Source: Frankia sp. AgB32 (GTDB taxonomy: Bacteria; Actinomycetota; Actinomycetes; Frankiales; Frankiaceae). Taken from it: 64,000 bases of DNA. Every line of letters starts with the position of its first letter. Within the stretch, counting starts at the first letter, position 1. The stretch lies in contig NZ_JALKFX010000013.1 of the NCBI RefSeq assembly GCF_023243045.1, positions 1 through 64,000 of the forward strand. Direction: 5' to 3'. Under the pieces are notes generated by a model. It saw only the letters and a program-made list of their open reading frames with translations. It made no database searches and was not told the origin of the DNA. Positions 1 to 64,000 of this stretch are shown here, piece after piece. The translations under genes and the position numbers were made by a program.

Positions 1-94
1 GGGGGACGATTTTGGCAAGCACGCCGAGCGAAATACGATCGGTGAGCCGCTCGTTTTCAACGGCTGGCAGTTCAACTACCTGACGAAGACGCAC
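1..94 (-). CDS. IS4-family transposase, N-terminal fragment cut by the window edge
   Basis: Read on the minus strand from a GTG at 94-92, the frame gives Val-Arg-Leu-Arg-Gln-Val-Val-Glu, then ENERLTDRISLGVLAKIVP. This matches the N-terminal domain of IS4-type DDE transposases (the Insert_transpos4-like region), which typically reads LTDRIALGVL followed by a Phe/Val-Pro. The catalytic domain lies outside the window, so activity cannot be judged. The start is chosen because the family begins about 20 residues before the LTDR motif. A GTG directly upstream at 97-95 is an equal alternative. Confidence 0.65.
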   Translation of the reverse strand, partial: MRLRQVVELPAVENERLTDRISLGVLAKIVP

Positions 95-269
95 CACGGC
101 AGGATTCTATCTTCTTGCCGGCCGAAATCGCGACAGGATCCATCCGTCGCCCACTGATCGACGTTGAGGAACTCTCCTGGATGCCGTGTTCGAAAGTTGA
201 CCGGAAAGGGATCGGGTGTTGGCGTGTCGGGATGGACGAACACCCCTCCTCCTTAACCGAGTGGCATTG
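1..269 (-). mobile_element. IS4-type insertion sequence, partial, inserted in a group II intron ORF
   Basis: The maturase reading frame (minus strand) keeps its family pattern up to Trp-Leu-Ile-Ala at about 270 and then becomes unrelated. From 269 downward the minus strand reads CAATGCCACTCGGTTAAG, which resembles the terminal repeats I recall for actinobacterial IS4-type elements. The transposase start follows about 175 nt later. The element runs off the left edge, so its other end and its target duplication cannot be seen. The exact boundary base is inferred. Confidence 0.6.
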
Positions 270-872
270 TGCTATAAGCCAGCGCCGCACGTACAGCACG
301 ATCCACTTCTGGTCGGTGTTTGCCTCCACCGCCTTGACGATGAGGCTGTGCGGGACGCTGTCGAAGAACTTCTCCACGTCCAGGTCGAGGACCCAATCGT
401 GTTTCCAGCAGCGTGCCCGGCACTTTGCCACCGCGTCGATTGCCGACCGGCCCACCCGGTATCCATCCGAATCCACGTGGAAGATCTCCTCCGTACGTTT
501 CCCCAGATGCCGAGCGACCACTGTCTGTGCGATCCTGTCCGCGATGGTGGGCACCCCGAGCATACGGATGCCCCGACCTCCATCTTTGGGTATTGGCACC
601 GCTCGCACCGGGCTCGGGAAGTACGACCCTGAACTCATCCGATTCCAGATCCGGTAGAGCTGGCCCTTCAGATCCTTCTCGAACTCCGCCAGAGAAACCC
701 CGTCCACGCCCGGAGCCCCCTTGTTAGCTCTGACCTTCTGGTATGCCTCCCACACTTCCCACTTTGAGATCTCAAACGGTTTCTCGTTCCGCTGTGGTCT
801 GCCCACCCGATCCCTCCCGGGAATCCTCCCGGTTGCCCGAACGAACCAACCTGGACGGTCCGGCCCCTTCAC
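270..872 (-). pseudogene. ltrA: group II intron reverse transcriptase/maturase, truncated by the IS
   Basis: The protein reads KVRANKGAPGVDGVSL (RT-0/RT-1), PVRAVPIPKDGGRGIRMLGVPTIADRIAQ (RT-2) and DLDVEKFFDSVPHSLI (RT-3, with the first catalytic Asp), as in LtrA-type maturases. After RYVRRWLIA the frame runs into the IS4-type element. The YADD catalytic motif, thumb, maturase X and DNA-binding domains are therefore missing, and the gene product must be inactive. The start at 872 is uncertain, because maturase ORFs begin inside intron domain IV and the first 30 residues are not conserved. The 3' remainder presumably lies beyond the IS, outside the window. Confidence 0.85.
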
Positions 873-1400
873 TCCATCCCGATTACCGGGATTTCAACGC
901 TAGTATGGGCCAGTCCGACTGCACGCCCCGCGACGCTACTCGACGTCTCACGGTTTCTGCCGCTTGACGGCTTCGCTCTCATCCCAGATATTTCGGGACA
1001 GTGTCGGGGCATGCCCTCCCACGTTCCGCATGGAAGCCGCAGACCGGGCTCGTGCCGCCATTCACACCGGGCACCGTCTGGCCAGTAAACGGGTATCCGC
1101 CAGACTCATCCCAGAACACGCTCTACATTCCGGTTTTGATGCCAGCTGCACATTTCGATGCTTCAACAGCGGAGAGCTGAGCTCACCTTCCCGGTCCCCA
1201 GCTGACGCATCACGTGCGCCTTTTCCTCAACGCTCACCACGACAGTCTTCAGCTAACGCAGCTTGAGGTGCTTTGAAACCTCCCCCCGCAGGGCGGTTCC
1301 GGAGGGCCACAAATCCTCCATCTTCCATGCAGTTACACGTCTTCGCAGGAACAGCCGACCTACCCTACGCGGCCAACCCACTCAACGTTCGTGGTACACA
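873..1400 (-). ncRNA. 5' part of the group II intron RNA (domains I-IV), boundaries approximate
   Basis: This stretch lies between the maturase start and the point near 1400 where the IS3 orfA frame is interrupted. On the minus strand it has no long frame of its own but contains stem-forming segments such as TCTGGCGGATACCCG facing CTGGCCAGACGG, as in intron domain I. The 5' splice site is not certain. A GTGTA sequence exactly at the break in orfA (about 1400) is the best candidate for the usual GUGYG start. Domains V and VI would lie past the maturase, outside the window. Confidence 0.45.
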
Positions 1401-1784
1401 GAGCGCGCGTGCTTTTCCCATAATATCCAGCGCGGTCTCGGTCGTCGCGAGCCTGGATTTCAACCGATCATTCTCGCGGCGCAGCTTCTCCAACTCGATC
1501 TGCTCCGCCGACTTCCCGGGCTTCTTCTCCGGAACGCGAGCCACGGCACCTGCTCTTCCCAGGGCCCCCGCGTCACGGGCCCGAGTCCACTCCACCACAT
1601 GCGAGGAGAACAAACCCTCCCGACGCAGGACCGCGCCTTTCTCTCCATGCGGAGCGTTCTCGTACTCCGCGACGATCCGCAGCTTGTACGCCGTCGTGAA
1701 CACCCGCCGCGACGGACGCGGCGCCGGATCACGCGACGGCGACGACCCGCCCGGACTCTCCTGCGACTCAGACTCCACGAACAC
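1401..1784 (-). pseudogene. IS3-family transposase OrfA (HTH), interrupted by the intron
   Basis: The minus-strand frame encodes RRVFTTAYKLRIVAEYENA, the helix-turn-helix of IS3-family OrfA proteins. It is followed by VVEWTRARDAG and a coiled, charged helix (EQIELEKLRRENDRLKSRLATTETALDIMGKA) that ends just before the usual C-terminus of such proteins. Homology stops at residue 128, where the intron begins, and the OrfB integrase is absent from the window. The GTG at 1784 is the first in-frame start. The element was evidently intact before the intron arrived. Confidence 0.8.
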
Positions 1785-1977
1785 AAGGATCTCCGATCAC
1801 CCCTCCGAAGCCAACCCGCACCCGCTGGGGTGTCTCACACGAGTCTGACAGGGAGGGGCCCACCCCGAGCGGTTCGCCCGCCGGCCACGACCACCCCGCC
1901 TACCCAAGACCGTGTGGATCAACCAGCCCATTCCAAGCCAACCGAGCGACGACCAACTGTCGCAGTTGACTTGACAA

Positions 1978-2280
1978 CTAGCGAAACTCCCGCATCATCT
2001 GATCAAGCTCTCGCTGACTCCACTCCCGCTCCTGCTCCGCTGCCAGACGGTTCACCACCTCATTGCGGTCGCGGGACTGCCAGGCGCGGCTGAACGAGCC
2101 ATCCCAGTCGACCGGACGCAGCGGCAGGCGGCCCCCGGACCGCGGGTCCGCGGAACTGCCTTGCGACGGATTGGCCGACTCCGGATCAGTGCCGGCACGG
2201 GAGTCCGACGCAGGCACGGCGGCGTCCTGGTCGACGTCAGGGGCCTTCTCGGGGCCGGGGTCGGTCGGGGCATTGGACAC
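1978..2280 (-). CDS. hypothetical protein, last gene of the restriction/kinase strand
   Basis: A 100-residue acidic, Pro/Asp/Ser-rich protein that I do not recognise. It starts VSNAPTDPGPEKAPDVDQDAA and ends in a charged helix (RDRNEVVNRLAAEQEREWSQRELDQMMREFR). The GTG at 2280 is chosen because AGGGAGG lies 6 nt upstream, and an ATG 14 codons further up has no such site. No membrane segment or signal peptide is visible. The N-terminal half looks disordered and the C-terminal helix could be a docking segment. It lies 155 nt after the kinase gene on the same strand and may be co-transcribed with it. Confidence 0.6.
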   Translation of the reverse strand: MSNAPTDPGPEKAPDVDQDAAVPASDSRAGTDPESANPSQGSSADPRSGGRLPLRPVDWDGSFSRAWQSRDRNEVVNRLAAEQEREWSQRELDQMMREFR

Positions 2281-2435
2281 GGTGATCCTCCCTGTGGCTG
2301 GCACCGCCGGTAATGATCCCACTGCATCCGGTTCGCCGGGCCGCCGAGGGTAGACCCAGCACGGCAGCCCGTCCTGCCTGGGAAGGCATGTCGGCCGACG
2401 GCGCCGTCATCGGGTTGTTGTGGAGCCAAGGTCCG

Positions 2436-4151
2436 CTATGTGGCGTGATGGGCTGCACCGAGCTTTTCGATGATCTTGTCTAGGTTCTGGAGTTCGCCGG
2501 AAGCGCCCGAGCCGTGGGTCGCCGCCAGGGCGTTGCGGAGGGCTTTGAAGGCGGTCAGCGCGGCTGCGGTCCTGCCGGTGGCGGCGAGCATGAAAGCGGC
2601 GGTGCGGCGTGCTTCCAGAATGCGAAGGGGTTCGTCCTTCGCCGTGTCGGCGTTGTCGAGGTAGGCGCGGAGGCGGTCGAGGGCCTTCTCGGGGGCGCCG
2701 ATGCGGGCGTAGGCGAGGCCGGCGTAGTAGGCGCAGTCGAGCACCCACGGATTGCTGGGCTCGACGTGGTAGCGAAGATAGTCGGCGCGCACGGCATCGT
2801 TGAGGGCGGCGGCCCGGGTGAACCTGTCGGCCAGGTAGAGCGTCTCGGCCAGGGCGCGGCGCAGGTCGAGGCCGCGGGGTGGATCCGCCGCGCCGGCGGC
2901 GACGGCCGCCTCGAGCAGGTCGATGGCCTCCGCCGGCCGGTCCGCGTCGACGAGCGTCGCGACCTGGACGAGTAGCCGGTCGACCGCCGCGTTGGACAGC
3001 CGCGCGGCGGCGGCCGGTGCCGAGCGGTCCAGCTCGATGGCCGGCGGTCCTGCCTCCGGCGGAATGCCGGCCACGGCTGCGTCTAAGACGGCGGTGCCGG
3101 GGTGTGCCGCCCAGGCGCCAGCGCCCGCCGCGGTGGTTCGGCGCGGCACGACGAGCAGCGGGTGGCGAAACGGCTGCGTCGGGTCGAGCCCGTCGCCGGC
3201 GGGCGTCGCGGGCGGGGCTGCGGCCCACCGGGCGAGGGCCTGGTAGGCATCCACCGCCGTGGGACGGGTCCGGCTGTCCTTGGCGAGCATCGCGTGGACG
3301 AGTTCGGCCAGCTCGGTGGGCACGTCCGGCCGTAGCGCGCCGACCCGCGGCGGGTCGGCTTTGACGTGCAGCTCGCGCAGCGACACACCACTGCCGGTCA
3401 GGTAGAAGACCCGCTCGCCGGTGAGCAGGCCGAACAGCAGGCAGCCAAGGGAGTAGAGGTCGGACGCGGGCGTGATGACGCTGCCGAGGTGCTGTTCGGG
3501 CGACATGTACTCCGGCGTGCCGATGGTGTGGTCGACCTGGGTGAGCCGGGGCGGGGCGTCGGCGCCGCGCAGGATCGCGATGCCGAAGTCGAGGACCTTC
3601 ACGAACCCGCCGGGCACGAGAACGAGATTGTCCGGCTTGATGTCGCGGTGGACGACGTCCACGGCGTGGACGCTGGCCAGGACCGCGGCCACCTGGGCGC
3701 CGATGCCCGCCGCACGGGCGATGGCCAATGGCGCGTCGTCGTAGTCGGTGTCCTCGATGAGCTGGTGCACGGTCGATCCGCGCAGCAGCTGCATGACGAG
3801 CCACACCCGGCGGCTGCCGTCAGGGAACGTGTGGACGCCCGTGTCGAAGACCGCGGGGATGCCCGGATGCTCCAGGCTGGCGGTGGTGCGGATCTCTCGC
3901 AGGAACCGCTTCTCGTTGATCGCCCGCTGTTCCTCGAACGCGATCCGCTCGGCGCTGCCCGGCGGGCCGGGCGGGTTGCCTGCCGGCCGGAGCAGCTTGA
4001 TGGCGACCTGGCGGTCGAGGCGCTCGTCGTAGCCGTAGGACACCTCGGACATGCCGCCGCTGCCAAGCAGGCCGTCGATCCGGTACCGGCCGGCGAGCCG
4101 GATCCGGTTATCCAGCGGGCCGCCGTTGGCGGTCGTGTGCGGGTCAGTCAC
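2436..4151 (-). CDS. Hanks-type Ser/Thr protein kinase with C-terminal TPR-like region
   Basis: Residues 20-290 form a kinase domain: Gly loop LGSGGMSEV (29-37), invariant Lys52 in VAIKLL, catalytic loop HRDIKPDN (168-175), DFG (188-190) and an APE-like SPE (217-219). All key residues are present, so it should phosphorylate Ser/Thr. Residues 390-571 are helical repeats of TPR type (AIDLLEAAVAAG, AYYAGLAYARIG, RTAAFMLAATGRTAAALTAF). No transmembrane segment or PASTA domain is seen, so it is probably cytoplasmic. The GTG start has GGGGGA 4 nt upstream. It follows hsdR by 87 nt on the same strand. This suggests co-transcription with the restriction operon, but a separate role cannot be excluded. 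Confidence 0.9.
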   Translation of the reverse strand: MTDPHTTANGGPLDNRIRLAGRYRIDGLLGSGGMSEVSYGYDERLDRQVAIKLLRPAGNPPGPPGSAERIAFEEQRAINEKRFLREIRTTASLEHPGIPAVFDTGVHTFPDGSRRVWLVMQLLRGSTVHQLIEDTDYDDAPLAIARAAGIGAQVAAVLASVHAVDVVHRDIKPDNLVLVPGGFVKVLDFGIAILRGADAPPRLTQVDHTIGTPEYMSPEQHLGSVITPASDLYSLGCLLFGLLTGERVFYLTGSGVSLRELHVKADPPRVGALRPDVPTELAELVHAMLAKDSRTRPTAVDAYQALARWAAAPPATPAGDGLDPTQPFRHPLLVVPRRTTAAGAGAWAAHPGTAVLDAAVAGIPPEAGPPAIELDRSAPAAAARLSNAAVDRLLVQVATLVDADRPAEAIDLLEAAVAAGAADPPRGLDLRRALAETLYLADRFTRAAALNDAVRADYLRYHVEPSNPWVLDCAYYAGLAYARIGAPEKALDRLRAYLDNADTAKDEPLRILEARRTAAFMLAATGRTAAALTAFKALRNALAATHGSGASGELQNLDKIIEKLGAAHHAT

Positions 4152-4238
4152 GTCTTCCCCCGTGCCGAAGGAACTGCCGGAGGTCCGAAATATCCCCCGT
4201 GCTTTCTTCTACCAGTGCCGGTTGGTGGTGGGAGCGCG

Positions 4239-7200
4239 TCAGGTGGTTTCGCGGAGCATTTCGGCGCGCAGTCGGGCCAGGGCCTCGTCGCGGGCCGGGT
4301 CGGTGATGATCCGGTAGGCGCGCTTGCGGGCGGCCTCCTTGACGGCCTGCTGGAAGTCCTGGTTGTCGAAGTAGAGCTTCATGAAGTCCTCGTTCTTCCC
4401 GGCGTTCTCCGCGACGATGTCGTCGAGGCGGCCGTCGGCGACCTGGCCGAAGCGCGCCTCGTCGTTCATCAGCGCGACCTGCTGCATCTGGGTGTTCTCG
4501 ACCAGGCTGGCGACCTGCTGGAAGAGCAGGATCTGGTCGGAGGTGCCCAGGCTCAGGCCGAAACGCTCGTTCAGGTCGGTGATGACGTCCGCGAGCCGGA
4601 CCGTCTCCGGTTCGATGTAGCCGCCGCCGTCGGCGGCGTGGCCGCGGACGACTTGGTCGCCGGACGGTGCGAGCGACACGTCATGGTGACCGGTGAACTC
4701 AAGCCGGTAGTGCGACAGATCGGCGTCGCCGATGTCGACAGCCGTCGCGGCCCGGCCCGGCAGGCGGCGCAGCAGGATCCGGCCGTACTGGTAGAGCCGT
4801 TCGAGTGTCGCGTCGCCCCAGTCGATGACCTGTGCGAGCAGGCTGTAGGCCCGGCAGTATTTCTGCAGCGCGTCGCGGAACTCCTCCTGCTCCGCCACGG
4901 TCGGCAGCGCCTTGAAACGGTCGATCGCGGGGTCGAGCAGGCGGTGCAGCTCGGCGTGCAGCTTGTTCTCCGCAGCCTTGGGCATCCGGTCCGGGTCGGC
5001 TGACCCGAGCACCCGCATGAACGCCTCCAGCTCGGCGACGTCCAGGATCTGGAAGTCCATCACCTCCTGCTGCTTGCGGTAGAGCAGGTTCGCGTCGGGC
5101 TGCTCGGTGAGCGTGCTCTCGAACCAGGGCTTGAACGAGTTCTGGATGTCCTCGGCGGCGTTGACGAAATCGACGATCCGCACGTCGTCCTGGGATTTCA
5201 ACGGGTGGGTCCGGTTCAGCCTGGAGAGGGTCTGGACGGCGGCGACGCCGGTCAGCGGCTTGTCGACGTACATCGCGCACAGCAGCGGCTGGTCGAAGCC
5301 GGTCTGGTACTTGTCGGCGACGACGAGGATCCGGTACTCCTCCTGGTTGCGCGCCGCCGCGTCGGGGTCGTCAGCCTTCGTGTAACCGAACCGTTCCGGG
5401 AGCCGACCCTCCGGAAAGCCGTTGATTTTCGACTCGGTGAACTCGTGGCCGCTCTCCTCGTCGGTCAGCGAACCGGAGAACGCGACCAGCGGGCGGCAGT
5501 TCGCCAGACCCTTGTCATCGACGTACCGGCGGATCGCCTGGTACAGGTTGAGCGCCTGCTGCCGGCTGTCGGTGACGACCATCGCCTTCGCCCGGCCGCC
5601 GAGGCGGCCGGCGATGTTCGTGTGGAAGTCCTCGACGATCAGCTTCGCCTTCTGCGCCGCCGACTCCGGATGCGCCTCGACGAGCTGGACGAGCTTGCGC
5701 CGCGCCTTCTTCGTCTCGACCTCCGGGTTGGAGATCTCCGAGTCCTGCTGCGCGACGGCGTCGCTGGACAGCCGCCACATCGCGTCGTAGGTCAGGTAGT
5801 TCGCCAGGACGTCGAGGATGTAGCCCTCGTCGATCGCCTGCTGCATCGAGTACACGTGGAACGGCACATACAGCGGCTTGCCGTCCTCGTCCAGACGGTC
5901 CGGGTCGAGGGTGCCGAAAAGCTTCAGCGTGGCGGACGTGGGAGTGGCGGTGAAGGCGAAGTACGACAGGTTCGGCTGCCTGCCGCGGACCCGGGTCAGG
6001 TAGGTCGCCTCGTCCTCGTCGGGCTCCCGCTGCGCCTTCGAGCCGATCGCCTGCTTGAGCTTCGTGGCCTGCTCACCGGTCTGCGACGTGTGCGCCTCAT
6101 CGATGATCACCGCGTAGCGCTTCGAGCCCAGGCCCTTGCCCGCGACCTTGTCGAGGATGAACGGGTACTTCTCCAGCGTCGAAATGATGATCTGCGACGT
6201 CGAGTCCGTCAACGCGGCCGCGAGCTGGCTCGAATCCTCGTCGATCTTCTTGACGACCCCGGGCGTGTGGTCGAACTGGTAGATCGTGTTCTGGAGCTGC
6301 TGGTCGAGCACGAGCCGGTCGGTGATGACGACGACCTTGTCGAACACCTTCTGGTTGTCCACGTCGAACAGGGTCGACAGGCGATGCGCCAGCCAGGCGA
6401 TCGTATTCGACTTGCCCGAGCCGGCGGAGTGCTGCACCAAGTAGTCCTGGCCGGCGCCCTGCTCCTGGGCATGGCGGACCATCGCCTGGACGGCGTGCCA
6501 CTGGTGGTAGCGCGGGAAGATCCGTCCCCGCTCGTGGACGCTCCGCTTCGAGCCCTTCTTCTGGTCCTTGGCGTCGACGTGCACGAACCGCTGCAGCATC
6601 TCCAGCCAGTTGTGCCGGCTCCAGACCTCCTCCCACAGGTAGGCGACCCGATAGGAGCCCTCCCTGGCCTCCGGGTTGCCGGCGGCCCCCGACTCCCCCG
6701 GGCCGTTCGTGCCCAGATTGAACGGCAGGAACCGGGTGTCGGGGCCCGTCAGCCGGGTCGTGACGAACGCCCTGTCCGGATCGACGGCAAAGTGCACCAG
6801 GGCACGCTTCGCGAAGAACAGCTCCTTCGGATCCCGCCGCCGGTACTGCGCGACCGCGTCCTCGGCCGTCTGCCCGGTCATTCCGTTCTTCAGCTCGATG
6901 GACGCCACCGGCAACCCGTTCACGAACAACGCCAGGTCGACGGACTCGTTCGGATTCTTCGCGCTGAAACGAAGCTGCCGGGCCACGGTCAGAACGTTGG
7001 CGTCGTACTCCTTGAGCGCGTCGACCGCCAGCGTGTGCCCAGGCCGGAAGTACGCCAGCTCAATCTGCACCCCCCGATCCCGCACCCCCTGCCGCAGAAC
7101 GTCCAGCACCCCCCGCTCGTCGATCTGTGCCGCCACCCGCTGGCAGAATTGCCCGTGCGCAAGCTCCTTGGAACCGTAGAGCGCAACAAGCCGATCCCAG

Positions 7201-7364
7201 CTCTTCTGCTGCGTCGCCCCGATAAACCGAACCAGCTCAGCAGTATCCAGCCCAAGCCCAGCATCAAACCCAAACGTGGGCTGCCCCGCCTCCCACCCAT
7301 GACCATGCAGTTCCTGCTCGACCCGAGCCTCAAAGGCATGCTCCGTATGCATCCCCGGCGTCAT
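4239..7364 (-). CDS. hsdR: type I restriction endonuclease subunit R (HsdR)
   Basis: The 1041-residue protein has the full HsdR layout. The N-terminal PD-(D/E)XK-type nuclease shows NESVDLALFVNGLPVASIELKNG. Motor lobe 1 has Walker A SAGSGKSN near residue 315, DEAH in IIDEAHTSQTG near 420 and the FAFTATPT motif III. Lobe 2 has KYQTGFDQPLLCAMYVDKPL and QTLSRLNRTHP. It acts as ATP-dependent translocase and nuclease in the HsdR2M2S complex. The ATG start overlaps the hsdS stop by 4 nt (ATGA), which fixes the start and implies translational coupling. Length and motifs are normal for the family, so the subunit looks functional. Confidence 0.96.
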   Translation of the reverse strand: MTPGMHTEHAFEARVEQELHGHGWEAGQPTFGFDAGLGLDTAELVRFIGATQQKSWDRLVALYGSKELAHGQFCQRVAAQIDERGVLDVLRQGVRDRGVQIELAYFRPGHTLAVDALKEYDANVLTVARQLRFSAKNPNESVDLALFVNGLPVASIELKNGMTGQTAEDAVAQYRRRDPKELFFAKRALVHFAVDPDRAFVTTRLTGPDTRFLPFNLGTNGPGESGAAGNPEAREGSYRVAYLWEEVWSRHNWLEMLQRFVHVDAKDQKKGSKRSVHERGRIFPRYHQWHAVQAMVRHAQEQGAGQDYLVQHSAGSGKSNTIAWLAHRLSTLFDVDNQKVFDKVVVITDRLVLDQQLQNTIYQFDHTPGVVKKIDEDSSQLAAALTDSTSQIIISTLEKYPFILDKVAGKGLGSKRYAVIIDEAHTSQTGEQATKLKQAIGSKAQREPDEDEATYLTRVRGRQPNLSYFAFTATPTSATLKLFGTLDPDRLDEDGKPLYVPFHVYSMQQAIDEGYILDVLANYLTYDAMWRLSSDAVAQQDSEISNPEVETKKARRKLVQLVEAHPESAAQKAKLIVEDFHTNIAGRLGGRAKAMVVTDSRQQALNLYQAIRRYVDDKGLANCRPLVAFSGSLTDEESGHEFTESKINGFPEGRLPERFGYTKADDPDAAARNQEEYRILVVADKYQTGFDQPLLCAMYVDKPLTGVAAVQTLSRLNRTHPLKSQDDVRIVDFVNAAEDIQNSFKPWFESTLTEQPDANLLYRKQQEVMDFQILDVAELEAFMRVLGSADPDRMPKAAENKLHAELHRLLDPAIDRFKALPTVAEQEEFRDALQKYCRAYSLLAQVIDWGDATLERLYQYGRILLRRLPGRAATAVDIGDADLSHYRLEFTGHHDVSLAPSGDQVVRGHAADGGGYIEPETVRLADVITDLNERFGLSLGTSDQILLFQQVASLVENTQMQQVALMNDEARFGQVADGRLDDIVAENAGKNEDFMKLYFDNQDFQQAVKEAARKRAYRIITDPARDEALARLRAEMLRETT

Positions 7365-8599
7365 GCGGCTCCGTCCAGTTCACGCCCGGTCGCGACTTCG
7401 AGCCGCCCAGTCACCGCAGCCGCGATTACCGCTTGACGGCGCTCCGCAAGAGCAGCTATCTGATTGAAGAGCCGCGCGTTCAACTCACTCACCGCTTTGA
7501 GTCGACCATCAATCCTCTTGACAAGCTCACGCTGTGTCGGCAGGTCCGGCAGCGGCACACGGAAGTCACGAATCTTGCTGCTGCTTGTTGATGCGAGGTT
7601 TGTAGTCTTGTTGCCAGTGCTTTCGAAGTACCGTCGCGCTCGCGATGCCCGCGTGAGCAACGCCAGGTACTCAGGCTCTATCACACGAAGGTCCGGCCGC
7701 ACGGCGAAGACATGATTCTGATGTAGGCACTCCGAAATCTCTCCGCGCCAAACAGTCCCACGACCGAGCTTGTCAAGATCTCCACCCTCTGTCATCAGGA
7801 CGTCTCCGATCTGCAGGCGCGATGTGGCCACGGTCTTACGCGGTACCGTGATCTCAGCGACCTCACTAAGATCGACATAGCCAACCTGCACATTGGCGAC
7901 CCGCAAGTACGGCAGCGTGACGACGTCGCCGTCGTTCTGACGTCCGCTGTCAACTGTCACGCCGGTCTGGACGAAGGCCAAGTACCCAAGGCGGACAGTC
8001 GGGACGAAGCCTGGTCGACCGATATACTCGTCGATCAAACTCAGAGTCAGCTCATCAAGCAGTTCCCGCTGTCGAAGGCGCTGCGAGACGAGTCGACCGA
8101 TGCGGGCGGTCTCGGCGTCGAGGAAGTCGGCGATGCGGCGCTGCTCGTCGAGTGGCGGTCGAGAGAACTGGAGGTTCCCGACCTGTTCGGCATTCAGGTT
8201 CGCCTGAGTGTTACTTCGCGCCTGCTCGATGAGGCGCGGTCGCAGCGCGACTAGCGCATAGCGAAGGAACCGTGAGTCAGTATTGCCATCGACTCGAAGG
8301 CCAAGAATCGCCTGGTTCCAGGCCGCCGGAACTTCCAGCCACGCAGTATGCCCGAGACTGGCGTACATGCTGAAAAGGATCGTCCCAGGCTCACCGATCT
8401 TCAGCCGCGATGCGCGTATGCCATCGGCAGATACACGCCGTGTGGTGGTGATGACCGAGTCAACGGACGACATGTCCCCGATCGCTACCCAGGCATAGCC
8501 GCTGTCACCATCGGACCAATAACTGGGCTCGTCGACGGACGGTGTGCCACCTGCCGTGAACTGAGCGACTCTTTTGAGCGCAACCGTCGACCAGGTCAC
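7361..8599 (-). CDS. hsdS: type I restriction specificity subunit S (HsdS)
   Basis: The 412-residue protein starts VTWSTVALKRVAQFTAGGTPSVDEP at a GTG that overlaps the hsdM stop (GTGA). It has two target-recognition domains. The first ends at QVGNLQFSRPPLDEQRRIADFLDAETARI, followed by a conserved helix. The second is of the LGYLAFVQTGVTVDSG type and ends at LPDLPTQRELVKRIDGRLKAVSELN and a second helix, as in bipartite HsdS proteins. It sets the recognition sequence of both the methylase and the nuclease. The open frame continues far upstream through hsdM in another register, but only this part has family similarity. Confidence 0.95.
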   Translation of the reverse strand: MTWSTVALKRVAQFTAGGTPSVDEPSYWSDGDSGYAWVAIGDMSSVDSVITTTRRVSADGIRASRLKIGEPGTILFSMYASLGHTAWLEVPAAWNQAILGLRVDGNTDSRFLRYALVALRPRLIEQARSNTQANLNAEQVGNLQFSRPPLDEQRRIADFLDAETARIGRLVSQRLRQRELLDELTLSLIDEYIGRPGFVPTVRLGYLAFVQTGVTVDSGRQNDGDVVTLPYLRVANVQVGYVDLSEVAEITVPRKTVATSRLQIGDVLMTEGGDLDKLGRGTVWRGEISECLHQNHVFAVRPDLRVIEPEYLALLTRASRARRYFESTGNKTTNLASTSSSKIRDFRVPLPDLPTQRELVKRIDGRLKAVSELNARLFNQIAALAERRQAVIAAAVTGRLEVATGRELDGAA

Positions 8600-10590
8600 G
8601 CCGTCACCTCGCCGAGGAGCTTCTGGATCTGGGCTTCCAGGTCCTTGAGTTCGGCGTCGATCTCGGCGAGGGGCCTTGGGGGGGTGTAGACGTAGAAGTG
8701 GCGGGTGAAGGGGATCTCGTAGCCGACCTTGGTTTTTTCCTCGTCGATCCAGGCGTCGGGGACGTGCGGGGTGACCTCGCGGGTGAAGTAGGTGTGGATG
8801 TCCTCGTCCAAGGGGACGTTTTCGAAATCTCGCAGGTCCGGGTCTGGGATCGGCTTGCCCTTGTGGAGCTGGACCTCGCCTTCTGGGTCGGAGACGGCGA
8901 CGGCGTTCCAAAAGGCTTTCAGGTGCGCCGCGGTGCCGGGCAGGCTCGCTCCGCCGGCCATAGCGGCGGCCAGCAGCTCTGACGTGGCCTCGTCCTTGGT
9001 TCGCCAGACGGAGCCGATCGCGTCGTGCAGGGCCTCGACCAGCTTCTGCCGACCGTCCCACTTGGCGAGTGCCTTCGCCTCGGTCAGGGCGAGCAGGGTG
9101 TCCTCGGTGATCTCGAAGCGTTGCTTGAGTGGCCGTTCGACGGTGATGCGATGGTAGCCGAAGTCCCGCGTCCCGAAAATCTTCACCTTGCCGTGGTCCG
9201 GGTTCTCCGGATCGCCGGCAACCTCCAGCGCCCGGACATACAGCTTTGATACGTGGTCGATCTGGGCGTCGCTGATCTGCTTGCGCTTGTCGCCGAGGGA
9301 CTTGCGCATCTTCACCGACTGGTCGCGGGCGTCCAGCAGGATCACCTTGCCGGCGAGCTTCGCCGGCTTGCGGTTGGAGAGGATCCAGAAGTAGGTGGAG
9401 ATCCCGGTGTTGTAGAAAAGCTGGTCGGGCAGGGCGACGATGCCTTCGAGCCAGTCGTTCTCCAGGATCCAGCGCCGGATGTTCGACTCGCCTGACTCCG
9501 CGGCGCCGGTGAACAGCGGCGAGCCGTTGAAGATAATCGCGATCCGGGCACCCTTGCCCTCGACCCGCTCCATCTTCGAGATCATGTTCTGCAGGAAGAG
9601 GAACGACCCGTCGTTGATCCGCGGCAGGCCGGCGCCGAAGCGGCCCGCGTAGCCGAGTTCGGCCTCCCGGTCGACGTCGTCCTTGACCTTCTTCCACTCC
9701 ACCCCGAACGGCGGGTTGGCGAGCATGTAGTCGAACCGGCGGCCGGCGAACCGGTCCTGGCTGAACGAGTTGCCGAGCTTGATGTCGCCCTGCTGGTCGC
9801 GCAGCAGCATCTCCGCCTGGCAGATCGCCCACGACTCCGGGTTGAGTTCCTGGCCGTAGAGGAACACCTGCGCGCCGGCGTTGAGGGACCTCAGGTGGTC
9901 AGCGGCAGCGGTCAGCATACCTCCGGTCCCACAGGCCGGGTCATAGATGTTGATCACCTGTCCAGGCCCGGCGATGACGTCTGCGTCGGCGTCGGGAGCT
10001 ACCAGCAGGTTGACCATGAGCTTGATGACTTCACGGGGCGTGAAGTGCTCACCGGCGGTCTCGTTCGAGTCCTCCGCGAACTTGCGGATCAGGTGCTCGA
10101 ACACGTAGCCCATGTCGTGGCTCTTGAGCTTGTCGAGCTCGTCTATCTGCGCGAACCGGCTGACGACCAGGTATAGCAACTTCGCGTCGGCCAGTCGGGC
10201 GATGGTCTCGTCGAACCGGAACCGATCCAGCACCTCGCGGACGACGGGCGAAAAGCCGTTGACATAATCCCGCAGGTTCTTCGCGACCACCGATTTGTTT
10301 GTCGGGTCGGAGGCGATCGTGGCGAAGTTCTGCCGGGAGACGTTGTAGAACGGCCGGCCCGCGGCGCTCTCCAGCGGCTTCTGCCGGTTCGTCAGACTCG
10401 CGGGCAACGCGGCATCGCGGTCTCGCACGGCCTGCCGGGTGTCGACCATGACCGCGTCGAGTCGCCGCATGAGCGTGAACGGGAGGATCACGGCGCCGTA
10501 CTCGTGCCGCTTGTAGTCGCCGCGCAGGAGGTCGGCCACCGACCAGATGTCGGCGGCCATTTTCGAGTGGCTGGGCCCCGGGGAAGTCAC
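8596..10590 (-). CDS. hsdM: type I restriction methyltransferase subunit M (HsdM)
   Basis: A 664-residue N6-adenine methyltransferase. The N-terminal helical HsdM domain begins at IWSVADLLRGDYKRHEYGAVILPFTLMRRL. The SAM motif DPACGTGGM is near residue 217 and the catalytic NPPFG near 290. Both are intact, so this is the active modification subunit. Its GTG start overlaps the stop of the upstream methyltransferase-like gene by 4 nt, with GAGGAG 5 nt before it. It needs HsdS for target recognition. The C-terminal part (residues about 560-664) is typical of the larger HsdM class that ends in a coiled tail (EIDAELKDLEAQIQKLLGEVTA). Confidence 0.96.
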   Translation of the reverse strand: MTSPGPSHSKMAADIWSVADLLRGDYKRHEYGAVILPFTLMRRLDAVMVDTRQAVRDRDAALPASLTNRQKPLESAAGRPFYNVSRQNFATIASDPTNKSVVAKNLRDYVNGFSPVVREVLDRFRFDETIARLADAKLLYLVVSRFAQIDELDKLKSHDMGYVFEHLIRKFAEDSNETAGEHFTPREVIKLMVNLLVAPDADADVIAGPGQVINIYDPACGTGGMLTAAADHLRSLNAGAQVFLYGQELNPESWAICQAEMLLRDQQGDIKLGNSFSQDRFAGRRFDYMLANPPFGVEWKKVKDDVDREAELGYAGRFGAGLPRINDGSFLFLQNMISKMERVEGKGARIAIIFNGSPLFTGAAESGESNIRRWILENDWLEGIVALPDQLFYNTGISTYFWILSNRKPAKLAGKVILLDARDQSVKMRKSLGDKRKQISDAQIDHVSKLYVRALEVAGDPENPDHGKVKIFGTRDFGYHRITVERPLKQRFEITEDTLLALTEAKALAKWDGRQKLVEALHDAIGSVWRTKDEATSELLAAAMAGGASLPGTAAHLKAFWNAVAVSDPEGEVQLHKGKPIPDPDLRDFENVPLDEDIHTYFTREVTPHVPDAWIDEEKTKVGYEIPFTRHFYVYTPPRPLAEIDAELKDLEAQIQKLLGEVTA

Positions 10591-12368
10591 AGGTTCTCCT
10601 CGTGCGTCGGCGTCGTCGGTGCAAGCCGGTCGGGGGTCAGGGTCCCGGCCGTCAGCCCGTGCAGGGTCTGGTCGATCACGGTGGTGCTGAGCCTGGCGAG
10701 CGTTGTCAGCGCCGCGCGCAGGTCGGACAGGCGCCGGAACTCGGCGCCGTAATGGCGCTGCTCGGCGATCGAGAGCCGGGGGATCCGGCAGCGGCGCAGG
10801 TCCTCGCGGCCGAGCACGCCGATTGTCCTCGGGATCGGTACGGCCTCGACCTCGGGCCGCAGGAACATCGCCACGAAGTCGGGGTCGAGCCGGGCCCGGT
10901 CCAGTTCGACCACGTGGGTCGTCATCCCACCGGTCCGCTCCTCGCCCGTCGCCGCGAGAACGCCCGGAGCCCGCGGCCAGACGAGGACGTCGCCGGCGTG
11001 CGGCGTCGTGCCCCGCAACCTGATCGTCACAGCGCCCGCACGTTCGAGCTCCGCGAGCGTCACGTAGGCGAAGTCGTCCCGGACGTGGGCCGCCGCATAC
11101 CGCGGCAGCCCGGCGCCGAGCCGGGCGTAGATCGCTTCGAGCTGCCCGGCGATCCGGGCGATGTCGTCGGCACCGGCCTGCGCCTCGGTGGTGACATACC
11201 GGGAGGGCAGGATGTTGGCCTCACCGTCCTGGAGCAGCCGCGCCCGGGTCACCGCCCGAGCCGGCACCGGGCCGGGCCGGGCCCGCCCCGCGCCGCCCGA
11301 CGCCGCCCCGGCTGCCAGGCCGAACAGCTGCCGCCACTCCCCGAACTGGTGCGGCACCGCGGCCATGTCGGCGGCGGCGAAGTCGACCAGGACGACCGGC
11401 TCGTCGTCCTGGTCGCCGCGCGGGCGGCGCAGCACCCACAGGCAGGCCTCGCCGGCCGCGGTGCTCATCTCGGCCGGTAGCGCGATCACCGCACGCAGCG
11501 CGCCGCCACCAATCATCAGCTGCCGGATCGTCTGCCCGGACGGCGAGACACAGGCCCGCGGCGAGACGGCGATGACGGCGGTGCCGCGCGGGCGCAGGTG
11601 GGCGTAGCAGTGCTGCACCCAGGCCAGCTCGCCGTCGCGGGGCTCCGGGCGGCCGAACTCCCAGCGGCGGTCGGTCGCCAGCTCGTCCGCCGGCCAGCCC
11701 GGCCGGTCGAACGGTGGCTCGCACACCACCGCCGCCGCCCGCCCGAGCAGCTCGGTGAACCGGTTGCCGCGCAGCGAGTCGCCGAGGCGGACGTCGTACG
11801 GCCCGGCCAGCGGATGGCCGCGCAGGCCGAGGGTGGCGCTGCGGGCCAGCCGCTCGTCGTTGTCCTGGCCGAACAGCCGAACCCGCTGCTCGAACCGGTC
11901 CGCGGCGGCCAGCAGCAGGGTGCCGTCGCCGCAGGCCGGGTCGAAGACGACCGGCAGGTCGTCGGCGGTGGCGAACAGATCGTCACCACCCGCGCTGGCC
12001 GCGGTCGTCGGTGGCAGCAGCGAGACGAGGACACGGGCCAGCCGCTGCTCGGCCTCGACGTCCCGCTTTGCCTGCTCGACGAACGCGTCACGGGTCGACC
12101 AGCCACCGGTCGGGCCGTCGAGGGCCTGCGTTCCGGTCTCCGTCCGGCCTGCCTTCGCGAGCTGCTCCGCGCGACCGGAGTGTTCCAGCCAGTCCGCCAC
12201 GGCGGCCCAGCGAAACGTCGGGTTGGTGTCGTTGCCGCCGACGGGGCTGGGGAAGGCGTCGTAGCGCCGGCGCCAGTTCGACACGGCGGCGCGGCCGACG
12301 CCGATCCGCCGCGCGATGGCGGCAGCCGTCAGCTCTTCCTGCCCGTCGAACTCCACATGCCGGACCAT
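10587..12368 (-). CDS. HTH plus N6-methyltransferase-like protein with degenerate catalytic motif (EPPF)
   Basis: First gene of the restriction operon, 593 residues. Residues 10-35 form a helix-turn-helix (ELTAAAIARRIGVGRAAVSNWRRRY). Residues 100-350 form an N-6 DNA methylase fold with an intact SAM motif DPACGDGTLL (143-152). The motif IV position reads CEPPF (216-220) instead of NPPF/DPPY, so the base-flipping Asn/Asp is replaced by Glu. The C-terminal 200 residues resemble an HsdS target-recognition half (EERTGGMTTHVVELDRARLDPDFVAMFLRP, then GREDLRRCRIPRLSIAEQRHYGAEF). It may be a DNA-recognition or regulatory partner of HsdM rather than an active methylase. The start is the ATG at 12368, which has no clear ribosome site. 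Confidence 0.85.
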   Translation of the reverse strand: MVRHVEFDGQEELTAAAIARRIGVGRAAVSNWRRRYDAFPSPVGGNDTNPTFRWAAVADWLEHSGRAEQLAKAGRTETGTQALDGPTGGWSTRDAFVEQAKRDVEAEQRLARVLVSLLPPTTAASAGGDDLFATADDLPVVFDPACGDGTLLLAAADRFEQRVRLFGQDNDERLARSATLGLRGHPLAGPYDVRLGDSLRGNRFTELLGRAAAVVCEPPFDRPGWPADELATDRRWEFGRPEPRDGELAWVQHCYAHLRPRGTAVIAVSPRACVSPSGQTIRQLMIGGGALRAVIALPAEMSTAAGEACLWVLRRPRGDQDDEPVVLVDFAAADMAAVPHQFGEWRQLFGLAAGAASGGAGRARPGPVPARAVTRARLLQDGEANILPSRYVTTEAQAGADDIARIAGQLEAIYARLGAGLPRYAAAHVRDDFAYVTLAELERAGAVTIRLRGTTPHAGDVLVWPRAPGVLAATGEERTGGMTTHVVELDRARLDPDFVAMFLRPEVEAVPIPRTIGVLGREDLRRCRIPRLSIAEQRHYGAEFRRLSDLRAALTTLARLSTTVIDQTLHGLTAGTLTPDRLAPTTPTHEENL

Positions 12369-12886
12369 ACCGGCGTGATCGCCACCTAGGCAAGCTCTGT
12401 GAACGATTCAAGCTGACGTACACAAGACCGGTGTTCACACTTGACGGACGATTTGGCGTGGCCCTAAGGTCCTGGATTGTCGCGGATCGGTCGCGATGCG
12501 CACAGGCCAGGGCCCGGCACCGTCGCTCTCGGACGCGGAGGCGACCCGCCGCTCGACCCCTGGCCGGTTTCACCTTCGGCGTCGCCGCCGCTCCTCTCAG
12601 GGCGCGTCGTCCCCCAGTGTCCACCGCGCCCCGTGCCGCCCTTGACGCGCCCTCGCCATGCCCGGCGCGGCCGCGTGTTCACAGCCATTCCGCCATCCCC
12701 GCCTGGCCCGAGGGCCGGGTTCCGCCTGTGCCGATCCAGTCGGGTCGGCAGCGCAGGAAGGGTTGCCGCCCGCGAGGTCCCCGGTGTTACAGGGGGCCCC
12801 GGGGGCCTCGCGGGCAGCACCCCCCCACCCGCCGCACCCACACGAGCTGATACCGCGAACACCCATCAGAAATCCTGGGGGAAACG
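12369..12886. other. divergent intergenic region between the restriction operon and the Rad50-like gene
   Basis: 518 nt without a convincing gene. It must contain the promoters of both divergent units. On the minus strand TTGAAT (about 12402-12407), a 17-nt spacer and TAGGTG lie close to the methyltransferase start and could be a weak promoter. On the plus strand GGGGGA precedes the ATG at 12887 by a few bases. The middle part is GC-rich, with runs such as GGGGGCCCCGGGGGCC that can fold. No repeat or operator is obvious. Confidence 0.4.
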
Positions 12887-15370
12887 ATGACCGACATGGA
12901 TCTGCCTGAGCCGCGCGTTCCGCACGGGGAGAGTCCCACCTCCGCGCCAGAGCCGGCGCCGGCGGTCAGGGCGACGCCGATCGCCGAGCTGGCGGCGGCG
13001 CGGCTGGCCGCGGCGGCACTGCCCGAGTCGGTGAAGGCCGTACTGCGCGAAGCGTCCGACGCGGTCGAGAGGCCGGCGGCGAGTGCGATGGGCCAGATCT
13101 GGCTGGAATCGATCACCGTCGCCGGCTACCGCGGCATCGGCGCCCCGGCCAGGCTGTCGCTGCCCGCCGCGCCGGGCGTCACGCTGGTGGTCGGGCGCAA
13201 CGGTTCCGGGAAGTCGAGCCTGGCCGAGGGCGCCGAGACAGCCTTCCTCGGCACGAACACCCGTTGGCAGCGCCAGGATGACTCCCGTCGTGGCGCCTGG
13301 CGCAATCGGCACGAGCTCACCCGCCGGCCGCGGATCGATCTGGCTCTCACGGTCGGCGGCGGTCCGGCGACGCTGACCCGCACCTGGCCGGGCGACGACT
13401 TCACGAACTCCGACGGCGTGTTCCAGCGCCGTGGCCAGCCGGCCGTGCCCGCCGCGCAGGCCGGCTGGGCACGGGCCGCGGCCGAGTACCGTCCCTTCCT
13501 CTCCTATGCCGACCTGGGTCAGTTGATCGACGACAAGGCGGTCCGGCAGTACGACATCGTCGACAAGATCCTCGGTCTCGGCTACCTCACCGCCGTCGAC
13601 GGCCTGCTCAAGGCCGAGCAGAGCCAGCACACCGCGGCGGTCAAGGCCGTCAACAGCGGGCGGGCCACACTCACCGCCGCGCTCGAAGCGCTGCTCCTCG
13701 ACCTGCCCGAAGAGACCCGCGCCGACGCCGCGCTGAAAGCCGTGGCAAGGAAGCCCGGTCCCGACCTTGCAGCGCTCGACCGCCTCCTGACCAACCTGCC
13801 CTCGGCGCAGGACGGTGACCTCGCCGAACTGCGCCAGCTCGCCGACCTTCAGGGACCCGACCTCGACCTGGTCGACGAGGCGGTGCAGCGGCTGCGCGAC
13901 ACCCTCGCCGCCGCCGCGGCTGTCACCGGCACGAACGCCGAGGACGCCTCGCTGCGCGCCGAGCTGCTCTCCCAGGCACTGCGGCACCGCGACCGGCACG
14001 CGGGCAGCGAGGCCTGCCCGGTCTGCGGCACCGAGCAGGTCCTCGACAACGCCTGGGCGGACCGGGCGGCGGCGCAGGTCACCGCGCTGCTCGACGAGGG
14101 CCAGGCGGTCCGGACGGCGAACGCACAGCGGCGGCTGGCCGAGACCGGGCTGAAGGCGCTCATCGTTTCGCCGCCAGCGGTCCCGCCCGCGCTCGCCGCG
14201 GTGTGGCAGGCCTGGGAGGCGTGCCGAGCGCGCACGGACCTGGCCGCGCTGGCCGACGAGACCCTCGGCACGGCGCGGACGCTGGCGCAGGCGTGTTCCA
14301 GCGCCCGCGAGCAGGCCCGGGTCCTGCTGGCGGAGCGTGACGACCGGTGGCGTCCACTCTTCGCCAGCCTGCAGATCTGGACCGCGCAGGCCCGCGCGGT
14401 GAACGCGACCAAGGCACGCAGGAGCGACCTGAAGAAAGCGCGCGACTGGCTCGACGCACTCATCCGGGACCTGCGCCAGGAACGGCTGGCGACCTTCGAG
14501 GCCCAGGCGCAGGAGATCTGGGCGCAGCTGCGGCACGAGAGCAGCGTCAGCCTCACCAGGGTCGGCCTGGACGGCAAGGAGACCTCGACGCTGCGCCGGC
14601 TGATCCTCGACGTCTCCGCCGACGACGCCGACGCCTCGGCGCTCGCCGTGATGAGCCAGGGCGAACTGCACGCGCTCGCGCTGGCACTGTTCCTGCCGAG
14701 GGCCCGCACCGCCGACAGCCCGTTCGGCTTCCTTCTCATCGACGACCCGGTGCAGTCCATGGATCCCGCCAAGGTCAACGGACTCGCCCAGGTGCTCTCC
14801 GATCTGGGCAGCCAGCGGCAGATCGTCGTGTTCACCCACGACACCCGCCTCCAGCGGGCGTTCACCAGCCAGGGTCTGCCTGTCACGATCCGCAAGGTCG
14901 AGCGGGGGAAGGCATCGAAGGTTGAGATCGAGGACGCGCTCGACCCGGTCAAGCAGGCGCTCAAGGATGCCCGCGGCTTTGCGCTGGGCAGCAGGAAGCT
15001 GCCGGCGGCGGCGCGGACTCATGTCCTGCCCGGCCTCTGCCGGATCGCGCTGGAAAACGCTTTCACCGAAGCCGCCTGGATCCGCCACCACCAGGCCGGC
15101 GGGGCCGAACCGGTCTTCGACGCCGCCCTTTCCGACGCGGAGAAACTCACAAAGGTCGCCGCCCTCGCCTTCTTCGGCGACGCCAGGAGATCCGAGGACG
15201 TCTACCGCGAGCTGAAGGACCGTTGTGGTAGCTGGGCAGTCAGGATCGTCCAGGACTGCCAGAAGGGCGCCCACCCCGACGGCGCCCAGATCGACGACCC
15301 CAACCGCTTCGTCGAACTCGTCAAGAGCCTCGCCGACGCGGTCCGCAGGCCGGACCTCGCTGCCCGCTGA
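12887..15370 (+). CDS. Rad50/RloC-like SMC-type ATPase with CPVCG zinc hook
   Basis: The 827-residue protein has Walker A GRNGSGKSS (103-111), a long middle with CPVCG at 377-381 in the zinc-hook position, a signature-like MSQGELHALAL, Walker B FLLIDDPVQSMD (615-626) and a switch His (FTHDTRL). This is the layout of Rad50-type ATPases and of RloC. The C-terminal domain has Arg719-x3-Glu723 (RIALE) and His796 (KGAHPD), which recalls the Arg-Glu-His triad of PrrC/RloC anticodon nucleases, although the spacing of 77 residues is larger than in PrrC. RloC genes are typically linked to type I restriction loci, as here. The ATG has GGGGGA just upstream. Function as an RNase is an inference. Confidence 0.8.
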   Translation: MTDMDLPEPRVPHGESPTSAPEPAPAVRATPIAELAAARLAAAALPESVKAVLREASDAVERPAASAMGQIWLESITVAGYRGIGAPARLSLPAAPGVTLVVGRNGSGKSSLAEGAETAFLGTNTRWQRQDDSRRGAWRNRHELTRRPRIDLALTVGGGPATLTRTWPGDDFTNSDGVFQRRGQPAVPAAQAGWARAAAEYRPFLSYADLGQLIDDKAVRQYDIVDKILGLGYLTAVDGLLKAEQSQHTAAVKAVNSGRATLTAALEALLLDLPEETRADAALKAVARKPGPDLAALDRLLTNLPSAQDGDLAELRQLADLQGPDLDLVDEAVQRLRDTLAAAAAVTGTNAEDASLRAELLSQALRHRDRHAGSEACPVCGTEQVLDNAWADRAAAQVTALLDEGQAVRTANAQRRLAETGLKALIVSPPAVPPALAAVWQAWEACRARTDLAALADETLGTARTLAQACSSAREQARVLLAERDDRWRPLFASLQIWTAQARAVNATKARRSDLKKARDWLDALIRDLRQERLATFEAQAQEIWAQLRHESSVSLTRVGLDGKETSTLRRLILDVSADDADASALAVMSQGELHALALALFLPRARTADSPFGFLLIDDPVQSMDPAKVNGLAQVLSDLGSQRQIVVFTHDTRLQRAFTSQGLPVTIRKVERGKASKVEIEDALDPVKQALKDARGFALGSRKLPAAARTHVLPGLCRIALENAFTEAAWIRHHQAGGAEPVFDAALSDAEKLTKVAALAFFGDARRSEDVYRELKDRCGSWAVRIVQDCQKGAHPDGAQIDDPNRFVELVKSLADAVRRPDLAAR

Positions 15371-15420
15371 TCCACTCGTTCACAATCCATCCCCGTCTCA
15401 CCGCCGACCGGGAGAAACCC

Positions 15421-15810
15421 GTGAGCACGCCACCTGTCGACACCACCGGCGCCACGATCAACGAACTGCTCCAGACCGCCGAGCTGCTGCTCGCCGGCCG
15501 CCTCCAGGCGACGCTCGCCGCCCGCCACCGCGGCGCCGCCCTCGTCCTGCGCACCGCCCTGGAGATCGCCGTCGACGCGGCGCTCGCCGCCGCCGAGCCG
15601 GGGCTGTCCACCCCGAACATGGCCGCCAAGCTCCACTGCCTGAGCCACTACAGCACCCCCACCGCCGCCCGGCGGGCCCGCCGGGCCTGGTCCCACCTGT
15701 GCGTCGCCTACCACTACCACCAGTACGAGATCGGCCCCACCAGATCGCAGGTCCAGGCCTGGCACGCCGAGGTCTCCACGCTGGCCACGTCGCTGGTGCG
15801 CCGTCCATGA
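15421..15810 (+). CDS. small HEPN-like helical protein, partner of the Rad50-like ATPase
   Basis: A 129-residue all-helical protein starting at a GTG after GGGAG. It has Arg44-x3-Glu48 (LRTALEIAV) in the first long helix and RRAWSHLCVAYHYHQYEI at 87-104, where several His follow an Arg. This pattern is seen in HEPN domains, which use Arg and His residues for RNA cleavage or for toxin/antitoxin pairing. It follows the ATPase by 50 nt on the same strand, so the two are probably co-transcribed. I recall similar short proteins next to SMC-like ATPases in other actinobacteria, but I have no name for them. The HEPN assignment is inferred from the pattern only. Confidence 0.65.
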   Translation: MSTPPVDTTGATINELLQTAELLLAGRLQATLAARHRGAALVLRTALEIAVDAALAAAEPGLSTPNMAAKLHCLSHYSTPTAARRARRAWSHLCVAYHYHQYEIGPTRSQVQAWHAEVSTLATSLVRRP

Positions 15811-16296
15811 ACGTTTTCGGGTGGCGGGAACATGCCTGGCCGGGGCTGAAGTCACGGAACGCAGCGGGCGATCTGCCTGTTTCGTCCGATGTCTGCGTGG
15901 CAGCGGGAGCATCGTGGTCCTTCTGTACGGTTCGACGTCCGATTCGTCCGTACAGAGCCGTACAGAGCGACCATGAGGGCAGCCAGGCCTGATCAACCCA
16001 GGCGCCGACGACCACGTACGGTCATCGTGACCGTCCGGCGGCGATGCCGTCCGCGTACCTACGCACGTTCGTGGACAGCGCACTAGTAGGGGTGTGACCG
16101 GTTTCGTTCCATGCGTTCACAGGACGTGGTGGATGCCGTCTGACCTGGGGTGTTGGCCTTCCCGTCCGGCCCCTCGTGGGTAGATTGCCTGCGGCCAGGC
16201 GATGTCACCGATATCGACTGGTTGGGTACGCCTATCCCGGACGATCACATTGATCAACGATCAACGACCCACTAACACGTCAGGAGAGCCGGATAG
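15811..16296. other. intergenic region with CCGTACAG repeats
   Basis: 486 nt without a convincing gene between the HEPN-like gene and the DUF4333 lipoprotein. It holds the repeat cluster at 15923-15967 and a small tandem GATCAACGATCAACGA near 16254-16269, close to the lipoprotein start. AGGAG at 16282-16286 is the ribosome site of the next gene. Confidence 0.5.
15923..15967. repeat. inverted and direct CCGTACAG repeats, possible operator
   Basis: CTGTACGG at 15923-15930 is the reverse complement of CCGTACAG at 15948-15955. The 10-mer CCGTACAGAG then repeats directly at 15948-15957 and 15958-15967. Three copies of the same 8-mer in 45 bp of non-coding DNA suggest a protein-binding site. No regulator gene lies beside it. 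Confidence 0.5.
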
Positions 16297-16806
16297 TTGG
16301 CGTTGGGCAGCCGGCGGCTGTCCTCGGTCAGTCTGACGCAGCGGTTCGGTGGATCGGTCGTCGCGGCGGTGGCGCTTGTCGCGTTCGGGGTGTCGGGCTG
16401 CTCGGATTCGGACGGCGACACCACGACCGCGGGTGCGAGCCGGTCCGCGGTCGAGGTTCCCGCGACGATCGCCGCCACGGCGACGATCCCGGCGCAGCCG
16501 GCGCCGACGGATAGCGCCACGCCGCAACCCGCGGCGGCCAGCGCCGCGCCGGAGCCGACCGCCTCCGACGGCCTGATCACGGTGGCCAAGGCCGACATCG
16601 AAGCTGCCCTGGCACGAGACCTCAAGGCCCAGACCGGCGAGGAGTTCTCCGTCGACTGCCCCGGCGACCTCGTCGCGACGGCCGGCACGCGGGTAGTCTG
16701 CACAACGGTCGTGCCCACCGGCGAGGTGTACAACGTCACGATGACGGTGACCTCGGTCGCGAACGGGCGTCTTAATTACTCCATGGAGGCCTCCCCCGCC
16801 AGTTGA
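16297..16806 (+). CDS. DUF4333-type lipoprotein
   Basis: A 169-residue protein. It has a positively charged start, a hydrophobic stretch (GGSVVAAVALVAFGVSGCS) and a lipobox Cys at about residue 35, followed by a Thr/Ala/Pro-rich linker. The C-terminal 80 residues match DUF4333: an initial helix VAKADIEAALARDL, then SVDCPGDLVATAGTRVVCTT with the paired Cys, and YNVTMTVTSVANGRLNY. It should be anchored on the outer face of the membrane. The start is a TTG with AGGAG 10 nt upstream. It lies between two defence systems but has no known link to them. Its function is unknown. Confidence 0.8.
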   Translation: MALGSRRLSSVSLTQRFGGSVVAAVALVAFGVSGCSDSDGDTTTAGASRSAVEVPATIAATATIPAQPAPTDSATPQPAAASAAPEPTASDGLITVAKADIEAALARDLKAQTGEEFSVDCPGDLVATAGTRVVCTTVVPTGEVYNVTMTVTSVANGRLNYSMEASPAS

Positions 16807-16982
16807 TGCCGCGAGGAACCCGATGCGCCCGCACCGGGCCCCTCTTCGACGCCGCCCTGTCCGCATCCGCTCGTCCACGTCATGACGCGGTCGAACTCTC
16901 TGGTGCTATCGCCGGTGGCGGAGTGTAGATATGAGGACGCCGGATTTCTCATGGGAGCCTGGTGCGGGTGGCGGAGGTGCGG

Positions 16983-18620
16983 ATGTCGAGCGGTCAGGTG
17001 TCAGGTACGGTCTCGCGGTTCGGCCCGTTCACACATGTCACGACGGAGAAAGCCGAGCTGTATCGGGCAATCATGCGGACGTTTATGCGCGCTAAGCGTC
17101 GCTTCAACGTCCATCTGCGTCCTGAGGATGTCATCGAGATGCTCGCGAAGGAGCCCGCCGCCGCCGGCGGGCTGGCGGTCCGGGAGGTCGACGCGGAGCT
17201 GCGCAGCCTCGAAGGCTGGGGAAACCTGCGTGGTGATCCGGACACCAGCCGGGTCACCACCGTCGAGGACTTCAACCGCCCCCGATTTCTCTATCAGCTG
17301 ACCCCGGCCGGCGAGGCGGCCGAGGCGGCCCTGGAGACGTTCGACGAGGCGCTCGGGCGGCGCGGCGAGCTGCAGACCGTCGCCCTGTCCGACATTCACA
17401 GCCAGCTCCTCGCGCTCCTGGCGGTGCTGGCGCGGCCCGAGGTCGACGCGGCGAAGGCGCACCAGCTCCTGCGCGACCTGACCGGGGTCTTCCGTGGACT
17501 GACCGACAACGCGCAGGCGTTCATGGGATCGTTGCAGCGCACCATCGACCTGCACGATGCGGATCTCGACGTCTTCCTCGCCTACAAGGAACGGCTCGTC
17601 GACTACCTGCAGCGTTTCATCCAGGACCTCGTCGTGACCTCGGCGCGCATCGTGGAGGTGCTCCGCGAGATCGAGAAGCACGACCTGACCGGCGTACTGC
17701 TCGCGGTGGCCGAACGGGAGGCGTGGGACGCGGCGCCCGGCATCGACGCCAGCGCCGGACCGGACGACACCCTCGGCGGCACCCCTCCCCGTGGCGGGGA
17801 TTCCGGCGACAGCGTCGTCTCCGCCGGGTCGGGTGCGGCCGGTGAGCGGCTCGCGGTGTGGACCGAGCGGTGGGAGGGCCTGCGGCGCTGGTTCGTCGGC
17901 GACCGGCTTCATCCACCGCAGGCCCGGCTGCTGCGGGAGCGGGCGCGTGCGGCGGTGCCGGCCCTGCTGTCGGTGGTGCTGGCGGTCAACGAGCGGCGCT
18001 CGGGCCGCAGCGACCGGTCCGCCGACTTCCGCGCCCTCGCGCTCTGGTTCGCGCAGGCGCCGAGCGACGACGATGCCCACCGGCTCTGGCGAGCCTGTTT
18101 CGGGCTCGCCCCGGCTCGCCACCTCACGATCGACGCCGCGACCCTGGAGGCGCGGGCGACCAGCCCGGTGCCGCCGTCGACGCCATGGCACGCGGCACCG
18201 CCCATCCTGGTCGACGTCCGCCTGCGTCGCACCGGGCGGTACGAGCGTCGCGGCGCGCCGAACCGCATTCGCGACCGCGCCGCGGAGCGCCGGCTGCTCG
18301 CCGAACGGCTCGCGGTCGAAGAGGAGATCGTCCGGGCCGCGCGGCGCCGGCTCGCCACCGGCATCCCGATCCGCCTGTCCGAGCTCGCCGAGCTCGACGA
18401 TCCGTCCTTCCGGCTGTTCCTCACCCTGCTCGGCGACGCGCTCGCCCGCAGCCGACCCGGCCAGCCGTCCATCGACACCACCAGTGCCGACGGGACGCTG
18501 TCGATCGCGCTGACCGCGACCGCCGACGCAATGGTGGCGACGATCCCGACCAGCGCCGGGCTGTTCACCGGTCCGGACCACATCCTGGAGATCCACGACC
18601 TGCTGGCGGAGCCGGCGTGA
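16983..18620 (+). CDS. jetA: Wadjet subunit JetA (DUF2397/TIGR02677 type)
   Basis: A 545-residue kleisin-like subunit of the Wadjet plasmid-defence complex. It begins MSSGQVSGTVSRFGPFTHVTTEKAELYRAIMRTFMRAKRRFNVHLRPEDV, a winged-helix region, and continues with a helical middle (LLALLAVLARPEVDAAKAHQLLRDLTGVFRGLTDNAQAFMGSL). Both are features of the TIGR02677 family as I recall it. The ATG at 16983 is chosen over a GTG seven codons upstream because GGAGG lies 5 nt before it. The stop overlaps the GTG of jetB by 4 nt, so the operon is translationally coupled. It should bridge the JetC heads. Confidence 0.88.
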   Translation: MSSGQVSGTVSRFGPFTHVTTEKAELYRAIMRTFMRAKRRFNVHLRPEDVIEMLAKEPAAAGGLAVREVDAELRSLEGWGNLRGDPDTSRVTTVEDFNRPRFLYQLTPAGEAAEAALETFDEALGRRGELQTVALSDIHSQLLALLAVLARPEVDAAKAHQLLRDLTGVFRGLTDNAQAFMGSLQRTIDLHDADLDVFLAYKERLVDYLQRFIQDLVVTSARIVEVLREIEKHDLTGVLLAVAEREAWDAAPGIDASAGPDDTLGGTPPRGGDSGDSVVSAGSGAAGERLAVWTERWEGLRRWFVGDRLHPPQARLLRERARAAVPALLSVVLAVNERRSGRSDRSADFRALALWFAQAPSDDDAHRLWRACFGLAPARHLTIDAATLEARATSPVPPSTPWHAAPPILVDVRLRRTGRYERRGAPNRIRDRAAERRLLAERLAVEEEIVRAARRRLATGIPIRLSELAELDDPSFRLFLTLLGDALARSRPGQPSIDTTSADGTLSIALTATADAMVATIPTSAGLFTGPDHILEIHDLLAEPA

Positions 18621-19888
18621 CGAACCCGCGCCCCCGCACGTCAGCCGCCCGCAGGGACTCGTCGGGGGCGATCGTCGACGCCCTGGACGCCCAGCTCCTC
18701 GATGAACGCCGCCGGGCGATGCGGGCCCTCCTGCGCCGCCCGTTGCTGACCGCCCACGGCGACGACGCGGCGGCCTTCCGCCTCGTCCGCGGACATCAGA
18801 CCTGGCTGCGGGCCTGGTTCGCACGGGAGACAGGCTGGTCGCTGCGCGTCGACCCCGAGGTGGCCAGGCTCGCGAAGCTGCCGGCGGACCTCACCGACGG
18901 CACCCGCCCGGCCACCGCCGGCGCGTCACACCAGCCGTTCAGTCGCCGCCGCTATGTGCTGCTCTGCCTCGCCCTCGCCGGCCTGGAGCGCGCGGAGAAG
19001 CAGGTCACCCTGGGTCGGCTGGCCCAGGACGTGATGCTGGGTTGCGCCGACCCGCGGCTCGCCGAAGCCGGGATCAGTTTCGGTCTGGACAGCCGCGAGG
19101 AACGCGCGGACCTGGTTGCGGCCGTCCGTGTGCTGCTCGACCTCGGGGTCCTGCGCCGCGTCGCCGGCGACGAGGCCACCTTCACCTCGGGAACCGGCGA
19201 CGCCCTGTACGACCTCGACCGTTCCGCGCTCGCCGGGCTGCTGGTCACCCGGCGCGGCCCGTCGACGGTGGCCGCCGCCGCGTTCGAGGACAGGCTCGCC
19301 GGTGCCGTGGAGGAGCTGGTCACGGACACCGACGACGCGCGCAACCTCGCCCGCCGCCAGGCGCTGACCCGGCGGCTCCTGGACGACCCCGTCGTCTACT
19401 TCGCCGATCTGGACGCCGACCAGCTGTCCTACCTGACGAGCCAGCGCGCCGCGCTGACCCGACGGATCACGGAGGCGACCGGCCTGGTCGCCGAGGTCCG
19501 GGCGGAGGGCCTCGCGATGGTCGACCCCGACGGCGACCTCACCGACGCGAGGATGCCGGAGGACGGCACCGACGGCCATTCCGCCCTGCTGCTCGCCGAG
19601 TACCTCGCGCGCGGCGGCGCGCGTCTCGGCACCGCCGAACCGATGCCCGTCGCCACCCTGCACGCGCACATGCGGGAGCTGATCTCGCAGCATCGCACCC
19701 ACTGGCGCAAGGGCGTGACGGAGCCTGAGGCGGAGATCGGTCTGGTCGACCGGGCGCTCACCCGGATGGCCGCCCTGGGCCTGCTGCGACGACGCGGTGA
19801 CACGGTCATCGCGCTGCCCGCGCTGAGCCGGTTCGCACTGGGTGAGCTGCGGGACACCACCGACACCGAGCAGGGGAGCCTGGTGTGA
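18617..19888 (+). CDS. jetB: Wadjet subunit JetB (DUF2398/TIGR02678 type)
   Basis: A 423-residue winged-helix protein, the KITE-like partner of JetA. Typical segments are RRRAMRALLRRPLLTAHGDDAAAFRLVRGHQTWLRAWFARETGW near the N-terminus, RRYVLLCLALAGLERAEKQVTLGRLAQDV, and a C-terminal winged helix (LVDRALTRMAALGLLRRRGDTVIALPALSRFA). The GTG start overlaps the jetA stop, and its own stop overlaps the jetC start (GTGTGA). The open frame extends several hundred codons upstream through jetA in another register, but that part is a shadow. Confidence 0.88.
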   Translation: MTNPRPRTSAARRDSSGAIVDALDAQLLDERRRAMRALLRRPLLTAHGDDAAAFRLVRGHQTWLRAWFARETGWSLRVDPEVARLAKLPADLTDGTRPATAGASHQPFSRRRYVLLCLALAGLERAEKQVTLGRLAQDVMLGCADPRLAEAGISFGLDSREERADLVAAVRVLLDLGVLRRVAGDEATFTSGTGDALYDLDRSALAGLLVTRRGPSTVAAAAFEDRLAGAVEELVTDTDDARNLARRQALTRRLLDDPVVYFADLDADQLSYLTSQRAALTRRITEATGLVAEVRAEGLAMVDPDGDLTDARMPEDGTDGHSALLLAEYLARGGARLGTAEPMPVATLHAHMRELISQHRTHWRKGVTEPEAEIGLVDRALTRMAALGLLRRRGDTVIALPALSRFALGELRDTTDTEQGSLV

Positions 19889-22800
19889 GCGAGTCCAACG
19901 GGAAGCCAGCCACCCCCGGGTCACTGCCCGAGCCGACGACGAGCCGGTGGCAGCCGCTGCGCGCGGGGCTCGTGGACGTCTTCCTCTACGACGAGGAGGA
20001 GTTCCACTTCCGCGATGGCAATCTGCTCCTGCGCGGCAACAACGGTACCGGCAAGTCGAAGGTGCTGGCGATGCTGCTGCCGTTCCTGCTCGACGGCGAG
20101 GTCGCGGCTCACCGGGTGGAACCGGACGGCGATCCGAAGAAGCGGATGGAGTGGAACCTGCTCATGGGCGGGCGCCACCCGCACCCGGAGCGGCACGGCT
20201 ACAGCTGGCTGGAGTTCGGGCGTGTCGACGCCGCCGGAGTCGCGAGCTACCGCTCGATCGGGGCCGGGTTGAAGGCGGTCGCGGGCCGCGGCAGTGTCAC
20301 CACCTGGTTCTTCGTCGCCGACGGGCGGGTCGGCATCGACTTCGCTCTCGTGGGGCCGACCCGGACCGCGTTGACGAAGGACCGGCTGGCCGACGCGCTC
20401 GGGACCGGTGGGCGTGTCTTCGACCAGGCGTCCCGGTACCGGCGGGCCGTCGACGAGGCGTTCTTCGGCCTCGGCGAGGAGCGCTACGACGCCCTGGTGA
20501 ACCTGCTCATCCAGCTCCGTCAGCCGCAGCTGTCGAAGAAGCCGAACGAGCGGGCCCTGTCCGACGCGCTCACCGAGGCGCTGGCCCCGCTCGACCAGGC
20601 GGTGATCGCGGACGCGGCCGAGGCGTTCCGCGGCCTGGAACAGGAACGGTCCGACCTGCTCGGATTCGAGGAGGCGCACACCGCCGCCGCCGCGTTCCTG
20701 GAGCACTACCGTCGGTACGCCCGCATCAGTGCGCGGCGCCGCGCCCGCGAGCCGCGTGCCGCCCAGTCGCTGTACGAGTCGGCGTCCCGCCAGCTCAGCG
20801 AGGTGAAGTCGGAGCGTGAACGGGCCGAGGGCGAGGCGGCGGAGATCGACCGGCAGGAAGCCGCGCTCGGCCTGCGGATCACGGAACTCACCGCGGAGCG
20901 GAACACCCTCGCCACCCGCCCGGAGATGGACCAGGGCCGCGAGCTGAGCATGCTCCGCCAGCGGGCGAACGAGCAGGAGGGGCTCGCGAACCGGGCTCGC
21001 GCCGAGCGGACGGCCGCCCTGCGGCAGCGGGACAGCTTTACCCGACGGGTCGCCGACGAACGCACCCGGGCGAACGGGACCACCGCGGCGTTGGAACGCG
21101 CCCGGGACACCGCGACGAGCGCGGCGCGCGACGCGGGCATTCTCGACGATCACCTGGCTGCCGTCGCGGCGCTGCTGCCCGCGGCTGGCGCCACGGCCGC
21201 AGCGGCGCTGGACACCATCCGGACGGCGCGCCAGGCGGCCGAGGACGTGGGCCGCCGCCGAGAGGAGGCCTCCAAGCACGTCGCCGGCCTGATCACGGGC
21301 GCCATGCGGGCGGAGGAGAAGGCCGGCGATCGGCGCCGGGAGACCGACGACGCGCGATCGGCCCTCGACGAGGCGGTCGAGGCAGCGGCGACGGCGGCCG
21401 CCACCCACGAGGCCGCCGCCGACGAGTTCATCGCCGCGATCCGCCGCCACCTCGACGCGGCCGAGCAGCTGCGGCTGACCGACCTCGACCACGTGCTCGA
21501 CGAGCTGGCGGGCTGGCTGGACGGCTTCGACGGTCCGAGTCCGCTGCTCGCCGCGGTGACGTCGCGGGCCCGCGAGCTCGAGAACGAGTTCGGCGCGGCA
21601 GATCAACGGCTGGTGATCGAGATCCGTGAGGCGCGGGCAAGGACGAAGGTCCTGACCGCTGATCGTCGCTCGCTGACCGACGGCGCGCGCGTGTCGCCCC
21701 CGCCGCCGCACACCCGCGCCGCGAGCCGCGACGGCCGACCCGGCGCACCGTTGTGGCAGCTCATCGAACCGTTCAAGCGTGGCGAACGGACTGATGCGGT
21801 CGAGACAACCCGCGGGTCGGTACCACTGACGTCCGCCGAGATCGCCGGCGTGGAGGCGGCGCTGGAGGCGGCCGGGCTGCTCGACGCCTGGCTGTGCCCG
21901 GACGGCCAGCTCCTGTCCCCCGACACCCACGACGTGGTCATCCGCGTCGACGACGCGCGCCGGTCGGTGCCCCGCGGCGCCGCGCATCTCGGCCTGGTGC
22001 TGCGGCCGGCCGTTGACCGCTCCGACCCGGCCGCCGCTGCCGTCTCCGACGACACCGTCGCCGCCGCGCTCGCGAGCATCGGACTCGTGACCGACGCCGG
22101 GTCCGTCGACGCCAGCGACGCGGCGGACCCGGCCGACCCGGCTGACTCGGCTGATACCTGGGTCGCCGTGGACGGGCGCTTTCGTGTCGGGCGCCTGGCC
22201 GGCTCCTGGTCCAAGCCGGCGGCCCGCTACCTCGGGCACGCCGCCCGCGAGCATGCCCGCAGGACCCGGCTCGCGGAGATCGACGAGGAACTGGCGGACC
22301 TCGCGCGCCAGGTGGAGGGCCGCGAGGCCGACCGCGCGGAGCTGCGGCGGCGCAGGTCGGTGCTGGGTGGCGAGGTGACCGGGCTGCCGCCGGACACGGC
22401 GGTGCGCCGGGCGTTCAGCGACGCCCGGCAGGCGGACCTGGACCGTCGCCGGGCCGACGGGCTCCATCAGAGCGCGGCCCGGGCCGCCGAGGCCGCGCGG
22501 GAGGCGGCGCGACGGGCCGGTTCCGAACGGGACGAGACCGCCGCCCAGTTCGGTCTGCCCGTCGCCCTCGATGCCCTGGAGGAGATCAGGGGCGCGGTGG
22601 TCGCCTACCGGGTCGCGCTGTCGGGGCTGTGGCCGGCGGTCCGCGAGCGAGCCGATGCCATCGCCCAGCTGGCGCGGACCGAGCAGGACCTGAGCGAGGC
22701 TCAGGAGATCCTCGACGAACGCGAGGCCCAGCGGGTAGCGGCCGAGAAGGATCACCTGGCCGCGCGGACGGCGTTCGACACGAGGGAACGGACCGTTGGC

Positions 22801-24198
22801 GCAGCTGTCGCACAGGTGCAGAGCCTGCTCGCCACCGCGGAACGCGAGTTGGCGAAGGCCGGCGAGATGGTGCGGGCCCTCGGCGTGCGGCGGTTGAGCG
22901 CGGCCGAGGCCGTCGGGCAGGCCCGCGGTCGCGAGCTGGAGCTGGTGGGCAAGGTCGCCGACCACGGCGAGCGCCGCCGGGACGCCGCCGGCCGGCTGCG
23001 TCGTTTCGCCGCCGGTGGCCTGCTCACCGTGGCCCTGCCCGAGCTGGAGGTGCCCGACCTGACCCGGGAGTGGGCGCCTGATCCGGCAGTGCGGCTCGCC
23101 CGTCAGATCGAGGCCGCGGTGGGCGGCGTCGACGACTCCGACGCCGCCTGGGAACGGGTGCAGAAGCTGATCGCGGCCGAGCACGGCACGCTGCGCGAGG
23201 TGATGAGCCGTCACGGGCACCACGCCGCCGCGACGCTCACCGACGACGGCTGGGTGGTGGAGGCGACTTTCCGTTCTCGCGCGATGAGCCCGGCCGAGCT
23301 GGCCGAGGCGCTCGACGCGGAGGTGGTGGACCGCAAGCGACTGTTGACCGAGCGAGAGCGCACGATCCTGGAGAACCATCTGGTCAGCGAGGTCGCCAGC
23401 CACCTGCAGGACCTGATCAGCGACGCCGAGCGGCAGGTCGCGCGGATGAACGCCGAACTCGACGAACGCCCCAACAGCACCGGCATGAAGCTTCGGTTCC
23501 AGTGGCGGCCTGGCCCGGGCGCTCCGCCGGGCCTCGGCCCGGCCCGCGAACGTCTGCTGCGCCAGGTCGCGGACGCCTGGTCGCCGGACGACCGAGAGGC
23601 CGTCGGTGCCTTCCTCCAGGCGCAGATCAGCCGGGAGCGCGAGCAGGACGCCGGCGGGACGTGGCTTGAGCACCTCGGCCGGGCGCTGGACTACCGGCGG
23701 TGGCACGTGTTCGCGGTCCAGCGCTATGCCGACGGCCAGTGGCGGCCGGCATCGGGTCCCGCGTCGGGCGGCGAACGGGCCCTCGCGGTGACGATCCCGC
23801 TGTTCGCTGCCGCGTCCGGCCACTACCGGTCCGCCGGCAACCCGAACGCGCCCCGCCTCGTCATGCTGGACGAGGCGTTCGCCGGGGTCGACGACGACGC
23901 CCGCGCGTCCTGCCTCGGGCTGCTCGCCGTGTTCGACATGGACGTCGTGATGACGAGCGAGCGCGAGTGGGGCTGCTATCCGACCGTCCCCGGCCTGGCC
24001 ATCAGCCAACTGTCCCGGCGCGACGGCATCGACGCTGTCCTCGTCACGCGATGGCAGTGGGATGGCCGCCAACGCCGGCCAGGGCCGAACCCCCGTGCCG
24101 AGGCCACGGCCGCGCAGACTGCCCCGCCCCGCGCGTCCGTCCCCGGGCAGGGGCCGGCCGCCCCGACCGTCGCGGACGGTCTCTGGGCCACCTCGTGA
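19885..24198 (+). CDS. jetC: Wadjet SMC-like ATPase JetC (TIGR02680 type)
   Basis: At 1437 residues it is the largest gene of the window. Walker A GNNGTGKSK is at 51-59. Long Ala/Arg/Glu-rich coiled coils fill about 265-520 and 740-1000, with a hinge-like region around 590-720. The C-terminal head has the signature SGGERAL near 1294 and Walker B LVMLDEAFAGVDDDAR near 1325, with the D-loop Asp. All ATPase motifs are intact, so the complex can be expected to extrude DNA loops and detect small circular DNA. A GTG start overlaps the jetB stop. The C-terminus after RWQWDGRQRR is a Pro/Ala-rich tail. Confidence 0.93.
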   Translation: MSESNGKPATPGSLPEPTTSRWQPLRAGLVDVFLYDEEEFHFRDGNLLLRGNNGTGKSKVLAMLLPFLLDGEVAAHRVEPDGDPKKRMEWNLLMGGRHPHPERHGYSWLEFGRVDAAGVASYRSIGAGLKAVAGRGSVTTWFFVADGRVGIDFALVGPTRTALTKDRLADALGTGGRVFDQASRYRRAVDEAFFGLGEERYDALVNLLIQLRQPQLSKKPNERALSDALTEALAPLDQAVIADAAEAFRGLEQERSDLLGFEEAHTAAAAFLEHYRRYARISARRRAREPRAAQSLYESASRQLSEVKSERERAEGEAAEIDRQEAALGLRITELTAERNTLATRPEMDQGRELSMLRQRANEQEGLANRARAERTAALRQRDSFTRRVADERTRANGTTAALERARDTATSAARDAGILDDHLAAVAALLPAAGATAAAALDTIRTARQAAEDVGRRREEASKHVAGLITGAMRAEEKAGDRRRETDDARSALDEAVEAAATAAATHEAAADEFIAAIRRHLDAAEQLRLTDLDHVLDELAGWLDGFDGPSPLLAAVTSRARELENEFGAADQRLVIEIREARARTKVLTADRRSLTDGARVSPPPPHTRAASRDGRPGAPLWQLIEPFKRGERTDAVETTRGSVPLTSAEIAGVEAALEAAGLLDAWLCPDGQLLSPDTHDVVIRVDDARRSVPRGAAHLGLVLRPAVDRSDPAAAAVSDDTVAAALASIGLVTDAGSVDASDAADPADPADSADTWVAVDGRFRVGRLAGSWSKPAARYLGHAAREHARRTRLAEIDEELADLARQVEGREADRAELRRRRSVLGGEVTGLPPDTAVRRAFSDARQADLDRRRADGLHQSAARAAEAAREAARRAGSERDETAAQFGLPVALDALEEIRGAVVAYRVALSGLWPAVRERADAIAQLARTEQDLSEAQEILDEREAQRVAAEKDHLAARTAFDTRERTVGAAVAQVQSLLATAERELAKAGEMVRALGVRRLSAAEAVGQARGRELELVGKVADHGERRRDAAGRLRRFAAGGLLTVALPELEVPDLTREWAPDPAVRLARQIEAAVGGVDDSDAAWERVQKLIAAEHGTLREVMSRHGHHAAATLTDDGWVVEATFRSRAMSPAELAEALDAEVVDRKRLLTERERTILENHLVSEVASHLQDLISDAERQVARMNAELDERPNSTGMKLRFQWRPGPGAPPGLGPARERLLRQVADAWSPDDREAVGAFLQAQISREREQDAGGTWLEHLGRALDYRRWHVFAVQRYADGQWRPASGPASGGERALAVTIPLFAAASGHYRSAGNPNAPRLVMLDEAFAGVDDDARASCLGLLAVFDMDVVMTSEREWGCYPTVPGLAISQLSRRDGIDAVLVTRWQWDGRQRRPGPNPRAEATAAQTAPPRASVPGQGPAAPTVADGLWATS

Positions 24199-24277
24199 CG
24201 GATCCGGTTCCTGTGCGGAGCGCCGACCTCGGGACGTGCGCCGATGACCGCGGAAACATCGTGACAGCGACCGTCCG

Positions 24278-25612
24278 GTGACCGCCGCCGACGCGGCCAT
24301 CGATGCTGTCCGCCTCGCCCGGTTGTTCGGCCCATCGTCCTGGTGGATCGTCGAACGCGCGCGTGCCCGGCTCGAACGAGGCACCGCGCTCGTCGGCTCC
24401 GTGACGCTGCCAGACCCGTCCGACGAGCAGCGCGCGGCCGTCGCGGGGCTGCTCGGCTCCCGGCACTCCCGGCCTCGATCAGGGCGTCCGCTGCGGGTGG
24501 ACCTCGGCGACCTCGACGCCATGGTGCGGCGGAGCGGATGCGCGCCGAGTCTCGCGGCCGCGGTGGTGGCGCTCACCGGCCCGGTCACCGATCTGGCGGC
24601 GGCCGCCGCCGAGGCGGCCCGCGGTTGGGATGCGGCGATTGCTGTCGCGGAACCGCTGGTGGCGGCGCGGCCCGATCTCGCCATCTGGACCCGGCAGCTC
24701 CTAGCGACCGGCCTGCTGCGCCGGCTCGGCGACGGGCCGGCACGCGGGCGTGAGCTGATGGAGGCGGCGGTGGCCGTCCTGAGCGCGCTGCCGGCCGACG
24801 GTGTACCGATCTCGGTACTCGCCGCCCGCGTGCTGGGTGACGGCCACGGGTTGGACGCGGACCGCCCGCTGTCCACCCTGGTGCTGGGCGCTGTCGCGCT
24901 GCTGGGACCGGCGGCCGACCAGACCAACGGCGAGCGGTTGGACCTCGCCGAGCCCGGTGGCGACCAGGAGGAACCGGCTGCGCGCGCCGTGCGTTCCGCC
25001 GAGTGGCGGCGCGAGGCATGGGCCGCCGTCGGCGTCCTCGTCAGTGAGCTGGCCCTGCCCGCGCTGACGCTCGGTCTCCCCGGGGACCCGGACAGCGTCA
25101 CCGGACGGGCCCTGCAACTGTGGCGCGAGGCGGGCCAGCCCGTCCACCTGTCGCTGCGCCAGCTGGTGCGGGACCGCCCCACCCTGCACGCGGTACGCGG
25201 CCTGACCGTGTCCGTCTGCGAGAACCCCGCGGTCGTCAGCGCCGCGGCGGACCGGCTCGGCGCCCGGTGCCGACCGCTGGTCTGTGTCAGCGGGATGCCG
25301 GCCGCGCCCGTCAGCTCGCTGCTGCGGCTGCTGCGCGAGGCCGGCGCGTTCCTGCGCTACCACGGGGACTTCGACTGGGGTGGCCTGGCGATCGCGAACA
25401 CCGTCATCGACCGGTTCGACGCCGTGCCGTGGCGCTACGACCGCGCCCATTACGAGGCCGCGCTACGGCCAGGACTCGCCGAACTCACTGGTCGCCAGGT
25501 CCAGGCCCGCTTCGACCCGGACCTGACCGCCGCCCTGGCCACCCACCGCCGCCGCGTCGAGGAGGAAACCGTCCTCGACACACTTCTCGACGACCTGACC
25601 GACACGGGCTGA
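24278..25612 (+). CDS. jetD: Wadjet nuclease subunit JetD (DUF3323 + DUF2399/Toprim, TIGR02679 type)
   Basis: A 444-residue topoisomerase VI-A-like nuclease that cleaves the DNA caught by JetABC. The N-terminal region (DUF3323-like) precedes a Toprim-type DUF2399 domain. The acidic residues are visible as Glu315 in VSVCENPAVV and Asp364/Asp366 in HGDFDWGGL, with SGMPAAPVSSLL between them. The domain is therefore intact. The gene starts at a GTG 79 nt after jetC, the only step of the operon that is not overlapping. Its stop lies 27 nt from the stop of the convergent gene at 25640, so the Wadjet unit ends here. Confidence 0.92.
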   Translation: MTAADAAIDAVRLARLFGPSSWWIVERARARLERGTALVGSVTLPDPSDEQRAAVAGLLGSRHSRPRSGRPLRVDLGDLDAMVRRSGCAPSLAAAVVALTGPVTDLAAAAAEAARGWDAAIAVAEPLVAARPDLAIWTRQLLATGLLRRLGDGPARGRELMEAAVAVLSALPADGVPISVLAARVLGDGHGLDADRPLSTLVLGAVALLGPAADQTNGERLDLAEPGGDQEEPAARAVRSAEWRREAWAAVGVLVSELALPALTLGLPGDPDSVTGRALQLWREAGQPVHLSLRQLVRDRPTLHAVRGLTVSVCENPAVVSAAADRLGARCRPLVCVSGMPAAPVSSLLRLLREAGAFLRYHGDFDWGGLAIANTVIDRFDAVPWRYDRAHYEAALRPGLAELTGRQVQARFDPDLTAALATHRRRVEEETVLDTLLDDLTDTG

Positions 25613-25639
25613 CTTACCGCGAATTAGGGACTTGGCACC

Positions 25640-26944
25640 CTAGCGCGGCAACAATCGCCCGAGCAGTTCGACGCCCTGAACCGCTGCGGCCGAGCGAGGT
25701 CCACCTCCGGGTAGAATTTCAAGGAGGATGAGCCGGACGCGCGAGAAATCCGACTGCTTGACGGCTCGCCGAATCCCGACATCAGCAAGAAAGCTGGTCA
25801 GCGCAGCCTGCCGCATGGGAGCTGCAGCTCTGAAATAGACCTCCCACTGCGGCGTACGATCAACAGGCAAGAGTAGCTCATACAGCCTCCTGGAGGCTTC
25901 GAACCGTTCCGGGGCAACGTCGGCATGCAGGCCTCCCGGTGGGTCCACGGACCCATGAAGGCAGGCGGCCGCAAGCAGACCCATCACATATTCGGTGTGA
26001 TATCCCTCTTCGAAGAAATAGCGACGCCGACGCGGCGAATCAAGTCCTTCATACTCGTCTGCGCGCAAGGTCATCGACGGCAGTATTCCGATGGAGTCCT
26101 GCACACCGGAGAGCACGTGGATACCGAACTCGGCCGAGGCCGACCAAGGTGCCCTGAGATAGGGCCAGGTAAGCAGGACCTCCGAACCCAGATCAAAGTC
26201 ATCATCATCCAGGCAACGAGCGAGAGAGGACTCCATCTCGGCGATGACATCTCCGCGCGGCCGGTCCAGCGGGAGCGGAGAATGTCCGAAATCGGTGGCG
26301 TAAATCAGCCCATGGGTAAAGGCATAGACGTCTTCTCGTCGCGAAAATATTACGTCCTGCGCCTGCGACAGACTGGTACGCAGGCGAGCCGCGGTGACGT
26401 CGATTTCCGGCAGATGTGCACCGAGCCCACGATGCCACTCCGCTTCGAGATCCTTCCATGGAACTCGTTCCGGAAGACCAATGGTAGTAGCCTCAGCGAC
26501 AGCTCGAGCCGCGGCGTCGAAAGCGGCATCCGGAATACCCATGGCCGTTAGGCAGAGATGGGCGACCGACAGTTCGGGCGCCATCGCCGGGCGTAGCCGC
26601 ATCCAGACCAGAGTATGCTCGTCGCGCGCTACCGCAGCAAGCTCCTTACAGATTTCCGATATTCTTGCCTGCGGTCGCACTTCCTCATCAAGGCGACTGC
26701 ACGCGTAGAGAAGCAAGGCTGTCTCGCAGACAAACTTTGTACGCTTGAGAAAAGCCCGAGCATCGGTATCGAGTGCACCATCCGCCACGTGCGCGATCTC
26801 CGGGAAAGCGGCAGCCGCGGTGTCGAGCGCCAGATCCAGACGCTTGCGGAGGTCGATCCCGTTCGATGACGCGGTGCCACCTGGAGCCGCGTCACCCCGG
26901 CCGGTGGGTTCCGGCCGGGGTGATCGCACCTTACCTGCTGCCAC
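25640..26944 (-). CDS. DUF6895-like protein of unknown function
   Basis: A 434-residue soluble protein. Segments such as ARAFLKRTKFVCETALLLYACSR, EWHRGLGAHLPEIDVTAARLRTSL and YAFTHGLIYATDFG recall the DUF6895 family found in actinobacterial gene clusters. I know of no enzymatic function. It is helical throughout and has no signal peptide or membrane segment. Base use is visibly less GC-rich than in jetD and the flanking genes, which suggests recent acquisition. The GTG start directly follows the TGA of the small gene upstream (TGA-GTG), so the two form an operon. Confidence 0.6.
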   Translation of the reverse strand: MAAGKVRSPRPEPTGRGDAAPGGTASSNGIDLRKRLDLALDTAAAAFPEIAHVADGALDTDARAFLKRTKFVCETALLLYACSRLDEEVRPQARISEICKELAAVARDEHTLVWMRLRPAMAPELSVAHLCLTAMGIPDAAFDAAARAVAEATTIGLPERVPWKDLEAEWHRGLGAHLPEIDVTAARLRTSLSQAQDVIFSRREDVYAFTHGLIYATDFGHSPLPLDRPRGDVIAEMESSLARCLDDDDFDLGSEVLLTWPYLRAPWSASAEFGIHVLSGVQDSIGILPSMTLRADEYEGLDSPRRRRYFFEEGYHTEYVMGLLAAACLHGSVDPPGGLHADVAPERFEASRRLYELLLPVDRTPQWEVYFRAAAPMRQAALTSFLADVGIRRAVKQSDFSRVRLILLEILPGGGPRSAAAVQGVELLGRLLPR

Positions 26945-27205
26945 TCACTGTCTCCCAGGGATCTCTGACGTCGTAATCTTCTGCAGGCTCCCTATCTGCT
27001 CCAGCGCGGTGTGCAGGACATCCATCTTCCACACCTTCGCCACCGAAGAGTAGGCCGAGGCGACATAGTCGTCAGCAATCACTCCCGGGTCGAAGAGCTG
27101 GGGGGTGACCTCGGTGACCACCTGGCCGAGCTTCTCGAAATCGATGGCGCCGCTTTCCTTGACTCGCAACAGAAGCTCTCGGTGGGTTTCGCTCATCTCG
27201 GGCAT
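26945..27205 (-). CDS. small hypothetical protein paired with the DUF6895-like gene
   Basis: An 86-residue protein, MPEMSETHRELLLRVKESGAIDFEKLGQVV, ending near SLQKITTSEIPGRQ. It has no recognisable domain, signal peptide or membrane segment. The ATG at 27205 has GGGGAG 6 nt upstream. Its stop abuts the start of the next gene, so the pair is translationally coupled. Like its partner it is poorer in GC than the surroundings. It could be a leader, partner or substrate of the larger protein. The sequence does not decide. Confidence 0.6.
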   Translation of the reverse strand: MPEMSETHRELLLRVKESGAIDFEKLGQVVTEVTPQLFDPGVIADDYVASAYSSVAKVWKMDVLHTALEQIGSLQKITTSEIPGRQ

Positions 27206-27709
27206 GCCACACTCCCCGTCACAAGAGGCAAGCTATTGGACGACGTTGTACCACGTCCATCGAGATCCTGCAATCCGACATAACTGCGCCGCCGTTTCCC
27301 GGGGCTGCGGAAAAGTTGCTTCATAGCAATTCAGAAATGGACTCGGCGGCAGCCCTCGCCGGACCAGCCGTAGACCCGACGCAGCAGGTCTGCCACCGGC
27401 CGGCCGCCGCAGGCGAGCCCGGCCGAAGGGCGAAACCGATGTAGTCGATGGGCAGGCCTGCGGCGGCGTGGACGGTCCCCTCCGCATCGCATAGTCCGGA
27501 GGGATTCGCGGCTAAATCAGCGCATAGACCTTTTCGTCCGATTGCAGGCATTTAAGGCTGTCACCCCGAACGACGGCGGCACCAGCCACCACGCAAACCC
27601 CGGCGTCGATAGCTACCCGCGGTAGTGGCGGGGCCAGCGCTCGGCGCTGATCCGGATCATGATCCTGCGGGCCCGCGGGCCGGGGCGGCTGAGACCCGGG
27701 GTGGTCATG
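27206..27709. other. intergenic region without a convincing gene
   Basis: 504 nt between the low-GC cassette and the next gene. Base composition rises from AT-richer near 27206-27340 to GC-rich after 27350, so the edge of the acquired cassette probably lies near 27340. A 76-residue frame on the minus strand at 27321-27551 has no start site or family pattern and is not called. A near-palindrome CTACCCGCGGTAG lies near 27614. Confidence 0.4.
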
Positions 27710-28126
27710 TCACGCCCGCTGGAGCGCGCCGGTGGTGATGAAGATGCCGCGTTTGCGAAACGACAACGGCGACTCGACCAGCGCCCGGGGATGCAGGCCC
27801 TTCAGTGCGGTGACGAACCACCAGGGCATCGCTTCGGGCGCGGGGTCGCGCACCCAGCGGGGGGCAGGCCAGCCGTCCCGCCGGGCGAGATGCTCCCCGA
27901 GCGCGGCGAAGGCGGCATCCACGCGCCGGTCGCCGGATGGCTGTGGACGGTCGGCCCACATTGCCTGTGCCGCGTCAGGGGCCTGGTTGCGCTGGAGGCT
28001 GGTGTAGTCGTCGAGCAGCTGGACGATGGCATGCCGCCAGACGTCCTGGCGACGGGCGTCGGCCGAAATCATGCCGGCTGCAACGGAGGCGGCGTCCACG
28101 GTCCGGAAGGCACGCAACGGGTCCAC
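27710..28126 (-). CDS. hypothetical protein, conserved in actinobacteria
   Basis: A 138-residue protein with DVWRHAIVQLLDDYTSLQR, WPAPRWVRDPAPEAMPWWFVTALKGLHPRALVESPLSFRKRGIFITTGALQRA. I recall this C-terminal block (PAW-DP, a WF segment, SPxxFRRRGI) from small actinobacterial proteins, some with an upstream HTH and some beside nucleotidyltransferase genes, but I cannot name the family. An in-frame stop lies 24 nt before the GTG at 28126, so either the protein starts here or an upstream domain has been lost. It is divergent from the DUF2399-like gene at 28183. Confidence 0.5.
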   Translation of the reverse strand: MDPLRAFRTVDAASVAAGMISADARRQDVWRHAIVQLLDDYTSLQRNQAPDAAQAMWADRPQPSGDRRVDAAFAALGEHLARRDGWPAPRWVRDPAPEAMPWWFVTALKGLHPRALVESPLSFRKRGIFITTGALQRA

Positions 28127-28182
28127 GTCCCCGCAGTACGCGGCGGTTCATACCTTCAGCGGATCGGATACGCGGAAACACC

Positions 28183-29160
28183 GTGAGCTCGCGCCGGCCG
28201 GCTGTCGCTGCGGCCAGCCATGCCGACACGGAACATCTGTCTGATTCTGTAGATAATGCTTCGATCGACGCGATCATTGCATATCGTTCCAGGCCAGTGA
28301 GGTTACCTGAAAAGCCGTTGCCCGGGTGCCCCCCAGGTGATCTGTCGATCTCGATTCCGCCCTCAATGCGAGGCGCGGGAGAAGACCGCCGCGACGCCGT
28401 CGCCCTGCTCGAGAACATCGGCCGGGATCGGGCGATCAGCGTCGTCGGCGCCCCGCAGGACGACATGGAGCGGTACGCGATCGGCGCGTCCAGCCTCTAC
28501 ATCGAGCTGCGTCGCCCGTCCGACGTCATGCCGTACAACCAGGCGCCGGTCGTCATCGGCAGCGAGGCCGACGCCGCCCGGGTGCAGCCGCTCGCCGACC
28601 GGATGACGTCGTTCCAGCCGCAACCGCAGACAAGACCGGACACCGACCCCGCCGAGGGCAGGACCCACGACTCTCCTCGCGCGTTCGTGCAGAGAGTCGC
28701 GGGCGACACGAAAGCCCGCGACGACGTGCGCCACCTGCTGGCCGTCTCCGGACCCGACGGCGTCCTGCTGGTCGTGGAGAACCGGCAGGCGGCCGAAACG
28801 GTCTGCGGCACCCGACCGGACCTGCCGGTCGTCTGGTGCCACGGGCAGCCACCGTCCGCCGTCGTGTCGTTGATCGTCCAGGCGGCGCGGCAGACCGCCG
28901 CGGTGGTCATCTGCGCGGACGCCGACCTCGGCGGCGTCCACATCACCGCCCACATCACCGCCCACATCCACGACAGCCTGCCGCCGGCCACCACGGTCCA
29001 CGTCATAGACGTCGGCACGGTGCCGCACGACGAGGGCCGCCGCTTCAACACCCACCTCCCCAGCACCTTCAGCAGCTCGCGCCCCCCCGAGCGAGCCACT
29101 TCAACCGACCAGAATCCGGAAGTTACGCACTGCACGTTTCATTCCCTCGAGCAAATTTAA
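28183..29160 (+). CDS. orphan DUF2399/Toprim-like protein, JetD C-terminus relative
   Basis: A 325-residue frame. Residues about 190-280 read LAVSGPDGVLLVVENRQAAETVC, LPVVWCHGQPPSAVVSLIVQAARQ and VVICADADLGGVHITAHI. The order Glu-Asn, G-x-P, Asp-x-Asp-x-Gly-Gly is the same as in the Toprim domain of JetD (CENP, SGMP, DFDWGG). The acidic residues are kept. The N-terminal half (PPSMRGAGEDRRDAVALLENIGRDRAISVVGAPQDDMERYAIGASSLYIELRRP) is not the JetD N-terminus. The GTG at 28183 is the best start but its ribosome site is weak. It may be a nuclease of another system or a gene remnant. Its usual partners are not in the window. Confidence 0.6.
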   Translation: MSSRRPAVAAASHADTEHLSDSVDNASIDAIIAYRSRPVRLPEKPLPGCPPGDLSISIPPSMRGAGEDRRDAVALLENIGRDRAISVVGAPQDDMERYAIGASSLYIELRRPSDVMPYNQAPVVIGSEADAARVQPLADRMTSFQPQPQTRPDTDPAEGRTHDSPRAFVQRVAGDTKARDDVRHLLAVSGPDGVLLVVENRQAAETVCGTRPDLPVVWCHGQPPSAVVSLIVQAARQTAAVVICADADLGGVHITAHITAHIHDSLPPATTVHVIDVGTVPHDEGRRFNTHLPSTFSSSRPPERATSTDQNPEVTHCTFHSLEQI

Positions 29161-29252
29161 CATTGCACCTGGTTGACCGATGTTTGGCCAGCCGGTGCAT
29201 TCAGGCAAAAGCCGGGATGGGAGGATGCCCAGCAAATTCGAGGGGAGATCAT

Positions 29253-31013
29253 GTGACTCAGACCGGACCCGATGGGGGAAGCGCTGCGGACGTCCGCGAG
29301 GTCACCACATTGTCGGCGGAGCCGGAGCTTCCCCTGCGCCCATCGATGGCCCCGACGGGCACCGCGGTACCCACTCGGCCCGCGGTACCCGCAGTGCCCG
29401 CGCAGGTTTCCGCGGCCGGTACCGGTGCTGTCCACGGGCGTCCGTCCGCGTCGGCACCGCTGGCGGACGAGGACGCCTACCTGCGGGTACCCGCAGGTAG
29501 GCTCACTGCTCTCGCCGGGCCCGCCCTCGCGATAGCCGTCGTCGTGATCGGGGCGGTGTACCTGGCCTGGCGGGCCGGCGGCCTGAGCGGCACCGGTGTG
29601 GCCGGCCACCTGTTCTACGCCGCAGAGGTCGCAAGCTATCTCACGATCGTGTGGACGGCGGTGATGACCGCCCGGATCCGGCCGGGACTCGTGCGCCGCG
29701 CGCCCGCACCCGTGGGCACACTTGACGTGTTCGTCACCGTCTGCGGTGAGCCGGCGGACATCGTCGAGGCAACGCTGCGAGCGGCCATGGCGATCGACTA
29801 TCCGCACCGCACCTATGTTCTCAACGACGGCCGCATCGCCCGGCGGGACAACTGGCGCGAGATCGACGAGCTGGCCGCCCGGCTCGGGCTGACCTGTTTC
29901 ACCCGGACGGACGGGCCGAAGGGCAAGGCCGCGAACCTGAACCACGCCTTCGCCCGCACCGACGCCCAGGCCATCATGACGCTGGATGCCGACCACATCG
30001 CCGTCCCCGACCTGGCCGAGCGCGTCCTCGGTTATCTCCGTGTTCCGGCGGTGGGATTCGTCTGCACCGAGCAGCGTTTCGACGTGGGCCGCCACGACGT
30101 CCTCAACAATGCCGAGCCGATGCTCTACCGGGCGATACAGCCGGCGAAGGATCGCGACGGGGCGGCGAGCTCCTGCGGAAACGGCACCCTGTACCGACGG
30201 GCGGCGCTGGAGTCCGTCGGCGGATTCAGTGAATGGAACATCGTCGAGGACCTGCACACCTCCTATGAGCTGCACGCCGGCGGCTGGCGCAGCGTCTACC
30301 ACCCGGAGCCGGTGTCGGTCGGCATCGCACCGGCGACCGCCGCCGAGTACGCACGCCAGCGCAGCCGCTGGGCGATGGACGGGCTGCGCCTGCTGCTGTT
30401 CGACAACCCGCTGCGCAAGTCGGGGCTCACCGGCTGGCAGCGCGCGCACTACCTGCACACCGGCATCGGCTATCTGGTGGCGTGCGCGCAGATGATGTTC
30501 CTGCTCGGCCCGCCGCTGAGCGCCGTCGGCGGCATCCAGCTCGGCGCCGGTGTCTCGCTGACGTCCTACATGCTGCACGCGCTGCCGTACCTGGCGGGAT
30601 CGACGCTGATCGTCGCCCACCACGCCGGCCTGCGCGGCGCGCACCGGACGATCGCCAGCACCCTGTTCAACGCGCCGCTGTACGCGCTGGCGTTCGTCCG
30701 CGTCGTGCTCTCCGGCCGACCCGAGGCCGGAACCACCGCGAAGACCGCACTGCCGCGGATGTCGATCCTCCTGCTCCCCCAGGCCCTGTTCGCCGCCGCG
30801 CTGATCGCCACCATCGTCGTGATCGGGCTCGACCCGGAACCGGCCGACCTCTCCGCTCTGGTGTGGGCGGGGGCGCTGCTGGCAATGATCGCCGGTCCGC
30901 TGTCCGCGATCTCGCGGCGTCCATCGCTGGCCGAACGGGTCCAGCTGCCCATCCGCGCGACCATCGCGACGGCGGTCCTCGGCCTCGCCGCGACCGCCCT
31001 GCTCACCGGCTGA
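29253..31013 (+). CDS. family 2 glycosyltransferase, cellulose synthase-like membrane protein
   Basis: A 586-residue polysaccharide synthase. The N-terminal Pro/Ala-rich cytoplasmic segment is followed by two membrane helices (LAGPALAIAVVVIGAVYLAW and YLTIVWTAVMTARI). The GT2 domain starts at DVFVTVCGEPADIVEATL and has TLDADH (D,D motif), a later VEDLHTSYEL (the TED-like Asp) and QRSRWAMDG (Q/RxxRW). At least five C-terminal helices follow. Catalytic residues are intact. It should transfer sugar from a nucleotide sugar to a growing chain at the membrane. The GTG at 29253 has AGGGGAG 5 nt upstream. No operon partner is evident, although a methyltransferase follows 44 nt later. The coding sequence contains a perfect palindrome at 29475-29502. 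Confidence 0.88.
   Translation: MTQTGPDGGSAADVREVTTLSAEPELPLRPSMAPTGTAVPTRPAVPAVPAQVSAAGTGAVHGRPSASAPLADEDAYLRVPAGRLTALAGPALAIAVVVIGAVYLAWRAGGLSGTGVAGHLFYAAEVASYLTIVWTAVMTARIRPGLVRRAPAPVGTLDVFVTVCGEPADIVEATLRAAMAIDYPHRTYVLNDGRIARRDNWREIDELAARLGLTCFTRTDGPKGKAANLNHAFARTDAQAIMTLDADHIAVPDLAERVLGYLRVPAVGFVCTEQRFDVGRHDVLNNAEPMLYRAIQPAKDRDGAASSCGNGTLYRRAALESVGGFSEWNIVEDLHTSYELHAGGWRSVYHPEPVSVGIAPATAAEYARQRSRWAMDGLRLLLFDNPLRKSGLTGWQRAHYLHTGIGYLVACAQMMFLLGPPLSAVGGIQLGAGVSLTSYMLHALPYLAGSTLIVAHHAGLRGAHRTIASTLFNAPLYALAFVRVVLSGRPEAGTTAKTALPRMSILLLPQALFAAALIATIVVIGLDPEPADLSALVWAGALLAMIAGPLSAISRRPSLAERVQLPIRATIATAVLGLAATALLTG
29475..29502. repeat. 28-bp perfect palindrome inside the glycosyltransferase gene
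   Basis: GCCTACCTGCGGGT at 29475-29488 is followed directly by its exact reverse complement at 29489-29502, with no spacer. The translation is Ala-Tyr-Leu-Arg-Val-Pro-Ala-Gly-Arg just before the first membrane helix. Copies of CGCGGTACCC occur about 100 bp upstream (near 29365-29390), so the GGTACC core recurs. It could be a regulator site within the coding region, a hairpin in the mRNA, or the scar of a small mobile repeat. Confidence 0.9.
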
Positions 31014-31057
31014 CCAGCAGAATGGATCCCGCCGCGGCCTGCCGATGAGGAGTCGAG

Positions 31058-31672
31058 ATGGGTTTCTATGACGACCAGGTCCTGCCCCGGATTGTCGATC
31101 TCGCGCTCGGCAGGCCGATGGAGGAGGTGCGGGCGCGCGTCGCGGCCGGGCTGTCCGGCGAGGTCCTGGAGATCGGGTTCGGGTCGGGACGCAACCTTCC
31201 GCACCTCCCGGCCGGAGTCACCCGCCTGCTCGCCGTCGAGCCCGCCGCCGGCGGGCGCAAGCTCGCGGCGCCCCGCATCGCCGCGGCGCCCTGCACCGTC
31301 GAGTTCGTCGGCCTCGACGGCCAGGAGCTGAGCCTCGCGGACGCGTCGGTCGATCATGTCCTCACCACCTGGACGTTGTGCACCATCCCCGACACCGGGC
31401 GGGCGCTGCGCGAGATCCACCGGGTGCTGCGGCCCGGCGGCACCCTGCACTTCACCGAACACGGCCGCTCACCCAGACCCACCGTCGCCCGCTGGCAGGA
31501 CCGGCTCACCCCCGCCTGGAGCAGGCTCGCTGGAGGCTGCCAGCTCAACCGCCAGATCGACGACCTGATCGAGAAGTCCGGCCTGACCCTCGAATCCGCC
31601 CGGACATACCCGATGAACGGCACAGCCCAGATCGGCTTCGCCTACGAGGGCATCGCCTCGAAACCAGACTGA
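31058..31672 (+). CDS. class I SAM-dependent methyltransferase
   Basis: A 204-residue methyltransferase of the Methyltransf_11 type: motif I EVLEIGFGSGRNLPHL (35-50), the acidic turn LAVEPAA, DASVDHVLTTWTLCTIPD (motif IV region) and LREIHRVLRPGGTLHFTEHG (motif post-I). Closest in feel to METTL7/phospholipid methyltransferase-like proteins, starting MGFYDDQVLPRIVDLAL. The substrate is unknown. The ATG has GAGGAG 6 nt upstream. It follows the glycosyltransferase by 44 nt and could be co-transcribed with it. Confidence 0.88.
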   Translation: MGFYDDQVLPRIVDLALGRPMEEVRARVAAGLSGEVLEIGFGSGRNLPHLPAGVTRLLAVEPAAGGRKLAAPRIAAAPCTVEFVGLDGQELSLADASVDHVLTTWTLCTIPDTGRALREIHRVLRPGGTLHFTEHGRSPRPTVARWQDRLTPAWSRLAGGCQLNRQIDDLIEKSGLTLESARTYPMNGTAQIGFAYEGIASKPD

Positions 31673-31692
31673 CCCCGCGAGGGCGAAGGCAG

Positions 31693-31760
31693 ACCTTCAC
31701 CGACCACCTCGGGGACACCCCCGCCCGGGCCGAACGTGGACACCGTCGTGGCGTCGGTGA
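31693..31760 (+). pseudogene. 3' relic of a SAM methyltransferase gene
   Basis: The plus strand reads TFTDHLGDTP and, after a one-base shift, PPGPNVDTVVASVS. The intact methyltransferase at 48166-49152 has TFTDHLGDLPPGPDVDTVVDAEW at its C-terminus. The match in both residues and bases shows that a relative of that gene once ended here. The rest of the 295-nt gap (31673-31967) shows nothing else recognisable apart from the promoter side of the next gene. Confidence 0.6.
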
Positions 31761-31967
31761 GCGTCCCGTCGAAGGCGCAGCGGGCCTGGTCGAGTCGGCC
31801 GGCGGGGGCGAGAGCCGGCACGCGGCGGAAGGTGCGCAGGCGCAACCTGCGTGGGTTGTGTTCCCGTACAGCTGGGCGACAGCTAAAGGCCAGGTCATAG
31901 AGCTGTGCGCCCGCTACGTTCCAGCGCTAGGTCCGACGGGGGTCGGACAGAGGGGACCTACCTGTAG

Positions 31968-33158
31968 ATGCGTAAATCACTTTTCGCCGTGGGGGCCGCC
32001 GCCGCGCTCGCGGCGTTCACCGCACTTCCGGCCGCCGCGGCCGGTCCGCCGGCCGATCCGGGTGCGCTCACGCTCGCCGTGTACGGCGACGCACCGTACG
32101 GCACCACGCCGACGGACAACTCCGAGTTCCTCGCCACTCCGGCGTTCATCAACTCGATCAACTCCGACCCGGCCGTCGACCTGGCCGTGCACGTCGGGGA
32201 CATCCACTCGGGCAAGCAGTACTGCACCGCCCAGTACGACCAGTCGGTCGCCCAGCTCTGGCAGCAGTACACGGTGCCGCTGGTCTACACCCCGGGCGAC
32301 AACGAATGGAGCGACTGCCACAAGGCGGGCGAGGGCGGCGGCACCTACGACCCGACCACCGGGAAGATCAGGTATGTGACCGACCCGGCCACCGGCCAGC
32401 CGGTCGACTACGCCGGCGGCGACCCGGTCGCGAACCTCGCGCTCGTGCGCTCGCTGTTCTTCCCGAGCGCCGGGAAGACCCTCGGCAGCGGCAAGCTGCC
32501 CGTCCAGTCACAGGCCAAGGAGTACGACCCGGCGTTCCCCGCGGACGCGCAGTACGTCGAGAACGTGCTGTTCGAGCGGAAGGGCACGCTGTTCGTCACG
32601 CTGAACGTGCCGGGCGGCTCGAACAACGACGCCGACATCTGGTACGGCGCACCGACGACGAGCCCCGCGCAGACGCGGGAGGCCTCGGAACGCACCGCCG
32701 CCGACCTGCGTTGGCTCGACCACGCGTTCACCCAGGCCCGCCAGAACGGCGACACCTCGGTCGTCGTCTACGAGCAGGCCGACATGTGGGACATCGACGG
32801 CAAGAGCCCGGCGCACCTGACCAACTACGAGCCGCTGGTCTCCAGCATTGCGTCGCACACGACCGCGTTCGGCAAGCCCGTTCTGCTGATCAACGGTGAC
32901 TCGCACGTCTACAAGTCGGACAACCCGCTCTCGCCGACCGCCCCGTGCGTCACCGAGTCCGCTGCCGGCGAGGTCAGCTGCGCGAACGAGTCCTCCGCAC
33001 ACCCCGGGTACGACGTGGCGAACTTCCACCGGATCGTCGTGCACGGCAGCACGTTCCCGCTCGAATGGCTCAAGCTGACCGTGCAGCCCAGCGCGAACCA
33101 CCCGGCGGGCGCCAACGCGTTCGGCCCGTTCGCCTGGCAGCGCCAGCCGCAGGCCTGA
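31968..33158 (+). CDS. secreted metallophosphoesterase-like protein
   Basis: A 396-residue exported protein. The signal peptide is MRKSLFAVGAAAALAAFTALPAAAA, cleaved near residue 25. The mature part has calcineurin-type metal motifs: LAVYGDAPYG (D near the start), LAVHVGDIHSG (GD), YTPGDNEWSDC (GDN-E) and LLINGDSHVY (GDxH). These form a dinuclear metal site for phosphoester hydrolysis outside the cell. The substrate is unknown. The ATG at 31968 has GAGGGGA about 10 nt upstream. It stands alone between a relic and the convergent M56 gene. Confidence 0.82.
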   Translation: MRKSLFAVGAAAALAAFTALPAAAAGPPADPGALTLAVYGDAPYGTTPTDNSEFLATPAFINSINSDPAVDLAVHVGDIHSGKQYCTAQYDQSVAQLWQQYTVPLVYTPGDNEWSDCHKAGEGGGTYDPTTGKIRYVTDPATGQPVDYAGGDPVANLALVRSLFFPSAGKTLGSGKLPVQSQAKEYDPAFPADAQYVENVLFERKGTLFVTLNVPGGSNNDADIWYGAPTTSPAQTREASERTAADLRWLDHAFTQARQNGDTSVVVYEQADMWDIDGKSPAHLTNYEPLVSSIASHTTAFGKPVLLINGDSHVYKSDNPLSPTAPCVTESAAGEVSCANESSAHPGYDVANFHRIVVHGSTFPLEWLKLTVQPSANHPAGANAFGPFAWQRQPQA

Positions 33159-33269
33159 CCCACCCTGGCGGGGCCGGCGGCTACCCGCCACCGGCCCCGC
33201 CTTCCTGCGACGCAGGCGAGGAACAGCACAAGGCGTCCCCCGGCGACCGGCCGTGACCGGCATCGGAGG

Positions 33270-34196
33270 TCAGCGTCGGTGCGCGAACGTCGCCTGCGCG
33301 CGCTCGAACCGGCGTTCGGTCGCGTGGGAGGTGTCGACGGCGGCGCCCGCGGTGGCCAGGATGAGCGCGGCGAGTACCCCCGCCAGGACCGGCCGCGGTG
33401 TGGGCGGCGGCTGCTGCAACGCCCGTGCCCGATGGGCGAGGTCGGTGTGCACGGCGCCGAGTGCCGCGCTCGGCATTGTCACCGTGCCGGAGCGGGCGAG
33501 GCCGGCACGGGCGAGGGCCCGGACGGCGACACCGCGGTTGTTGCTGGTCGCGGCGGCGTCCTCGTCGGCCCAGCGTTCGACGGCGAGTCTGACGGCGGCC
33601 GCGGCGGACCGCAGCAGCGGGTTGGCGGCGGCGGCGAGGTCGGCGAGCTGGGTGTAGGCGTGGTGGCGGTGGTGCAGGTGGGAATGTTCGTGGGCGAGGA
33701 GCACACGGCGTTCGTCGGGGGGCAGCGCGCGCAGCATCGCGGTGGACACGACGATCCGACCGGTGAGACCGGGCACGGTGTAGGCGTCGGGACGGTCGTC
33801 GTCGACGATGACGAGGCCGGTGGGGGCAGATCCGAGTCGGCGGCAGGTGCGTTCGGCCGCGGCCAGGTCCAGCCCGACGGTGATGGTCCGGCGCAGGGCT
33901 GCGGCGAGCAGCCCGGCGACGGCGGCGGCCGGCAGCAGGCCGGTGGCGGCGGGCAGCGGGTCGTGGCCGCGGACGACGGTGGCCGACCAGTGCCCGACCG
34001 CGGCGAGCATGGGCATCGGGGCAAGCAGGGTGAAGGCCACGACCGCCAGGATGAAGCCGGTTGCCAGCGCGGTGACCAGGCTGGCGACGGTGAGCAACCT
34101 GGTGGCGGTGGCGGGTGGCAGCCGCCGGCCGAGCCAGCCGCCGCTGACGGCCAGCAGCACACTCATGACGAACGGGACGAGCGCGACGGCCGTCAT
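33270..34196 (-). CDS. M56-family membrane metallopeptidase (BlaR1/MecR1-like, no sensor domain)
   Basis: A 308-residue membrane protein with N-terminal helices (ALVPFVMSVLLAVSGGWL, LLTVASLVTALATGFILAVVAFTLLAP), a zinc site HEHSH at 169-173 (HExxH) after LPPDERRVLLA, and a final helix VLAGVLAALILATAGAAV. It lacks the beta-lactam-binding sensor of BlaR1. The ATG overlaps the stop of the BlaI gene (ATGA), so the pair is coupled. The peptidase is expected to inactivate the repressor when a signal is received. It probably controls the divergent ABC exporter. Confidence 0.88.
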   Translation of the reverse strand: MTAVALVPFVMSVLLAVSGGWLGRRLPPATATRLLTVASLVTALATGFILAVVAFTLLAPMPMLAAVGHWSATVVRGHDPLPAATGLLPAAAVAGLLAAALRRTITVGLDLAAAERTCRRLGSAPTGLVIVDDDRPDAYTVPGLTGRIVVSTAMLRALPPDERRVLLAHEHSHLHHRHHAYTQLADLAAAANPLLRSAAAAVRLAVERWADEDAAATSNNRGVAVRALARAGLARSGTVTMPSAALGAVHTDLAHRARALQQPPPTPRPVLAGVLAALILATAGAAVDTSHATERRFERAQATFAHRR

Positions 34197-34651
34197 CGCC
34201 GCGGCCCGCCATCCGCCCTGCCGGCACCAGCACTGTTCCCGTCGCCGTCGCCGGTGCCGGTGCCGTCGCCGTCGTCGGACCGGTGCGTGGTGAGGAGGTC
34301 GGCGAGGAGCTGTTCGTCCTCTGGTTGCAGGTCCGCGACGAACCGGGCGAGTGTCTCGGCCCGGTGGGTGCCGGCGCTGAGCAGGCGGGTCATCTGCCGG
34401 GCGGTGAGCGCGGCGTCCAGGGTGTCCGGGGCGGCGGCCGGCGCGTAGACGTAGGAGCGGCCCGCGGGCGCCCGGGTGAGGGCGCCCTTGTCGTGCAGAC
34501 GGGCGAGGGTGGTCATCACCGTGGTGTAGGCCAGCGGTTCGCCGAGTTCGGCGAGTGTCTCGGCCGGGGTGAGCGGTCGGCCGGCCGCGGCGATCGCGGC
34601 GAGCACCTCGCGTTCGAGCGTTCCGGGTTCGCGTCTGGGTTTCCTCGCCAC
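34193..34651 (-). CDS. BlaI/MecI/CopY-family repressor
   Basis: A 152-residue protein with the winged helix of BlaI: LEREVLAAIAAAGRPLTPAETLAELGEPLAYTTVMTTLARLHDKGALTRAPAGRSYVYAP, then the dimerisation helices (ALTARQMTRLLSAGTHRAETLARFVADLQPEDEQLLADLL). The last 25 residues are an Asp/Gly/Thr-rich tail. It should repress its own operon and the divergent ABC genes through the TACTA-type site at 34772-34798. It is encoded in front of the M56 peptidase with a 4-nt overlap. Confidence 0.9.
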   Translation of the reverse strand: MARKPRREPGTLEREVLAAIAAAGRPLTPAETLAELGEPLAYTTVMTTLARLHDKGALTRAPAGRSYVYAPAAAPDTLDAALTARQMTRLLSAGTHRAETLARFVADLQPEDEQLLADLLTTHRSDDGDGTGTGDGDGNSAGAGRADGGPRR

Positions 34652-34771
34652 CGCATCTCCTCCGCGCTACTACTGGCCTGATGGTACGAGAGGCCGAGCA
34701 GCCGACCTCGACGTGGCGCACCCGCCGCCACGCCAGCCGCTGCCAGCCCTGCACAGGTCCTCCCGCCCGAC

Positions 34772-34798
34772 CGTCTACTATTCGTCGAGTAGTAGACG
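34772..34798. promoter_or_regulatory. BlaI-type operator
   Basis: CGTCTACTA (34772-34780) and TAGTAGACG (34790-34798) are perfect inverted repeats separated by 9 nt. BlaI/MecI operators have the core TACTA/TAGTA. The site lies 21 nt before the ATG of the ABC gene and about 120 nt before the BlaI start. A further CTACTACTGG half site lies near 34667, next to the BlaI start. The two sites probably serve the two divergent promoters. Confidence 0.75.
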
Positions 34799-34818
34799 AC
34801 TGTTCGACGGGAGGACGG

Positions 34819-35799
34819 ATGACGGTTGCTGTGCCGGCGGTGGAGGCCTCCGGCCTGGTCAAACGGTTCGGTGCGCGCACCGCGGTGGACCGCGTTGATC
34901 TCAGGGTGGATGTCGGGGAGGTGTACGGCATCCTCGGCCCGAACGGCGCGGGAAAGACGACGTTCCTGCGGATGCTGTTCGGACTGATCCGACCGGACGC
35001 GGGGACGCTGCGGGTGTTCGGCCGCACCTGGGGCGAGGCCGGCCCGAGAATGCTGGACGGGGTCGCCGGGTTCATCGAGAGCCCGCGGTTCTACCCGTAC
35101 CTGTCCGGCCGGCGGAACCTGAACCTGCTCGCCGGGCTGGACGGCGGCGGGGCGGGCAGCCGGATCGACGCGGTGCTCGACGTCGTCGACCTTGCCGGAC
35201 GGGCGGATGACAAGGTCGGAGGTTACTCGTTCGGGATGCGCCAGCGGCTCGGGGTCGCCGCGTCGCTGCTGCGCGACCCGCGGCTGCTCGTGCTCGACGA
35301 GCCGGCCAACGGCCTGGACCCCGCCGGCATCCGGGACATGCGCGCCCTGGTCAGGAGGCTGGCAGCCGGGGGGCTGACCGTGCTGCTGAGTAGCCACAAC
35401 ATGGACGAGGTCGAGGAGATCTGCGACAACGTCACCATCATGCGCACCGGCCGGGTGGTCTACCACGGCTCGATCGACCAGCTGCGCGCCCAGGCCCCGG
35501 ACCCGTCCCACCGACTACTGACCAGCGACGACGCCCAGGCGTTGCGCCTTGGCGGCGACCATCCGGCCGTGTCCGTCTCGGCCCACCCGGACGGCGGCCT
35601 GGTGCTGCGTGCCCAGCCCGCCGACGCGGACGCCTACATCCTCGCGCTCGGTCAGGCCGGGGTGGCGGTGCGGGCCCTGCACCTGGAGGTCGCGCCGCTG
35701 GAGTCGCTGTTCTTCATGCTCACCGAAACCGACCCGGCGGCCGGACATGACGTGCCCGCCCAGGCCCAGCCGGACGCCCTCACCGGAGCAGCCTCGTGA
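34819..35799 (+). CDS. ABC transporter ATP-binding protein
   Basis: A 326-residue exporter ATPase: Walker A GPNGAGKTT, signature YSFGMRQRLGVA (near 140), Walker B LLVLDEPANGLDPAG and switch His in LLSSHNMDEVEEI. It is of the CcmA/YtrB type used with a separate permease. The ATG at 34819 follows GGGAGG by a few bases and lies just after the BlaI operator, so an extension further upstream is unlikely. The stop overlaps the permease GTG (GTGA). The substrate is unknown, perhaps a cell-wall antibiotic given the BlaI/M56 control. Confidence 0.92.
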   Translation: MTVAVPAVEASGLVKRFGARTAVDRVDLRVDVGEVYGILGPNGAGKTTFLRMLFGLIRPDAGTLRVFGRTWGEAGPRMLDGVAGFIESPRFYPYLSGRRNLNLLAGLDGGGAGSRIDAVLDVVDLAGRADDKVGGYSFGMRQRLGVAASLLRDPRLLVLDEPANGLDPAGIRDMRALVRRLAAGGLTVLLSSHNMDEVEEICDNVTIMRTGRVVYHGSIDQLRAQAPDPSHRLLTSDDAQALRLGGDHPAVSVSAHPDGGLVLRAQPADADAYILALGQAGVAVRALHLEVAPLESLFFMLTETDPAAGHDVPAQAQPDALTGAAS

Positions 35800-36701
35800 C
35801 CACCCCAGCCACCCCAGCCACAACCGCCACCGCCACCGCCGCCGCCCCGGTGCCGCCCGCGGCGGTCCACCCCCGGCCGGTCGGGCGGGGCCGGGTGGCC
35901 ACCGCCTACCGGTGGGAGGTCACCAAACTCGCCGCCCAGGCCCGCACCCGCGCCACCCTCGCCGTCTGCCTGCTCGCCCCGTTCGTGTTCGTGGTCCTGC
36001 TCGACCGCCAGGATCGGCTACCGAAGGACACCCTGTACGGCCGGTGGGTCCATGCCAGCGGCTTCGCCACCCCACTGCTCATCCTCGGCTTCGCCGCCCA
36101 GTGGGTGTTCCCGCTGCTGACCAGCCTCGTCGCCGGCGACATTTTCGCCAGTGAGGACCAGCACGGCACCTGGAAGACGATCCTGACCCGTTCCCACAGC
36201 CGCAGCCAGATCTTCTGGGCCAAGACCCTGGCCGCGGCCACCTTCACCACCGCCGTCCTCACCGTCCTCGCGCTGAGCTGCCTGACGGCCGGCGTTCTCC
36301 TCGTCGGCCACCAGCCGCTGGAAAGCCTGTCGGGCACCCTGCTGCCACCGGGCCGCGCCGCTGGGCTGGTCCTCGCCGCCTGGGCCACCGCGCTACCGCC
36401 CCTGCTCGGCTTCACCGCGCTCGGGATCATGCTCTCGGTGCTCACCCGCAGCAGCCCCGCCGGCATCGTCGGACCGATCATTCTCGGCCTGCTCATGCAG
36501 CTCTACGCCTTCCTCAACGGCGCCGACACGATCCGCCACCTGCTGCTCGTCACCCCCTTCGACGCCTGGCACGGTCTGCTCGCGGCGCACCCGTACTACG
36601 GCCCGCTGCGCGACGGCACGTTCGTCAGCGTCGGCTACCTCGTCCTCTGCCTGGCGGTCGCCTACACGGCGCTGCGCCGCCGCGACATCACCGGAGGCTG
36701 A
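35796..36701 (+). CDS. ABC transporter permease (ABC-2 type)
   Basis: A 301-residue membrane protein with about six helices, for example TLAVCLLAPFVFVVLL, PLLILGFAAQWVFPLLTSLVAGDIFA, TAVLTVLALSCLTAGVLLVG and GLVLAAWATALPPLLGFTALGIML. It carries the motif FASEDQHGTWKTILTRSHSR, typical of ABC-2 exporters of this class, in the first cytoplasmic loop. The N-terminal 40 residues are Thr/Ala/Pro-rich. It is translationally coupled to the ATPase and followed 5 nt later by a lipoprotein gene, so the three genes form one operon. Confidence 0.88.
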   Translation: MTTPATPATTATATAAAPVPPAAVHPRPVGRGRVATAYRWEVTKLAAQARTRATLAVCLLAPFVFVVLLDRQDRLPKDTLYGRWVHASGFATPLLILGFAAQWVFPLLTSLVAGDIFASEDQHGTWKTILTRSHSRSQIFWAKTLAAATFTTAVLTVLALSCLTAGVLLVGHQPLESLSGTLLPPGRAAGLVLAAWATALPPLLGFTALGIMLSVLTRSSPAGIVGPIILGLLMQLYAFLNGADTIRHLLLVTPFDAWHGLLAAHPYYGPLRDGTFVSVGYLVLCLAVAYTALRRRDITGG

Positions 36702-36706
36702 CCCGC

Positions 36707-37174
36707 ATGCGCATGCCCCGTCCCAGCTCCGGCCGGCTGCTCCGCGCGGCCGCCGCCGCCGGCGCCGTCACCGCGCTGACCGCCGCCCTCGCCGGCTGCG
36801 CCACCGACGTCACCCGGCCCCGCGTCGAAGGCTCGCTCGGCCCTGTCTTCGCCAACCTCTACGTCCACCAGCAGACCCTGCTCGGCCACCCCGGCCTCAC
36901 CCCCGCCGCCGTCGCCGCCAGACCCACCTGCCACCGCACCACCCCCGGATCCCACGACAAGGGGGCCGGCAGCGACTGGATCTGCCAGGTCGGCTGGACC
37001 GACGGCACCGGCAGACCCCAGAACGGCAAGTTCGAGCTCCAGGTCCGCTCCAACGGCTGCTACCAGGCCGGCGGCCCCAGCAAGATCGTCGGCCCGATCA
37101 TGATCAGGGACACCGCCGGCACCAGCGTGATCAACCCGGTGTTCGAGTTCGACGGCTGCTTCGACACCACCTGA
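36707..37174 (+). CDS. lipoprotein of the BlaI-controlled ABC operon
   Basis: A 155-residue protein with a lipoprotein signal peptide (LLRAAAAAGAVTALTAALAGC, Cys near 31). Four Cys follow in the mature part (CHRT, WICQVGW, NGCYQAG, DGCFDTT) and could form two disulfides. No known domain. It starts 5 nt after the permease stop, so it belongs to the operon and may act as an extracellular accessory of the exporter. Its last bases touch the uppP remnant. Confidence 0.75.
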   Translation: MRMPRPSSGRLLRAAAAAGAVTALTAALAGCATDVTRPRVEGSLGPVFANLYVHQQTLLGHPGLTPAAVAARPTCHRTTPGSHDKGAGSDWICQVGWTDGTGRPQNGKFELQVRSNGCYQAGGPSKIVGPIMIRDTAGTSVINPVFEFDGCFDTT

Positions 37175-37945
37175 TCCCCACCGAACTGTTCCCGGTCTCC
37201 AGCCTGGGCCACTCGGTACTGATACCGGCGCTGATCGGCGGGTCCTGGCAGCACCTGGTGACCGAAAGCGCCTCAGGCAACAGCGAGGGCCGCCCTAGCT
37301 GACGTTCGTCGTCGGGCCGCACGTGGCCACCGCCCGGAGAACGGCTGCGCCGCCGCAGTGAACAACGCGCCGGCGAACACCAGGCCAGCGCAAGGCCGAG
37401 CCGGCAACCGCACCGCTCACCATCCCCGCCCCAGCCCCCATCCCAGCCACCGTCCCAGCCACCGTCCCCACGCAGACCACCACAGCACCGGGCGGCCAAG
37501 CGACGGCCCGCCACCCGACCGCACCCCGCGGGGGCCTCGTGGTGTCCGAGCACCGCAGCCTGGACACGTTCGCCTACCGAAAACCGGCCTGATCGGCCTG
37601 TTCCAGACCCTCGCGCTGCTCGCCGGCATCTCCCGCTCCGGCATCACCATGGTCGCCGGCCTGCTACGCGGCCTCGACCACGAGGACGCCGCCCGCTTCT
37701 CCTTCCTGCTCGCCACCCCGTCATCCTCGCCGCCGGACTACTCAAGCTCCCCGCCCTGGCCGGCCCCGCCGGCGACGGCAACCGCGGCCAGGTCCTGCTC
37801 GGCGCGGTGGTCGCCGGCGCTGCGGCCTACCTGTCCATCCGCTTCCTGGTCCGCTACTTCGAGACCCGCACCCTGACCCCCTTCGCGATCTACTGCCTGC
37901 TGATGGGCGCGCTGTGCACAGTGCGTTTCGTCGTCGCCCAGCTTC
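37174..37945 (+). pseudogene. uppP: undecaprenyl-diphosphatase (UppP/BacA), degraded
   Basis: The segments appear in order but in different frames. [37 protein letters not shown] (37174-37300) holds the first conserved motif. [10 protein letters not shown] follows near 37308. LDTFAYRK and [45 protein letters not shown] (to about 37718) carry the second motif. After another shift comes [15 protein letters not shown] up to MGALCTVRF. At least three frameshifts and a missing middle segment show that the gene is dead. UppP recycles the lipid carrier and gives bacitracin tolerance, so a cell-wall function next to the BlaI/ABC cluster fits. A functional copy is expected elsewhere. Confidence 0.88.
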
Positions 37946-38319
37946 CCCGCGTCCCGGTCCGATGCTGGCCATGCCAGCCGCGCCAGTGACCGCCGCGGAC
38001 ACGATCGGCGGCTCACCTCCATCCGCCCAACCCGCAACGGTTGCGCCGCTGGCCAGCGCGATCGCAGCTCCCGCACTGACGTCCACCCTCACCGCCGTGT
38101 TCGATGGATCCAACGCCCTGCGCCCCTCTCTCCGGCGCCACGACCGTCACCGTCACCGCACCGGCCACCCGATCCACCGGAACAGGCGACTCGAACTCGA
38201 TCGAGCCACGATCCGGATACCGAAAACGCCTGTAGACCGATCGCCCGCACCCGCGCCGGCCATGACCTTCGCGCCGCGCACCAGCCTTCGGACTCAGACA
38301 CCCAGCAGACGAGGAACCC
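37946..38319. other. intergenic region after the uppP remnant
   Basis: 374 nt in which I see no supported gene. The first part may still contain worn uppP 3' sequence. On the minus strand a short frame YRRFRYPDRGSIEFESPVPV occurs near 38180-38240 without a start or ribosome site, possibly another relic. The ribosome site of the DUF305 gene (GAGGAA) closes the region. Confidence 0.4.
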
Positions 38320-38961
38320 ATGAGACGACTCATCCTGCTCATCCCGGCAATTCTCGCCGCGGCCGTGCTCACCGCCTGTGGCAGTGGAGAAAGCACCGCC
38401 AGCGGCACCGGGACCACCGATCACAACAATGCCGACATCACCTTCGCCCAGAACATGATCCGACACCACCGGCAGGCGATCGTCATGGCCGACCTGGCCG
38501 AGACCCGGGCCCACAACCCGGAGGTAAAGAACCTCGCCCAGCAGATCCGCCGGGCCCAGACCCCCGAAATCACCACCATGGCCGGCTGGCTCACCGCGTG
38601 GAATCAGCCCACCGCGCCCCCCACGACCGCAGGCGGTTCCGGCCACGGCATGGGCGGGCACGGCATGGGCGGGCACGGCTCGGCCACCGCGATGCCGGGC
38701 GCCATGACCGGAACGATGCCAGGCACCATTGCCGGGATGATGAGTGACGACGACATGACGAAGATGTCGATGATGACCGGACCATCCTTCGACAGGATGT
38801 TCCTCACCATGATGATCACACACCATCAGGGGGCTATCACCATGGCGCGGGCGGAGATTCGCGACGGGCGCTACGCCCCGGCGAAAAAACTCGCCGAAAG
38901 CATCCAGGTGTCCCAGAGCGCCGAAATCACCACCATGCAGAACCTGCTGACCAGGATCTGA
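38320..38961 (+). CDS. DUF305 lipoprotein, Met/His-rich
   Basis: A 213-residue exported protein. The lipobox Cys is near residue 20 (LAAAVLTACGSG). DUF305 motifs appear twice: FAQNMIRHHRQAIVMADL with HNPEVKNLAQQIRRAQTPEITTM, and FLTMMITHHQGAITMAR with KKLAESIQVSQSAEITTM. Between them is a Gly/His/Met-rich linker with two GHGMGGHGMGG-like units. His and Met clusters suggest binding of copper or another metal outside the membrane, as proposed for this family. The ATG follows GAGGAA. No neighbour explains its role. Confidence 0.9.
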   Translation: MRRLILLIPAILAAAVLTACGSGESTASGTGTTDHNNADITFAQNMIRHHRQAIVMADLAETRAHNPEVKNLAQQIRRAQTPEITTMAGWLTAWNQPTAPPTTAGGSGHGMGGHGMGGHGSATAMPGAMTGTMPGTIAGMMSDDDMTKMSMMTGPSFDRMFLTMMITHHQGAITMARAEIRDGRYAPAKKLAESIQVSQSAEITTMQNLLTRI

Positions 38962-39189
38962 CCGACCGGTACCCGGATATTCACTCGACGTCGTGTTGTT
39001 TTCGTGTTCACCGGTTACCGGCAGATGTCCGCGGGGAGTGCGGATACCGACTACTCGATGACATCACCGAAACACTGACACGGTGGCCCGGGCCGGCGCA
39101 CGAAGATCGGGCCCGCCGGTTCCCGGACCAGCCGCTCGGCGGGCTCCGAGGCTGGCTACCCATCCGATCGTCAGCTGGGAGGCATTACG

Positions 39190-40044
39190 GTGAGAGGGAT
39201 AACGCGGCGTGTGCTGCGACCGTCGGCGTTGGTCGCGGCGATGACGTTGGGGGCGCTCGGGTTACTCACGGGAACAGGCAACGCGGCAGGTGGAGTCCCG
39301 GTCCGCGACCACGTGGTGGTCGTCGTCATGGAGAACCACTCCTACTCGCAGATCATCGGCAGCCCCTCCGCGCCCTACATCAACTCGCTCGCCGGCCAGG
39401 GCGCGAGCTTCAACCACTCGTCCGGAGTGACGCACCCGAGCGAGCCGAACTACCTCGCCCTGTTCTCCGGCTCCGCCCAGGGCATCACCGACGACTCGTG
39501 CCCGCACACCTTCTCCACCGCCAACCTGGGCCAGGAACTGATCGGCGCTTCGCGCACGTTCACCGGCTACTCGGAGAGCATGCCGTCCGACGGCTACACC
39601 GGCTGCACGAGCGGCAACTACGCGCGCAAGCACAACCCCTGGGTCAACTTCACCAACGTTCCGTCGGCGGACAACCTGCGTTTCAGCCGGTTCCCGACCA
39701 ACTATGCCACCCTGCCGACGGTGTCGTTCGTGGTCCCGAACCTGTGCAACGACATGCACAACTGCTCCATCGCGACCGGCGACACCTGGCTGAAGAACAA
39801 CATCGACGCCTACGCCCAGTGGGCGAAGACGCACAACAGCATCCTGGTCCTCACCTTCGACGAGGATGACAGCAGCCACAGCAACAACATCCCGACCATC
39901 ATCGTGGGGTCCGGGGTGAGGACCGGCACCTTCACCGAGACCATCAACCACTACAACGTCCTGCGGACAATCGAGGACATGTACACCCTCCCGTACGCCG
40001 GGAACAGCGCGACCGCCACTCCGATCACCGACATCTGGCAGTAG
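39190..40044 (+). CDS. secreted phosphoesterase (acid phosphatase/phospholipase C superfamily)
   Basis: A 284-residue protein with a signal peptide (SALVAAMTLGALGLLTGTGNAA). The mature part has VVVVVMENHSYSQIIG near the start, where the MENxS motif gives the metal ligands and nucleophile region, then GVTHPSEPNYLALFSG and LVLTFDEDD with IPTIIVGSGV. These are the conserved blocks of the PF04185-type phosphoesterases. It should hydrolyse a phosphate ester outside the cell. The GTG at 39190 follows a GGGAGG-like site about 12 nt upstream. It is a single-gene unit. Confidence 0.88.
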   Translation: MRGITRRVLRPSALVAAMTLGALGLLTGTGNAAGGVPVRDHVVVVVMENHSYSQIIGSPSAPYINSLAGQGASFNHSSGVTHPSEPNYLALFSGSAQGITDDSCPHTFSTANLGQELIGASRTFTGYSESMPSDGYTGCTSGNYARKHNPWVNFTNVPSADNLRFSRFPTNYATLPTVSFVVPNLCNDMHNCSIATGDTWLKNNIDAYAQWAKTHNSILVLTFDEDDSSHSNNIPTIIVGSGVRTGTFTETINHYNVLRTIEDMYTLPYAGNSATATPITDIWQ

Positions 40045-40204
40045 GCGCCGCCCGGTACCCCACCCATCCCGTCGCACGACCCGGTGGCCGCCGCCCCTCG
40101 CCGCACCCGGCGGCCACCGGTGCCGACGGTGGCGACGTACCGTGGCGCGGGCCTGATCGGCCCCTGGCGTGGGGGCGATCAGGCCCGCTGTGGTCAGTGC
40201 GGGG

Positions 40205-41701
40205 TCAGGAGGCACCCTCGCTGATGATCTTCACTTCGGTGTACTCCTCGAAGCCGAGGGTGCCCATCTCGCGGCCGATGCCGCTCTGCTTGTAGCCGCC
40301 GAACGGCACCTCGCTGCTGTAGTAACTGCCACCGTTGACGTTGACGACGCCGGAGCGGATCCGCCGCGCGATCGCGTGGGCCCGCTCGGACGAGGCGCTC
40401 GCGACCGAACCCGCCAGGCCGAAGATCGTCGAGTTGGCGATCGCGACAGCCTCGTCGTCGGTGTCGAACGGGATGATGACGACGACCGGACCGAAGATCT
40501 CCTCCTGGGCGATCCGCGAGTCCGGGTCGACGTCGGCGAAGATCGTCGGCTCGACGTAGTAGCCGCGGGGCAGATCCGCGGGCCGGCCGCCGCCGATAAG
40601 CAGCCGGGCACCCTCGTTCTTCCCGATCTCGATGTAGTCCAGGACCCGCTCACGCTGCCTGGCGTTGATCAGCGGGCCCATGTAGTTGTCCGAGTCCGCC
40701 GGGTCGCCGACCTTCATGCCACGGTAGGTCTCGGTCAGCTTCTCCAGGAACTGGTCGTAGACCGGACGTTGCACCAGGATCCGGGTGTTGATCGAGCAGC
40801 CCTGCCCGGACTGGGCGAGGGCCTGGTAGGCGACCATCATCGCGTTCGCGTCGAGGTCGGCGTCGTCGCAGACGATCCACGCCGACTTCCCACCCAGCTC
40901 CAGGAACACCCGCTTCACCGTCGCCGCGGCCACCGCCATGAGATGGCGCCCGACGCCGGTCGAACCGGTGAAGCTGACCACGTCGACCCGCGGGTCCTCC
41001 GCGAGGATCTGCGCGACCGTGTTGTCGGTCGTCGTCACCACGTTGAACACACCCGCCGGAAGATCCGTCTCCGTCGCGGCGAGCGCACCGAGCAGCGTCC
41101 CGCTCCACGGCGTGTCCGGCGCCGGCTTCAGAACAACCGTGCACCCCGCCGCCAACGCGAACGCCGCCTTCGCCAGATTGACCTGCAACGGCGCGTTCCA
41201 CGGCGTGATACACGCGACGACACCCGCCGGCTCCCGGTGCTGCCACCGCCGGCTCTGCATCCCCATCGACTCACCAACACCAAGATCGCGGACATACTCG
41301 AACGACTCCGCGAGGTCCGCGGCGAACGTCAGGTTCGTCAACGCCCCGTCGAACTGCGCGGTCGCCAACCCCATCGCCGTCGCACCCACCTCCGCGCGGA
41401 TCGCGGCACGCACCCCGTCAGCGTGCTTCGTCAACGCGGCATGCAACTGGCGCAGGCAACGGGCCCGGAACACCGGATCCGACGCCCACGAACCCTCGTC
41501 GAAAGCCGTACGGGCCGCGTCGATCGCGGCCAGTATGTCCTCCGCCGACCCGTCCGCAGCCACACCGATGACCTCCTCGGTGGCCGGGTTCACATTCTCA
41601 TACGTGCGGCCACTGGCCGCCTCGCGCAGCTTCCCGCCGATGTAGAGACGCTCCTCTACGAACATGTCAGTGGTAGTCGTGCCTGGCGCTGTGGTGGACA
41701 T
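40205..41701 (-). CDS. NAD(P)-dependent aldehyde dehydrogenase
   Basis: A 498-residue member of the aldehyde dehydrogenase superfamily with TPWNAPLQVNLAKAAFALAAGCTVVLKPAPDTP, VSFTGSTGVGRHLM (cofactor glycine motif), ELGGKSAW (catalytic Glu near 266) and SGQGCSINTRILV (nucleophile Cys near 300). EEIFGPVVVIIPF and the C-terminal PFGGYKQSGIGREMGTLGFEEYTEVK are intact. It oxidises an aldehyde to the acid, with unknown substrate. The ATG has AAGGAG 8 nt upstream. No operon partner is visible. Confidence 0.95.
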   Translation of the reverse strand: MSTTAPGTTTTDMFVEERLYIGGKLREAASGRTYENVNPATEEVIGVAADGSAEDILAAIDAARTAFDEGSWASDPVFRARCLRQLHAALTKHADGVRAAIRAEVGATAMGLATAQFDGALTNLTFAADLAESFEYVRDLGVGESMGMQSRRWQHREPAGVVACITPWNAPLQVNLAKAAFALAAGCTVVLKPAPDTPWSGTLLGALAATETDLPAGVFNVVTTTDNTVAQILAEDPRVDVVSFTGSTGVGRHLMAVAAATVKRVFLELGGKSAWIVCDDADLDANAMMVAYQALAQSGQGCSINTRILVQRPVYDQFLEKLTETYRGMKVGDPADSDNYMGPLINARQRERVLDYIEIGKNEGARLLIGGGRPADLPRGYYVEPTIFADVDPDSRIAQEEIFGPVVVIIPFDTDDEAVAIANSTIFGLAGSVASASSERAHAIARRIRSGVVNVNGGSYYSSEVPFGGYKQSGIGREMGTLGFEEYTEVKIISEGAS

Positions 41702-41969
41702 CGAACGCGGACTCCTTGGGTGTCGCTCGGGACGTCGAACGCGCGGCTCGCCGCGGGGACGTGTCCCCCACGTTAGTTGTGTTGGTTGTCACGCACATCT
41801 GGTCGCGAATCCGGCCTTCCGCGCGCTCCCCGTTGCACGGGGCCTTCGCTGCCACCGATCAGGGCGGTCCTGCTCCGGAGCCGTGTCGATCCTCGGGCCA
41901 CTCGTTCGACGTGCGGGTAGAAGGGGCCAGAGGCGGCCAGAGGCGGCCCGGCCCAAGGAGGAGAACACG

Positions 41970-42367
41970 CTGGCGAAGTACATGCTGATCATGCAGGGCA
42001 CCGATGCGTCGAACGCGGCTCTGCTGGCCGGGTTCGAGGCGTTGGCAGCCTCAACGCACCAGTACATCGAGGACTTGTCAAGGCCGGCGTGTTCGTCGCC
42101 GCCGAAGGACTGGACGACCCGGGCCAGAGCGTCGTGGTCGACTTCGGCGGCGATACCCCGGTGGCCAAGGACGGACCGTACGGAGAGACCAGGGAGCTGT
42201 TCGGGGGCTACTTCCTGCTCGAAGTCGCCTCGAAGCAGGAGGCGGTCGAGTGGGCCAGGCGGACCACAGGCGCGCGGTGCCCCGTCGTTACTGGATACCG
42301 AGGTGGCACAACCAAGGGGAAATCGGGCCCGGTCAGCTGGGGCATTCCAGGCCGAACTCGGCCATGA
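41970..42367 (+). pseudogene. YCII-family (DGPF) protein, frameshifted
   Basis: The frame starting LAKYMLIMQGTDASNAALLAGFEALAASTHQYIEDL breaks near 42078, where one base appears to be missing. It continues in another frame as KAGVFVAAEGLDDPGQSVVVDFGGDTPVAKDGPYGETRELFGGYFLLEVASKQEAVEWARR. This is the YCII/DGPF layout with its DGPY/F motif. The end also looks worn and overlaps the convergent lipoprotein gene. AAGGAGGAG at 41955-41963 precedes a CTG codon at 41970, which may have been the start. The product is probably not made as one protein. Confidence 0.75.
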
Positions 42368-42842
42368 CGGCGGCGGGTACACCGTCGCCGCAGCCGACCT
42401 CGGAGGAGCCGAGGCTGACGACCTTCCAGGCTCCGCCGGTCTGGTGCAACACCACCTGGGCGCCACCGGCGGAGGGTGCGGAGGTGCCGGCGTAGGCCCA
42501 GGTGGGATCGATCGAGGAGATGATGACCTTTTCGACGGCGGCGTCCCTGGCGATCGCCGGATCACGCTTCACGGCATCGGCGATCGCGGCGACGGGCGAC
42601 GGGGTCGCGGTGGCGACGGGCGTTGGGGACGGCGCGACGGCCTGCGTCGGGGATACGACGACGAACGGCGTCGGGGATGCCGTCGCGGCGGGTGCCGAGG
42701 ACGGGGTGACGTCGGCGCTGACCGGACCGGACACGGCCTGCTGCCGGTCAGCCTTGCACCCGCCCAGGACCATGGTCAGGCCGAGCACCGCCGCGAACAC
42801 CCCCACAGTTCTCGTCACTGCGAGCAAGCGAGTACTGGCCAT
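42333..42842 (-). CDS. lipoprotein of unknown function
   Basis: A 169-residue protein from the ATG at 42842: MASTRLLAVTRTVGVFAAVLGLTMVLGGC with a lipobox Cys near 29. A Ser/Thr/Pro/Val-rich linker follows (SPTPFVVVSPTQAVAPSPTPV). The C-terminal domain (DAAVEKVIISSIDPTWAYAGTSAPSAGGAQVVLHQTGGAWKVVSLGSSEVGC) has two Cys, perhaps a disulfide. A start 13 codons further up is possible but would place charged residues before the signal. The gene overlaps the 3' end of the YCII remnant. Confidence 0.7.
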   Translation of the reverse strand: MASTRLLAVTRTVGVFAAVLGLTMVLGGCKADRQQAVSGPVSADVTPSSAPAATASPTPFVVVSPTQAVAPSPTPVATATPSPVAAIADAVKRDPAIARDAAVEKVIISSIDPTWAYAGTSAPSAGGAQVVLHQTGGAWKVVSLGSSEVGCGDGVPAAVMAEFGLECPS

Positions 42843-43005
42843 GTCAACCCCCGGGGAGATGCGGTCGGTGGAGGCTAGCACCGGTGTTCGGTCATCCCGG
42901 CTTGAGTCGGGTATCAGTCAGACGACGGACATTCCGCCTGGCGAGCCGGCCCACGCCGCCGACCGCACCATGGCACCGCACTCGCCGGGGTGCGGCGGCG
43001 GTTCG

Positions 43006-43695
43006 CTAGTGGGCCGCGCGGTTCTCCGCGGTGGCCTCGGCCACCGGAGCGCCGGTGACATCGTGCGTGGTGACGCCAGGATGGGCGGTCCCACCGAGCG
43101 GTTCGCTGTGCCACTGAAGGAAGGTCCAGCCGGCCGACGGATCGCCTTCGAGCGTGACCAGGCCGGTGTTCGAGAGCCAGCGGTCCTCGACCGGCCCGAC
43201 GCCGGGCACCCGGATGCCGACCCAGGCCCGGATCGCGGCACCGTGACTGACGACCACGGCGGTGTCCTGCTCGCCGCGTGCGGCCGCGATCTTCGCGATC
43301 GCGGCGTCATATCTGCCGACGAACTCGTGACCGTTCTGCCCACCCGGCATCGTGCGGTCCAGATCGCCGTGGATCCAGGCGCCGGCGACGGCCAGGTAGG
43401 CCATGATGGACGTCCGGTCGCTGCGCAGCTCGAGATCGCCCGCGACGATCTCCTCGAGGCCCTCCTCGACGCCGACCGTCAGCCCACGCGCTTCGGCGAG
43501 GGGCGCGGCGGTGAGCTGGGTGCGGATCAGGACCGAGGCGTGGATCGCCGAGATCGTCTCGCCGCGGAGCACGCCGGGCAGGGCCCTTGCCTGCGCCTGG
43601 CCAAGGGCGGTCAGCTCGGCTCCCGGCCGCGCGGTATCGAGGGCCCCGACGACGTTGTAGGGGGTCTGGCCATGGCGGAGCAGCATGAGGCGCAT
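43006..43695 (-). CDS. histidine phosphatase family protein
   Basis: A 229-residue phosphatase of the phosphoglycerate mutase superfamily. It starts MRLMLLRHGQTPYN with the catalytic RHG motif at 7-9. ASVLIRTQLTA holds the second Arg, GVEEGLEEIVAGDLE the Glu, and VVVSHGAAIRAWVG the second catalytic His. It should remove a phosphate from a small metabolite. The ATG at 43695 places RHG at the usual distance from the N-terminus, so a longer version is unlikely. Its C-terminal 25 residues are not conserved. Confidence 0.9.
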   Translation of the reverse strand: MRLMLLRHGQTPYNVVGALDTARPGAELTALGQAQARALPGVLRGETISAIHASVLIRTQLTAAPLAEARGLTVGVEEGLEEIVAGDLELRSDRTSIMAYLAVAGAWIHGDLDRTMPGGQNGHEFVGRYDAAIAKIAAARGEQDTAVVVSHGAAIRAWVGIRVPGVGPVEDRWLSNTGLVTLEGDPSAGWTFLQWHSEPLGGTAHPGVTTHDVTGAPVAEATAENRAAH

Positions 43696-44007
43696 CGCAG
43701 CAGAGTCTAACGTGCGACGTTCACTCAGGCATTCGATGACGAACGCGGCCGTCGTCCCGCGCCGCAGCCGGAACCGCAGGGACGTGGGGCGTCCACGTCG
43801 GGTCGCGGCTCGGGAGACGCGGCGCCATTCCCGTGCTGGCGGAGGCGTTCCGGCCGGTAGGTCGACGGCGAACACCTCCCGCCGTGGGCGGCCGCTTTCC
43901 AACAGTGCGCGGAGGGTTGCGCGTGGGCATGACGAAGGCCACTATCGCGCAAGGCTTCACCCCCTTGGGCCAGCGCGCCGGCCCTCGCTTCGAGGAGGCT
44001 TGCCACG
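43696..44007. other. divergent intergenic region, no gene seen
   Basis: 312 nt between the histidine phosphatase and the M28-like lipoprotein. It must hold both promoters. AGGAGG at about 43992-43997 serves the plus-strand gene. Short frames here have no family pattern. Confidence 0.4.
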
Positions 44008-45648
44008 GTGCCTGACTGGCCCGGCTCCGACGGCTCCGACGGCTCCGGCTCCGACGCCGCCGGCGGGAAACTCGATCGCCGACGGTTACTCCGACTCGGG
44101 ACGGCGGGCATCGCCCTCGGTACGGCCGGCGGACTACTTGCCGCCTGTGGCGGCGGCGCGGCGAGCAACGGCGCGGCCGCGGCGGGATCAGCCTGGCCGA
44201 GCGCGCGGCTGCCGGCGTCGGCGGCGCAGTCGATCGACCCGCAGCAGTTCCTGCCCACGAGCCAGTTGCAGGCGTACGGCGTCGAGGCGGACCGGCTGGG
44301 GCTGCGGGCGACCGGAGCCGCGAACCACGAGGGGTACCTGCGCACCCTCGCCGGGCAGTTCCGGCGGGCGGGCGTTGCCGACGTGGCGTTGGAGCCGGTG
44401 CCGATGCGCCAGTGGCTGGCCACGTCCTGGTCGTTGTCGGCGGGCGGCGGTGAGCGGGCAGACACGTACTACGTGCCGTACTCGCAGCAGACCGGGCCCG
44501 GCGGCGTCACCGCCCCGATGGTCCACCTGCCGCTGGGCACCGGCGACGAGGCCGCGGTGCGCGCCGCCCTCGCGAGCGTGGACGTCAAGGGAAAGATCGC
44601 TGTCTTCGAGGTCGCCTACACGGCACTCACCCTGCAGACGTTCATCGGCATCAGTTACCCGGGCGCCTACCTGCAACCGGCCGGCGACCCGCGCGGCGTC
44701 TCGACCGCCTACCGCCGTCCCTGGTTCAACACCATCGCCCGGACGCTGGACCTGATCGCCGCGGCCGGCGCCGTCGGCACCGTCGGCATCTGGCCGGACC
44801 TGCCGGGGCGATGGGCCCGGCAGTACACCCCGTACGACGCCGTGTTCCGGCCGATCCCCGGGCTGTGGATCGACCGCGACGGCGGCGCGCGGCTCAAGGA
44901 ACTGGCGGGCAACGGCGCGCCTGCCACGATCAGGCTCGAGGCGACCGTCCGCGACACCACGACCCACAACCTCGTCGGCTACATCACGGGCCGGTCCACC
45001 GAGCTGACCGTCCTGCACACGCACACCGACGGGACGAACGGCATCGAGGAGAACGGCCCGATAGGCATCCTCGCCGCCGCCCAGTACCTCGCCCGGCTCC
45101 CCAGGACGTCACTGCCCCGCACCATCATGATCATGCTGTCGACGGGTCACTTCGCCGGCGGCGTCGGCATCCGGCACTTCCTCACCCAGCACGCCGCCGA
45201 CCTGGTGCCCCGGATCAGCTCGATCCTCACCCTCGAGCATCTCGGCACCCGGGAGTACCTGCCCGCCGCCGACGGCTCGATCCAGCCCACCGGACGGACC
45301 GAACTCGGCACGTACTTCGCGCCGAACAGCCCGGGCCTGGTCGCCGCCACCAGCGCCGCCGTGCGCCGGGACCAGATCTCCTCCACCGTCGCCCGGCCCT
45401 TCTCCGCCGGCCCGCCCGACGCGAAGCAGCCCGTCGGCTGGCCCGGCGAAGGCACCTACTTCTGGTGGTACGGCGGCCTGCCGACCGCGAACTACATCAC
45501 CGGCCCCTACGGCCTGATCACCGCGGATCTCGACACGACCGACATGGTTGACTACAGCCTGATGCGCCGCGAGGCCATGACCTCGGTCGGCACCATCCTC
45601 CAACTGGCCGCCACCAGCAGCGCCGAGCTACGCGTCGCGGCCGGCTGA
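44008..45648 (+). CDS. M28-like peptidase lipoprotein with Tat-type signal
   Basis: A 546-residue exported protein. DRRRLLRLGTAGIALGTAGGLLAACGGG is an Arg-rich leader with a lipobox Cys near 49. A protease-associated region (KIAVFEVAYTALTL) and an M28-like part follow: LTVLHTHTDGTNGIEENGPIGILAAAQYLARL with His and Asp ligands, IMIMLSTGHFAGGVGIRHF in the GHFxG position, and LEHLGTREY. The typical HSD ligand motif is replaced by HTHTDG, so activity is likely but not certain. A GTG start is preceded by AGGAGG. The N-terminal Gly/Ser/Asp segment before the signal is unusually long. Confidence 0.75.
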   Translation: MPDWPGSDGSDGSGSDAAGGKLDRRRLLRLGTAGIALGTAGGLLAACGGGAASNGAAAAGSAWPSARLPASAAQSIDPQQFLPTSQLQAYGVEADRLGLRATGAANHEGYLRTLAGQFRRAGVADVALEPVPMRQWLATSWSLSAGGGERADTYYVPYSQQTGPGGVTAPMVHLPLGTGDEAAVRAALASVDVKGKIAVFEVAYTALTLQTFIGISYPGAYLQPAGDPRGVSTAYRRPWFNTIARTLDLIAAAGAVGTVGIWPDLPGRWARQYTPYDAVFRPIPGLWIDRDGGARLKELAGNGAPATIRLEATVRDTTTHNLVGYITGRSTELTVLHTHTDGTNGIEENGPIGILAAAQYLARLPRTSLPRTIMIMLSTGHFAGGVGIRHFLTQHAADLVPRISSILTLEHLGTREYLPAADGSIQPTGRTELGTYFAPNSPGLVAATSAAVRRDQISSTVARPFSAGPPDAKQPVGWPGEGTYFWWYGGLPTANYITGPYGLITADLDTTDMVDYSLMRREAMTSVGTILQLAATSSAELRVAAG

Positions 45649-45689
45649 GAGCGAGTCGTCCTGACTGGCGAACAGCCCCCGACGGCCAG

Positions 45690-46215
45690 CCGTACCCGAT
45701 CTACGGCCGGCGGTTCAGCGTCGGCAGACCCACGGCGGACACACCGGTGATCGTGCTCGTGCACGGCGTGGACGCCGACGCGTACATCTGGGACCTGACG
45801 CCGCAGTGGTCGGTGGCCCGCCGGCTCGCCGCCGCCGGGTACGTCGTCCTCGCCTATGACCGGCTCGGCTACCGGTACAGCCCCTACACCGGCGAGGGTG
45901 GGCCCACCGCGCTCGCCGTCTCCGCGCAGCAGGCGGTCCTGGGAGACCGCCTCCTACGTCGCCCAGGCCACGGAGAACGCGATGCTGATCCCCCGCACCG
46001 GTGCCGTCCCCGTGCTGCTCGCCGGCGCCGACCACGACGCGATCATGCCCGGTCAGGCGAACGCGCTCGAGCTGTCCGCCTGGCGTGAGCACTGCGGCTG
46101 CGACGTCTCCCAGTTCGTCCTGACCGACACCGGCCACGCGTTCCAGGCACACCGCTCCCTCGACCAGTGGACCAGCCACGTCGTCACCTGGCTGCGGCAG
46201 AAGGGAATCCGATGA
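45690..46215 (+). pseudogene. alpha/beta hydrolase, internal deletion
   Basis: The first frame gives VIVLVHGVDADAYIWDLTPQWSVARRLAAAGYVVLAYDRLGYRYSPYTGEGG, the start of a hydrolase with the oxyanion HG motif. Near 45940 it shifts to SYVAQATENAMLIPRTGAVPVLLAGADHDAIMPGQANALELSAW and DTGHAFQAHRSLDQW, which carries the Asp and His of the triad. The nucleophile elbow (GxSxG) and about 100 residues around it are missing. The gene is therefore dead. Its last bases overlap the ATG of the next lipoprotein. Confidence 0.8.
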
Positions 46216-46922
46216 GCACGACCACGAGCGGCGGCTTCTCCGTCCGCGGGAGGGTGGCCATCCTCGTGGCGGCCTCGGTGACGGTTCTCGCGGGCTGTGC
46301 CGGTGACGGGCTGCCTGGTGGACTGGCAGCCGCGACGACACCGCAGGCCGCGGTCACCCGGCAGGTGACGCTGGCCCCGGTCGACCAACGCGGACAGGTG
46401 ACGAGCGGCTGGAGCGTCGACGAACGTGACGACGACCCCGACTCGCCGATCGACTGCGGGGACACCAGCCAGGCGTACCCGTCGCCGGCCGGCGTCAGCG
46501 GCGACATCTACTACTGTTCGCCGAGCGCCGCCGGCGCCGACGCCTGCTGGCCGACGCCCCGGCCCCGCCGGATGCTCTGCCTCCACGACCCGTTCGCCAC
46601 CACGCTGTCCGCGCTGACGGCGACGGCGCTCGTCGCCAAGGTCCCCCCGGCGGGCAACCCCGTCCCGCTCGGCCTGCGCCTGGCCGACGGCGACAGGTGC
46701 CGGCTGCGTGACGGCGGCGCGTGGGGCTCCCCGGAGAACCATCCCGACTACGTCGGCTACTACTCCTGCGGCCAGGGGGGCATCGTCTGGGCGCGCCCGG
46801 ATTCGCCCGCCGGCGGCATCGACAGGACCACCAGCCGCTGGACCGTCCTGCGTGGCGACGTCACCGGCCCCCTCGCCACCGTTCCCGTCACCGAGGCCTA
46901 CCTCGTCGCCACCGCCCCCTGA
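46212..46922 (+). CDS. lipoprotein of unknown function, Cys-rich
   Basis: A 236-residue protein starting MSTTTSGGFSVRGRVAILVAASVTVLAGCAG with the lipobox Cys near 29. The mature domain has several Cys (PIDCGDTSQAYPS, IYYCSPSAAGADACW, MLCLHDPF, DRCRLRDGG, YYSCGQGG), probably disulfide-linked, and no known family pattern. The ATG overlaps the stop of the hydrolase remnant (ATGA), so the two genes once formed an operon. With the hydrolase broken, its function is uncertain. Confidence 0.75.
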   Translation: MSTTTSGGFSVRGRVAILVAASVTVLAGCAGDGLPGGLAAATTPQAAVTRQVTLAPVDQRGQVTSGWSVDERDDDPDSPIDCGDTSQAYPSPAGVSGDIYYCSPSAAGADACWPTPRPRRMLCLHDPFATTLSALTATALVAKVPPAGNPVPLGLRLADGDRCRLRDGGAWGSPENHPDYVGYYSCGQGGIVWARPDSPAGGIDRTTSRWTVLRGDVTGPLATVPVTEAYLVATAP

Positions 46923-47120
46923 GCCGCTGGCCTCGGGTCCGCCCCCGCCGACACGCCGGCCGGCCTCGTCACGTCCCTGGGTACAGTGATGATGGCTGCC
47001 TCCGGGCGCCACGGCGGTGGGGCCCGCCGTACCCGAACCGCGGCGGTCGCCGCCAACGGTCCCTGCTTGTGGCGAGTCGCGCCCACACTGGCCGGGGCGC
47101 CGCGCAGGTGGGGAGTGTCC

Positions 47121-47597
47121 ATGGCTGACGTCGGGAAGGCCGTCGAGCCCACCGATCCCGATGTTGATCTGCATGTTCCGGCGCAGCGAAGTGAGCTTCG
47201 CCGGGCGCCGGGCCCGCTGCTCGGGATGATCGCCGCCGGCGGCGCGATCGGCGCCTGCGCCCGGTACGGGCTGGGGCTGGCGTGGCCGCCACCGGCCGGC
47301 GCGTTCCCGTGGACGACGTGGGCGGTGAACGTCTGCGGCTGCGCGGCGATCGGCGTGCTGATGGTGCTGATCGCCGAGATGCGGACCGCGCATCCGCTGG
47401 TCCGCCCGTTCCTGGGCACCGGGATCCTCGGCGGGTTCACCACCTTCTCGACGTATGCGGTGGACGCGGAGCGGCTGCTGGACGCCGGCCGGGCGGGCCT
47501 GGCGTTGGCCTACCTGGCGGGCACGATGCTCGGCGCGCTCGGCGCGGTGTGGGCGGCCGCCACGGCGACGCGGCGGCTCGCGCGGGGGCGGCGATGA
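47121..47597 (+). CDS. crcB: CrcB/FluC fluoride channel, first copy
   Basis: A 158-residue membrane protein with four helices. It shows [39 protein letters not shown] (the conserved N), [24 protein letters not shown] (the GGFTTFSTY signature) and [18 protein letters not shown]. FluC channels export fluoride and work as antiparallel dimers. Actinobacteria and firmicutes often encode two genes for a heterodimer. The ATG at 47121 follows GGTGGGGAG. The second copy starts 37 nt after this gene ends. Confidence 0.93.
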
Positions 47598-47634
47598 CTC
47601 GTGCGACCGGACGGCCTGCGCGCGGAGCGGGCCG

Positions 47635-48009
47635 GTGAACTGGCTGCTGGTGATCGCCGGGGCGGTGGTCGGCGCGCCGCTGCGGTATCTGACCGACCGC
47701 GCCGTCCAGGCACGCCACGACTCGGTCTTCCCGTGGGGCACCTTCACGGTCAACGTCGCCGCGACCCTGGTCCTCGGCCTGGTCACCGGCGCGGTGACCG
47801 CCGGGGCCGCCTCGCCGCGGGTGGCGCTGCTGATCGGGACGGGGTGGTGCGGGGCGCTCAGCACCTGCTCGACGTTCTCCTACGAGACGCTGCGCCTGGC
47901 CGAGACCGGCTCCCGGACCCTCGCCCTGCTCAACGTGGTGGGCAGCGTGTTCGCCGCGATCGGAGCCGCCACCCTCGGCGTGGCGCTGTCGCGGGCGATC
48001 TGGGGCTGA
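47635..48009 (+). CDS. crcB: CrcB/FluC fluoride channel, second copy
   Basis: A 124-residue protein: VNWLLVIAGAVVGAPLRYLTDRAVQ, FPWGTFTVNVAATLVLGLVTGAV, IGTGWCGALSTCSTFSYETLRLA and ALLNVVGSVFAAIGAATLGVAL. The signature GALSTCSTFSYE corresponds to GGFTTFSTY of the first copy. The GTG start is preceded by GGAG. Together with the first gene it probably forms a two-subunit channel. Confidence 0.93.
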   Translation: MNWLLVIAGAVVGAPLRYLTDRAVQARHDSVFPWGTFTVNVAATLVLGLVTGAVTAGAASPRVALLIGTGWCGALSTCSTFSYETLRLAETGSRTLALLNVVGSVFAAIGAATLGVALSRAIWG

Positions 48010-48133
48010 GGAAACGCGGACGCGGCGGCCGGCCCGAGCTGGCGTTCCACGGCCCGTTCGCGCTGCCCAGGGTGACCGGAACCATGCGCAGGACCGCGCG
48101 AAGGAGGTTCGCGGCACCGCCGAACGGGACAGG

Positions 48134-48149
48134 TCCTCAGTACTGAGGA
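48134..48149. promoter_or_regulatory. 16-bp perfect palindrome upstream of the methyltransferase
   Basis: TCCTCAGTACTGAGGA is an exact palindrome directly before the ribosome site AAGGAG (48151-48156) of the gene at 48166. It could be an operator or an RNA hairpin that covers the ribosome site. No regulator gene stands beside it. Confidence 0.6.
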
Positions 48150-48165
48150 AAAGGAGCACTGCCTG

Positions 48166-49152
48166 ATGCAGCCGTCCCCGACCAGCGATCACCCCGCGCC
48201 CGTCATCGACCGTACCGTTCCGTCCGGGGGCCGCACGCTCCGGGAGCCACCGTTCGACGGGCCACAGGTGCACCACACGTCGACGCCGGCCGCCGGCCGC
48301 CGACCGCCGGCGCGCCACGAAGGCCCGGCCGCCAGTGAGGCCCGGGTGCTCGCCGTCGTCGACGGTCCGGACACGGCGGACTACACGGACGCAGCCGACT
48401 ATGTGGCGCACACGGCGACGCTGCGGGGAGTCGTCCGGCAGCGGCTGGTCACCCGCGCGCTGATCGAGCATCTGCCGCCCGCACCGGCGCGGCTGATCGA
48501 CATCGGCGGCGGGAACGGCGTGCAGGCGATGGAGTTCGCCCGGCGGGGATATGACGTGACCGTCTGCGAACCCGACTCGCGGATGCTGGCCGAGGCGCGC
48601 CGCGTGCTGGCCGGCGCCCCCGAGTCGGTTCGCCGCCGCGTCGAACTGGTCCAAGGGGACGGACGGGACGCCGTTCGGCTGGTGGGAACGGGCTGGGACG
48701 CCACCTTCTGCCATGGCGTGATCATGTTCGTCCCGGAGCCCGCGCCCCTGCTGAACGTCCTCGTCGAGCTCACCCGCCCCGGCGGGATCGTCTCCGTGGT
48801 CGGCAAGAACGGCCCGGCTCTCGCGTTGCGCGCGGGACTGCAGAGCCGCTGGCAGGACACCGCGGCGCTGCTCGACGAGCCGGGGTTCACGGCAGCCGCC
48901 GGGCCGGGCCGGCAGCCGACGGTGCCGCTACCGCCCGGCGACGATCCGGCGAACGTCGCCGCGATCCTCACCGCCGCCGGAACGCGCCCGCTCGCCTGGT
49001 ACGGCATCAGGACCTTCACCGACCATCTCGGCGACCTCCCACCAGGACCGGACGTCGACACCGTCGTCGACGCCGAATGGGCGGCCGGCGCGCGGGACCC
49101 CTACCGCGGGATCGCCCGCCTGATCCACCACGTCCATCGCCGGACCGAGTAA
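48166..49152 (+). CDS. SAM-dependent methyltransferase
   Basis: A 328-residue protein. After a Pro/Arg-rich, poorly conserved N-terminus (about 65 residues) comes a class I methyltransferase: LIDIGGGNGVQAMEFARRGYDVTVCEPDSRML (motif I with the acidic end), VELVQGDGRDAV, ATFCHGVIMFVPEPAPLL and LTRPGGIVSVVGKNG. The C-terminal part (WYGIRTFTDHLGDLPPGPDVDTVVDAEWAAGARDPYRGIARLIHHVHRR) is found in a family that I recall from actinobacteria. The substrate is unknown. A relic of the same kind of gene lies at 31693-31760. The ATG follows AAGGAG by 9 nt, and a 16-bp palindrome precedes that. Confidence 0.85.
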   Translation: MQPSPTSDHPAPVIDRTVPSGGRTLREPPFDGPQVHHTSTPAAGRRPPARHEGPAASEARVLAVVDGPDTADYTDAADYVAHTATLRGVVRQRLVTRALIEHLPPAPARLIDIGGGNGVQAMEFARRGYDVTVCEPDSRMLAEARRVLAGAPESVRRRVELVQGDGRDAVRLVGTGWDATFCHGVIMFVPEPAPLLNVLVELTRPGGIVSVVGKNGPALALRAGLQSRWQDTAALLDEPGFTAAAGPGRQPTVPLPPGDDPANVAAILTAAGTRPLAWYGIRTFTDHLGDLPPGPDVDTVVDAEWAAGARDPYRGIARLIHHVHRRTE

Positions 49153-49199
49153 CGCGGCGGCTGCCTGCGGGTCCGGCCTGCGGCGCGGCCGCACGGGTC

Positions 49200-49520
49200 A
49201 GCCGGGTCGCGACCCGGCGGTCAGCGCCGGCGACGGTCTCGCGGAGGACAGCCCTCGACGGAGCGCTCGAGTCAACGCACCGCCCAGAGGCGGACCCGTC
49301 CCATCGAGGCTGGCTGTTGCCACGTTCTGGCCGTCAGGGGCGAACGCCACGGCGACAGCGGCCTCGGAGCGGCCGGTCAACGGCCCGCCGGCAGGAAACG
49401 GACTCGCGAGATAGCGACGTGCCAAAGCCGGACCGTACGGTCCTCGCTCGCGGTCGCCAATGTCAGACCGTCCGGCGACAACGCGACCGACTGCACCGAC
49501 GAAACGGGATGATGATCGCG
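49200..49520 (-). pseudogene. WD40-repeat protein remnant
   Basis: On the minus strand two WD40 blades are visible in shifted frames: SVALSPDGLTLATASEDRTVRLWHVA, then SEAAVAVAFAPDGQNVATASLDGT followed after a one-base shift by RVRLWAV. The pattern SPDG-LATAS-DRTVRLW is diagnostic. No start, sensor or other blades remain, so this is a fragment of a larger WD40 protein. A second WD40 remnant lies at 62701-63503. Confidence 0.75.
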
Positions 49521-49544
49521 TGGGTCCCCGGAGCGTCGAACCCC

Positions 49545-49709
49545 TCAGCCGCCGCTGCCGCTTGAGCCTCCGCCACCGCTTGAGCCGCTGCTGCCCGAGC
49601 CGTGACCGCCCGAGTCCTGGCTTCCCGATCCGCTACTACCTGCTCCACTACCCGATCCGCTACCGCCTGAGCCGCCACCCGAACGGCTTCCTCGACCCCA
49701 CAGTCCCAT
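49545..49709 (-). CDS. small Gly/Ser-rich protein
   Basis: A 54-residue protein beginning MGLWGRGSRSGGGSGGSGSG and ending in a Gly/Ser repeat with single Asp, Gln and His. The ATG at 49709 is preceded by a perfect AGGAGG at 6 nt, which argues for a real gene although the protein is of low complexity. Similar short proteins with an MGLF/W start and Gly/Ser tail occur in actinobacteria without a known role. It lies 179 nt after the response regulator gene on the same strand. Confidence 0.55.
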   Translation of the reverse strand: MGLWGRGSRSGGGSGGSGSGSGAGSSGSGSQDSGGHGSGSSGSSGGGGSSGSGG

Positions 49710-49888
49710 GGAAATCCTCCTGCCGACCTCGACTGTTTCGCGGGAAAGGCGCGGCGACCTTGGTCGGTACGTCGCGGACCTCCGCCTCGAGACCAGAATC
49801 CGCTTCGGATCGAGACGTAACATCAGGGCTGGCCCTGAATGCCACCTGCCGAGCGTGGATGCCGATCCGGGTGCCGACACCTTCTGTT

Positions 49889-50560
49889 TCAGCCGCGAAA
49901 CCGCAGGTAGGAGAGCACCGCCAGCACCCGACGGTGGTCGTCTGCATCATGCTGCAGGTCGAGCCGGTTGAAGATGCTGCGCACATGAGAGTCCACGGTC
50001 TTCTCCGCGAGAACGAGTTGTCGGCGAATGCCGAGATTGGAACGGCCTTCCGCCATCAGCGCCAGCACCTCGCGTTCACGCTTGCTCAGCCTGTCAAGCT
50101 CACCCCGTCGAGACCGCATCATCAGCTCGACGATCGCGGGGTCGACCACGTAGCCACCCCGGGCAACGCGGCGCACGGCGTGCACGAAGCCAGCGCTACT
50201 GATGCGCTCCTTGAGGAGGTATCCCACGGCTCGGGCATCGCCGCCGAACACCGCGTCGAGGTAGTCGGACTCAACGTGCTGGGACAGCACCAGCACGGCG
50301 ACGTCAGGGAAGGTCTCGCGGATCTCGGCCGCCGCCCGAAGCCCTTCTGTCGTGCAGGTCGGTGGCATCCGGACGTCCACGATGGCGATGGTCGGCCGGA
50401 TGGCGGCGACGGTGGCCCGGAGGCTGGTCGGATCGCCGACCTGCGCCGCCACGTCGAAACCGTTGTCCCGTAACAGGCCGGCCACTGCCGTCCGGATCAG
50501 CTCCGCGTCGTCGGCCAGTACGACCCGGATCGGCGCCTCCGCCGGGGCTTGCACAGTCAT
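49889..50560 (-). CDS. NarL/LuxR-family response regulator
   Basis: A 223-residue regulator. The receiver domain has DD (17-18), the phosphorylation site Asp62 in AIVDVRMPP and Lys near 115 in [10 protein letters not shown]. The LuxR-type HTH is at the C-terminus: [45 protein letters not shown]. All key residues are present. The ATG at 50560 has AAGGAG 8 nt upstream. It lies 85 nt after the histidine kinase gene and should be phosphorylated by it. The target genes are unknown. Confidence 0.93.
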
Positions 50561-50645
50561 TGGGCTGTACTCCTTCCGCTCGCCTGCCCGTGGACTGACC
50601 ATCGTCGGGTTGTCCGACGCCGTCGTGCCGCCGTGAGGTGCATCG

Positions 50646-52538
50646 TCACGTCGCGTATCCCGCCTCTCGCTCAACGGGCCCCTCCCGTGGTGTCGTGGCC
50701 TGTTGAAGAGGGATGATCGCCGTCAGGGACGTGCCAGCGCCAGGCTCGCTGCGAACGGTCAACGCCCCGTCCAGCGCCGACACACGGTCGCGAAGTCCGA
50801 GCAGGCCGGTGCCAGCTTTGTCGTCGGCTCCCCCGACGCCGTCATCGGTCACCTGGACACGTAGTACCGAGTCGTGACAGCCGACAGTGATCCACACATG
50901 GGTCGCCCGCGCGTGCTTCACCGCGTTGGCAAGCGCCTCCGCCACCACGAAGTAGGCCGTCACTTCCACGGCCGGGCCTGGCCGGACCTCAGGCCGAGTG
51001 ATCTTTTTCATCGTAACCAGACCCGCGGGGTCAGGAGACGGCAAATCCGACGTGCAGAGGTGAACATCCAGTGGAGAGCGTTCGGCGAGGCCGCGTATCG
51101 CGGGCACCAGTCCTGCATCAGTGAGAATGGCCGGGTGAATGCCACGGGCGAGCTCTCGCAGCTCGCCTATGGCCGCGTCCAGGCCGGTCGCGCAGTCGGC
51201 GAGCAAGTCCGCGGATCGGGCGTCGCCCGTGCTGTCCAGACGCTGCCGTGCCCGCCGCAAGCCCACCGCGACGGCCACCAGGCTTTGCTGCGCACCGTCG
51301 TGCAGGTCGCGCTCCAGCTGGCGGCGCGCGGCGTCGGCCGCGGCGACGATCCGCCCACGTGACGCCCGCACCTCGGCCAGTCGCGCGTGCACCTCGGCGG
51401 CCAACCGCTGGTTCTCCAGCGCCAGCCCCGCGGCCGCCGTCACCGCGTCCAGCAGGTGGGCGTCCTCCCGCAGCGCCGGGTCGTGCAGCAACGCGGCAAC
51501 CCGGTGGCCACCGCGCTCGACGAGTCGGACACAGCGATCGGAGGTCACCGCCGGAAGCTCCAACGGCCGGCCCTCGCCGTCCACGAACGTCTCCGCCTCG
51601 GAATGCCAGTAACCGACCTGCAGCGCCGGGTCACCCAACGCCCGTGCCAGCTCCGCCCGCAGCCCGGCCGCGGACACCGGCTCCCGCAGCCGAACGAGCA
51701 GGCTTCCCACAGCGGAGCGCCCCAGCCGCACGCGCAGCACCCCGGCGAGGAACCCCAACGGCAACATGCAGAACGCCAGCCAGTACACCCAGAGCAACGT
51801 CGACCGCCACGGCTGGCCCGGACCGAGCAACCCGCCGACGGACGTGGCCGCGCCTCCCAGCAGGCCGGCGAGGAAGACCGGAGCGAGTACCCGACGCAGT
51901 GGCCGGCCGGCGCTCATCCATCTGCGGACCAGCACCACCAGCACGCCCGCGGCCACGACCGCGGAGAGTATGCCGACGGCGCGGTCGAGCAGCCCGCTGA
52001 GCCGCTCACTGTCCGCCAGCAGCAGCAGGTTGCGCCGTGGAATCGCGAGCCTCTCGTTGTTGGTGAACAGCGCTCTGATCGGAGCGAGCACGAACACGCC
52101 ACCGTAGGCCGCCCCGACCAGCCATCCCTCCGTCTGCGAGGCCAGCCGGCCGTACGGGAACGCCAACACCAGATGAGCCAGAAATCCACTCGACGCCCGG
52201 GCGAACAGCAGGCCGGTGGTGTGGACCCACGGAGTGGTAGATAACTGGAGATCCTCGAAAAAAAGGCCGATACCGGCCAGGACGACGAGAAGCGCGACGG
52301 GGTTTTCCGGACGACGCGTATGCGCCACCACGCCGGCGACGAGAAAGAGGAGCCCGCCGATGCAGTTCGCCGCCGTGTCGGCGAGCGGGTGATAGTGCTG
52401 GTCGACCTTGAACGTCAGCGCGGCCACCGCGAGCGGCACGCCCAGTCCGACCGCGAGCCACACAGGTGAGACCTGGCGTGGGATACCACGGCGTCCACGA
52501 TGCCAGCCGGTCCCGACCGCGATTCCTTCGACGCTCAT
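50646..52538 (-). CDS. sensor histidine kinase (NarX/HisKA_3 type) with many membrane helices
   Basis: A 630-residue kinase. The N-terminal 280 residues hold about eight hydrophobic helices ([102 protein letters not shown]). A GAF-like region follows, then the phosphoacceptor box [14 protein letters not shown] with His near 414. The ATPase part has [13 protein letters not shown] (N box), [10 protein letters not shown] (G1) and [16 protein letters not shown] (G2). It is complete. It pairs with the regulator at 49889. Confidence 0.93.
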
Positions 52539-52937
52539 TCCTCGGACATTCGCATCGCTCCGAGCGGGCTGTCAACGGATCTGTGCGTTCCTCGACGTTC
52601 ATGTCGGGAACCCGGTTTGACGACGACCTGACCGGCGAGTGGGCCGGCCCGTCGCGGCCGGTCAGAGTATGTCGGACCAGCGCGGGCGGGCGGCTCCGAC
52701 TGCCGGCGAATCACTGACCACGGGCGAGGCTGACCGCGAGCCGCCGCGGAGGTCGCCATCCGGCTGTTCAGGGTCAGCCCTGATGCCATTCCCACCCGAG
52801 AGCGGCACGCTGACTCCGTGCGGAAGCGTCGACGCCCGGCGTATGCGGGCGTCGACGGGCCCGACGATGTCCGGGTGCTGTCGCCGCGGTGGGCAGGACG
52901 GACTGGCTTGCTCTCATTTTCGTCCGGAAGGTGATGT
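52539..52937. other. intergenic region with a long hairpin
   Basis: 399 nt between the kinase start and the Tat-type ORF. Apart from the hairpin at 52827-52857 I see no gene or repeat. The kinase promoter should lie near 52540-52620. Confidence 0.4.
52827..52857. repeat. 12-bp perfect inverted repeat (hairpin)
   Basis: CGTCGACGCCCG at 52827-52838 and CGGGCGTCGACG at 52846-52857 pair fully around a 7-nt loop. There is no T-run after it, so it is not a classical terminator. It could be a regulatory hairpin or an operator. Confidence 0.7.
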
Positions 52938-53108
52938 ATGGGACTTTCTCGCAGACAGGTCCTGGGAGCCGCGTCCGCGGCGACGGCGGGAGCTTTCATC
53001 CCGGCGACGGGCTCCGCAGCGATGGCCGCGACGGCGACACGGATCGGCACGACGGTCTCCTCACCGACCATTCTTGGAGGCGGCCCCTCAAGCACCCGTT
53101 CTATGTAG
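52938..53108 (+). pseudogene. truncated Tat-exported protein
   Basis: A 56-residue frame with a clear twin-arginine leader MGLSRRQVLGAASAATAGAFIPATGSAAMAA and a few more residues (TILGGGPSS) before a stop. GGAAGGTG precedes the ATG. Only the signal peptide of a larger secreted protein seems to be left. The following 300 nt contain fragments such as FANYYGTFRATGHESRTAV in another frame, perhaps the worn remainder. The family cannot be named. Confidence 0.5.
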
Positions 53109-53440
53109 CCTTCGCGGCCGGCGGCAGCGATGGCGGAGCGACTCCAAACCACCCCTCTGAGCGGCATCCGTGGCGCCGCTCGATGCAAACACGCCCACGC
53201 CCACGAGTATCCGTTCGCGAACTACTACGGAACGTTCCGGGCCACGGGTCACGAGTCGCGCACCGCCGTATGCTGCTCCTCGACCTCGCCAGGCGGAAAC
53301 ACCCAGCGGGAGGCCCCGTCCATCAACCACTGTGGAGGCTGGCCTCCTCCGCGCCCGTGCTGTGCCTCAGGCCAGGGTCGCGATGAGTCCGAACGTTCGG
53401 AGCACTGGTCGGGCGGTTGCTGGAGACGAAAGGGGTTCAG
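53109..53440. other. non-coding stretch, probably degraded 3' part of the Tat-exported gene
   Basis: 332 nt with frames that change every 50-100 nt and no start. No known family was recognised. AAAGGGG near 53430 serves the next gene. Confidence 0.35.
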
Positions 53441-53728
53441 ATGGTGATCGTCGCGGGTCAGCTCGTCGTCGACCCTGCCCAGCGGGAGAGCTATCTCGTC
53501 GGCTGCGTCAACGTCGTGGAACAGGCGCGCCGCGCGCCGGGCTGCCTCGACTTCGCGATCAGCGCCGACCTGGTGGACCCGGGACGGATCAACATCTTCG
53601 AACGGTGGGAGAGCCAGGAGGCCGTCGAGGCATTCCGGGGCAGCGGCCCGAGCGACGAGCAGAGCGCGGCGATCTCCGCGGCGTCCGTGGCTGAGTACGA
53701 CGTCGCGGATGCCCGCGCGCTGACCTGA
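53441..53728 (+). CDS. antibiotic biosynthesis monooxygenase (ABM) family protein
   Basis: A 95-residue ferredoxin-like protein: MVIVAGQLVVDPAQRESYLVGCVNVVEQARRAPGCLDFAISADLVDPGRINIFERWESQEAVEAFRGSG. The pattern VAG-LxVxPxxRxxYL, APGCLDF and FERWESxxAVEAF is typical of ABM/YgiN-type proteins, which may act as quinol monooxygenases or as dimeric binding domains. The ATG at 53441 has AAAGGGG 5 nt before it. A start 8 codons earlier is less likely. Confidence 0.85.
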   Translation: MVIVAGQLVVDPAQRESYLVGCVNVVEQARRAPGCLDFAISADLVDPGRINIFERWESQEAVEAFRGSGPSDEQSAAISAASVAEYDVADARALT

Positions 53729-53807
53729 CGCGGCAGCCGGTCACCCGCCCTCGGGCAGGCGAGCCGGCGCCGCCGCCGGAACTACCCATACCCGCCACAT
53801 CCCGAGC

Positions 53808-53839
53808 TTGACCTTGACCCTGGGTCAGGGTTCCAGCAT
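53808..53839 (+). promoter_or_regulatory. MerR-type promoter/operator of the ABC exporter operon
   Basis: TTGACC at 53808-53813 and CAGCAT at 53834-53839 are separated by 20 nt, the overlong spacer used by MerR regulators. In the spacer TGACCC-T-GGGTCA (53815-53827) is an inverted repeat. The ATG of the ABC gene follows 6 nt after CAGCAT, so the mRNA may be leaderless. A MerR gene is the third gene of the operon. Confidence 0.65.
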
Positions 53840-53845
53840 GGGGGC

Positions 53846-54802
53846 ATGACCACTACCGACCCCGCGATCGAGGTTGCCGGGCTCACCAAGTCCTACGGCG
53901 AGCACGCCGTGCTGGACGGCGTCGACCTGACCGTGCCGGAAGGCACCGTCTACGCGCTGCTCGGGCCGAACGGCGCCGGCAAGACGACCTTCGTCAACAT
54001 CCTTTCCACCCTGCTGACCCCGGACGACGGCGTGATCCGCGTGGCCGGCTTCGACGTGCGGCGCGAGCCGGCCGGGGTGCGCGCCGCGATCGGCGTGACC
54101 GGGCAGTTCTCGGCGATCGACGAACTGCTCACCGGCCGCGAGAACCTGCGGCTGATGGCCGACCTGGCGCACCTCGACCGGTCGACCGCCGCCACCGCCG
54201 TGACCGTCCTGCTGGAGCGCTTCGACCTCGTCGACGCGGCCGACCGGCGGGCGCGGACCTACTCGGGGGGCATGAAACGGCGTCTGGATCTGGCCATGAC
54301 ACTCATCGCCCGACCCCGCGTGATCTTTCTCGACGAGCCGACGGCGGGTCTCGACCCACGTAGCCGTCGCGACCTGTGGGCGATCGTGCGCGAACTGGTC
54401 GCGGATGGCGTGACGGTGCTGCTGACGACGCAGTACCTCGAGGAGGCCGACCAGCTGGCCGACCGGATCGGGGTCCTCGACGGCGGCCGCCTGGTCGCCG
54501 AGGGCACGGCCGCCGAGCTGAAGCGGCGGGTACCCGGCGGGCAGGTGTTGGTCCGGTTCACCGACGCCGCGGCGCTGGCCGCGGCAGCGGCGGTACACCC
54601 GGGGGCCAGCGCCGACGCCGAGGCGCTCACCCTGCGGGTGCCGGGTGACAGTGGCATCGCCGGGCTGCGCCGCGTCCTTGACGGCCTCGACGACGACGGC
54701 GTCGCCGGTCTGACGGTCGCCTCCGCCGACCTCGACGACGTGTTCCTCGCGCTCACCGGCCGCGCGGCCGCAGCGCCGACCTCCCTGGAGATCCAAGCAT
54801 GA
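53846..54802 (+). CDS. drug-resistance ABC transporter ATPase (DrrA-like)
   Basis: A 318-residue ATPase of the daunorubicin-resistance type: IEVAGLTKSYGEHAVLDGVDLTV, Walker A GPNGAGKTT, YSGGMKRRLDLAMTLIARPRVIFLDEPTAGLDPRSR (signature and Walker B), LLTTQYLEEADQLADRI, and the DrrA C-terminal region (RVPGGQVLVRFTDAAALAA). It powers export of a hydrophobic drug. It overlaps the permease gene by 4 nt. Expression is probably controlled by the MerR protein encoded downstream through the promoter at 53808. Confidence 0.94.
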   Translation: MTTTDPAIEVAGLTKSYGEHAVLDGVDLTVPEGTVYALLGPNGAGKTTFVNILSTLLTPDDGVIRVAGFDVRREPAGVRAAIGVTGQFSAIDELLTGRENLRLMADLAHLDRSTAATAVTVLLERFDLVDAADRRARTYSGGMKRRLDLAMTLIARPRVIFLDEPTAGLDPRSRRDLWAIVRELVADGVTVLLTTQYLEEADQLADRIGVLDGGRLVAEGTAAELKRRVPGGQVLVRFTDAAALAAAAAVHPGASADAEALTLRVPGDSGIAGLRRVLDGLDDDGVAGLTVASADLDDVFLALTGRAAAAPTSLEIQA

Positions 54803-55596
54803 GCAGCGCCACCTACACCGTCCGTGACTCGGCGACGATGCTGCGCCGCAACCTCCTGCACATCCGCCGCTACCCCTCATTGTCGATCATGCTGATTGCC
54901 CAGCCGATCGTCTTCCTGCTGCTGTTCGTGTACGTGTTCGGCGGGACCCTGGGCGCCGGACTACCAGGCCGGCACGACAGCGGGGACCGCAGCGACTACC
55001 TCGTGTTCATCACGCCAGGCATCCTGGTCATGACCGTCGCGAGCATCGCGCTCGGCACCGCGATCTCGACCGCGAGCGACATGACCACCGGGATCATCGC
55101 CCGGTTCCGGACCATGGACATCGCCCGCGTGTCCGTGCTCACCGGCCACGTACTGGGCGCTGTCCTGCGGACCGGCGGTGCCGTGGTGATCGTGGCGGCG
55201 TTCGCGTTCGGACTCGGGTTCCGTTCCGATGCCGGGCCGCTCGGCTGGCTCGCCGCGATCGGGCTGCTGATCCTCATCGCGTTCTCGCTCACCTGGCTGA
55301 CCGTCGGCATGGGTCTGGCGGCGGACAGCGTGGAGACGGCCAGCAACACCCCGCTGTTCCTGATGATCCTGCCGTTCGTCAGCAGCGGGTTCGTGCCGAC
55401 GGACGCGATGCCGGTCGGCTTGCGCGAGTTCGCGCGGTACCAGCCGTTCACCCCGATGATCAACAGTCTCCGTGCGCTCGTCACGGGTGCGCCGACGAAC
55501 TCCGACCTGTGGTTCGCGATCGGCTGGTGTGTCCTGATCTCGTTGGTCGGCTTCCTCTGGTCGCGTCGGCTGTTCCTGCGCGTCCCCGCGAGATAG
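54799..55596 (+). CDS. drug-resistance ABC transporter permease (DrrB-like)
   Basis: A 265-residue ABC-2 permease with six helices, among them LSIMLIAQPIVFLLLFVYVFGGTLGAG, YLVFITPGILVMTVASIALGTAIS and FLMILPFVSSGFVPTDAMPVGLREFARYQPFTPMINSLRALV. The motif FVSSGFVPTDAMPxxLRxFAxYQPFTP is diagnostic for the DrrB family. It is translationally coupled to the ATPase. Confidence 0.94.
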   Translation: MSSATYTVRDSATMLRRNLLHIRRYPSLSIMLIAQPIVFLLLFVYVFGGTLGAGLPGRHDSGDRSDYLVFITPGILVMTVASIALGTAISTASDMTTGIIARFRTMDIARVSVLTGHVLGAVLRTGGAVVIVAAFAFGLGFRSDAGPLGWLAAIGLLILIAFSLTWLTVGMGLAADSVETASNTPLFLMILPFVSSGFVPTDAMPVGLREFARYQPFTPMINSLRALVTGAPTNSDLWFAIGWCVLISLVGFLWSRRLFLRVPAR

Positions 55597-55608
55597 GAGA
55601 CTGGTCCG

Positions 55609-56376
55609 GTGCTCACGATCAGCCAGTTGGCGTCGTATGCCGGCGTCACCGTGCGCGCGGTGCGGCACTACCACGCCAAGGGTCTCCTGCCAGAGCCGAA
55701 GCGCGACCACTCCGGCTACCGCCGTTACGACGCCCACGCCGTCGTCGAGCTCGTCAGGATCCGGACGCTCGCCGACGCCGGCGTGCCACTCGCCCGCGTC
55801 CGCGAGCTCCTGGCCGCCGACGAGACGGAGTTCAGCGCCGCCGTCGCCGACATCGACCGGCGGCTGCGCGCGGAGATCCGGCAGCGACAGCGGCACCGTG
55901 AGCGGATCGCGCAGCTGGCCGCCGGGGACAGCCTGGCCCTCCCGCCGGAGGCGGTGGCCTACCTCGACAGGCTGCGCGAGCTCGGTCTGCCGGAGCTCAT
56001 GATCGGGGGCGAGCGGGACGCCTGGATCCTGGTGGCCGCCCAGCTCCCGGAGCACATGCCGCTGTACATGAAGCTGAAGCAGGAGCAGCTCGACGACCCG
56101 GCGACAGTCGACCTCTATCGCGATCTCGCCGAGATGATCAATTGGGAGGCGGACGACCCACGGGTGGCGGCCGTGGGCGACCGGCTCGTCGCCGCTCTGG
56201 AGGCCGGTGAGCCCGAAGGCTGGGAGAACCACGACCAGCGGATGGCCGACGAGCTCGTGGAACTCCTCGACGCCGTCTTCCTCGACTCGGTGCCGATCGC
56301 CCGTCGCCTCATGGACCGGCTCGAGGAGCGCGGTTGGCGTGGCTGGACCCGGTTCGAACGGGTCCAGGCACGCTAG
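55609..56376 (+). CDS. MerR-family transcriptional regulator
   Basis: A 255-residue regulator. The N-terminal winged helix is LTISQLASYAGVTVRAVRHYHAKGLLPEPKRDHSGYRRYDAHAVVELVRIRTLADAGVPLARVRELL, followed by a coiled dimer helix (DIDRRLRAEIRQRQRHRERIAQL) and a C-terminal helical effector domain of about 130 residues without metal-binding Cys. It therefore probably senses an organic molecule exported by the ABC pair. The GTG has AGGAG 9 nt upstream and follows the permease by 12 nt. Confidence 0.93.
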   Translation: MLTISQLASYAGVTVRAVRHYHAKGLLPEPKRDHSGYRRYDAHAVVELVRIRTLADAGVPLARVRELLAADETEFSAAVADIDRRLRAEIRQRQRHRERIAQLAAGDSLALPPEAVAYLDRLRELGLPELMIGGERDAWILVAAQLPEHMPLYMKLKQEQLDDPATVDLYRDLAEMINWEADDPRVAAVGDRLVAALEAGEPEGWENHDQRMADELVELLDAVFLDSVPIARRLMDRLEERGWRGWTRFERVQAR

Positions 56377-56398
56377 CGCTGCCCTCGGCAGGCGCGAG

Positions 56399-57352
56399 TC
56401 AGCGCCGTCGGGAGCGCTGAACGAGGTCGCGCGCGGCCTCGGGCCAGTCCGGAAAGGCGAACGCGAAGCCCGCGTCGAGGAGCCGTCCTGGAACCACTCG
56501 GCGGCTCTTGAGGAGCAGCTCGGTATCGGAGCGCAGGACGAACGCGCCGATCTCGGCCATCCAGGCGGTGGCGGGCAGGCCCATCGGGACTCCCGCCGCC
56601 CGGCGCAGATCGGCCATGAAGTTTCGGTACGGCAGCGGATTCGGAGCGGCCAGATTGACCGGTCCGGTCAGGTCATCCCGGGTCAGCAGGAACTCGACGG
56701 CACGAACCAGGTCGTCGCCGTGAATCCACGACATGTACTGCCGGCCGCCGGCCACCGGGCCGCCGAGACCGAAGCGGGCCAGGCGAAGCATCATGTCGAA
56801 GGCGCCGCCGCGGCCGGGCGCCATCACGATGCTCGTGCGCAGCGCGACCTTCCGGGTGTTCGGGGTTGGCGCCTCGGCCTGCGCGTTCTCCCAGTTCCGG
56901 GCGATGTTCACGCTGAACGCCCAGTACGCGGGCACGTCGGCCTCCGAGCCGCCGGTGGTGCCCGTCGCCTCGTCGTTGGCCTGGTCGTGGCTGTGGGCGT
57001 AGATGGTGGCCGTGCTCATCTGGAGCCAGACCCGCGGCGGGCGGGAGGCCCGCGCGATCGCGTCGCCCACCACGGTGGCGGAGCGCACCCGCGAGTTCAT
57101 CATGTCGCGCAGGTTGGCCTCGGTGTACCGACAGTTCACGCTTCGACCGGCCAGGTTGAGGACGGCGTCGGCACCGTCGATCTCCGCCGCCCAGCTGCCG
57201 GCGCTCCGCCCGTCCCACCGCACGATCCGGGCTCCCGGCACCCGCGCGTCCGCACGCCGACTGAGGACGACCACCTCGTGTCCGGCCCCGCCCACCGCGT
57301 CCGCGAGCAGGACGCCCAGCTGCCCGGTGCCACCGGGAACGACGATTTTCAC
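56399..57352 (-). CDS. NAD-dependent epimerase/dehydratase (SDR39U1/YfcH type, DUF1731)
   Basis: A 317-residue SDR protein with the atypical C-terminal DUF1731. It starts MKIVVPGGTGQLGVLLADAVGGAGHEVVVLSRR (GGTGQLG at 7-13), has DAVLNLAGRSVNCRYTEANLRDMMNSRV, the HGDDLVRAVEFLL segment and the C-terminal block FVLRSDTELLLKSRRVVPGRLLDAGFAFAFPDWPEAARDLV. The reaction is unknown. It overlaps the TetR stop by 4 nt (ATGA), so the two are one operon and the enzyme is probably under TetR control. Confidence 0.92.
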   Translation of the reverse strand: MKIVVPGGTGQLGVLLADAVGGAGHEVVVLSRRADARVPGARIVRWDGRSAGSWAAEIDGADAVLNLAGRSVNCRYTEANLRDMMNSRVRSATVVGDAIARASRPPRVWLQMSTATIYAHSHDQANDEATGTTGGSEADVPAYWAFSVNIARNWENAQAEAPTPNTRKVALRTSIVMAPGRGGAFDMMLRLARFGLGGPVAGGRQYMSWIHGDDLVRAVEFLLTRDDLTGPVNLAAPNPLPYRNFMADLRRAAGVPMGLPATAWMAEIGAFVLRSDTELLLKSRRVVPGRLLDAGFAFAFPDWPEAARDLVQRSRRR

Positions 57353-58101
57353 CTCGCCGACGTCCCGATCCGCCCCGCGGCCTTGACTTCGGGGAGCCGA
57401 AGGTCGGCCAGCAGAGAGCCGATGTCGTCGGTCACCAGGCGCGAGCCCGGCAGGCGGCTCAGCGACACCAGCCGGCTGACCAGCCGCGCCGTGGAGTCGA
57501 TCAGACGCCGGGTGCGTGCCTGGTTCGGCGAGGTGTCATGGACCCAGAACAGCGTGATGCCGAGATAGGCGAGCCACAGCAGCTCCGGAAGATTCCTGGC
57601 CAGCGGACCGGGTCGTTTGTCCGAGCCCTCGACGACGTCGCGGAACAGGCCGACGGCTGCGGCCCGCGCCGCGGTGGACTCCGCGCTGAACGGGCTCGAC
57701 GGCGACGAGGGCAGGATCGCCACCTTGATGAACGAGCCGGCGAACGCGTGGTATGGCGCCATCTCGTCGACGCCCGCATGAAGCACGCCCCGGAACCGGT
57801 CGGTGAAGTCGCGACTGGTCAGTACCTCGGCCGCGCGCTGTCGGTGCCCGGCCTGGATCGCGGCGTAGAACTCCTGCACCAGCTCTTCCTTCGAGCCGAA
57901 GTAGTGATACGCGTTGCCGACCGACACACCGGCTGTCCGCGCGATGTCCCGCATCGTCGTCCGGTCGTAGCCCCGGTCCCGGAACGACGCCATCGCCGTC
58001 TCCAGAATCAGCGCCCGCGTCACTGCCCCCCGGCCGCCCCCGTCCGGACGACCGACTGCCCCGTCCCGCGCCTGGGCCACCTCATCGCTGTCGCTGCTCA
58101 C
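57349..58101 (-). CDS. TetR-family transcriptional regulator
   Basis: A 250-residue repressor. The HTH is TRALILETAMASFRDRGYDRTTMRDIARTAGVSVGNAYHYFGSKEELVQEFYAAI (about 28-83). The C-terminal ligand domain is of the TetR_C_33-like type with long helices. A 25-residue Asp/Gly/Ala-rich start precedes the HTH. The operator candidate lies 49 bp upstream at 58150-58167. It is the first gene of the operon with the epimerase. Confidence 0.93.
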   Translation of the reverse strand: MSSDSDEVAQARDGAVGRPDGGGRGAVTRALILETAMASFRDRGYDRTTMRDIARTAGVSVGNAYHYFGSKEELVQEFYAAIQAGHRQRAAEVLTSRDFTDRFRGVLHAGVDEMAPYHAFAGSFIKVAILPSSPSSPFSAESTAARAAAVGLFRDVVEGSDKRPGPLARNLPELLWLAYLGITLFWVHDTSPNQARTRRLIDSTARLVSRLVSLSRLPGSRLVTDDIGSLLADLRLPEVKAAGRIGTSAR

Positions 58102-58149
58102 ATCGGACTCCTCTGGTTCGACGGCCGCGACGGCCGAGGCGTGCCGCAG

Positions 58150-58167
58150 AGTTGAACGTGTTCAACT
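58150..58167. promoter_or_regulatory. TetR-type operator
   Basis: AGTTGAAC (58150-58157) and GTTCAACT (58160-58167) are perfect inverted repeats with a 2-nt centre. The site is in front of the TetR gene at the distance expected of an autoregulatory operator. Sequences of the form GTTGAAC/GTTCAAC are common TetR targets. Confidence 0.75.
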
Positions 58168-58397
58168 ATAGGTCGAAGGAGCCCGGCGCGGGCGCCGGGT
58201 ACAACGTGTGGGGCGACGCGGCGCTGATCGGAACGGCCGACGAGGTCCCCCAGCCCAGCCCGACGCCGTGACCAACGATGGGGCATAGCTGATCTGAGCA
58301 CGGACGAGGTCGTCGACGTCCTGGCCCGGATCCTGGACGCCGCGGGGGCAGCTACCCGAGCTCGATCCTGACCACGCGGGTCCGTGCGGTGTCGTAC

Positions 58398-58772
58398 TCA
58401 GCGCGGCAGCGGGCCGGAGTACACGGCGCGGGCCTGGTGCACGGCGGGAAGGTGCTGGTCGGACCACTGGGTGAGAGCGGCGAAGACGGGGGCGAGGCTC
58501 TCGCCGAGCTCGCTGATCCCGTACTCCACCCGGGGCGGCACCTCCGGGTGGTAGGTGCGGGTCACGAGCCCGTCGCGCTCCATCTGCCGCAGCCGCTGCG
58601 TCAGCACCTTCGGGGTGATGCCCAGCGTTCGCTCGAGTTCGACGAAGCGCTGGGTGCCGTGTTCGTGCAGCGTCCAGAGAATCGGAGTGGTCCAGCGGCT
58701 GAACACCAGGTCGACGACCGACCCGATGGGGCAGGGACGGACGCCGGTCGAGGTCTCGGCGATGGCGGTCAT
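58398..58772 (-). CDS. HxlR-family transcriptional regulator
   Basis: A 124-residue winged-helix protein with the HxlR pattern: CPIGSVVDLVFSRWTTPILWTLHEHGTQRFVELERTLGITPKVLTQRLRQMERDGLVTRTYHPEVPPRVEYGISELGESLAPVFAALTQW. The N-terminal Cys near residue 14 is where redox or quinone-sensing members have theirs. It is divergent from the NmrA-like reductase at 58891, which it probably controls from the 118-nt gap. Confidence 0.93.
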   Translation of the reverse strand: MTAIAETSTGVRPCPIGSVVDLVFSRWTTPILWTLHEHGTQRFVELERTLGITPKVLTQRLRQMERDGLVTRTYHPEVPPRVEYGISELGESLAPVFAALTQWSDQHLPAVHQARAVYSGPLPR

Positions 58773-58890
58773 GGCGACTCCTGCTCCCTATAGAGCTACT
58801 GCTCCCATTACTTTCCATGGGGTACCTACTACCCACGTGAATGTAACGTGCCCCGGGTCCAGTCCGAAACCCCTACCCGGAGGTCCTCAC

Positions 58891-59730
58891 GTGATCGTCG
58901 TAACCGGCGCGACCGGCAACATCGGCCGTCCCCTCGTCCAGAACCTGCTCACCGCCGGCGAGACGGTGAGCGCCGTGTCCCGCGGCACCTCGGCGCCCCT
59001 GCCCGTCGGCGCGGGACTCACCGCCCTGCGCGCCGACCTCGCCGAACCCGACAGCCTCGCCCCCGCCCTCGAGGGGGCCGACGCGCTGTTCCTGCTCGTC
59101 CATGGCTCCGGCGACGACCTCGACCCGGCGGCGATACTCGGCGCCGCCAAGGCCGCCGGCGTGCGCCGGGTGGTGCTCCTGTCCTCGGTCGCCGCCGGTA
59201 CCCGTCCAGGCATGTCCGCCTACGACGGGTTCCGCGCACTCGAAGGCGCGGTGACCGGGTCGGGCCTGGAGTGGACGGTCCTGCGGCCGGGCGGCTTTCA
59301 CTCCAACGCGCTCGCCTGGGCGAGCTCGGTTCAGCAGCAGCGGACGGTGTTCGCGCCGTTCGGCGACATCGCGCTGCCGTCGGTCAACGCGGCCGACCTG
59401 GCCGACGTCGCGGCCGCGGCCCTGCTGGACCCACGCCACACCGGCCGGATCTACGTCCTGGCGGGGCCCGCGACCTCGCCGCGCGACCGGGCGGCAGCCC
59501 TCGGCGCGGCCCTCGGCGCTCCGGTGACCTTCGTCGAGCTCTCCCCCGAGCAGGCCCGGGAGCAGATGGTGGGCTGGATGCCCGCCCACGTCGCCGACGC
59601 CACCCTGAGCATCCTCGGCAGCCCGACCGCCGAGGAAAGGGCGGTCGGCCCGGACCTCGCCACCGTGCTCGGCCGCCCCGGCCGGCCGTTCGAGACGTGG
59701 GCGGGGAACAACCTGGACGCGTTCCGCTGA
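58891..59730 (+). CDS. NmrA-like NAD(P)-binding protein
   Basis: A 279-residue protein: VIVVTGATGNIGRPLVQNLLTAGETVSAVSRG with GATGNIG at 6-12, ADALFLLVHG, GVRRVVLLSSVAAG and EWTVLRPGGFHSNALAWA. It is an atypical SDR of the NmrA/quinone-reductase (QOR2-like) type and lacks a catalytic Tyr-x3-Lys. It may reduce a quinone or act as a redox sensor. The GTG at 58891 has GGAGG 7 nt before it. The divergent HxlR regulator suggests induction by quinones or electrophiles. Confidence 0.9.
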   Translation: MIVVTGATGNIGRPLVQNLLTAGETVSAVSRGTSAPLPVGAGLTALRADLAEPDSLAPALEGADALFLLVHGSGDDLDPAAILGAAKAAGVRRVVLLSSVAAGTRPGMSAYDGFRALEGAVTGSGLEWTVLRPGGFHSNALAWASSVQQQRTVFAPFGDIALPSVNAADLADVAAAALLDPRHTGRIYVLAGPATSPRDRAAALGAALGAPVTFVELSPEQAREQMVGWMPAHVADATLSILGSPTAEERAVGPDLATVLGRPGRPFETWAGNNLDAFR

Positions 59731-59778
59731 TCCGACAAACCGGGCAGCCCGCCCCACCTGCGCGGGCGGGCGCGCCCG

Positions 59779-60090
59779 GTGTCACTTCTACAGGTGCACG
59801 CACTCCGATATCGGTTCAAATCCCCACCTCTCGCCGAGCAGGGCCCGCTGCTGGGGGAGCCGTACACCCGACAGCTCGACGGCAAGCTGCGGGAACTGCG
59901 GTTCCACCTGGGTGGCCAGGCGGTCCGAGTGACCTACTGGATCGCGCCGGGCCGGCGGGTGGTGCTGCTGACGATGTTCGCCAAGACCCGGATGAGGGAG
60001 GCTGGCGAGGTGTTCCGAGCGAGACGCGCGCTGGCACGCTGTCTGACTGAGTCGCACACGGTAGGTGAAGGAGGCGAGGGCGATGACTGA
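59779..60090 (+). CDS. RelE/HigB-like toxin (Gp49 family), N-terminus apparently truncated
   Basis: A 103-residue frame. From residue 17 it reads PLAEQGPLLGEPYTRQLDGKLRELRFHLGGQAVRVTYWIAPGRRVVLLTMFAKTRMREAGEVFRARRAL, which is the Gp49/HigB mRNA-interferase pattern. Full-length members have about 25 more residues before this (a helix with the first catalytic charge). The present start (MSLLQVHALRYRFKS) is unrelated, so the toxin has probably lost its N-terminus and activity. It overlaps the antitoxin by 8 nt. Confidence 0.75.
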   Translation: MSLLQVHALRYRFKSPPLAEQGPLLGEPYTRQLDGKLRELRFHLGGQAVRVTYWIAPGRRVVLLTMFAKTRMREAGEVFRARRALARCLTESHTVGEGGEGDD

Positions 60091-60379
60091 ACGGGCGAAC
60101 TGGGCGGAGCTGCGCGAGCGGCGGATCAGCGAGCCGGGCGCATGGGAGGCGTATCAGGCCGCCCGGCTGGCGTTCGAGCTTGGCCGGTCGGTGCGGGAGC
60201 TTCGCCAACGGCGTGCGTGGAGCCAGACCGAACTCGCCCGGGCGGCGAGCATGACGCAGTCGTCGGTGGCACGGTTCGAAGCCGGTGGCACCATGACGAC
60301 CCTGCCGGTGCTGGAACGGCTCGCCGAGGCTCTCGACGCCGACCTCGACGTCCGCGTCGTCCCTCGCTCCGTGGCGTAG
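60083..60379 (+). CDS. XRE-family antitoxin
   Basis: A 98-residue protein: AWEAYQAARLAFELGRSVRELRQRRAWSQTELARAASMTQSSVARFEAGGTMTTLPVLERLAEALDADLDVRVVP. This is an XRE/HTH_3 domain with the antitoxin-type N-terminal arm (MTERANWAELRERRISEPGAWEAYQ) that blocks HigB-like toxins and autoregulates the operon. The ATG at 60083 has GAAGGAGG 8 nt upstream. It seems intact although the toxin is not. Confidence 0.9.
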   Translation: MTERANWAELRERRISEPGAWEAYQAARLAFELGRSVRELRQRRAWSQTELARAASMTQSSVARFEAGGTMTTLPVLERLAEALDADLDVRVVPRSVA

Positions 60380-60392
60380 GCCCACCGCCAGA

Positions 60393-61013
60393 ATGCCCGT
60401 CCGGCCTCAGCAGGGATGCGCAACAGGTGGGCGTCGGGGAGCCGGTCGCGTGGGCGCCTGGGATGGTGCTGCTGTCCGACGTCGGTCCGGCGGCGTGGGT
60501 GGACGGCGATACCGGTGGCCCGAGATCGCCGAACACCAGGGTGTCGCGCTGACGGCCGAGACCCGGTACCTGGATCTCATCGCCGGCTCCGACCGGTGGG
60601 GGCGGCCCTCCGACGGAGGCCTGGACGCGCATGAGACGGCGGCCCTCGCGAGGGTTCTGTCCCGCTTCACGACCAGCCCTGAGCAGGTCTACTTCTGTCT
60701 CTGGGAGGGATTCGGCCTTCCGGCGACGCGGGCCCGGGAAAACCGGCCGACCCGCGTGCGCACACCCCACCGGGCATATCGCCTGCTCGCCGGCCCGGTC
60801 AGCGCCGCCTCGATACTGCCGACGCCGGTGCCGTGGCGATGCGCGAGCCTGTGGTGGCCTCGCGATCAGTCCTGGCTGGTGGCCACCGATATCGACGGCT
60901 ACCTGACCTACCTCGGTGCCAGCCACGCCGCGATCAGGGCGGTCCTCGCCGATCCCGCCCTCGACGCCGTGGCCGTGCGCCCCGAGACCCCGCTCGATCC
61001 CAGCTACGGCTGA
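60393..61013 (+). CDS. conserved hypothetical protein, start uncertain
   Basis: The frame is open from 60393, but family-like sequence starts only at WPEIAEHQGVALTAETRYLDLIAGSDRWGRPSDGG (from about 60519). It goes on through EQVYFCLWEGFGLPATRARE, RAYRLLAGPVSAASILPTPVPWRCASLWWPRDQSWLVATDIDGYLTYLGASHAAIRAVLADPALDAV. I recall this as an unnamed protein common in Frankia and Streptomyces. The first 42 residues are Arg/Gly-rich and look like non-coding sequence, so the 5' end is missing or frameshifted. No domain function is known. Confidence 0.6.
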   Translation: MPVRPQQGCATGGRRGAGRVGAWDGAAVRRRSGGVGGRRYRWPEIAEHQGVALTAETRYLDLIAGSDRWGRPSDGGLDAHETAALARVLSRFTTSPEQVYFCLWEGFGLPATRARENRPTRVRTPHRAYRLLAGPVSAASILPTPVPWRCASLWWPRDQSWLVATDIDGYLTYLGASHAAIRAVLADPALDAVAVRPETPLDPSYG

Positions 61014-61065
61014 CCACGGCCTGCGCTGCCGCGTGGATGGCTCACCCTGGTAGGACTCCTTCCCG

Positions 61066-61950
61066 TCAGGGTGCGGGAGCGGGCACCGGCTGGATGTCGC
61101 GCAGGCCGAGCTGGCTGCGCAGGAGACGGACGCGCAGGCCGGCGGGCAGGCGCGCCACGATGCCGAAGACCCGGGCGTCCGTCGTCGCGAGGTACCTGGT
61201 CTTCGGCCTGCGGGCTTCGATAGCGCGGACGATCGTCGCGGCGACCTTCTCGGGCGGGGAGGGCTTGTTCCCGTCCAGGGCTTTGGCGACAGCGGCGAGC
61301 TGCTGGGAGTACAGCGCGACCTGGCGGGGATCGGCCGCGTCCATCGCTGCCTGGGACGCCGCAGCGGACTTGACGAAGATCTGGGTGTCGACCGCCCCGG
61401 GCACGACGACGATGACGGGGATGCGCCACGGTTCCAGCTCGACGCGCAGCGCGTCCGAGAGGGATTCCAGGGCGGCCTTGCTCGCCGAGATCGGGCCGGC
61501 GAACGGCACGGCGAGGCGGCCGGTCGGCGCGCTGATGTTGACGATCCGGCCGTCACCGTGGCGCAGCAACGGCAGGAACGCCCGGACCATCTCGGCGGCT
61601 CCGAGGACGTTCACCGCGAACTGGCGGTGCATCTCACTCGCCGGCACGAGTTCGAGTGGCCCCTGGACCAGGACGCCCGCGTTGTTGACGAGCGCCGTGA
61701 GGCCCGCGCCGCGCTGGCGAGCCGCGATCTCGTCCGCGGCCTCGCGCACGCTGCCCGGATCGGTCACGTCGAGCTCGATCTCCTCGATGCCCGCCGCGCC
61801 CAGGCGGCCCGCCGGGCCATCCGGGCCGCCAGGCCGGCGGACCCCGGCGTAGACGTGGTACCCGCGGGCGACCAGCGCCCGCGCGGTCACCACGCCGATC
61901 CCACCGCCGGCGCCGGTGACAAGGACGCTGCCGCGCGTCTGCTCGACCAT
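61066..61950 (-). CDS. short-chain dehydrogenase/reductase with Ile at the catalytic Tyr position
   Basis: A 294-residue classical SDR: VLVTGAGGGIGVVTARALVARGYHVYAG (TGxxxGIG), LTALVNNAGVLVQGPLE (NNAG), RIVNISAPTGRLAVPFAGPISASKAALESLSDALRVELEPW. The YxxxK motif reads ISASK, with Ile in place of Tyr. I recall GPIxASK in some related actinobacterial SDRs, so it may mark a subfamily, but hydride transfer by the usual mechanism is doubtful. The ATG at 61950 is chosen over one 17 codons upstream. It is divergent from a PadR gene with operators between them. Confidence 0.88.
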   Translation of the reverse strand: MVEQTRGSVLVTGAGGGIGVVTARALVARGYHVYAGVRRPGGPDGPAGRLGAAGIEEIELDVTDPGSVREAADEIAARQRGAGLTALVNNAGVLVQGPLELVPASEMHRQFAVNVLGAAEMVRAFLPLLRHGDGRIVNISAPTGRLAVPFAGPISASKAALESLSDALRVELEPWRIPVIVVVPGAVDTQIFVKSAAASQAAMDAADPRQVALYSQQLAAVAKALDGNKPSPPEKVAATIVRAIEARRPKTRYLATTDARVFGIVARLPAGLRVRLLRSQLGLRDIQPVPAPAP

Positions 61951-61976
61951 CCGAAGTCCATCCTCACGTCGAAGTA

Positions 61977-62047
61977 GACATGTTCTTAGCAACATGTCCA
62001 TATCGACATTAGGAGGCTGCGACCCGACATGTCAATGCACACATGTC
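61977..62047. promoter_or_regulatory. two 22-bp PadR-type operators
   Basis: Site 1 is GACATGTT-N6-AACATGTC (61977-61998), a perfect inverted repeat. Site 2 is GACATGTC-N6-CACATGTC (62026-62047), with the same length and spacing and one mismatch. Both lie in the 140-bp gap between the divergent SDR and PadR genes. Their centres are 49 bp apart. PadR regulators commonly bind ATGT-N8-10-ACAT, the core seen here. Confidence 0.85.
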
Positions 62048-62090
62048 ATGCTTGACCTCGGCCGGTGGACCTGGAGAAAGGCGGTGCTCG

Positions 62091-62660
62091 ATGTCGCTTC
62101 GGCACGCGCTGCTGGGGCTGCTGGCCGAGCACCCGGCCAGCGGCTGGGACCTGAGTCGCCGCTTCGACGACGTGCTCGGTGCGGTGTGGCCGGCGGGCCA
62201 TCCACAGATCTACGGTGAGCTGCGCCGCCTCGAACAGGAGGCGTTCATCGAGGTCGAGTCGGAAGGCCCGCGGCGCCGGAAGGCCTACCGGATCACCGAC
62301 CGCGGGCTCGCGGAGGTCCGGCGGTGGCTCACCACGGTCGAGGTCGATCACACGATGCGGCTGGAGGCCCTCCTGCGGTCGGCATTCTTCTGGCTGATGA
62401 CACCAGACCAGCTCAGCGACCATCTCCGCCGCGAGGCCGCGTACTACGAGTCCGTCGCAGCCAGCTACCGGCAGCTCGCCGGGGCGAAGGACCGCGGCGA
62501 GTTCGGTCACAGCCCCCAGATGGAGGCACTGCGGATCGCCGCCGAAGCGGGCACCCGCCTCAACGCCGCCCTGAGCGAATGGGCCACCTGGGCCCTGGCA
62601 CACCCGATCAGTCCGCCAGAGCCGGCCGCACCCTTCGACCCGAGCGAACCTGGCGACTGA
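62091..62660 (+). CDS. PadR-family transcriptional regulator
   Basis: A 189-residue repressor. The N-terminal winged helix is MSLRHALLGLLAEHPASGWDLSRRFDDVLGAVWPAGHPQIYGELRRLEQEAFIEVESEGPRRRKAYRITDRGLAEVRRWL, followed by the Vir_C/PadR_C helical domain (LEALLRSAFFWLMTPDQLSDHLRREAAYYESVAASYRQL). The ATG at 62091 is preceded by AAAGGCGG at 6 nt. It should repress itself and the divergent SDR through the sites at 61977-62047, with a phenolic or similar ligand as the usual inducer in the family. Confidence 0.93.
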   Translation: MSLRHALLGLLAEHPASGWDLSRRFDDVLGAVWPAGHPQIYGELRRLEQEAFIEVESEGPRRRKAYRITDRGLAEVRRWLTTVEVDHTMRLEALLRSAFFWLMTPDQLSDHLRREAAYYESVAASYRQLAGAKDRGEFGHSPQMEALRIAAEAGTRLNAALSEWATWALAHPISPPEPAAPFDPSEPGD

Positions 62661-62700
62661 ACCGGTACCTGCCACGATCGATGGCGCTCCGCTGTCGGCC

Positions 62701-63503
62701 TCACACTCCGTTTCGGCACACCGGGGACTCGTCGGTGATGCGGTACGCCCGGCGCTCGGATTCGGTCAGCTCGCGTGATGCCAGCGAACACGCTCTGCGT
62801 GGCCAGGCGTTCTCGTCGGTGTTCCACACCACCAGGAATCCGGACATCGCCGCGGACAGGCGGCTGCCATCGGGACGGAACGACACCGCGGTGGACACCT
62901 CTCCAGCGCCAGGATCGAGGGAGTACCGCAGTCCCGCGTTGAGCGGCCGCTTCTCGTCGAGGTTCCAGAGGACAACTGTGTGATCCTCGCCGGCGGAAGC
63001 AAGCCGTCGACCGTCAGCCCGAAAGGCAGGACTCAGAATCTGATCGCTGTACGCAAGCAGCCTGGCCGTGATTCTCGGCAGCTGCATGTCCCACACCAGC
63101 ACGTCTGGTCGTCGCTACCCGAAGCGAGGCTGGTGCCGTCCGGGCTGAACGCCAGCACGGAGACCCGCGGGCCATGGCGCCGCGGCGACCTCCGTGGACA
63201 CCAGCGGGTCGATCACGACAACTCCGTGCTCGCCCTCGACCAGAGTCATGTTCGACAGGTCGAGGCCCCGGACCTGGTAGACCCCTGCCAGGCTGCGTCG
63301 AGCGCGAACGGCGTGCCGCCCCGGTGGACGACGGCGATCAGGAGTGCCGTCAGCAGGAGTCCGGACAGCCCCGCGACAAGGCGGCGGCAGATCCTCGCGC
63401 GGATCTGTCCGGGATCCCGCACCTGTTCCCGTTCCCTGACCGATATCACCCACTCGTTACGGGCGAAGCACGCTGTCGGGGCCGAGTCTGACGCTGCCGA
63501 CAT
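62701..63503 (-). pseudogene. WD40 (nSTAND-type) protein remnant containing an alkyl-sulfatase fragment
   Basis: The minus strand reads in order: [47 protein letters not shown], the membrane helix found before WD40 domains of nSTAND proteins. Then, in another frame, [35 protein letters not shown], which is the N-terminal pattern of alkyl sulfatases. Then [21 protein letters not shown], a one-base shift, VLVWDMQ, and WD40 blades to the C-terminus (GRRLASAGEDHTVVLWNLDEKRPL, FLVVWNTDENAW). Frame changes and the foreign segment show it is not functional. Confidence 0.75.
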
Positions 63504-63576
63504 GTGAGGACGGTGTAGGCCTGGTACTTTTCTCCTGTGCGGCCGGCCAGGTGCGGAAAACGCGCACGGCCAGTCA

Positions 63577-63593
63577 GGTTTTCGTCAGGTTGG
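63577..63593 (+). promoter_or_regulatory. CAGGTT direct repeat, OmpR/PhoB-type binding site
   Basis: CAGGTT at 63577-63582 and 63588-63593 are spaced by 11 bp, one DNA turn, as in sites of OmpR-type response regulators. They lie 20 bp before the start of the membrane protein gene. No cognate two-component pair is inside the window. Confidence 0.5.
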
Positions 63594-63612
63594 CAGCAGC
63601 ACTCTTGGCGCC

Positions 63613-64000
63613 GTGAGCATGCCTACCGCAGCCGTGACGGCACGGGCCGGAAGTCGGCCGACGTTGAACAAAGTCCCTGAGATCACCGTCTACTTCTGGA
63701 TAATCAAAGTCCTGTGCACGACGGTGGGTGAAAGCGCCGCCGACTATCTCAACAGCACCGTGGGGCTCGGCCTCGGCACCACGACGGCCCTGATGTCCGT
63801 GCTGCTCGTCGTCGCGCTGGCGGCGCAGTTCCGAGTTCGGCGGTACATCCCGGGCGTGTACTGGACCACGGTCGTTCTCATCAGCGTCGTTGGGACGCTG
63901 ATCACCGATAATCTGACCGACGGCCTCAACGTGAGCCTCATCGTCAGCACGGTCGCCTTCTCGGCGCTGCTCGCCCTCACGTTCGTCCTCTGGTACCGCG
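63613..64000 (+). CDS. COG4705-like membrane protein, cut by the right edge
   Basis: The frame starts at a GTG (63613) or ATG (63619) and stays open to the end of the window (129 codons). It reads LNKVPEITVYFWIIKVLCTTVGESAADYLNSTVGLGLGTTTALMSVLLVVALAAQFRVRRYIPGVYWTTVVLISVVGTLITDNLTDGLNVSLIVSTVAFSALLALTFVLWY. The NKVPEITxYFWxIKVLxTTxGE and GTLITDNLTD blocks are those of the uncharacterised membrane-anchored proteins of COG4705. At least four helices are seen. The OmpR-type repeat upstream fits the two-component neighbours these genes often have. The function is unknown. Confidence 0.85.
   Translation, partial: MSMPTAAVTARAGSRPTLNKVPEITVYFWIIKVLCTTVGESAADYLNSTVGLGLGTTTALMSVLLVVALAAQFRVRRYIPGVYWTTVVLISVVGTLITDNLTDGLNVSLIVSTVAFSALLALTFVLWYR

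Follow-up and report, generated by a model that had tools for sequence, protein, structure and literature searches.

A zinc-hook Rad50-like ATPase and its small HEPN-fold partner as a candidate two-component relative of RloC and PrrC in Frankia

What is the function of a Rad50-like ATPase gene and the small gene behind it, which lie next to the type I restriction genes of Frankia sp. AgB32? We addressed this question in the window, a stretch of 64,000 nucleotides from contig NZ_JALKFX010000013.1, for which a sequence-only reading had proposed a DNA-damage-sensing RNase toxin of the RloC kind with a HEPN partner. The interpretation that we favour, with a probability of roughly 0.6, is a two-component relative of RloC and PrrC, in which an ATPase gates a HEPN RNase that backs up restriction. 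That the two genes form an ABC-HEPN defence module of some kind is highly probable. The ATPase gene and the motifs of its head are as follows.

12887-15370, + strand: Rad50/SMC-type ABC ATPase, 827 aa, with a zinc-hook coiled coil and a helical C-terminal domain (open reading frame, Pfam, AF2 model)
13193-13219, + strand: Walker A GRNGSGKSS, residues 103-111 (nearly invariant in 46 relatives)
14015-14026, + strand: zinc hook C377-P-V-C380, within CPVCG (both Cys invariant in 46 relatives)
14654-14665, + strand: ABC signature SQGE, residues 590-593 (invariant in 46 relatives)
14732-14749, + strand: Walker B LLIDDP, residues 616-621 (I618-D619-D620-P621 invariant in 46 relatives)

Codon-position G+C gave a coding signal in both open reading frames of the module (12887-15370 and 15421-15810), whose closest relatives in our search are from Frankia. 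The CPVCG zinc hook and the intact ABC ATPase motifs that had been read from the letters were borne out by the alignment of 46 relatives, where the Walker B/D-loop IDDPVQSMD (residues 618-626) and the H-loop H651 are likewise invariant or nearly so. Among the Pfam families, SMC_N and AAA_21 scored above their cut-offs, and AAA_13 (PF13166) reached 26.4 bits against a cut-off of 36. The AF2 model of the ATPase (pLDDT 85.9) was superimposed by VIA-align on Rad50 (3qkt) with Z 27.0 and rmsd 3.7 over 324 residues, spanning residues 71-685; in the comparison with PDB structures, its Rad50/SMC-head matches covered only about residues 70-690. With the whole protein as query, Foldseek retrieved Rad50/SMC-like viral proteins from a viral structure library, a result that bears on the head and not on the tail. 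Parts of the ATPase showed weak similarity to the mad3 component of MADS in PADLOC (E 1.8e-17). The top PADLOC match was LmuB of Lamassu (PDLC03859, E 6e-22, residues 215-660), and the LmuB structures 9hqu and 9hqx were among the Foldseek matches. The LmuB similarities would suit a Lamassu-like arrangement, in which an LmuB-type sensor ATPase uses its tail for docking only and the effector RNase is the small HEPN protein by itself.

The C-terminal tail of the ATPase carries the residues that had been compared with the anticodon nucleases.

14936-15367, + strand: helical C-terminal domain, residues 684-827, probable RloC/PrrC-type HEPN domain (seven helices; beyond the SMC/Rad50 matches; collinear with the small protein)
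15041-15043, + strand: R719, putative catalytic triad (80/80 loci, 18/18 survey ATPases)
15053-15055, + strand: E723, putative catalytic triad (70/80 loci, 18/18 survey ATPases)
15272-15274, + strand: H796, putative catalytic triad (78/80 loci, 18/18 survey ATPases)

In the AF2 model, residues 690-827 form further helices that fall outside the span of the Rad50/SMC structure matches, and no Pfam family was found for this tail. The head matches in the PDB stop at about residue 690, and the tail appears not to belong to the SMC head. The Arg-x3-Glu...His pattern noticed in the letters proved real, with R719 conserved at 100%, E723 at 88% and H796 at 97% across the 80 loci. All three residues, whose lack of conservation had been named as a refuting result, were also retained in the survey; its 18 readable ATPases come mostly from other actinomycete families and, except for the window's own copy, were absent from the original 80-locus alignment. 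The ten losses of E723 (to A, T or G) are all found in one clade (L032, L033, L036, L037, L039, L042, L043, L045, L063 and L066), and H796 is missing in two loci. Across the 80 loci H796 is the last residue of a C-[QN]-x-G-[AS]-H motif, and 69-84 residues separate it from E723. The Rx4-6H catalytic motif is present in most HEPN families, not all; its arginine is absent from the tail, where a Cys (94%) sits five residues before H796 and is lost in distant relatives.

The gene behind the ATPase encodes the second component.

15421-15810, + strand: stand-alone HEPN-fold protein, 129 aa, obligate partner gene (AF2 model, VIA-align, 80/80 loci)
15550-15552, + strand: R44 of the partner (78/79 relatives, 21/21 survey matches)
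15562-15564, + strand: E48 of the partner (E in 70/79 relatives, D in 9/79; 21/21 survey matches)
15712-15720, + strand: H98-Y-H100 of the partner (H98 in 69/79 relatives, H100 in 73/79; 21/21 and 20/21 survey matches)

The window has an intergenic gap of 50 bases between the two genes, and the partner gene starts with GTG, about 6 bases behind a ribosome-binding-like ggag. The AF2 model of the partner (pLDDT 91.3) matched the HEPN protein AF0298 (2hsb) with Z 15.1 and rmsd 2.3 over 117 residues in VIA-align, followed by the HEPN domain of sacsin (Z 13.2) and HepT (Z 12.2). HEPN or HEPN-like entries made up nearly all of the top 24 rows, and the earliest clearly unrelated helical bundles appeared at Z of about 10. 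The Foldseek E-values were weak (best 0.09), and that list also consisted mostly of HEPN entries. Judged from its model, the partner has the HEPN fold, in agreement with the role of HEPN partner proposed for it from the letters. The motif reported for this protein was recovered as well: the Arg-x3-Glu helix corresponds to R44-x3-E48, and the His-rich helix has H98-Y-H100-x-Y102-E103 at its end, giving a triad with the spacing R44-x3-E48-x49-H98. Conservation among the 79 relatives reaches 87-100% for R37, R44, H98, H100 and P106; R37, R44, E48, H98 and P106 are present in 21/21 survey matches and H100 in 20/21. As in the tail, the canonical HEPN Rx4-6H arginine was not found, since no arginine is conserved at 5-7 positions ahead of H98 or H100 in the 79 relatives or in the survey sequences. 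The partner belongs to no named family in Pfam, NCBIfam or PADLOC, its profile gave only chance matches to PDB sequences, and one annotated record lists the pair as an 'AAA family ATPase' and a 'hypothetical protein'.

The Lamassu-like arrangement gains from the partner, which has kept all of R, E and H at a spacing like that of RloC. However, neither the LmuA nor the LmuC model of PADLOC matched the partner family, the gene order differs in that the effector comes last, and the Walker B of the ATPase reads DD, not the E-to-Q change of LmuB (PMC10586767). Moreover, the ATPase tail bears a conserved triad of its own, and we consider this arrangement less likely than the two-component ABC-HEPN reading.

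Kinship between the two putative nuclease domains was evaluated by profile alignment. With the survey sequences added, residues 684-823 of the tail aligned with the partner from end to end at P 2.3e-4, as against 0.11-0.15 for coiled-coil controls; the score was 22.9, whereas 100 column-shuffled versions reached at most 15.2 and the reversed profile 10.3. R719 falls in register with R44, E723 with E48 and H796 with H98. The AF2 models have a corresponding helix layout, with a long second helix (707-736 in the tail, 32-58 in the partner) in which the triad Arg is residue 13 in both, and with the triad His at or just past the end of the fourth helix. Because the alignment pairs the triads of tail and partner residue by residue, the tail is probably likewise a HEPN domain. 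Neither tail nor partner alone gave a significant match to RloC C-termini (local P 0.04-0.16), and the best local register was offset from the triad. The whole ATPase matched RloC-like ATPases at E 9.7e-18 over residues 581-733, from the head into the tail, again with the tail register offset from the triad; the RloC-like query protein has no sequence relative in the PDB. Against the ABC-HEPN RNase reading we counted the missing Rx4-6H arginine, the long Glu-His spacing of the tail and the lack of a significant match to RloC C-termini, together with the loss of E723 in one clade and of H796 in two loci.

The two genes go together as a unit. From 407 relatives in genome contigs we kept 79 loci, 80 with the window, and a small gene directly follows the ATPase gene in 80/80 of them; in these related loci the two genes mostly overlap by 1 or 4 bases. 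One apparent absence of the partner (L074) was rejected, as the small gene is present there and had initially escaped detection. Of 396 Actinomycetota genomes, the small-protein profile matched in 21 and the ATPase profile in 19, and all 19 ATPases adjoin a small gene, which answers in the affirmative the question of co-occurrence raised for this pair. The two remaining small genes lie behind remnants of ATPase genes. In one locus (L085, genome G193) the small HEPN gene is retained after a 98-codon ATPase remnant, possibly a decayed module. About 5% of the sampled Actinomycetota genomes carry the module. The pairwise distances of ATPase and partner are strongly correlated (r 0.94). That the small HEPN protein is functionally unrelated to the ATPase and only shares its operon is compatible with the adjacency and with nothing more; the co-occurrence, found independently from either side, the matching divergence and the common triad make this barely credible.

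No relative of the module was found in 50,697 phage records, and the partner was absent from the viral contigs searched, which held three distant ABC proteins, one of them with an RloC-like tail. This protein, an 814-aa ABC ATPase (L139, 5935-8436) with 24% identity, has the same IDDPVQSMD head, a tail with an RloC-like triad (NLRMFVE...TSKHLHPD) and no small partner.

In the ten loci of the one clade, the loss of E723 coincides exactly with the substitutions H98K and Y102D in the partner. This co-change is suggestive of a shared site, but it represents a single event. We rejected it as proof of coevolution, with which it is merely consistent. The same co-change would also fit a toxin-antitoxin pair, in which RNase activity resides in the ATPase tail while the small HEPN protein is non-catalytic and inhibits the tail by sequestering it, as would the obligate co-occurrence with translational coupling and the partner's lack of the canonical HEPN arginine. 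In contrast, the partner's R44, E48, H98 and H100 match the tail triad in conservation, which is unusual for a mere inhibitor, and the co-change arose in a single clade; such a pair is quite unlikely.

The type I neighbours of the module were confirmed by profile matches.

10587-12368, - strand: N-6 DNA methylase with a helix-turn-helix (HTH) part, 593 aa, divergent from the module (PF02384, E 1.8e-23)
8596-10590, - strand: HsdM of type I restriction-modification (R-M) (PADLOC MTase_I, E 2e-251)
7361-8602, - strand: HsdS, start not fixed (PF01420, E 7.6e-22)
4239-7364, - strand: HsdR (PADLOC REase_I, E 1.2e-37)

This HsdR is the sole HSDR_N match in the genome. Restriction genes are found near the module in 71 of the 79 loci, namely type I genes in 58, GmrSD in 8 and McrBC in 5, with none in the other 8; these neighbour classes derive from BLAST clusters, each labelled after a representative, and kinship among the loci means that they are not independent events. 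After thinning to ATPases below 70% identity (n=24), type I genes remained in 15, GmrSD in 1, McrBC in 2 and none in 6. As a background, 46 HSDR_N matches per 100 genomes correspond to an estimated <1% of random 16-kb stretches. The module had been described as sited like RloC beside a type I locus. The hsd neighbours are real, but RloC itself is rarely linked to R-M loci (8/73; PMC2610378), and PrrC is the regular one in that position.

Other genes in the window deserve mention. The two methylase genes at 10587-12368 and 8596-10590 are consecutive, and paired methylases also occur in many related Streptomyces loci; the N-terminal HTH of the 593-aa methylase resembles mad1/mad2 of MADS. The gene that follows hsdR on the same strand (2436-4151) encodes a serine/threonine protein kinase carrying TPR-like repeats, and a related kinase lies near the pair in another locus (L072). 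Downstream of the module, a DUF4333 lipoprotein-like gene (16297-16806) separates the HEPN gene from a Wadjet locus (16962-25612), in which JetA (16962-18620) and JetC (19885-24198) were identified by PADLOC with very high scores; the gene at 24278-25612 encodes the DUF3323 and DUF2399 domains that JetD would be expected to have, and that at 18617-19888 is at the JetB place by position only. We concluded that this region of the window is a defence island. Many Streptomyces loci have, behind the pair, a gene for a large UvrD-like helicase (L007, 10935-14330) or for a DUF6119 protein (L027, 10961-12577), and these may be additional components of the module in such loci.

A house-keeping role, with an SbcC/Rad50-like DNA repair ATPase, an accessory subunit and no RNase, would account for the Rad50 head and hook and for the GO term double-strand break repair on one record. 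It fits poorly with the patchy distribution, the linkage to restriction systems and the extra HEPN-like tail accompanied by a HEPN partner, and appears very improbable.

In the two-component ABC-HEPN reading, the HEPN domain of the fused tail and the free HEPN partner would associate into one RNase. As a rule, HEPN RNases work as dimers whose subunits share one active-site cleft, and because of this we infer that the two HEPN units probably pair. The ATPase would hold this RNase inactive until, as in RloC and PrrC, its head and coiled coil encounter abnormal DNA, such as ends or breaks, or a restriction complex that has been disabled. The freed HEPN site would then cut cellular RNA, likeliest tRNA anticodon loops, and translation would stop, so that a phage that has passed restriction could not multiply. 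The RNase is probably active; tRNA is, by analogy with these nucleases, a possible rather than probable target, and DNA damage and R-M status are equally tentative candidates for the trigger. The wider proposal has slightly less than an even chance: a split ABC-HEPN system across Actinomycetota, in which an RloC-type HEPN fused to a Rad50-like sensor and a separate homologous HEPN combine into an obligately heteromeric RNase with one common active site, serving as a modular back-up to type I, McrBC and GmrSD systems. If the two-component reading is true, a two-component class joins the ABC-HEPN suicide RNases RloC and PrrC, so far single polypeptides. The split would also ease the study of how a DNA-sensing Rad50-like ATPase switches on an RNase, a long-open question for both, since separate genes allow the sensor and its partner to be expressed and mutated independently.

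Among the known systems, RloC is similar to the module ATPase in its Rad50-like ATPase with a zinc hook and DDP Walker B, its C-terminal Arg-x3-Glu...His and its length (658-897 aa). RloC is a tRNase that excises the wobble nucleotide and is under the control of zinc and DNA. Its motif is Arg-x3-Glu-x36-52-His, often with Ser before the His, and Ala at any triad residue abolishes activity and toxicity (Davidov and Kaufmann 2008, PMC2610378). Anantharaman et al. (PMC3710099) assigned the nuclease domains of RloC and PrrC to HEPN. The module is nevertheless not RloC proper: RloC is a single-gene system, whereas the module has a separate HEPN partner gene in every locus; the Glu-His spacing of 36-52 in RloC is exceeded in the ATPase tail, although the x49 of the partner fits it; the AAA_13 score is below the cut-off; and the module is mostly linked to R-M genes. 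PrrC of EcoprrI is an ABC-HEPN protein with an R-E-H triad inside a type I hsd locus, as in the window, and the module, being embedded like PrrC, is therefore plausibly guarded by an R-M enzyme. PrrC has 341-416 aa and lacks the zinc hook, whereas the module ATPase is twice as long owing to the hook/coiled-coil insert; PrrC also differs from the two-gene module, which adjoins McrBC or GmrSD as well. Lamassu and ABC-3C share the Rad50-like zinc-hooked class of ATPase through LmuB and differ in the points given above, the extra C-terminal domain among them.

HepT of the HEPN-MNT toxin-antitoxin systems has the same fold as the partner, with HxY at a comparable place in its sequence, but the partner has no adjoining MNT gene and no Rx4-6H arginine and is paired with an ABC ATPase. 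MADS has eight genes (mad1-mad8); among the neighbours scanned, the window offers the weak mad3 similarity of the ATPase and the mad1/mad2-like parts of the neighbouring methylase. In APECO1_4465 and ERFG_01251 an ABC ATPase is followed by HEPN, as in the module; the part of Anantharaman 2013 available describes these as fusions and mentions no free-standing HEPN partner. We found no description of the ATPase and small HEPN pair in the literature searched, which covered few subscription journals, and we would class the pair among the ABC-HEPN systems, as a new two-component form of them.

Follow-up and report, generated by a model that had tools for sequence, protein, structure and literature searches.

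A Toprim open reading frame of Frankia sp. AgB32 as the probable dead remnant of a five-gene Wadjet-like SMC operon

What does an isolated Toprim open reading frame represent when it lies 2.6 kb from a complete Wadjet system? This arrangement is found in the window, the whole stretch of 64,000 nucleotides analysed here, which comes from the draft genome assembly of Frankia sp. AgB32. A preliminary description of this DNA had considered a spare effector, a fragment of a second system, or one half of a two-gene system formed with a divergent gene at 27710. The reading favoured here, with a probability of close to nine in ten, is that segment 28385-29090 is the dead remnant of a five-gene Wadjet-like SMC operon, A-B1-B2-C-D, whose nearest relatives found are in Micromonospora; C is the SMC-like ATPase and D the Toprim protein. 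The features of the ORF are as follows:

28183..29160, + strand: reported ORF, made up of decayed pieces fused in frame
28777-28797, + strand: Toprim Glu motif ENRQAAE, invariant in the 10 D proteins aligned
28918-28935, + strand: Toprim DxDxGG motif DADLGG, also invariant in the 10 D proteins aligned

The + strand frame is open over 27937-29160, with a GTG codon at 28183, and the Glu-Asn, G-x-P and DxDxGG blocks initially recognised in it are all present, the second as GQPP at 28843-28854. Pfam DUF2399 (PF09664) matches the second half of the ORF above its curated cut-off (E 1.1e-5, 25.8 bits, cut-off 23.4) over positions 17-91 of 152, half of the profile, while Pfam Toprim (E 0.0017) scores under its cut-off. 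The PADLOC JetD2 model matches at E 5e-6; NCBIfam returns no match for the ORF, and the Pfam search returns no domain in its first half. Only two proteins of the genome pass the DUF2399 cut-off: the reported ORF and the JetD of the Wadjet system. The latter system is indeed complete, as had been stated: TIGR02677/78/80/79 (NCBIfam) span 16962-25612, and all four proteins match PADLOC type 2 models. Directly after it, a DUF6895 protein (25640-26944, - strand, E 3e-47) is encoded on the opposite strand. The first 200 bases of the ORF (28183-28384) have no likeness to the four loci compared, and their sole likeness within the genome is a 47-bp stretch at 81%. The GTG start is therefore without support.

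When the ORF was compared with 146 related genomes, seven matched at E 0.001, namely its own genome and six others. The hits in the six others cover ~80-95 residues at the extreme end of a ~1,000-residue protein with an SMC-like head. That no SMC partner lies nearby, as first described, is not borne out: within the ORF, 28387-28620 encodes the C-terminal end of an SMC-like ATPase. It shares 65% identity over 78 aa with a Jiangella protein (E 3.7e-25) and is 88-90% identical to Micromonospora C; at the DNA level, 28385-28647 is 91.3% identical over 263 positions to L054:11798-12059 of Micromonospora chalcea DSM 43026. The C tail and the D pieces after it are arranged as in Micromonospora loci L053/L054, in the same order, on the same strand and with matching spacing, at 78-91% DNA identity:

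28385..28620, + strand: last 78 codons of the SMC-like ATPase C, beginning just past the Walker B motif
28630..28640, + strand: overlapping C stop / D start site of the intact operon, both signals gone by substitution
28643..28744, + strand: D fragment 1 (~D residues 190-223), 78.4% DNA identity over 102 to L054
28737..29090, + strand: D fragment 2, Toprim core (D residues 280 to ~393), 81.2% over 357 to L054
near 29053..29160, + strand: loss of the D reading frame, DNA likeness to D stopping at 29080-29090

A one-base length change near 28630-28640 joins the C frame to the D frame. A net 558 bp is missing before fragment 1 and a net 174 bp before fragment 2. Both gaps preserve the frame, and ~5 bp and ~8 bp, respectively, are common to both sides of the junction. 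Fragment 2 retains the catalytic Glu and DxD, and holds a 12-bp in-frame duplication within 28939-28962. Because the DNA likeness ends where it does, the last ~112 bp of D are missing, including its conserved C-terminal E-Q-E-A motif. Also missing from the window are A, B1, B2, ~930 residues of C and, split over two gaps, ~244 codons of D, all of which deletions would have taken; the start of D, where a point change would have erased the overlapping C stop and D start; and the C-terminal E-x-E, which would have gone with the end of D through frame loss and truncation. The N-terminal domain of D is likewise absent, and a search of the window revealed no other part of C and no likeness to A or B1 at E below 0.1. 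With these blocks missing and the C stop/D start destroyed, nothing is left 5' of the Walker B of C and no D start remains. In place of the kleisin, KITE, SMC and JetD that together make up a Wadjet gene set, the remnant holds a C tail and a fragmentary D, whose JetD catalytic set consists of Glu and DxD with the C-terminal E-x-E gone. To note, positions 1-77 of another contig, C50 (L018), are identical to window 28473-28549 and then run into strings of G and C; as the window stays 91% like Micromonospora there, the edge of C50 is a probable assembly artefact.

The intact operon was surveyed by scanning genome contigs with a C alignment, which matched 376 stretches, 193 of them encoding a relative; the census is of the best 80 of these 193. 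A is present in 74/80 and B1 in 75/80 of them. In five of the six loci that lack A, a contig end cuts the operon short. The exception, L032, has both C and D, yet the 9 kb upstream of 9001 contain no match to A or B1. B2 (~217 residues; aligned from ten loci) sits between B1 and C in 10/11 loci inspected and is absent from the reading of L032. D (~430 residues) follows C in 10/80 loci; the best 80 of 193 comprise 10 with a Toprim D, 2 with a fusion of the D N-terminus to a kinase and 68 with neither, and those by contig ends (e.g. L085, L099) may conceal a D. The homologues of the ORF are longer and lie beside an SMC operon, the outcome that the preliminary description had singled out as the mark of a simple remnant. 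A search with the Toprim half alone against 393 genomes gave 23 matches outside the own genome (E 3e-5 to 0.01), which contributed to no result.

C (~1,010 residues) has an invariant P-loop block, DSNGAGKSS, near its start and a DELGRNLG block near its end; Walker A and B at opposite ends, together with a long coiled coil, make it an SMC-type ATPase. Its matches among solved structures are coiled coils, including SMC3 (E 0.019). A may be a MukF-like kleisin according to a low-confidence AF2 model (pLDDT 64.5, poor), for which the best Foldseek match is MukF 9gm7_C (E 1.4e-3, prob 0.98); among the VIA-align hits, MukF (Z 9.0) is interspersed with MarR-like proteins (Z up to 9.3). A search of A against PDB sequences gave a single irrelevant weak match, and its profile found nothing meaningful in the JetA of the window. 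B2 could be winged-helix-like, as suggested by weak wHTH matches in the PDB (1ku9, E 0.033).

Ten D sequences share 116 invariant columns, including E293, D340, D342, E411 and E413 (L054 numbering). The AF2 model (mean pLDDT 85.9, pTM 0.50) matches Topo VI-A (1d3y, E 1.1e-8), Spo11 (1.1e-7), MksG (8b7f, 1.0e-6) and JetD (7til, 7.9e-6); VIA-align yields Z 15.2 to 1d3y (240 residues, 7.0 Å) and Z 11.7 to 8b7f (160 residues, 3.4 Å). A search against PDB sequences returned a single irrelevant weak match, and NCBIfam has no model matching D. PADLOC JetD1 recognises full-length D of L054 (E 2.5e-10) and L029 (E 1.9e-7). Among four D proteins submitted to Pfam, DUF2399 is above cut-off in L054 and L046 and JetD_C in L054 and L029, L030 being below all cut-offs. 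The D of the intact relatives is a JetD in the sense of a Topo VI-A-like Toprim nuclease subunit. A study of MksG reports that a change of E236 or D279 impairs cutting, and that E349/E351 correspond to the glutamates proposed as JetD nucleophiles (PMC10123090). By motif and spacing, MksG E236, D279, E349 and E351 would be the counterparts of E293, D340, E411 and E413 of D.

In its operon logic (putative kleisin, putative winged-helix subunit, SMC, Toprim nuclease), the intact system resembles Wadjet JetABCD types I-III and MksBEFG, and D shares with JetD/MksG the Topo VI-A/MksG/JetD fold and the Glu, DxD and C-terminal ExE motifs. It differs from Wadjet in several respects: A, B1, B2 and C have no significant PADLOC or NCBIfam Wadjet match, whereas the JetA/B/C of the window are recognised; two separate small subunits, B1 and B2, replace the one JetB; and many members lack D, some having a kinase instead. 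The best PADLOC Jet matches of C are JetC2 (E 0.054, L016) and JetC3 (E 0.085, L054). C also weakly matches Lamassu LmuB in PADLOC (E 0.0061 for L016, 0.0018 for L093) and, far under cut-off, SMC_prok_B in NCBIfam (E 0.0013, L093); the A, B1 and B2 proteins tried gave no Jet match. Judged by these models, A-B1-B2-C appears as an SMC family nearly invisible to PADLOC, which recognises only the D nuclease. The earlier idea of a fragment of a second system is right, but that system is not a canonical jetABC, its A, B1, B2 and C being without a significant Wadjet match.

The family also recalls MukBEF/MksBEF, as the low-confidence model of A is nearest to MukF in the PDB and D-less operons are common (68 of the best 80 loci). 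Unlike MukBEF/MksBEF, it has an extra B2 and, in some members, D or a kinase, and neither A nor C has a sequence match to MukBEF subunits among solved structures. Topoisomerase VI A and Spo11 are the best fold matches of D, which differs from them in belonging to an SMC operon. A published classification of ABC ATPases may already mention this SMC family. Among the open-licence papers surveyed on further Wadjet types, on Wadjet with kinases and on related SMC systems (including PMC10123090, PMC10853773, PMC12904381 and PMC12287153), no title, abstract or passage covered gave a description of the A-B1-B2-C-D family. In the light of that silence, and of the lack of significant Wadjet matches for A, B1, B2 and C, the donor operon is regarded as a variant of the Wadjet kind.

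The effector position of this operon is not always occupied by a nuclease. In L031, a locus of Saccharothrix sp. NRRL B-16348, and in L083, the N-terminal 150-170 residues of D are kept and are followed by a Ser/Thr kinase domain, in which the HRD motif and the glycine-rich loop are readable. Four such fusions of the D N-terminus to a Ser/Thr kinase come after the SMC gene:

L031, 7778-9160: D N-terminus-kinase fusion
L083, 12123-13502: D N-terminus-kinase fusion
L167, 8480-9859: D N-terminus-kinase fusion
L168, 3338-4666: D N-terminus-kinase fusion

The kinase half matches the kinase domains of the defence kinases PD-T4-6 (E 8e-30), Stk2, MAD6 and PglW; unlike these, it carries the N-terminal domain of D and comes after an SMC operon. 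As actinomycetes commonly have kinase domains, the PD-T4-6-type match identifies the domain only. Searches with the D N-terminal domain, which scored 11 or 12 candidates per genome and hence give lower bounds, found it in at least 14/300 genomes of the family of L054 and at least 14/297 of that of L029. The 28 loci from these 597 genomes, which overlap partly with the 80 kept above, comprise 11 Toprim proteins, 7 kinases, 2 broken Toprim genes and 8 more distant proteins. The C tail is encoded just upstream of D in 18/18 intact loci and in one of the two broken ones. Four of the eight distant proteins were submitted to PADLOC and all match JetD. Extension of three distant loci revealed a diverged A-B1-B2-C-D operon in two of them (24-41% identity) and D alone in the third. 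The diverged five-gene operons, at L164 and L165, have a D Toprim of the DLDADG or DLDAHG type, and they indicate that the family is wider than the scan shows. At L166 (4594-9920), a lone JetD-like protein lies beside a divergent pair resembling an AAA ATPase and a UvrD-like helicase, which may be Gabija-like.

How might the intact system function? Most likely it would act in a Wadjet-like manner, with A (kleisin), B1/B2 (winged-helix, KITE-like) and C (SMC motor) scanning or extruding DNA. On meeting a foreign DNA topology, the complex would license D, which would dock via its N-terminal domain and cut with its Toprim domain. In the subset where a Ser/Thr kinase replaces the Toprim half of D, the same sensor would trigger phosphorylation instead of cutting, an output suggested by domain make-up only. 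At even odds, the operons would represent an SMC-based defence family in its own right, found in actinomycetes and built on five genes, for a kleisin, two different winged-helix subunits, an SMC protein and an effector. The effector would be modular, with the N-terminal part of D as a docking adaptor to which either a Toprim nuclease or a Ser/Thr kinase is attached, so that a single sensor of DNA topology could be coupled to DNA cutting or to phospho-signalling. Members without an effector would be chromosomal condensins from that stock.

A serious, if tentative, alternative casts the intact A-B1-B2-C(-D) operons chiefly as chromosomal condensins of the MksBEF-like kind, with D or the kinase as occasional add-ons; the remnant would then be silent on defence. 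The 68 loci without D among the best 80 of 193 speak for it, as does their distribution on a tree of C, which is quick and midpoint-rooted, with long branches meeting and with an internal stop in the L071 row read as X. All 41 rows on one side of this tree lack D and are mostly from Streptosporangiaceae and Thermomonosporaceae; 8 further D-less rows are in a Jiangellaceae-rich clade and 12 in a Kribbella-rich clade, so that D-less members mostly form clades along family lines. Seven of the 10 Toprim rows also fall into one Micromonosporaceae clade, with 3 D-less rows. The remaining D-bearing rows, three with Toprim and two with a kinase, run counter to this condensin reading, as they form a clade mixing Pseudonocardiaceae, Promicromonosporaceae and Micromonosporaceae.

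Some D-bearing operons moreover adjoin defence genes, a second point against the condensin explanation: GmrSD/Schlafen is found by L054, and PDC-S68 with an Avs2-like protein by L029. Among ten hand-picked neighbours of D operons at 4 loci, 5 match PADLOC at 1e-5, two of these through a helicase domain only, and 5 have no match. L029, L046 and L047 (1-6200), from two genera, share a small protein, a helicase and an SbcD-like gene upstream of A. An SbcC-like frame follows the SbcD-like gene in L029 and L046; it was not found as a single long frame in L047. This set is perhaps a linked defence module.

Whatever the function of the intact family, the copy in Frankia sp. AgB32 bears the marks of decay. 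In the C tail, 3/33 near-invariant positions are broken, a number reached by 0/80 intact loci (leave-one-out); at a looser 90% threshold, the window has 3/35 broken and 1/80 loci reaches 3. In the retained part of D, 5/46 invariant columns are broken. Polarisation with four sister sequences and outgroups assigns 21 changes to the window branch, 17 nonsynonymous and 4 synonymous, ambiguous ones (7 nonsynonymous, 6 synonymous) being excluded. This ratio does not depart from a neutral share of 0.745 (p 0.62), set from site counts with the misaligned D comparisons with L050 excluded, and it differs from the 2:4 of the sister stem (Fisher p 0.044). One doubly changed codon was scored site by site, its 'stop' label being artificial. 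With two sisters only, and ambiguous changes again excluded, the C tail gives 6:2 in the window vs 0:4 in the sister stem (nonsynonymous:synonymous), and the D part 13:8 vs 6:8, milder than the later count, so that the D part alone is less clear-cut. The substitutions on the window branch fit those expected under neutral decay. What the data show is the broken structure and the substitution pattern, while we infer the order of events and the lack of function.

A point against a dead remnant is that a single frame runs through the 558 and 174 bp deletions, the 12-bp duplication and the junction of C with D. One could imagine a domesticated mini-effector, a stand-alone nuclease or regulator of small size that arose by in-frame fusion of the C tail to the Toprim core and was retained, perhaps to regulate the complete Wadjet 2.6 kb away; the surviving E and DxD are also expected of such a selected mini-protein. 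This is improbable. The D start, the N-terminal domain and the C-terminal E-x-E are lost, invariant positions are broken and the substitutions fit neutrality, and the fusion occurs in no second genome among 145 others and 392 others (4 candidates per genome scored in the latter). The neutral counts and lost positions argue against selection, an argument resting on 21 polarised changes with 13 ambiguous. With the D start, the N-terminal domain, an internal stretch and the C-terminal E-x-E all gone and the changes matching neutral decay, the spare effector first envisaged is likewise unlikely. The single open frame across the dead remnant is probably due to chance.

The divergent gene that had been proposed as a partner lies as follows:

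27710-28126, - strand: divergent gene, head-to-head with the reported ORF

Apart from this head-to-head arrangement and the presence of both genes in the window, little favours a two-gene system, which is highly unlikely given the context of each gene elsewhere. Window 27691-28173 has an 88% DNA paralogue on contig C82 (L017 212-1187), where both members of a pair are present, the paralogue and then a DUF6036/AbiEii-type nucleotidyltransferase. The likeness between the window and C82 breaks off right after the first codons of this partner, which is lost in the window; the 27710 gene is half of a second, decayed AbiEii-like pair, unrelated to D. Conversely, the neighbours of D elsewhere are A-B1-B2-C, and no 27710-type gene adjoins D in the gene lists of L054, L050, L046 and L029 (by eye).

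Descent from a duplicated jetCD of the neighbouring type II Wadjet, suggested by proximity and by the DUF2399/Toprim C-termini of both, is just as improbable: the C-family profile aligns to the JetC of the window over an 18-residue P-loop only (probability 2), the D profile aligns weakly to JetD in the Toprim (66 columns, probability 10), and the DNA identity is to Micromonospora operons.

The dead SMC operon may have come from outside. A C match is present in 0/34 other genomes of the family of Frankia, and the closest relatives found of the remnant are from Micromonosporaceae (Micromonospora); on these two grounds, horizontal gain followed by loss would be the simplest account. Loss of members of the system is not unique to the Frankia sp. 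AgB32 genome. G462 (L170 8209-9135) holds another D gene reduced to an orphan remnant, this one interrupted by a stop codon; the surrounding 12 kb, of which 8.2 kb lies upstream, contain no match to A or C. In G775, transposase genes split D, and in G608, C is interrupted by a DDE transposase gene within a few codons of the C breakpoint of the window:

L167, 7235-8147, and L169, ~3381-4359: DDE transposase genes interrupting C in one genome and D in another

An intein was considered for the G608 insertion in C and rejected, the insertion encoding a DDE transposase. Comparison of this insertion with the window gave a single match of 53 bp, at window 12540-12591 and thus distant from the remnant, along with numerous short translated matches such as high G+C produces.

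The remnant itself is ordinary, and the window ORF, as a dead fragment, should not carry an effector annotation; the exchange of effectors among its intact relatives is the interesting lead. The way in which chromosomal condensins and SMC defence systems interconvert is raised as an unresolved question in PMC10586767. The D-less clades along family lines, beside a D-bearing clade that mixes families, offer a natural test of this conversion. If intact members defend cells, Wadjet-like immunity would be wider than catalogued, and the exchange of nuclease and kinase on one N-terminal domain would show an SMC sensor driving different outputs.
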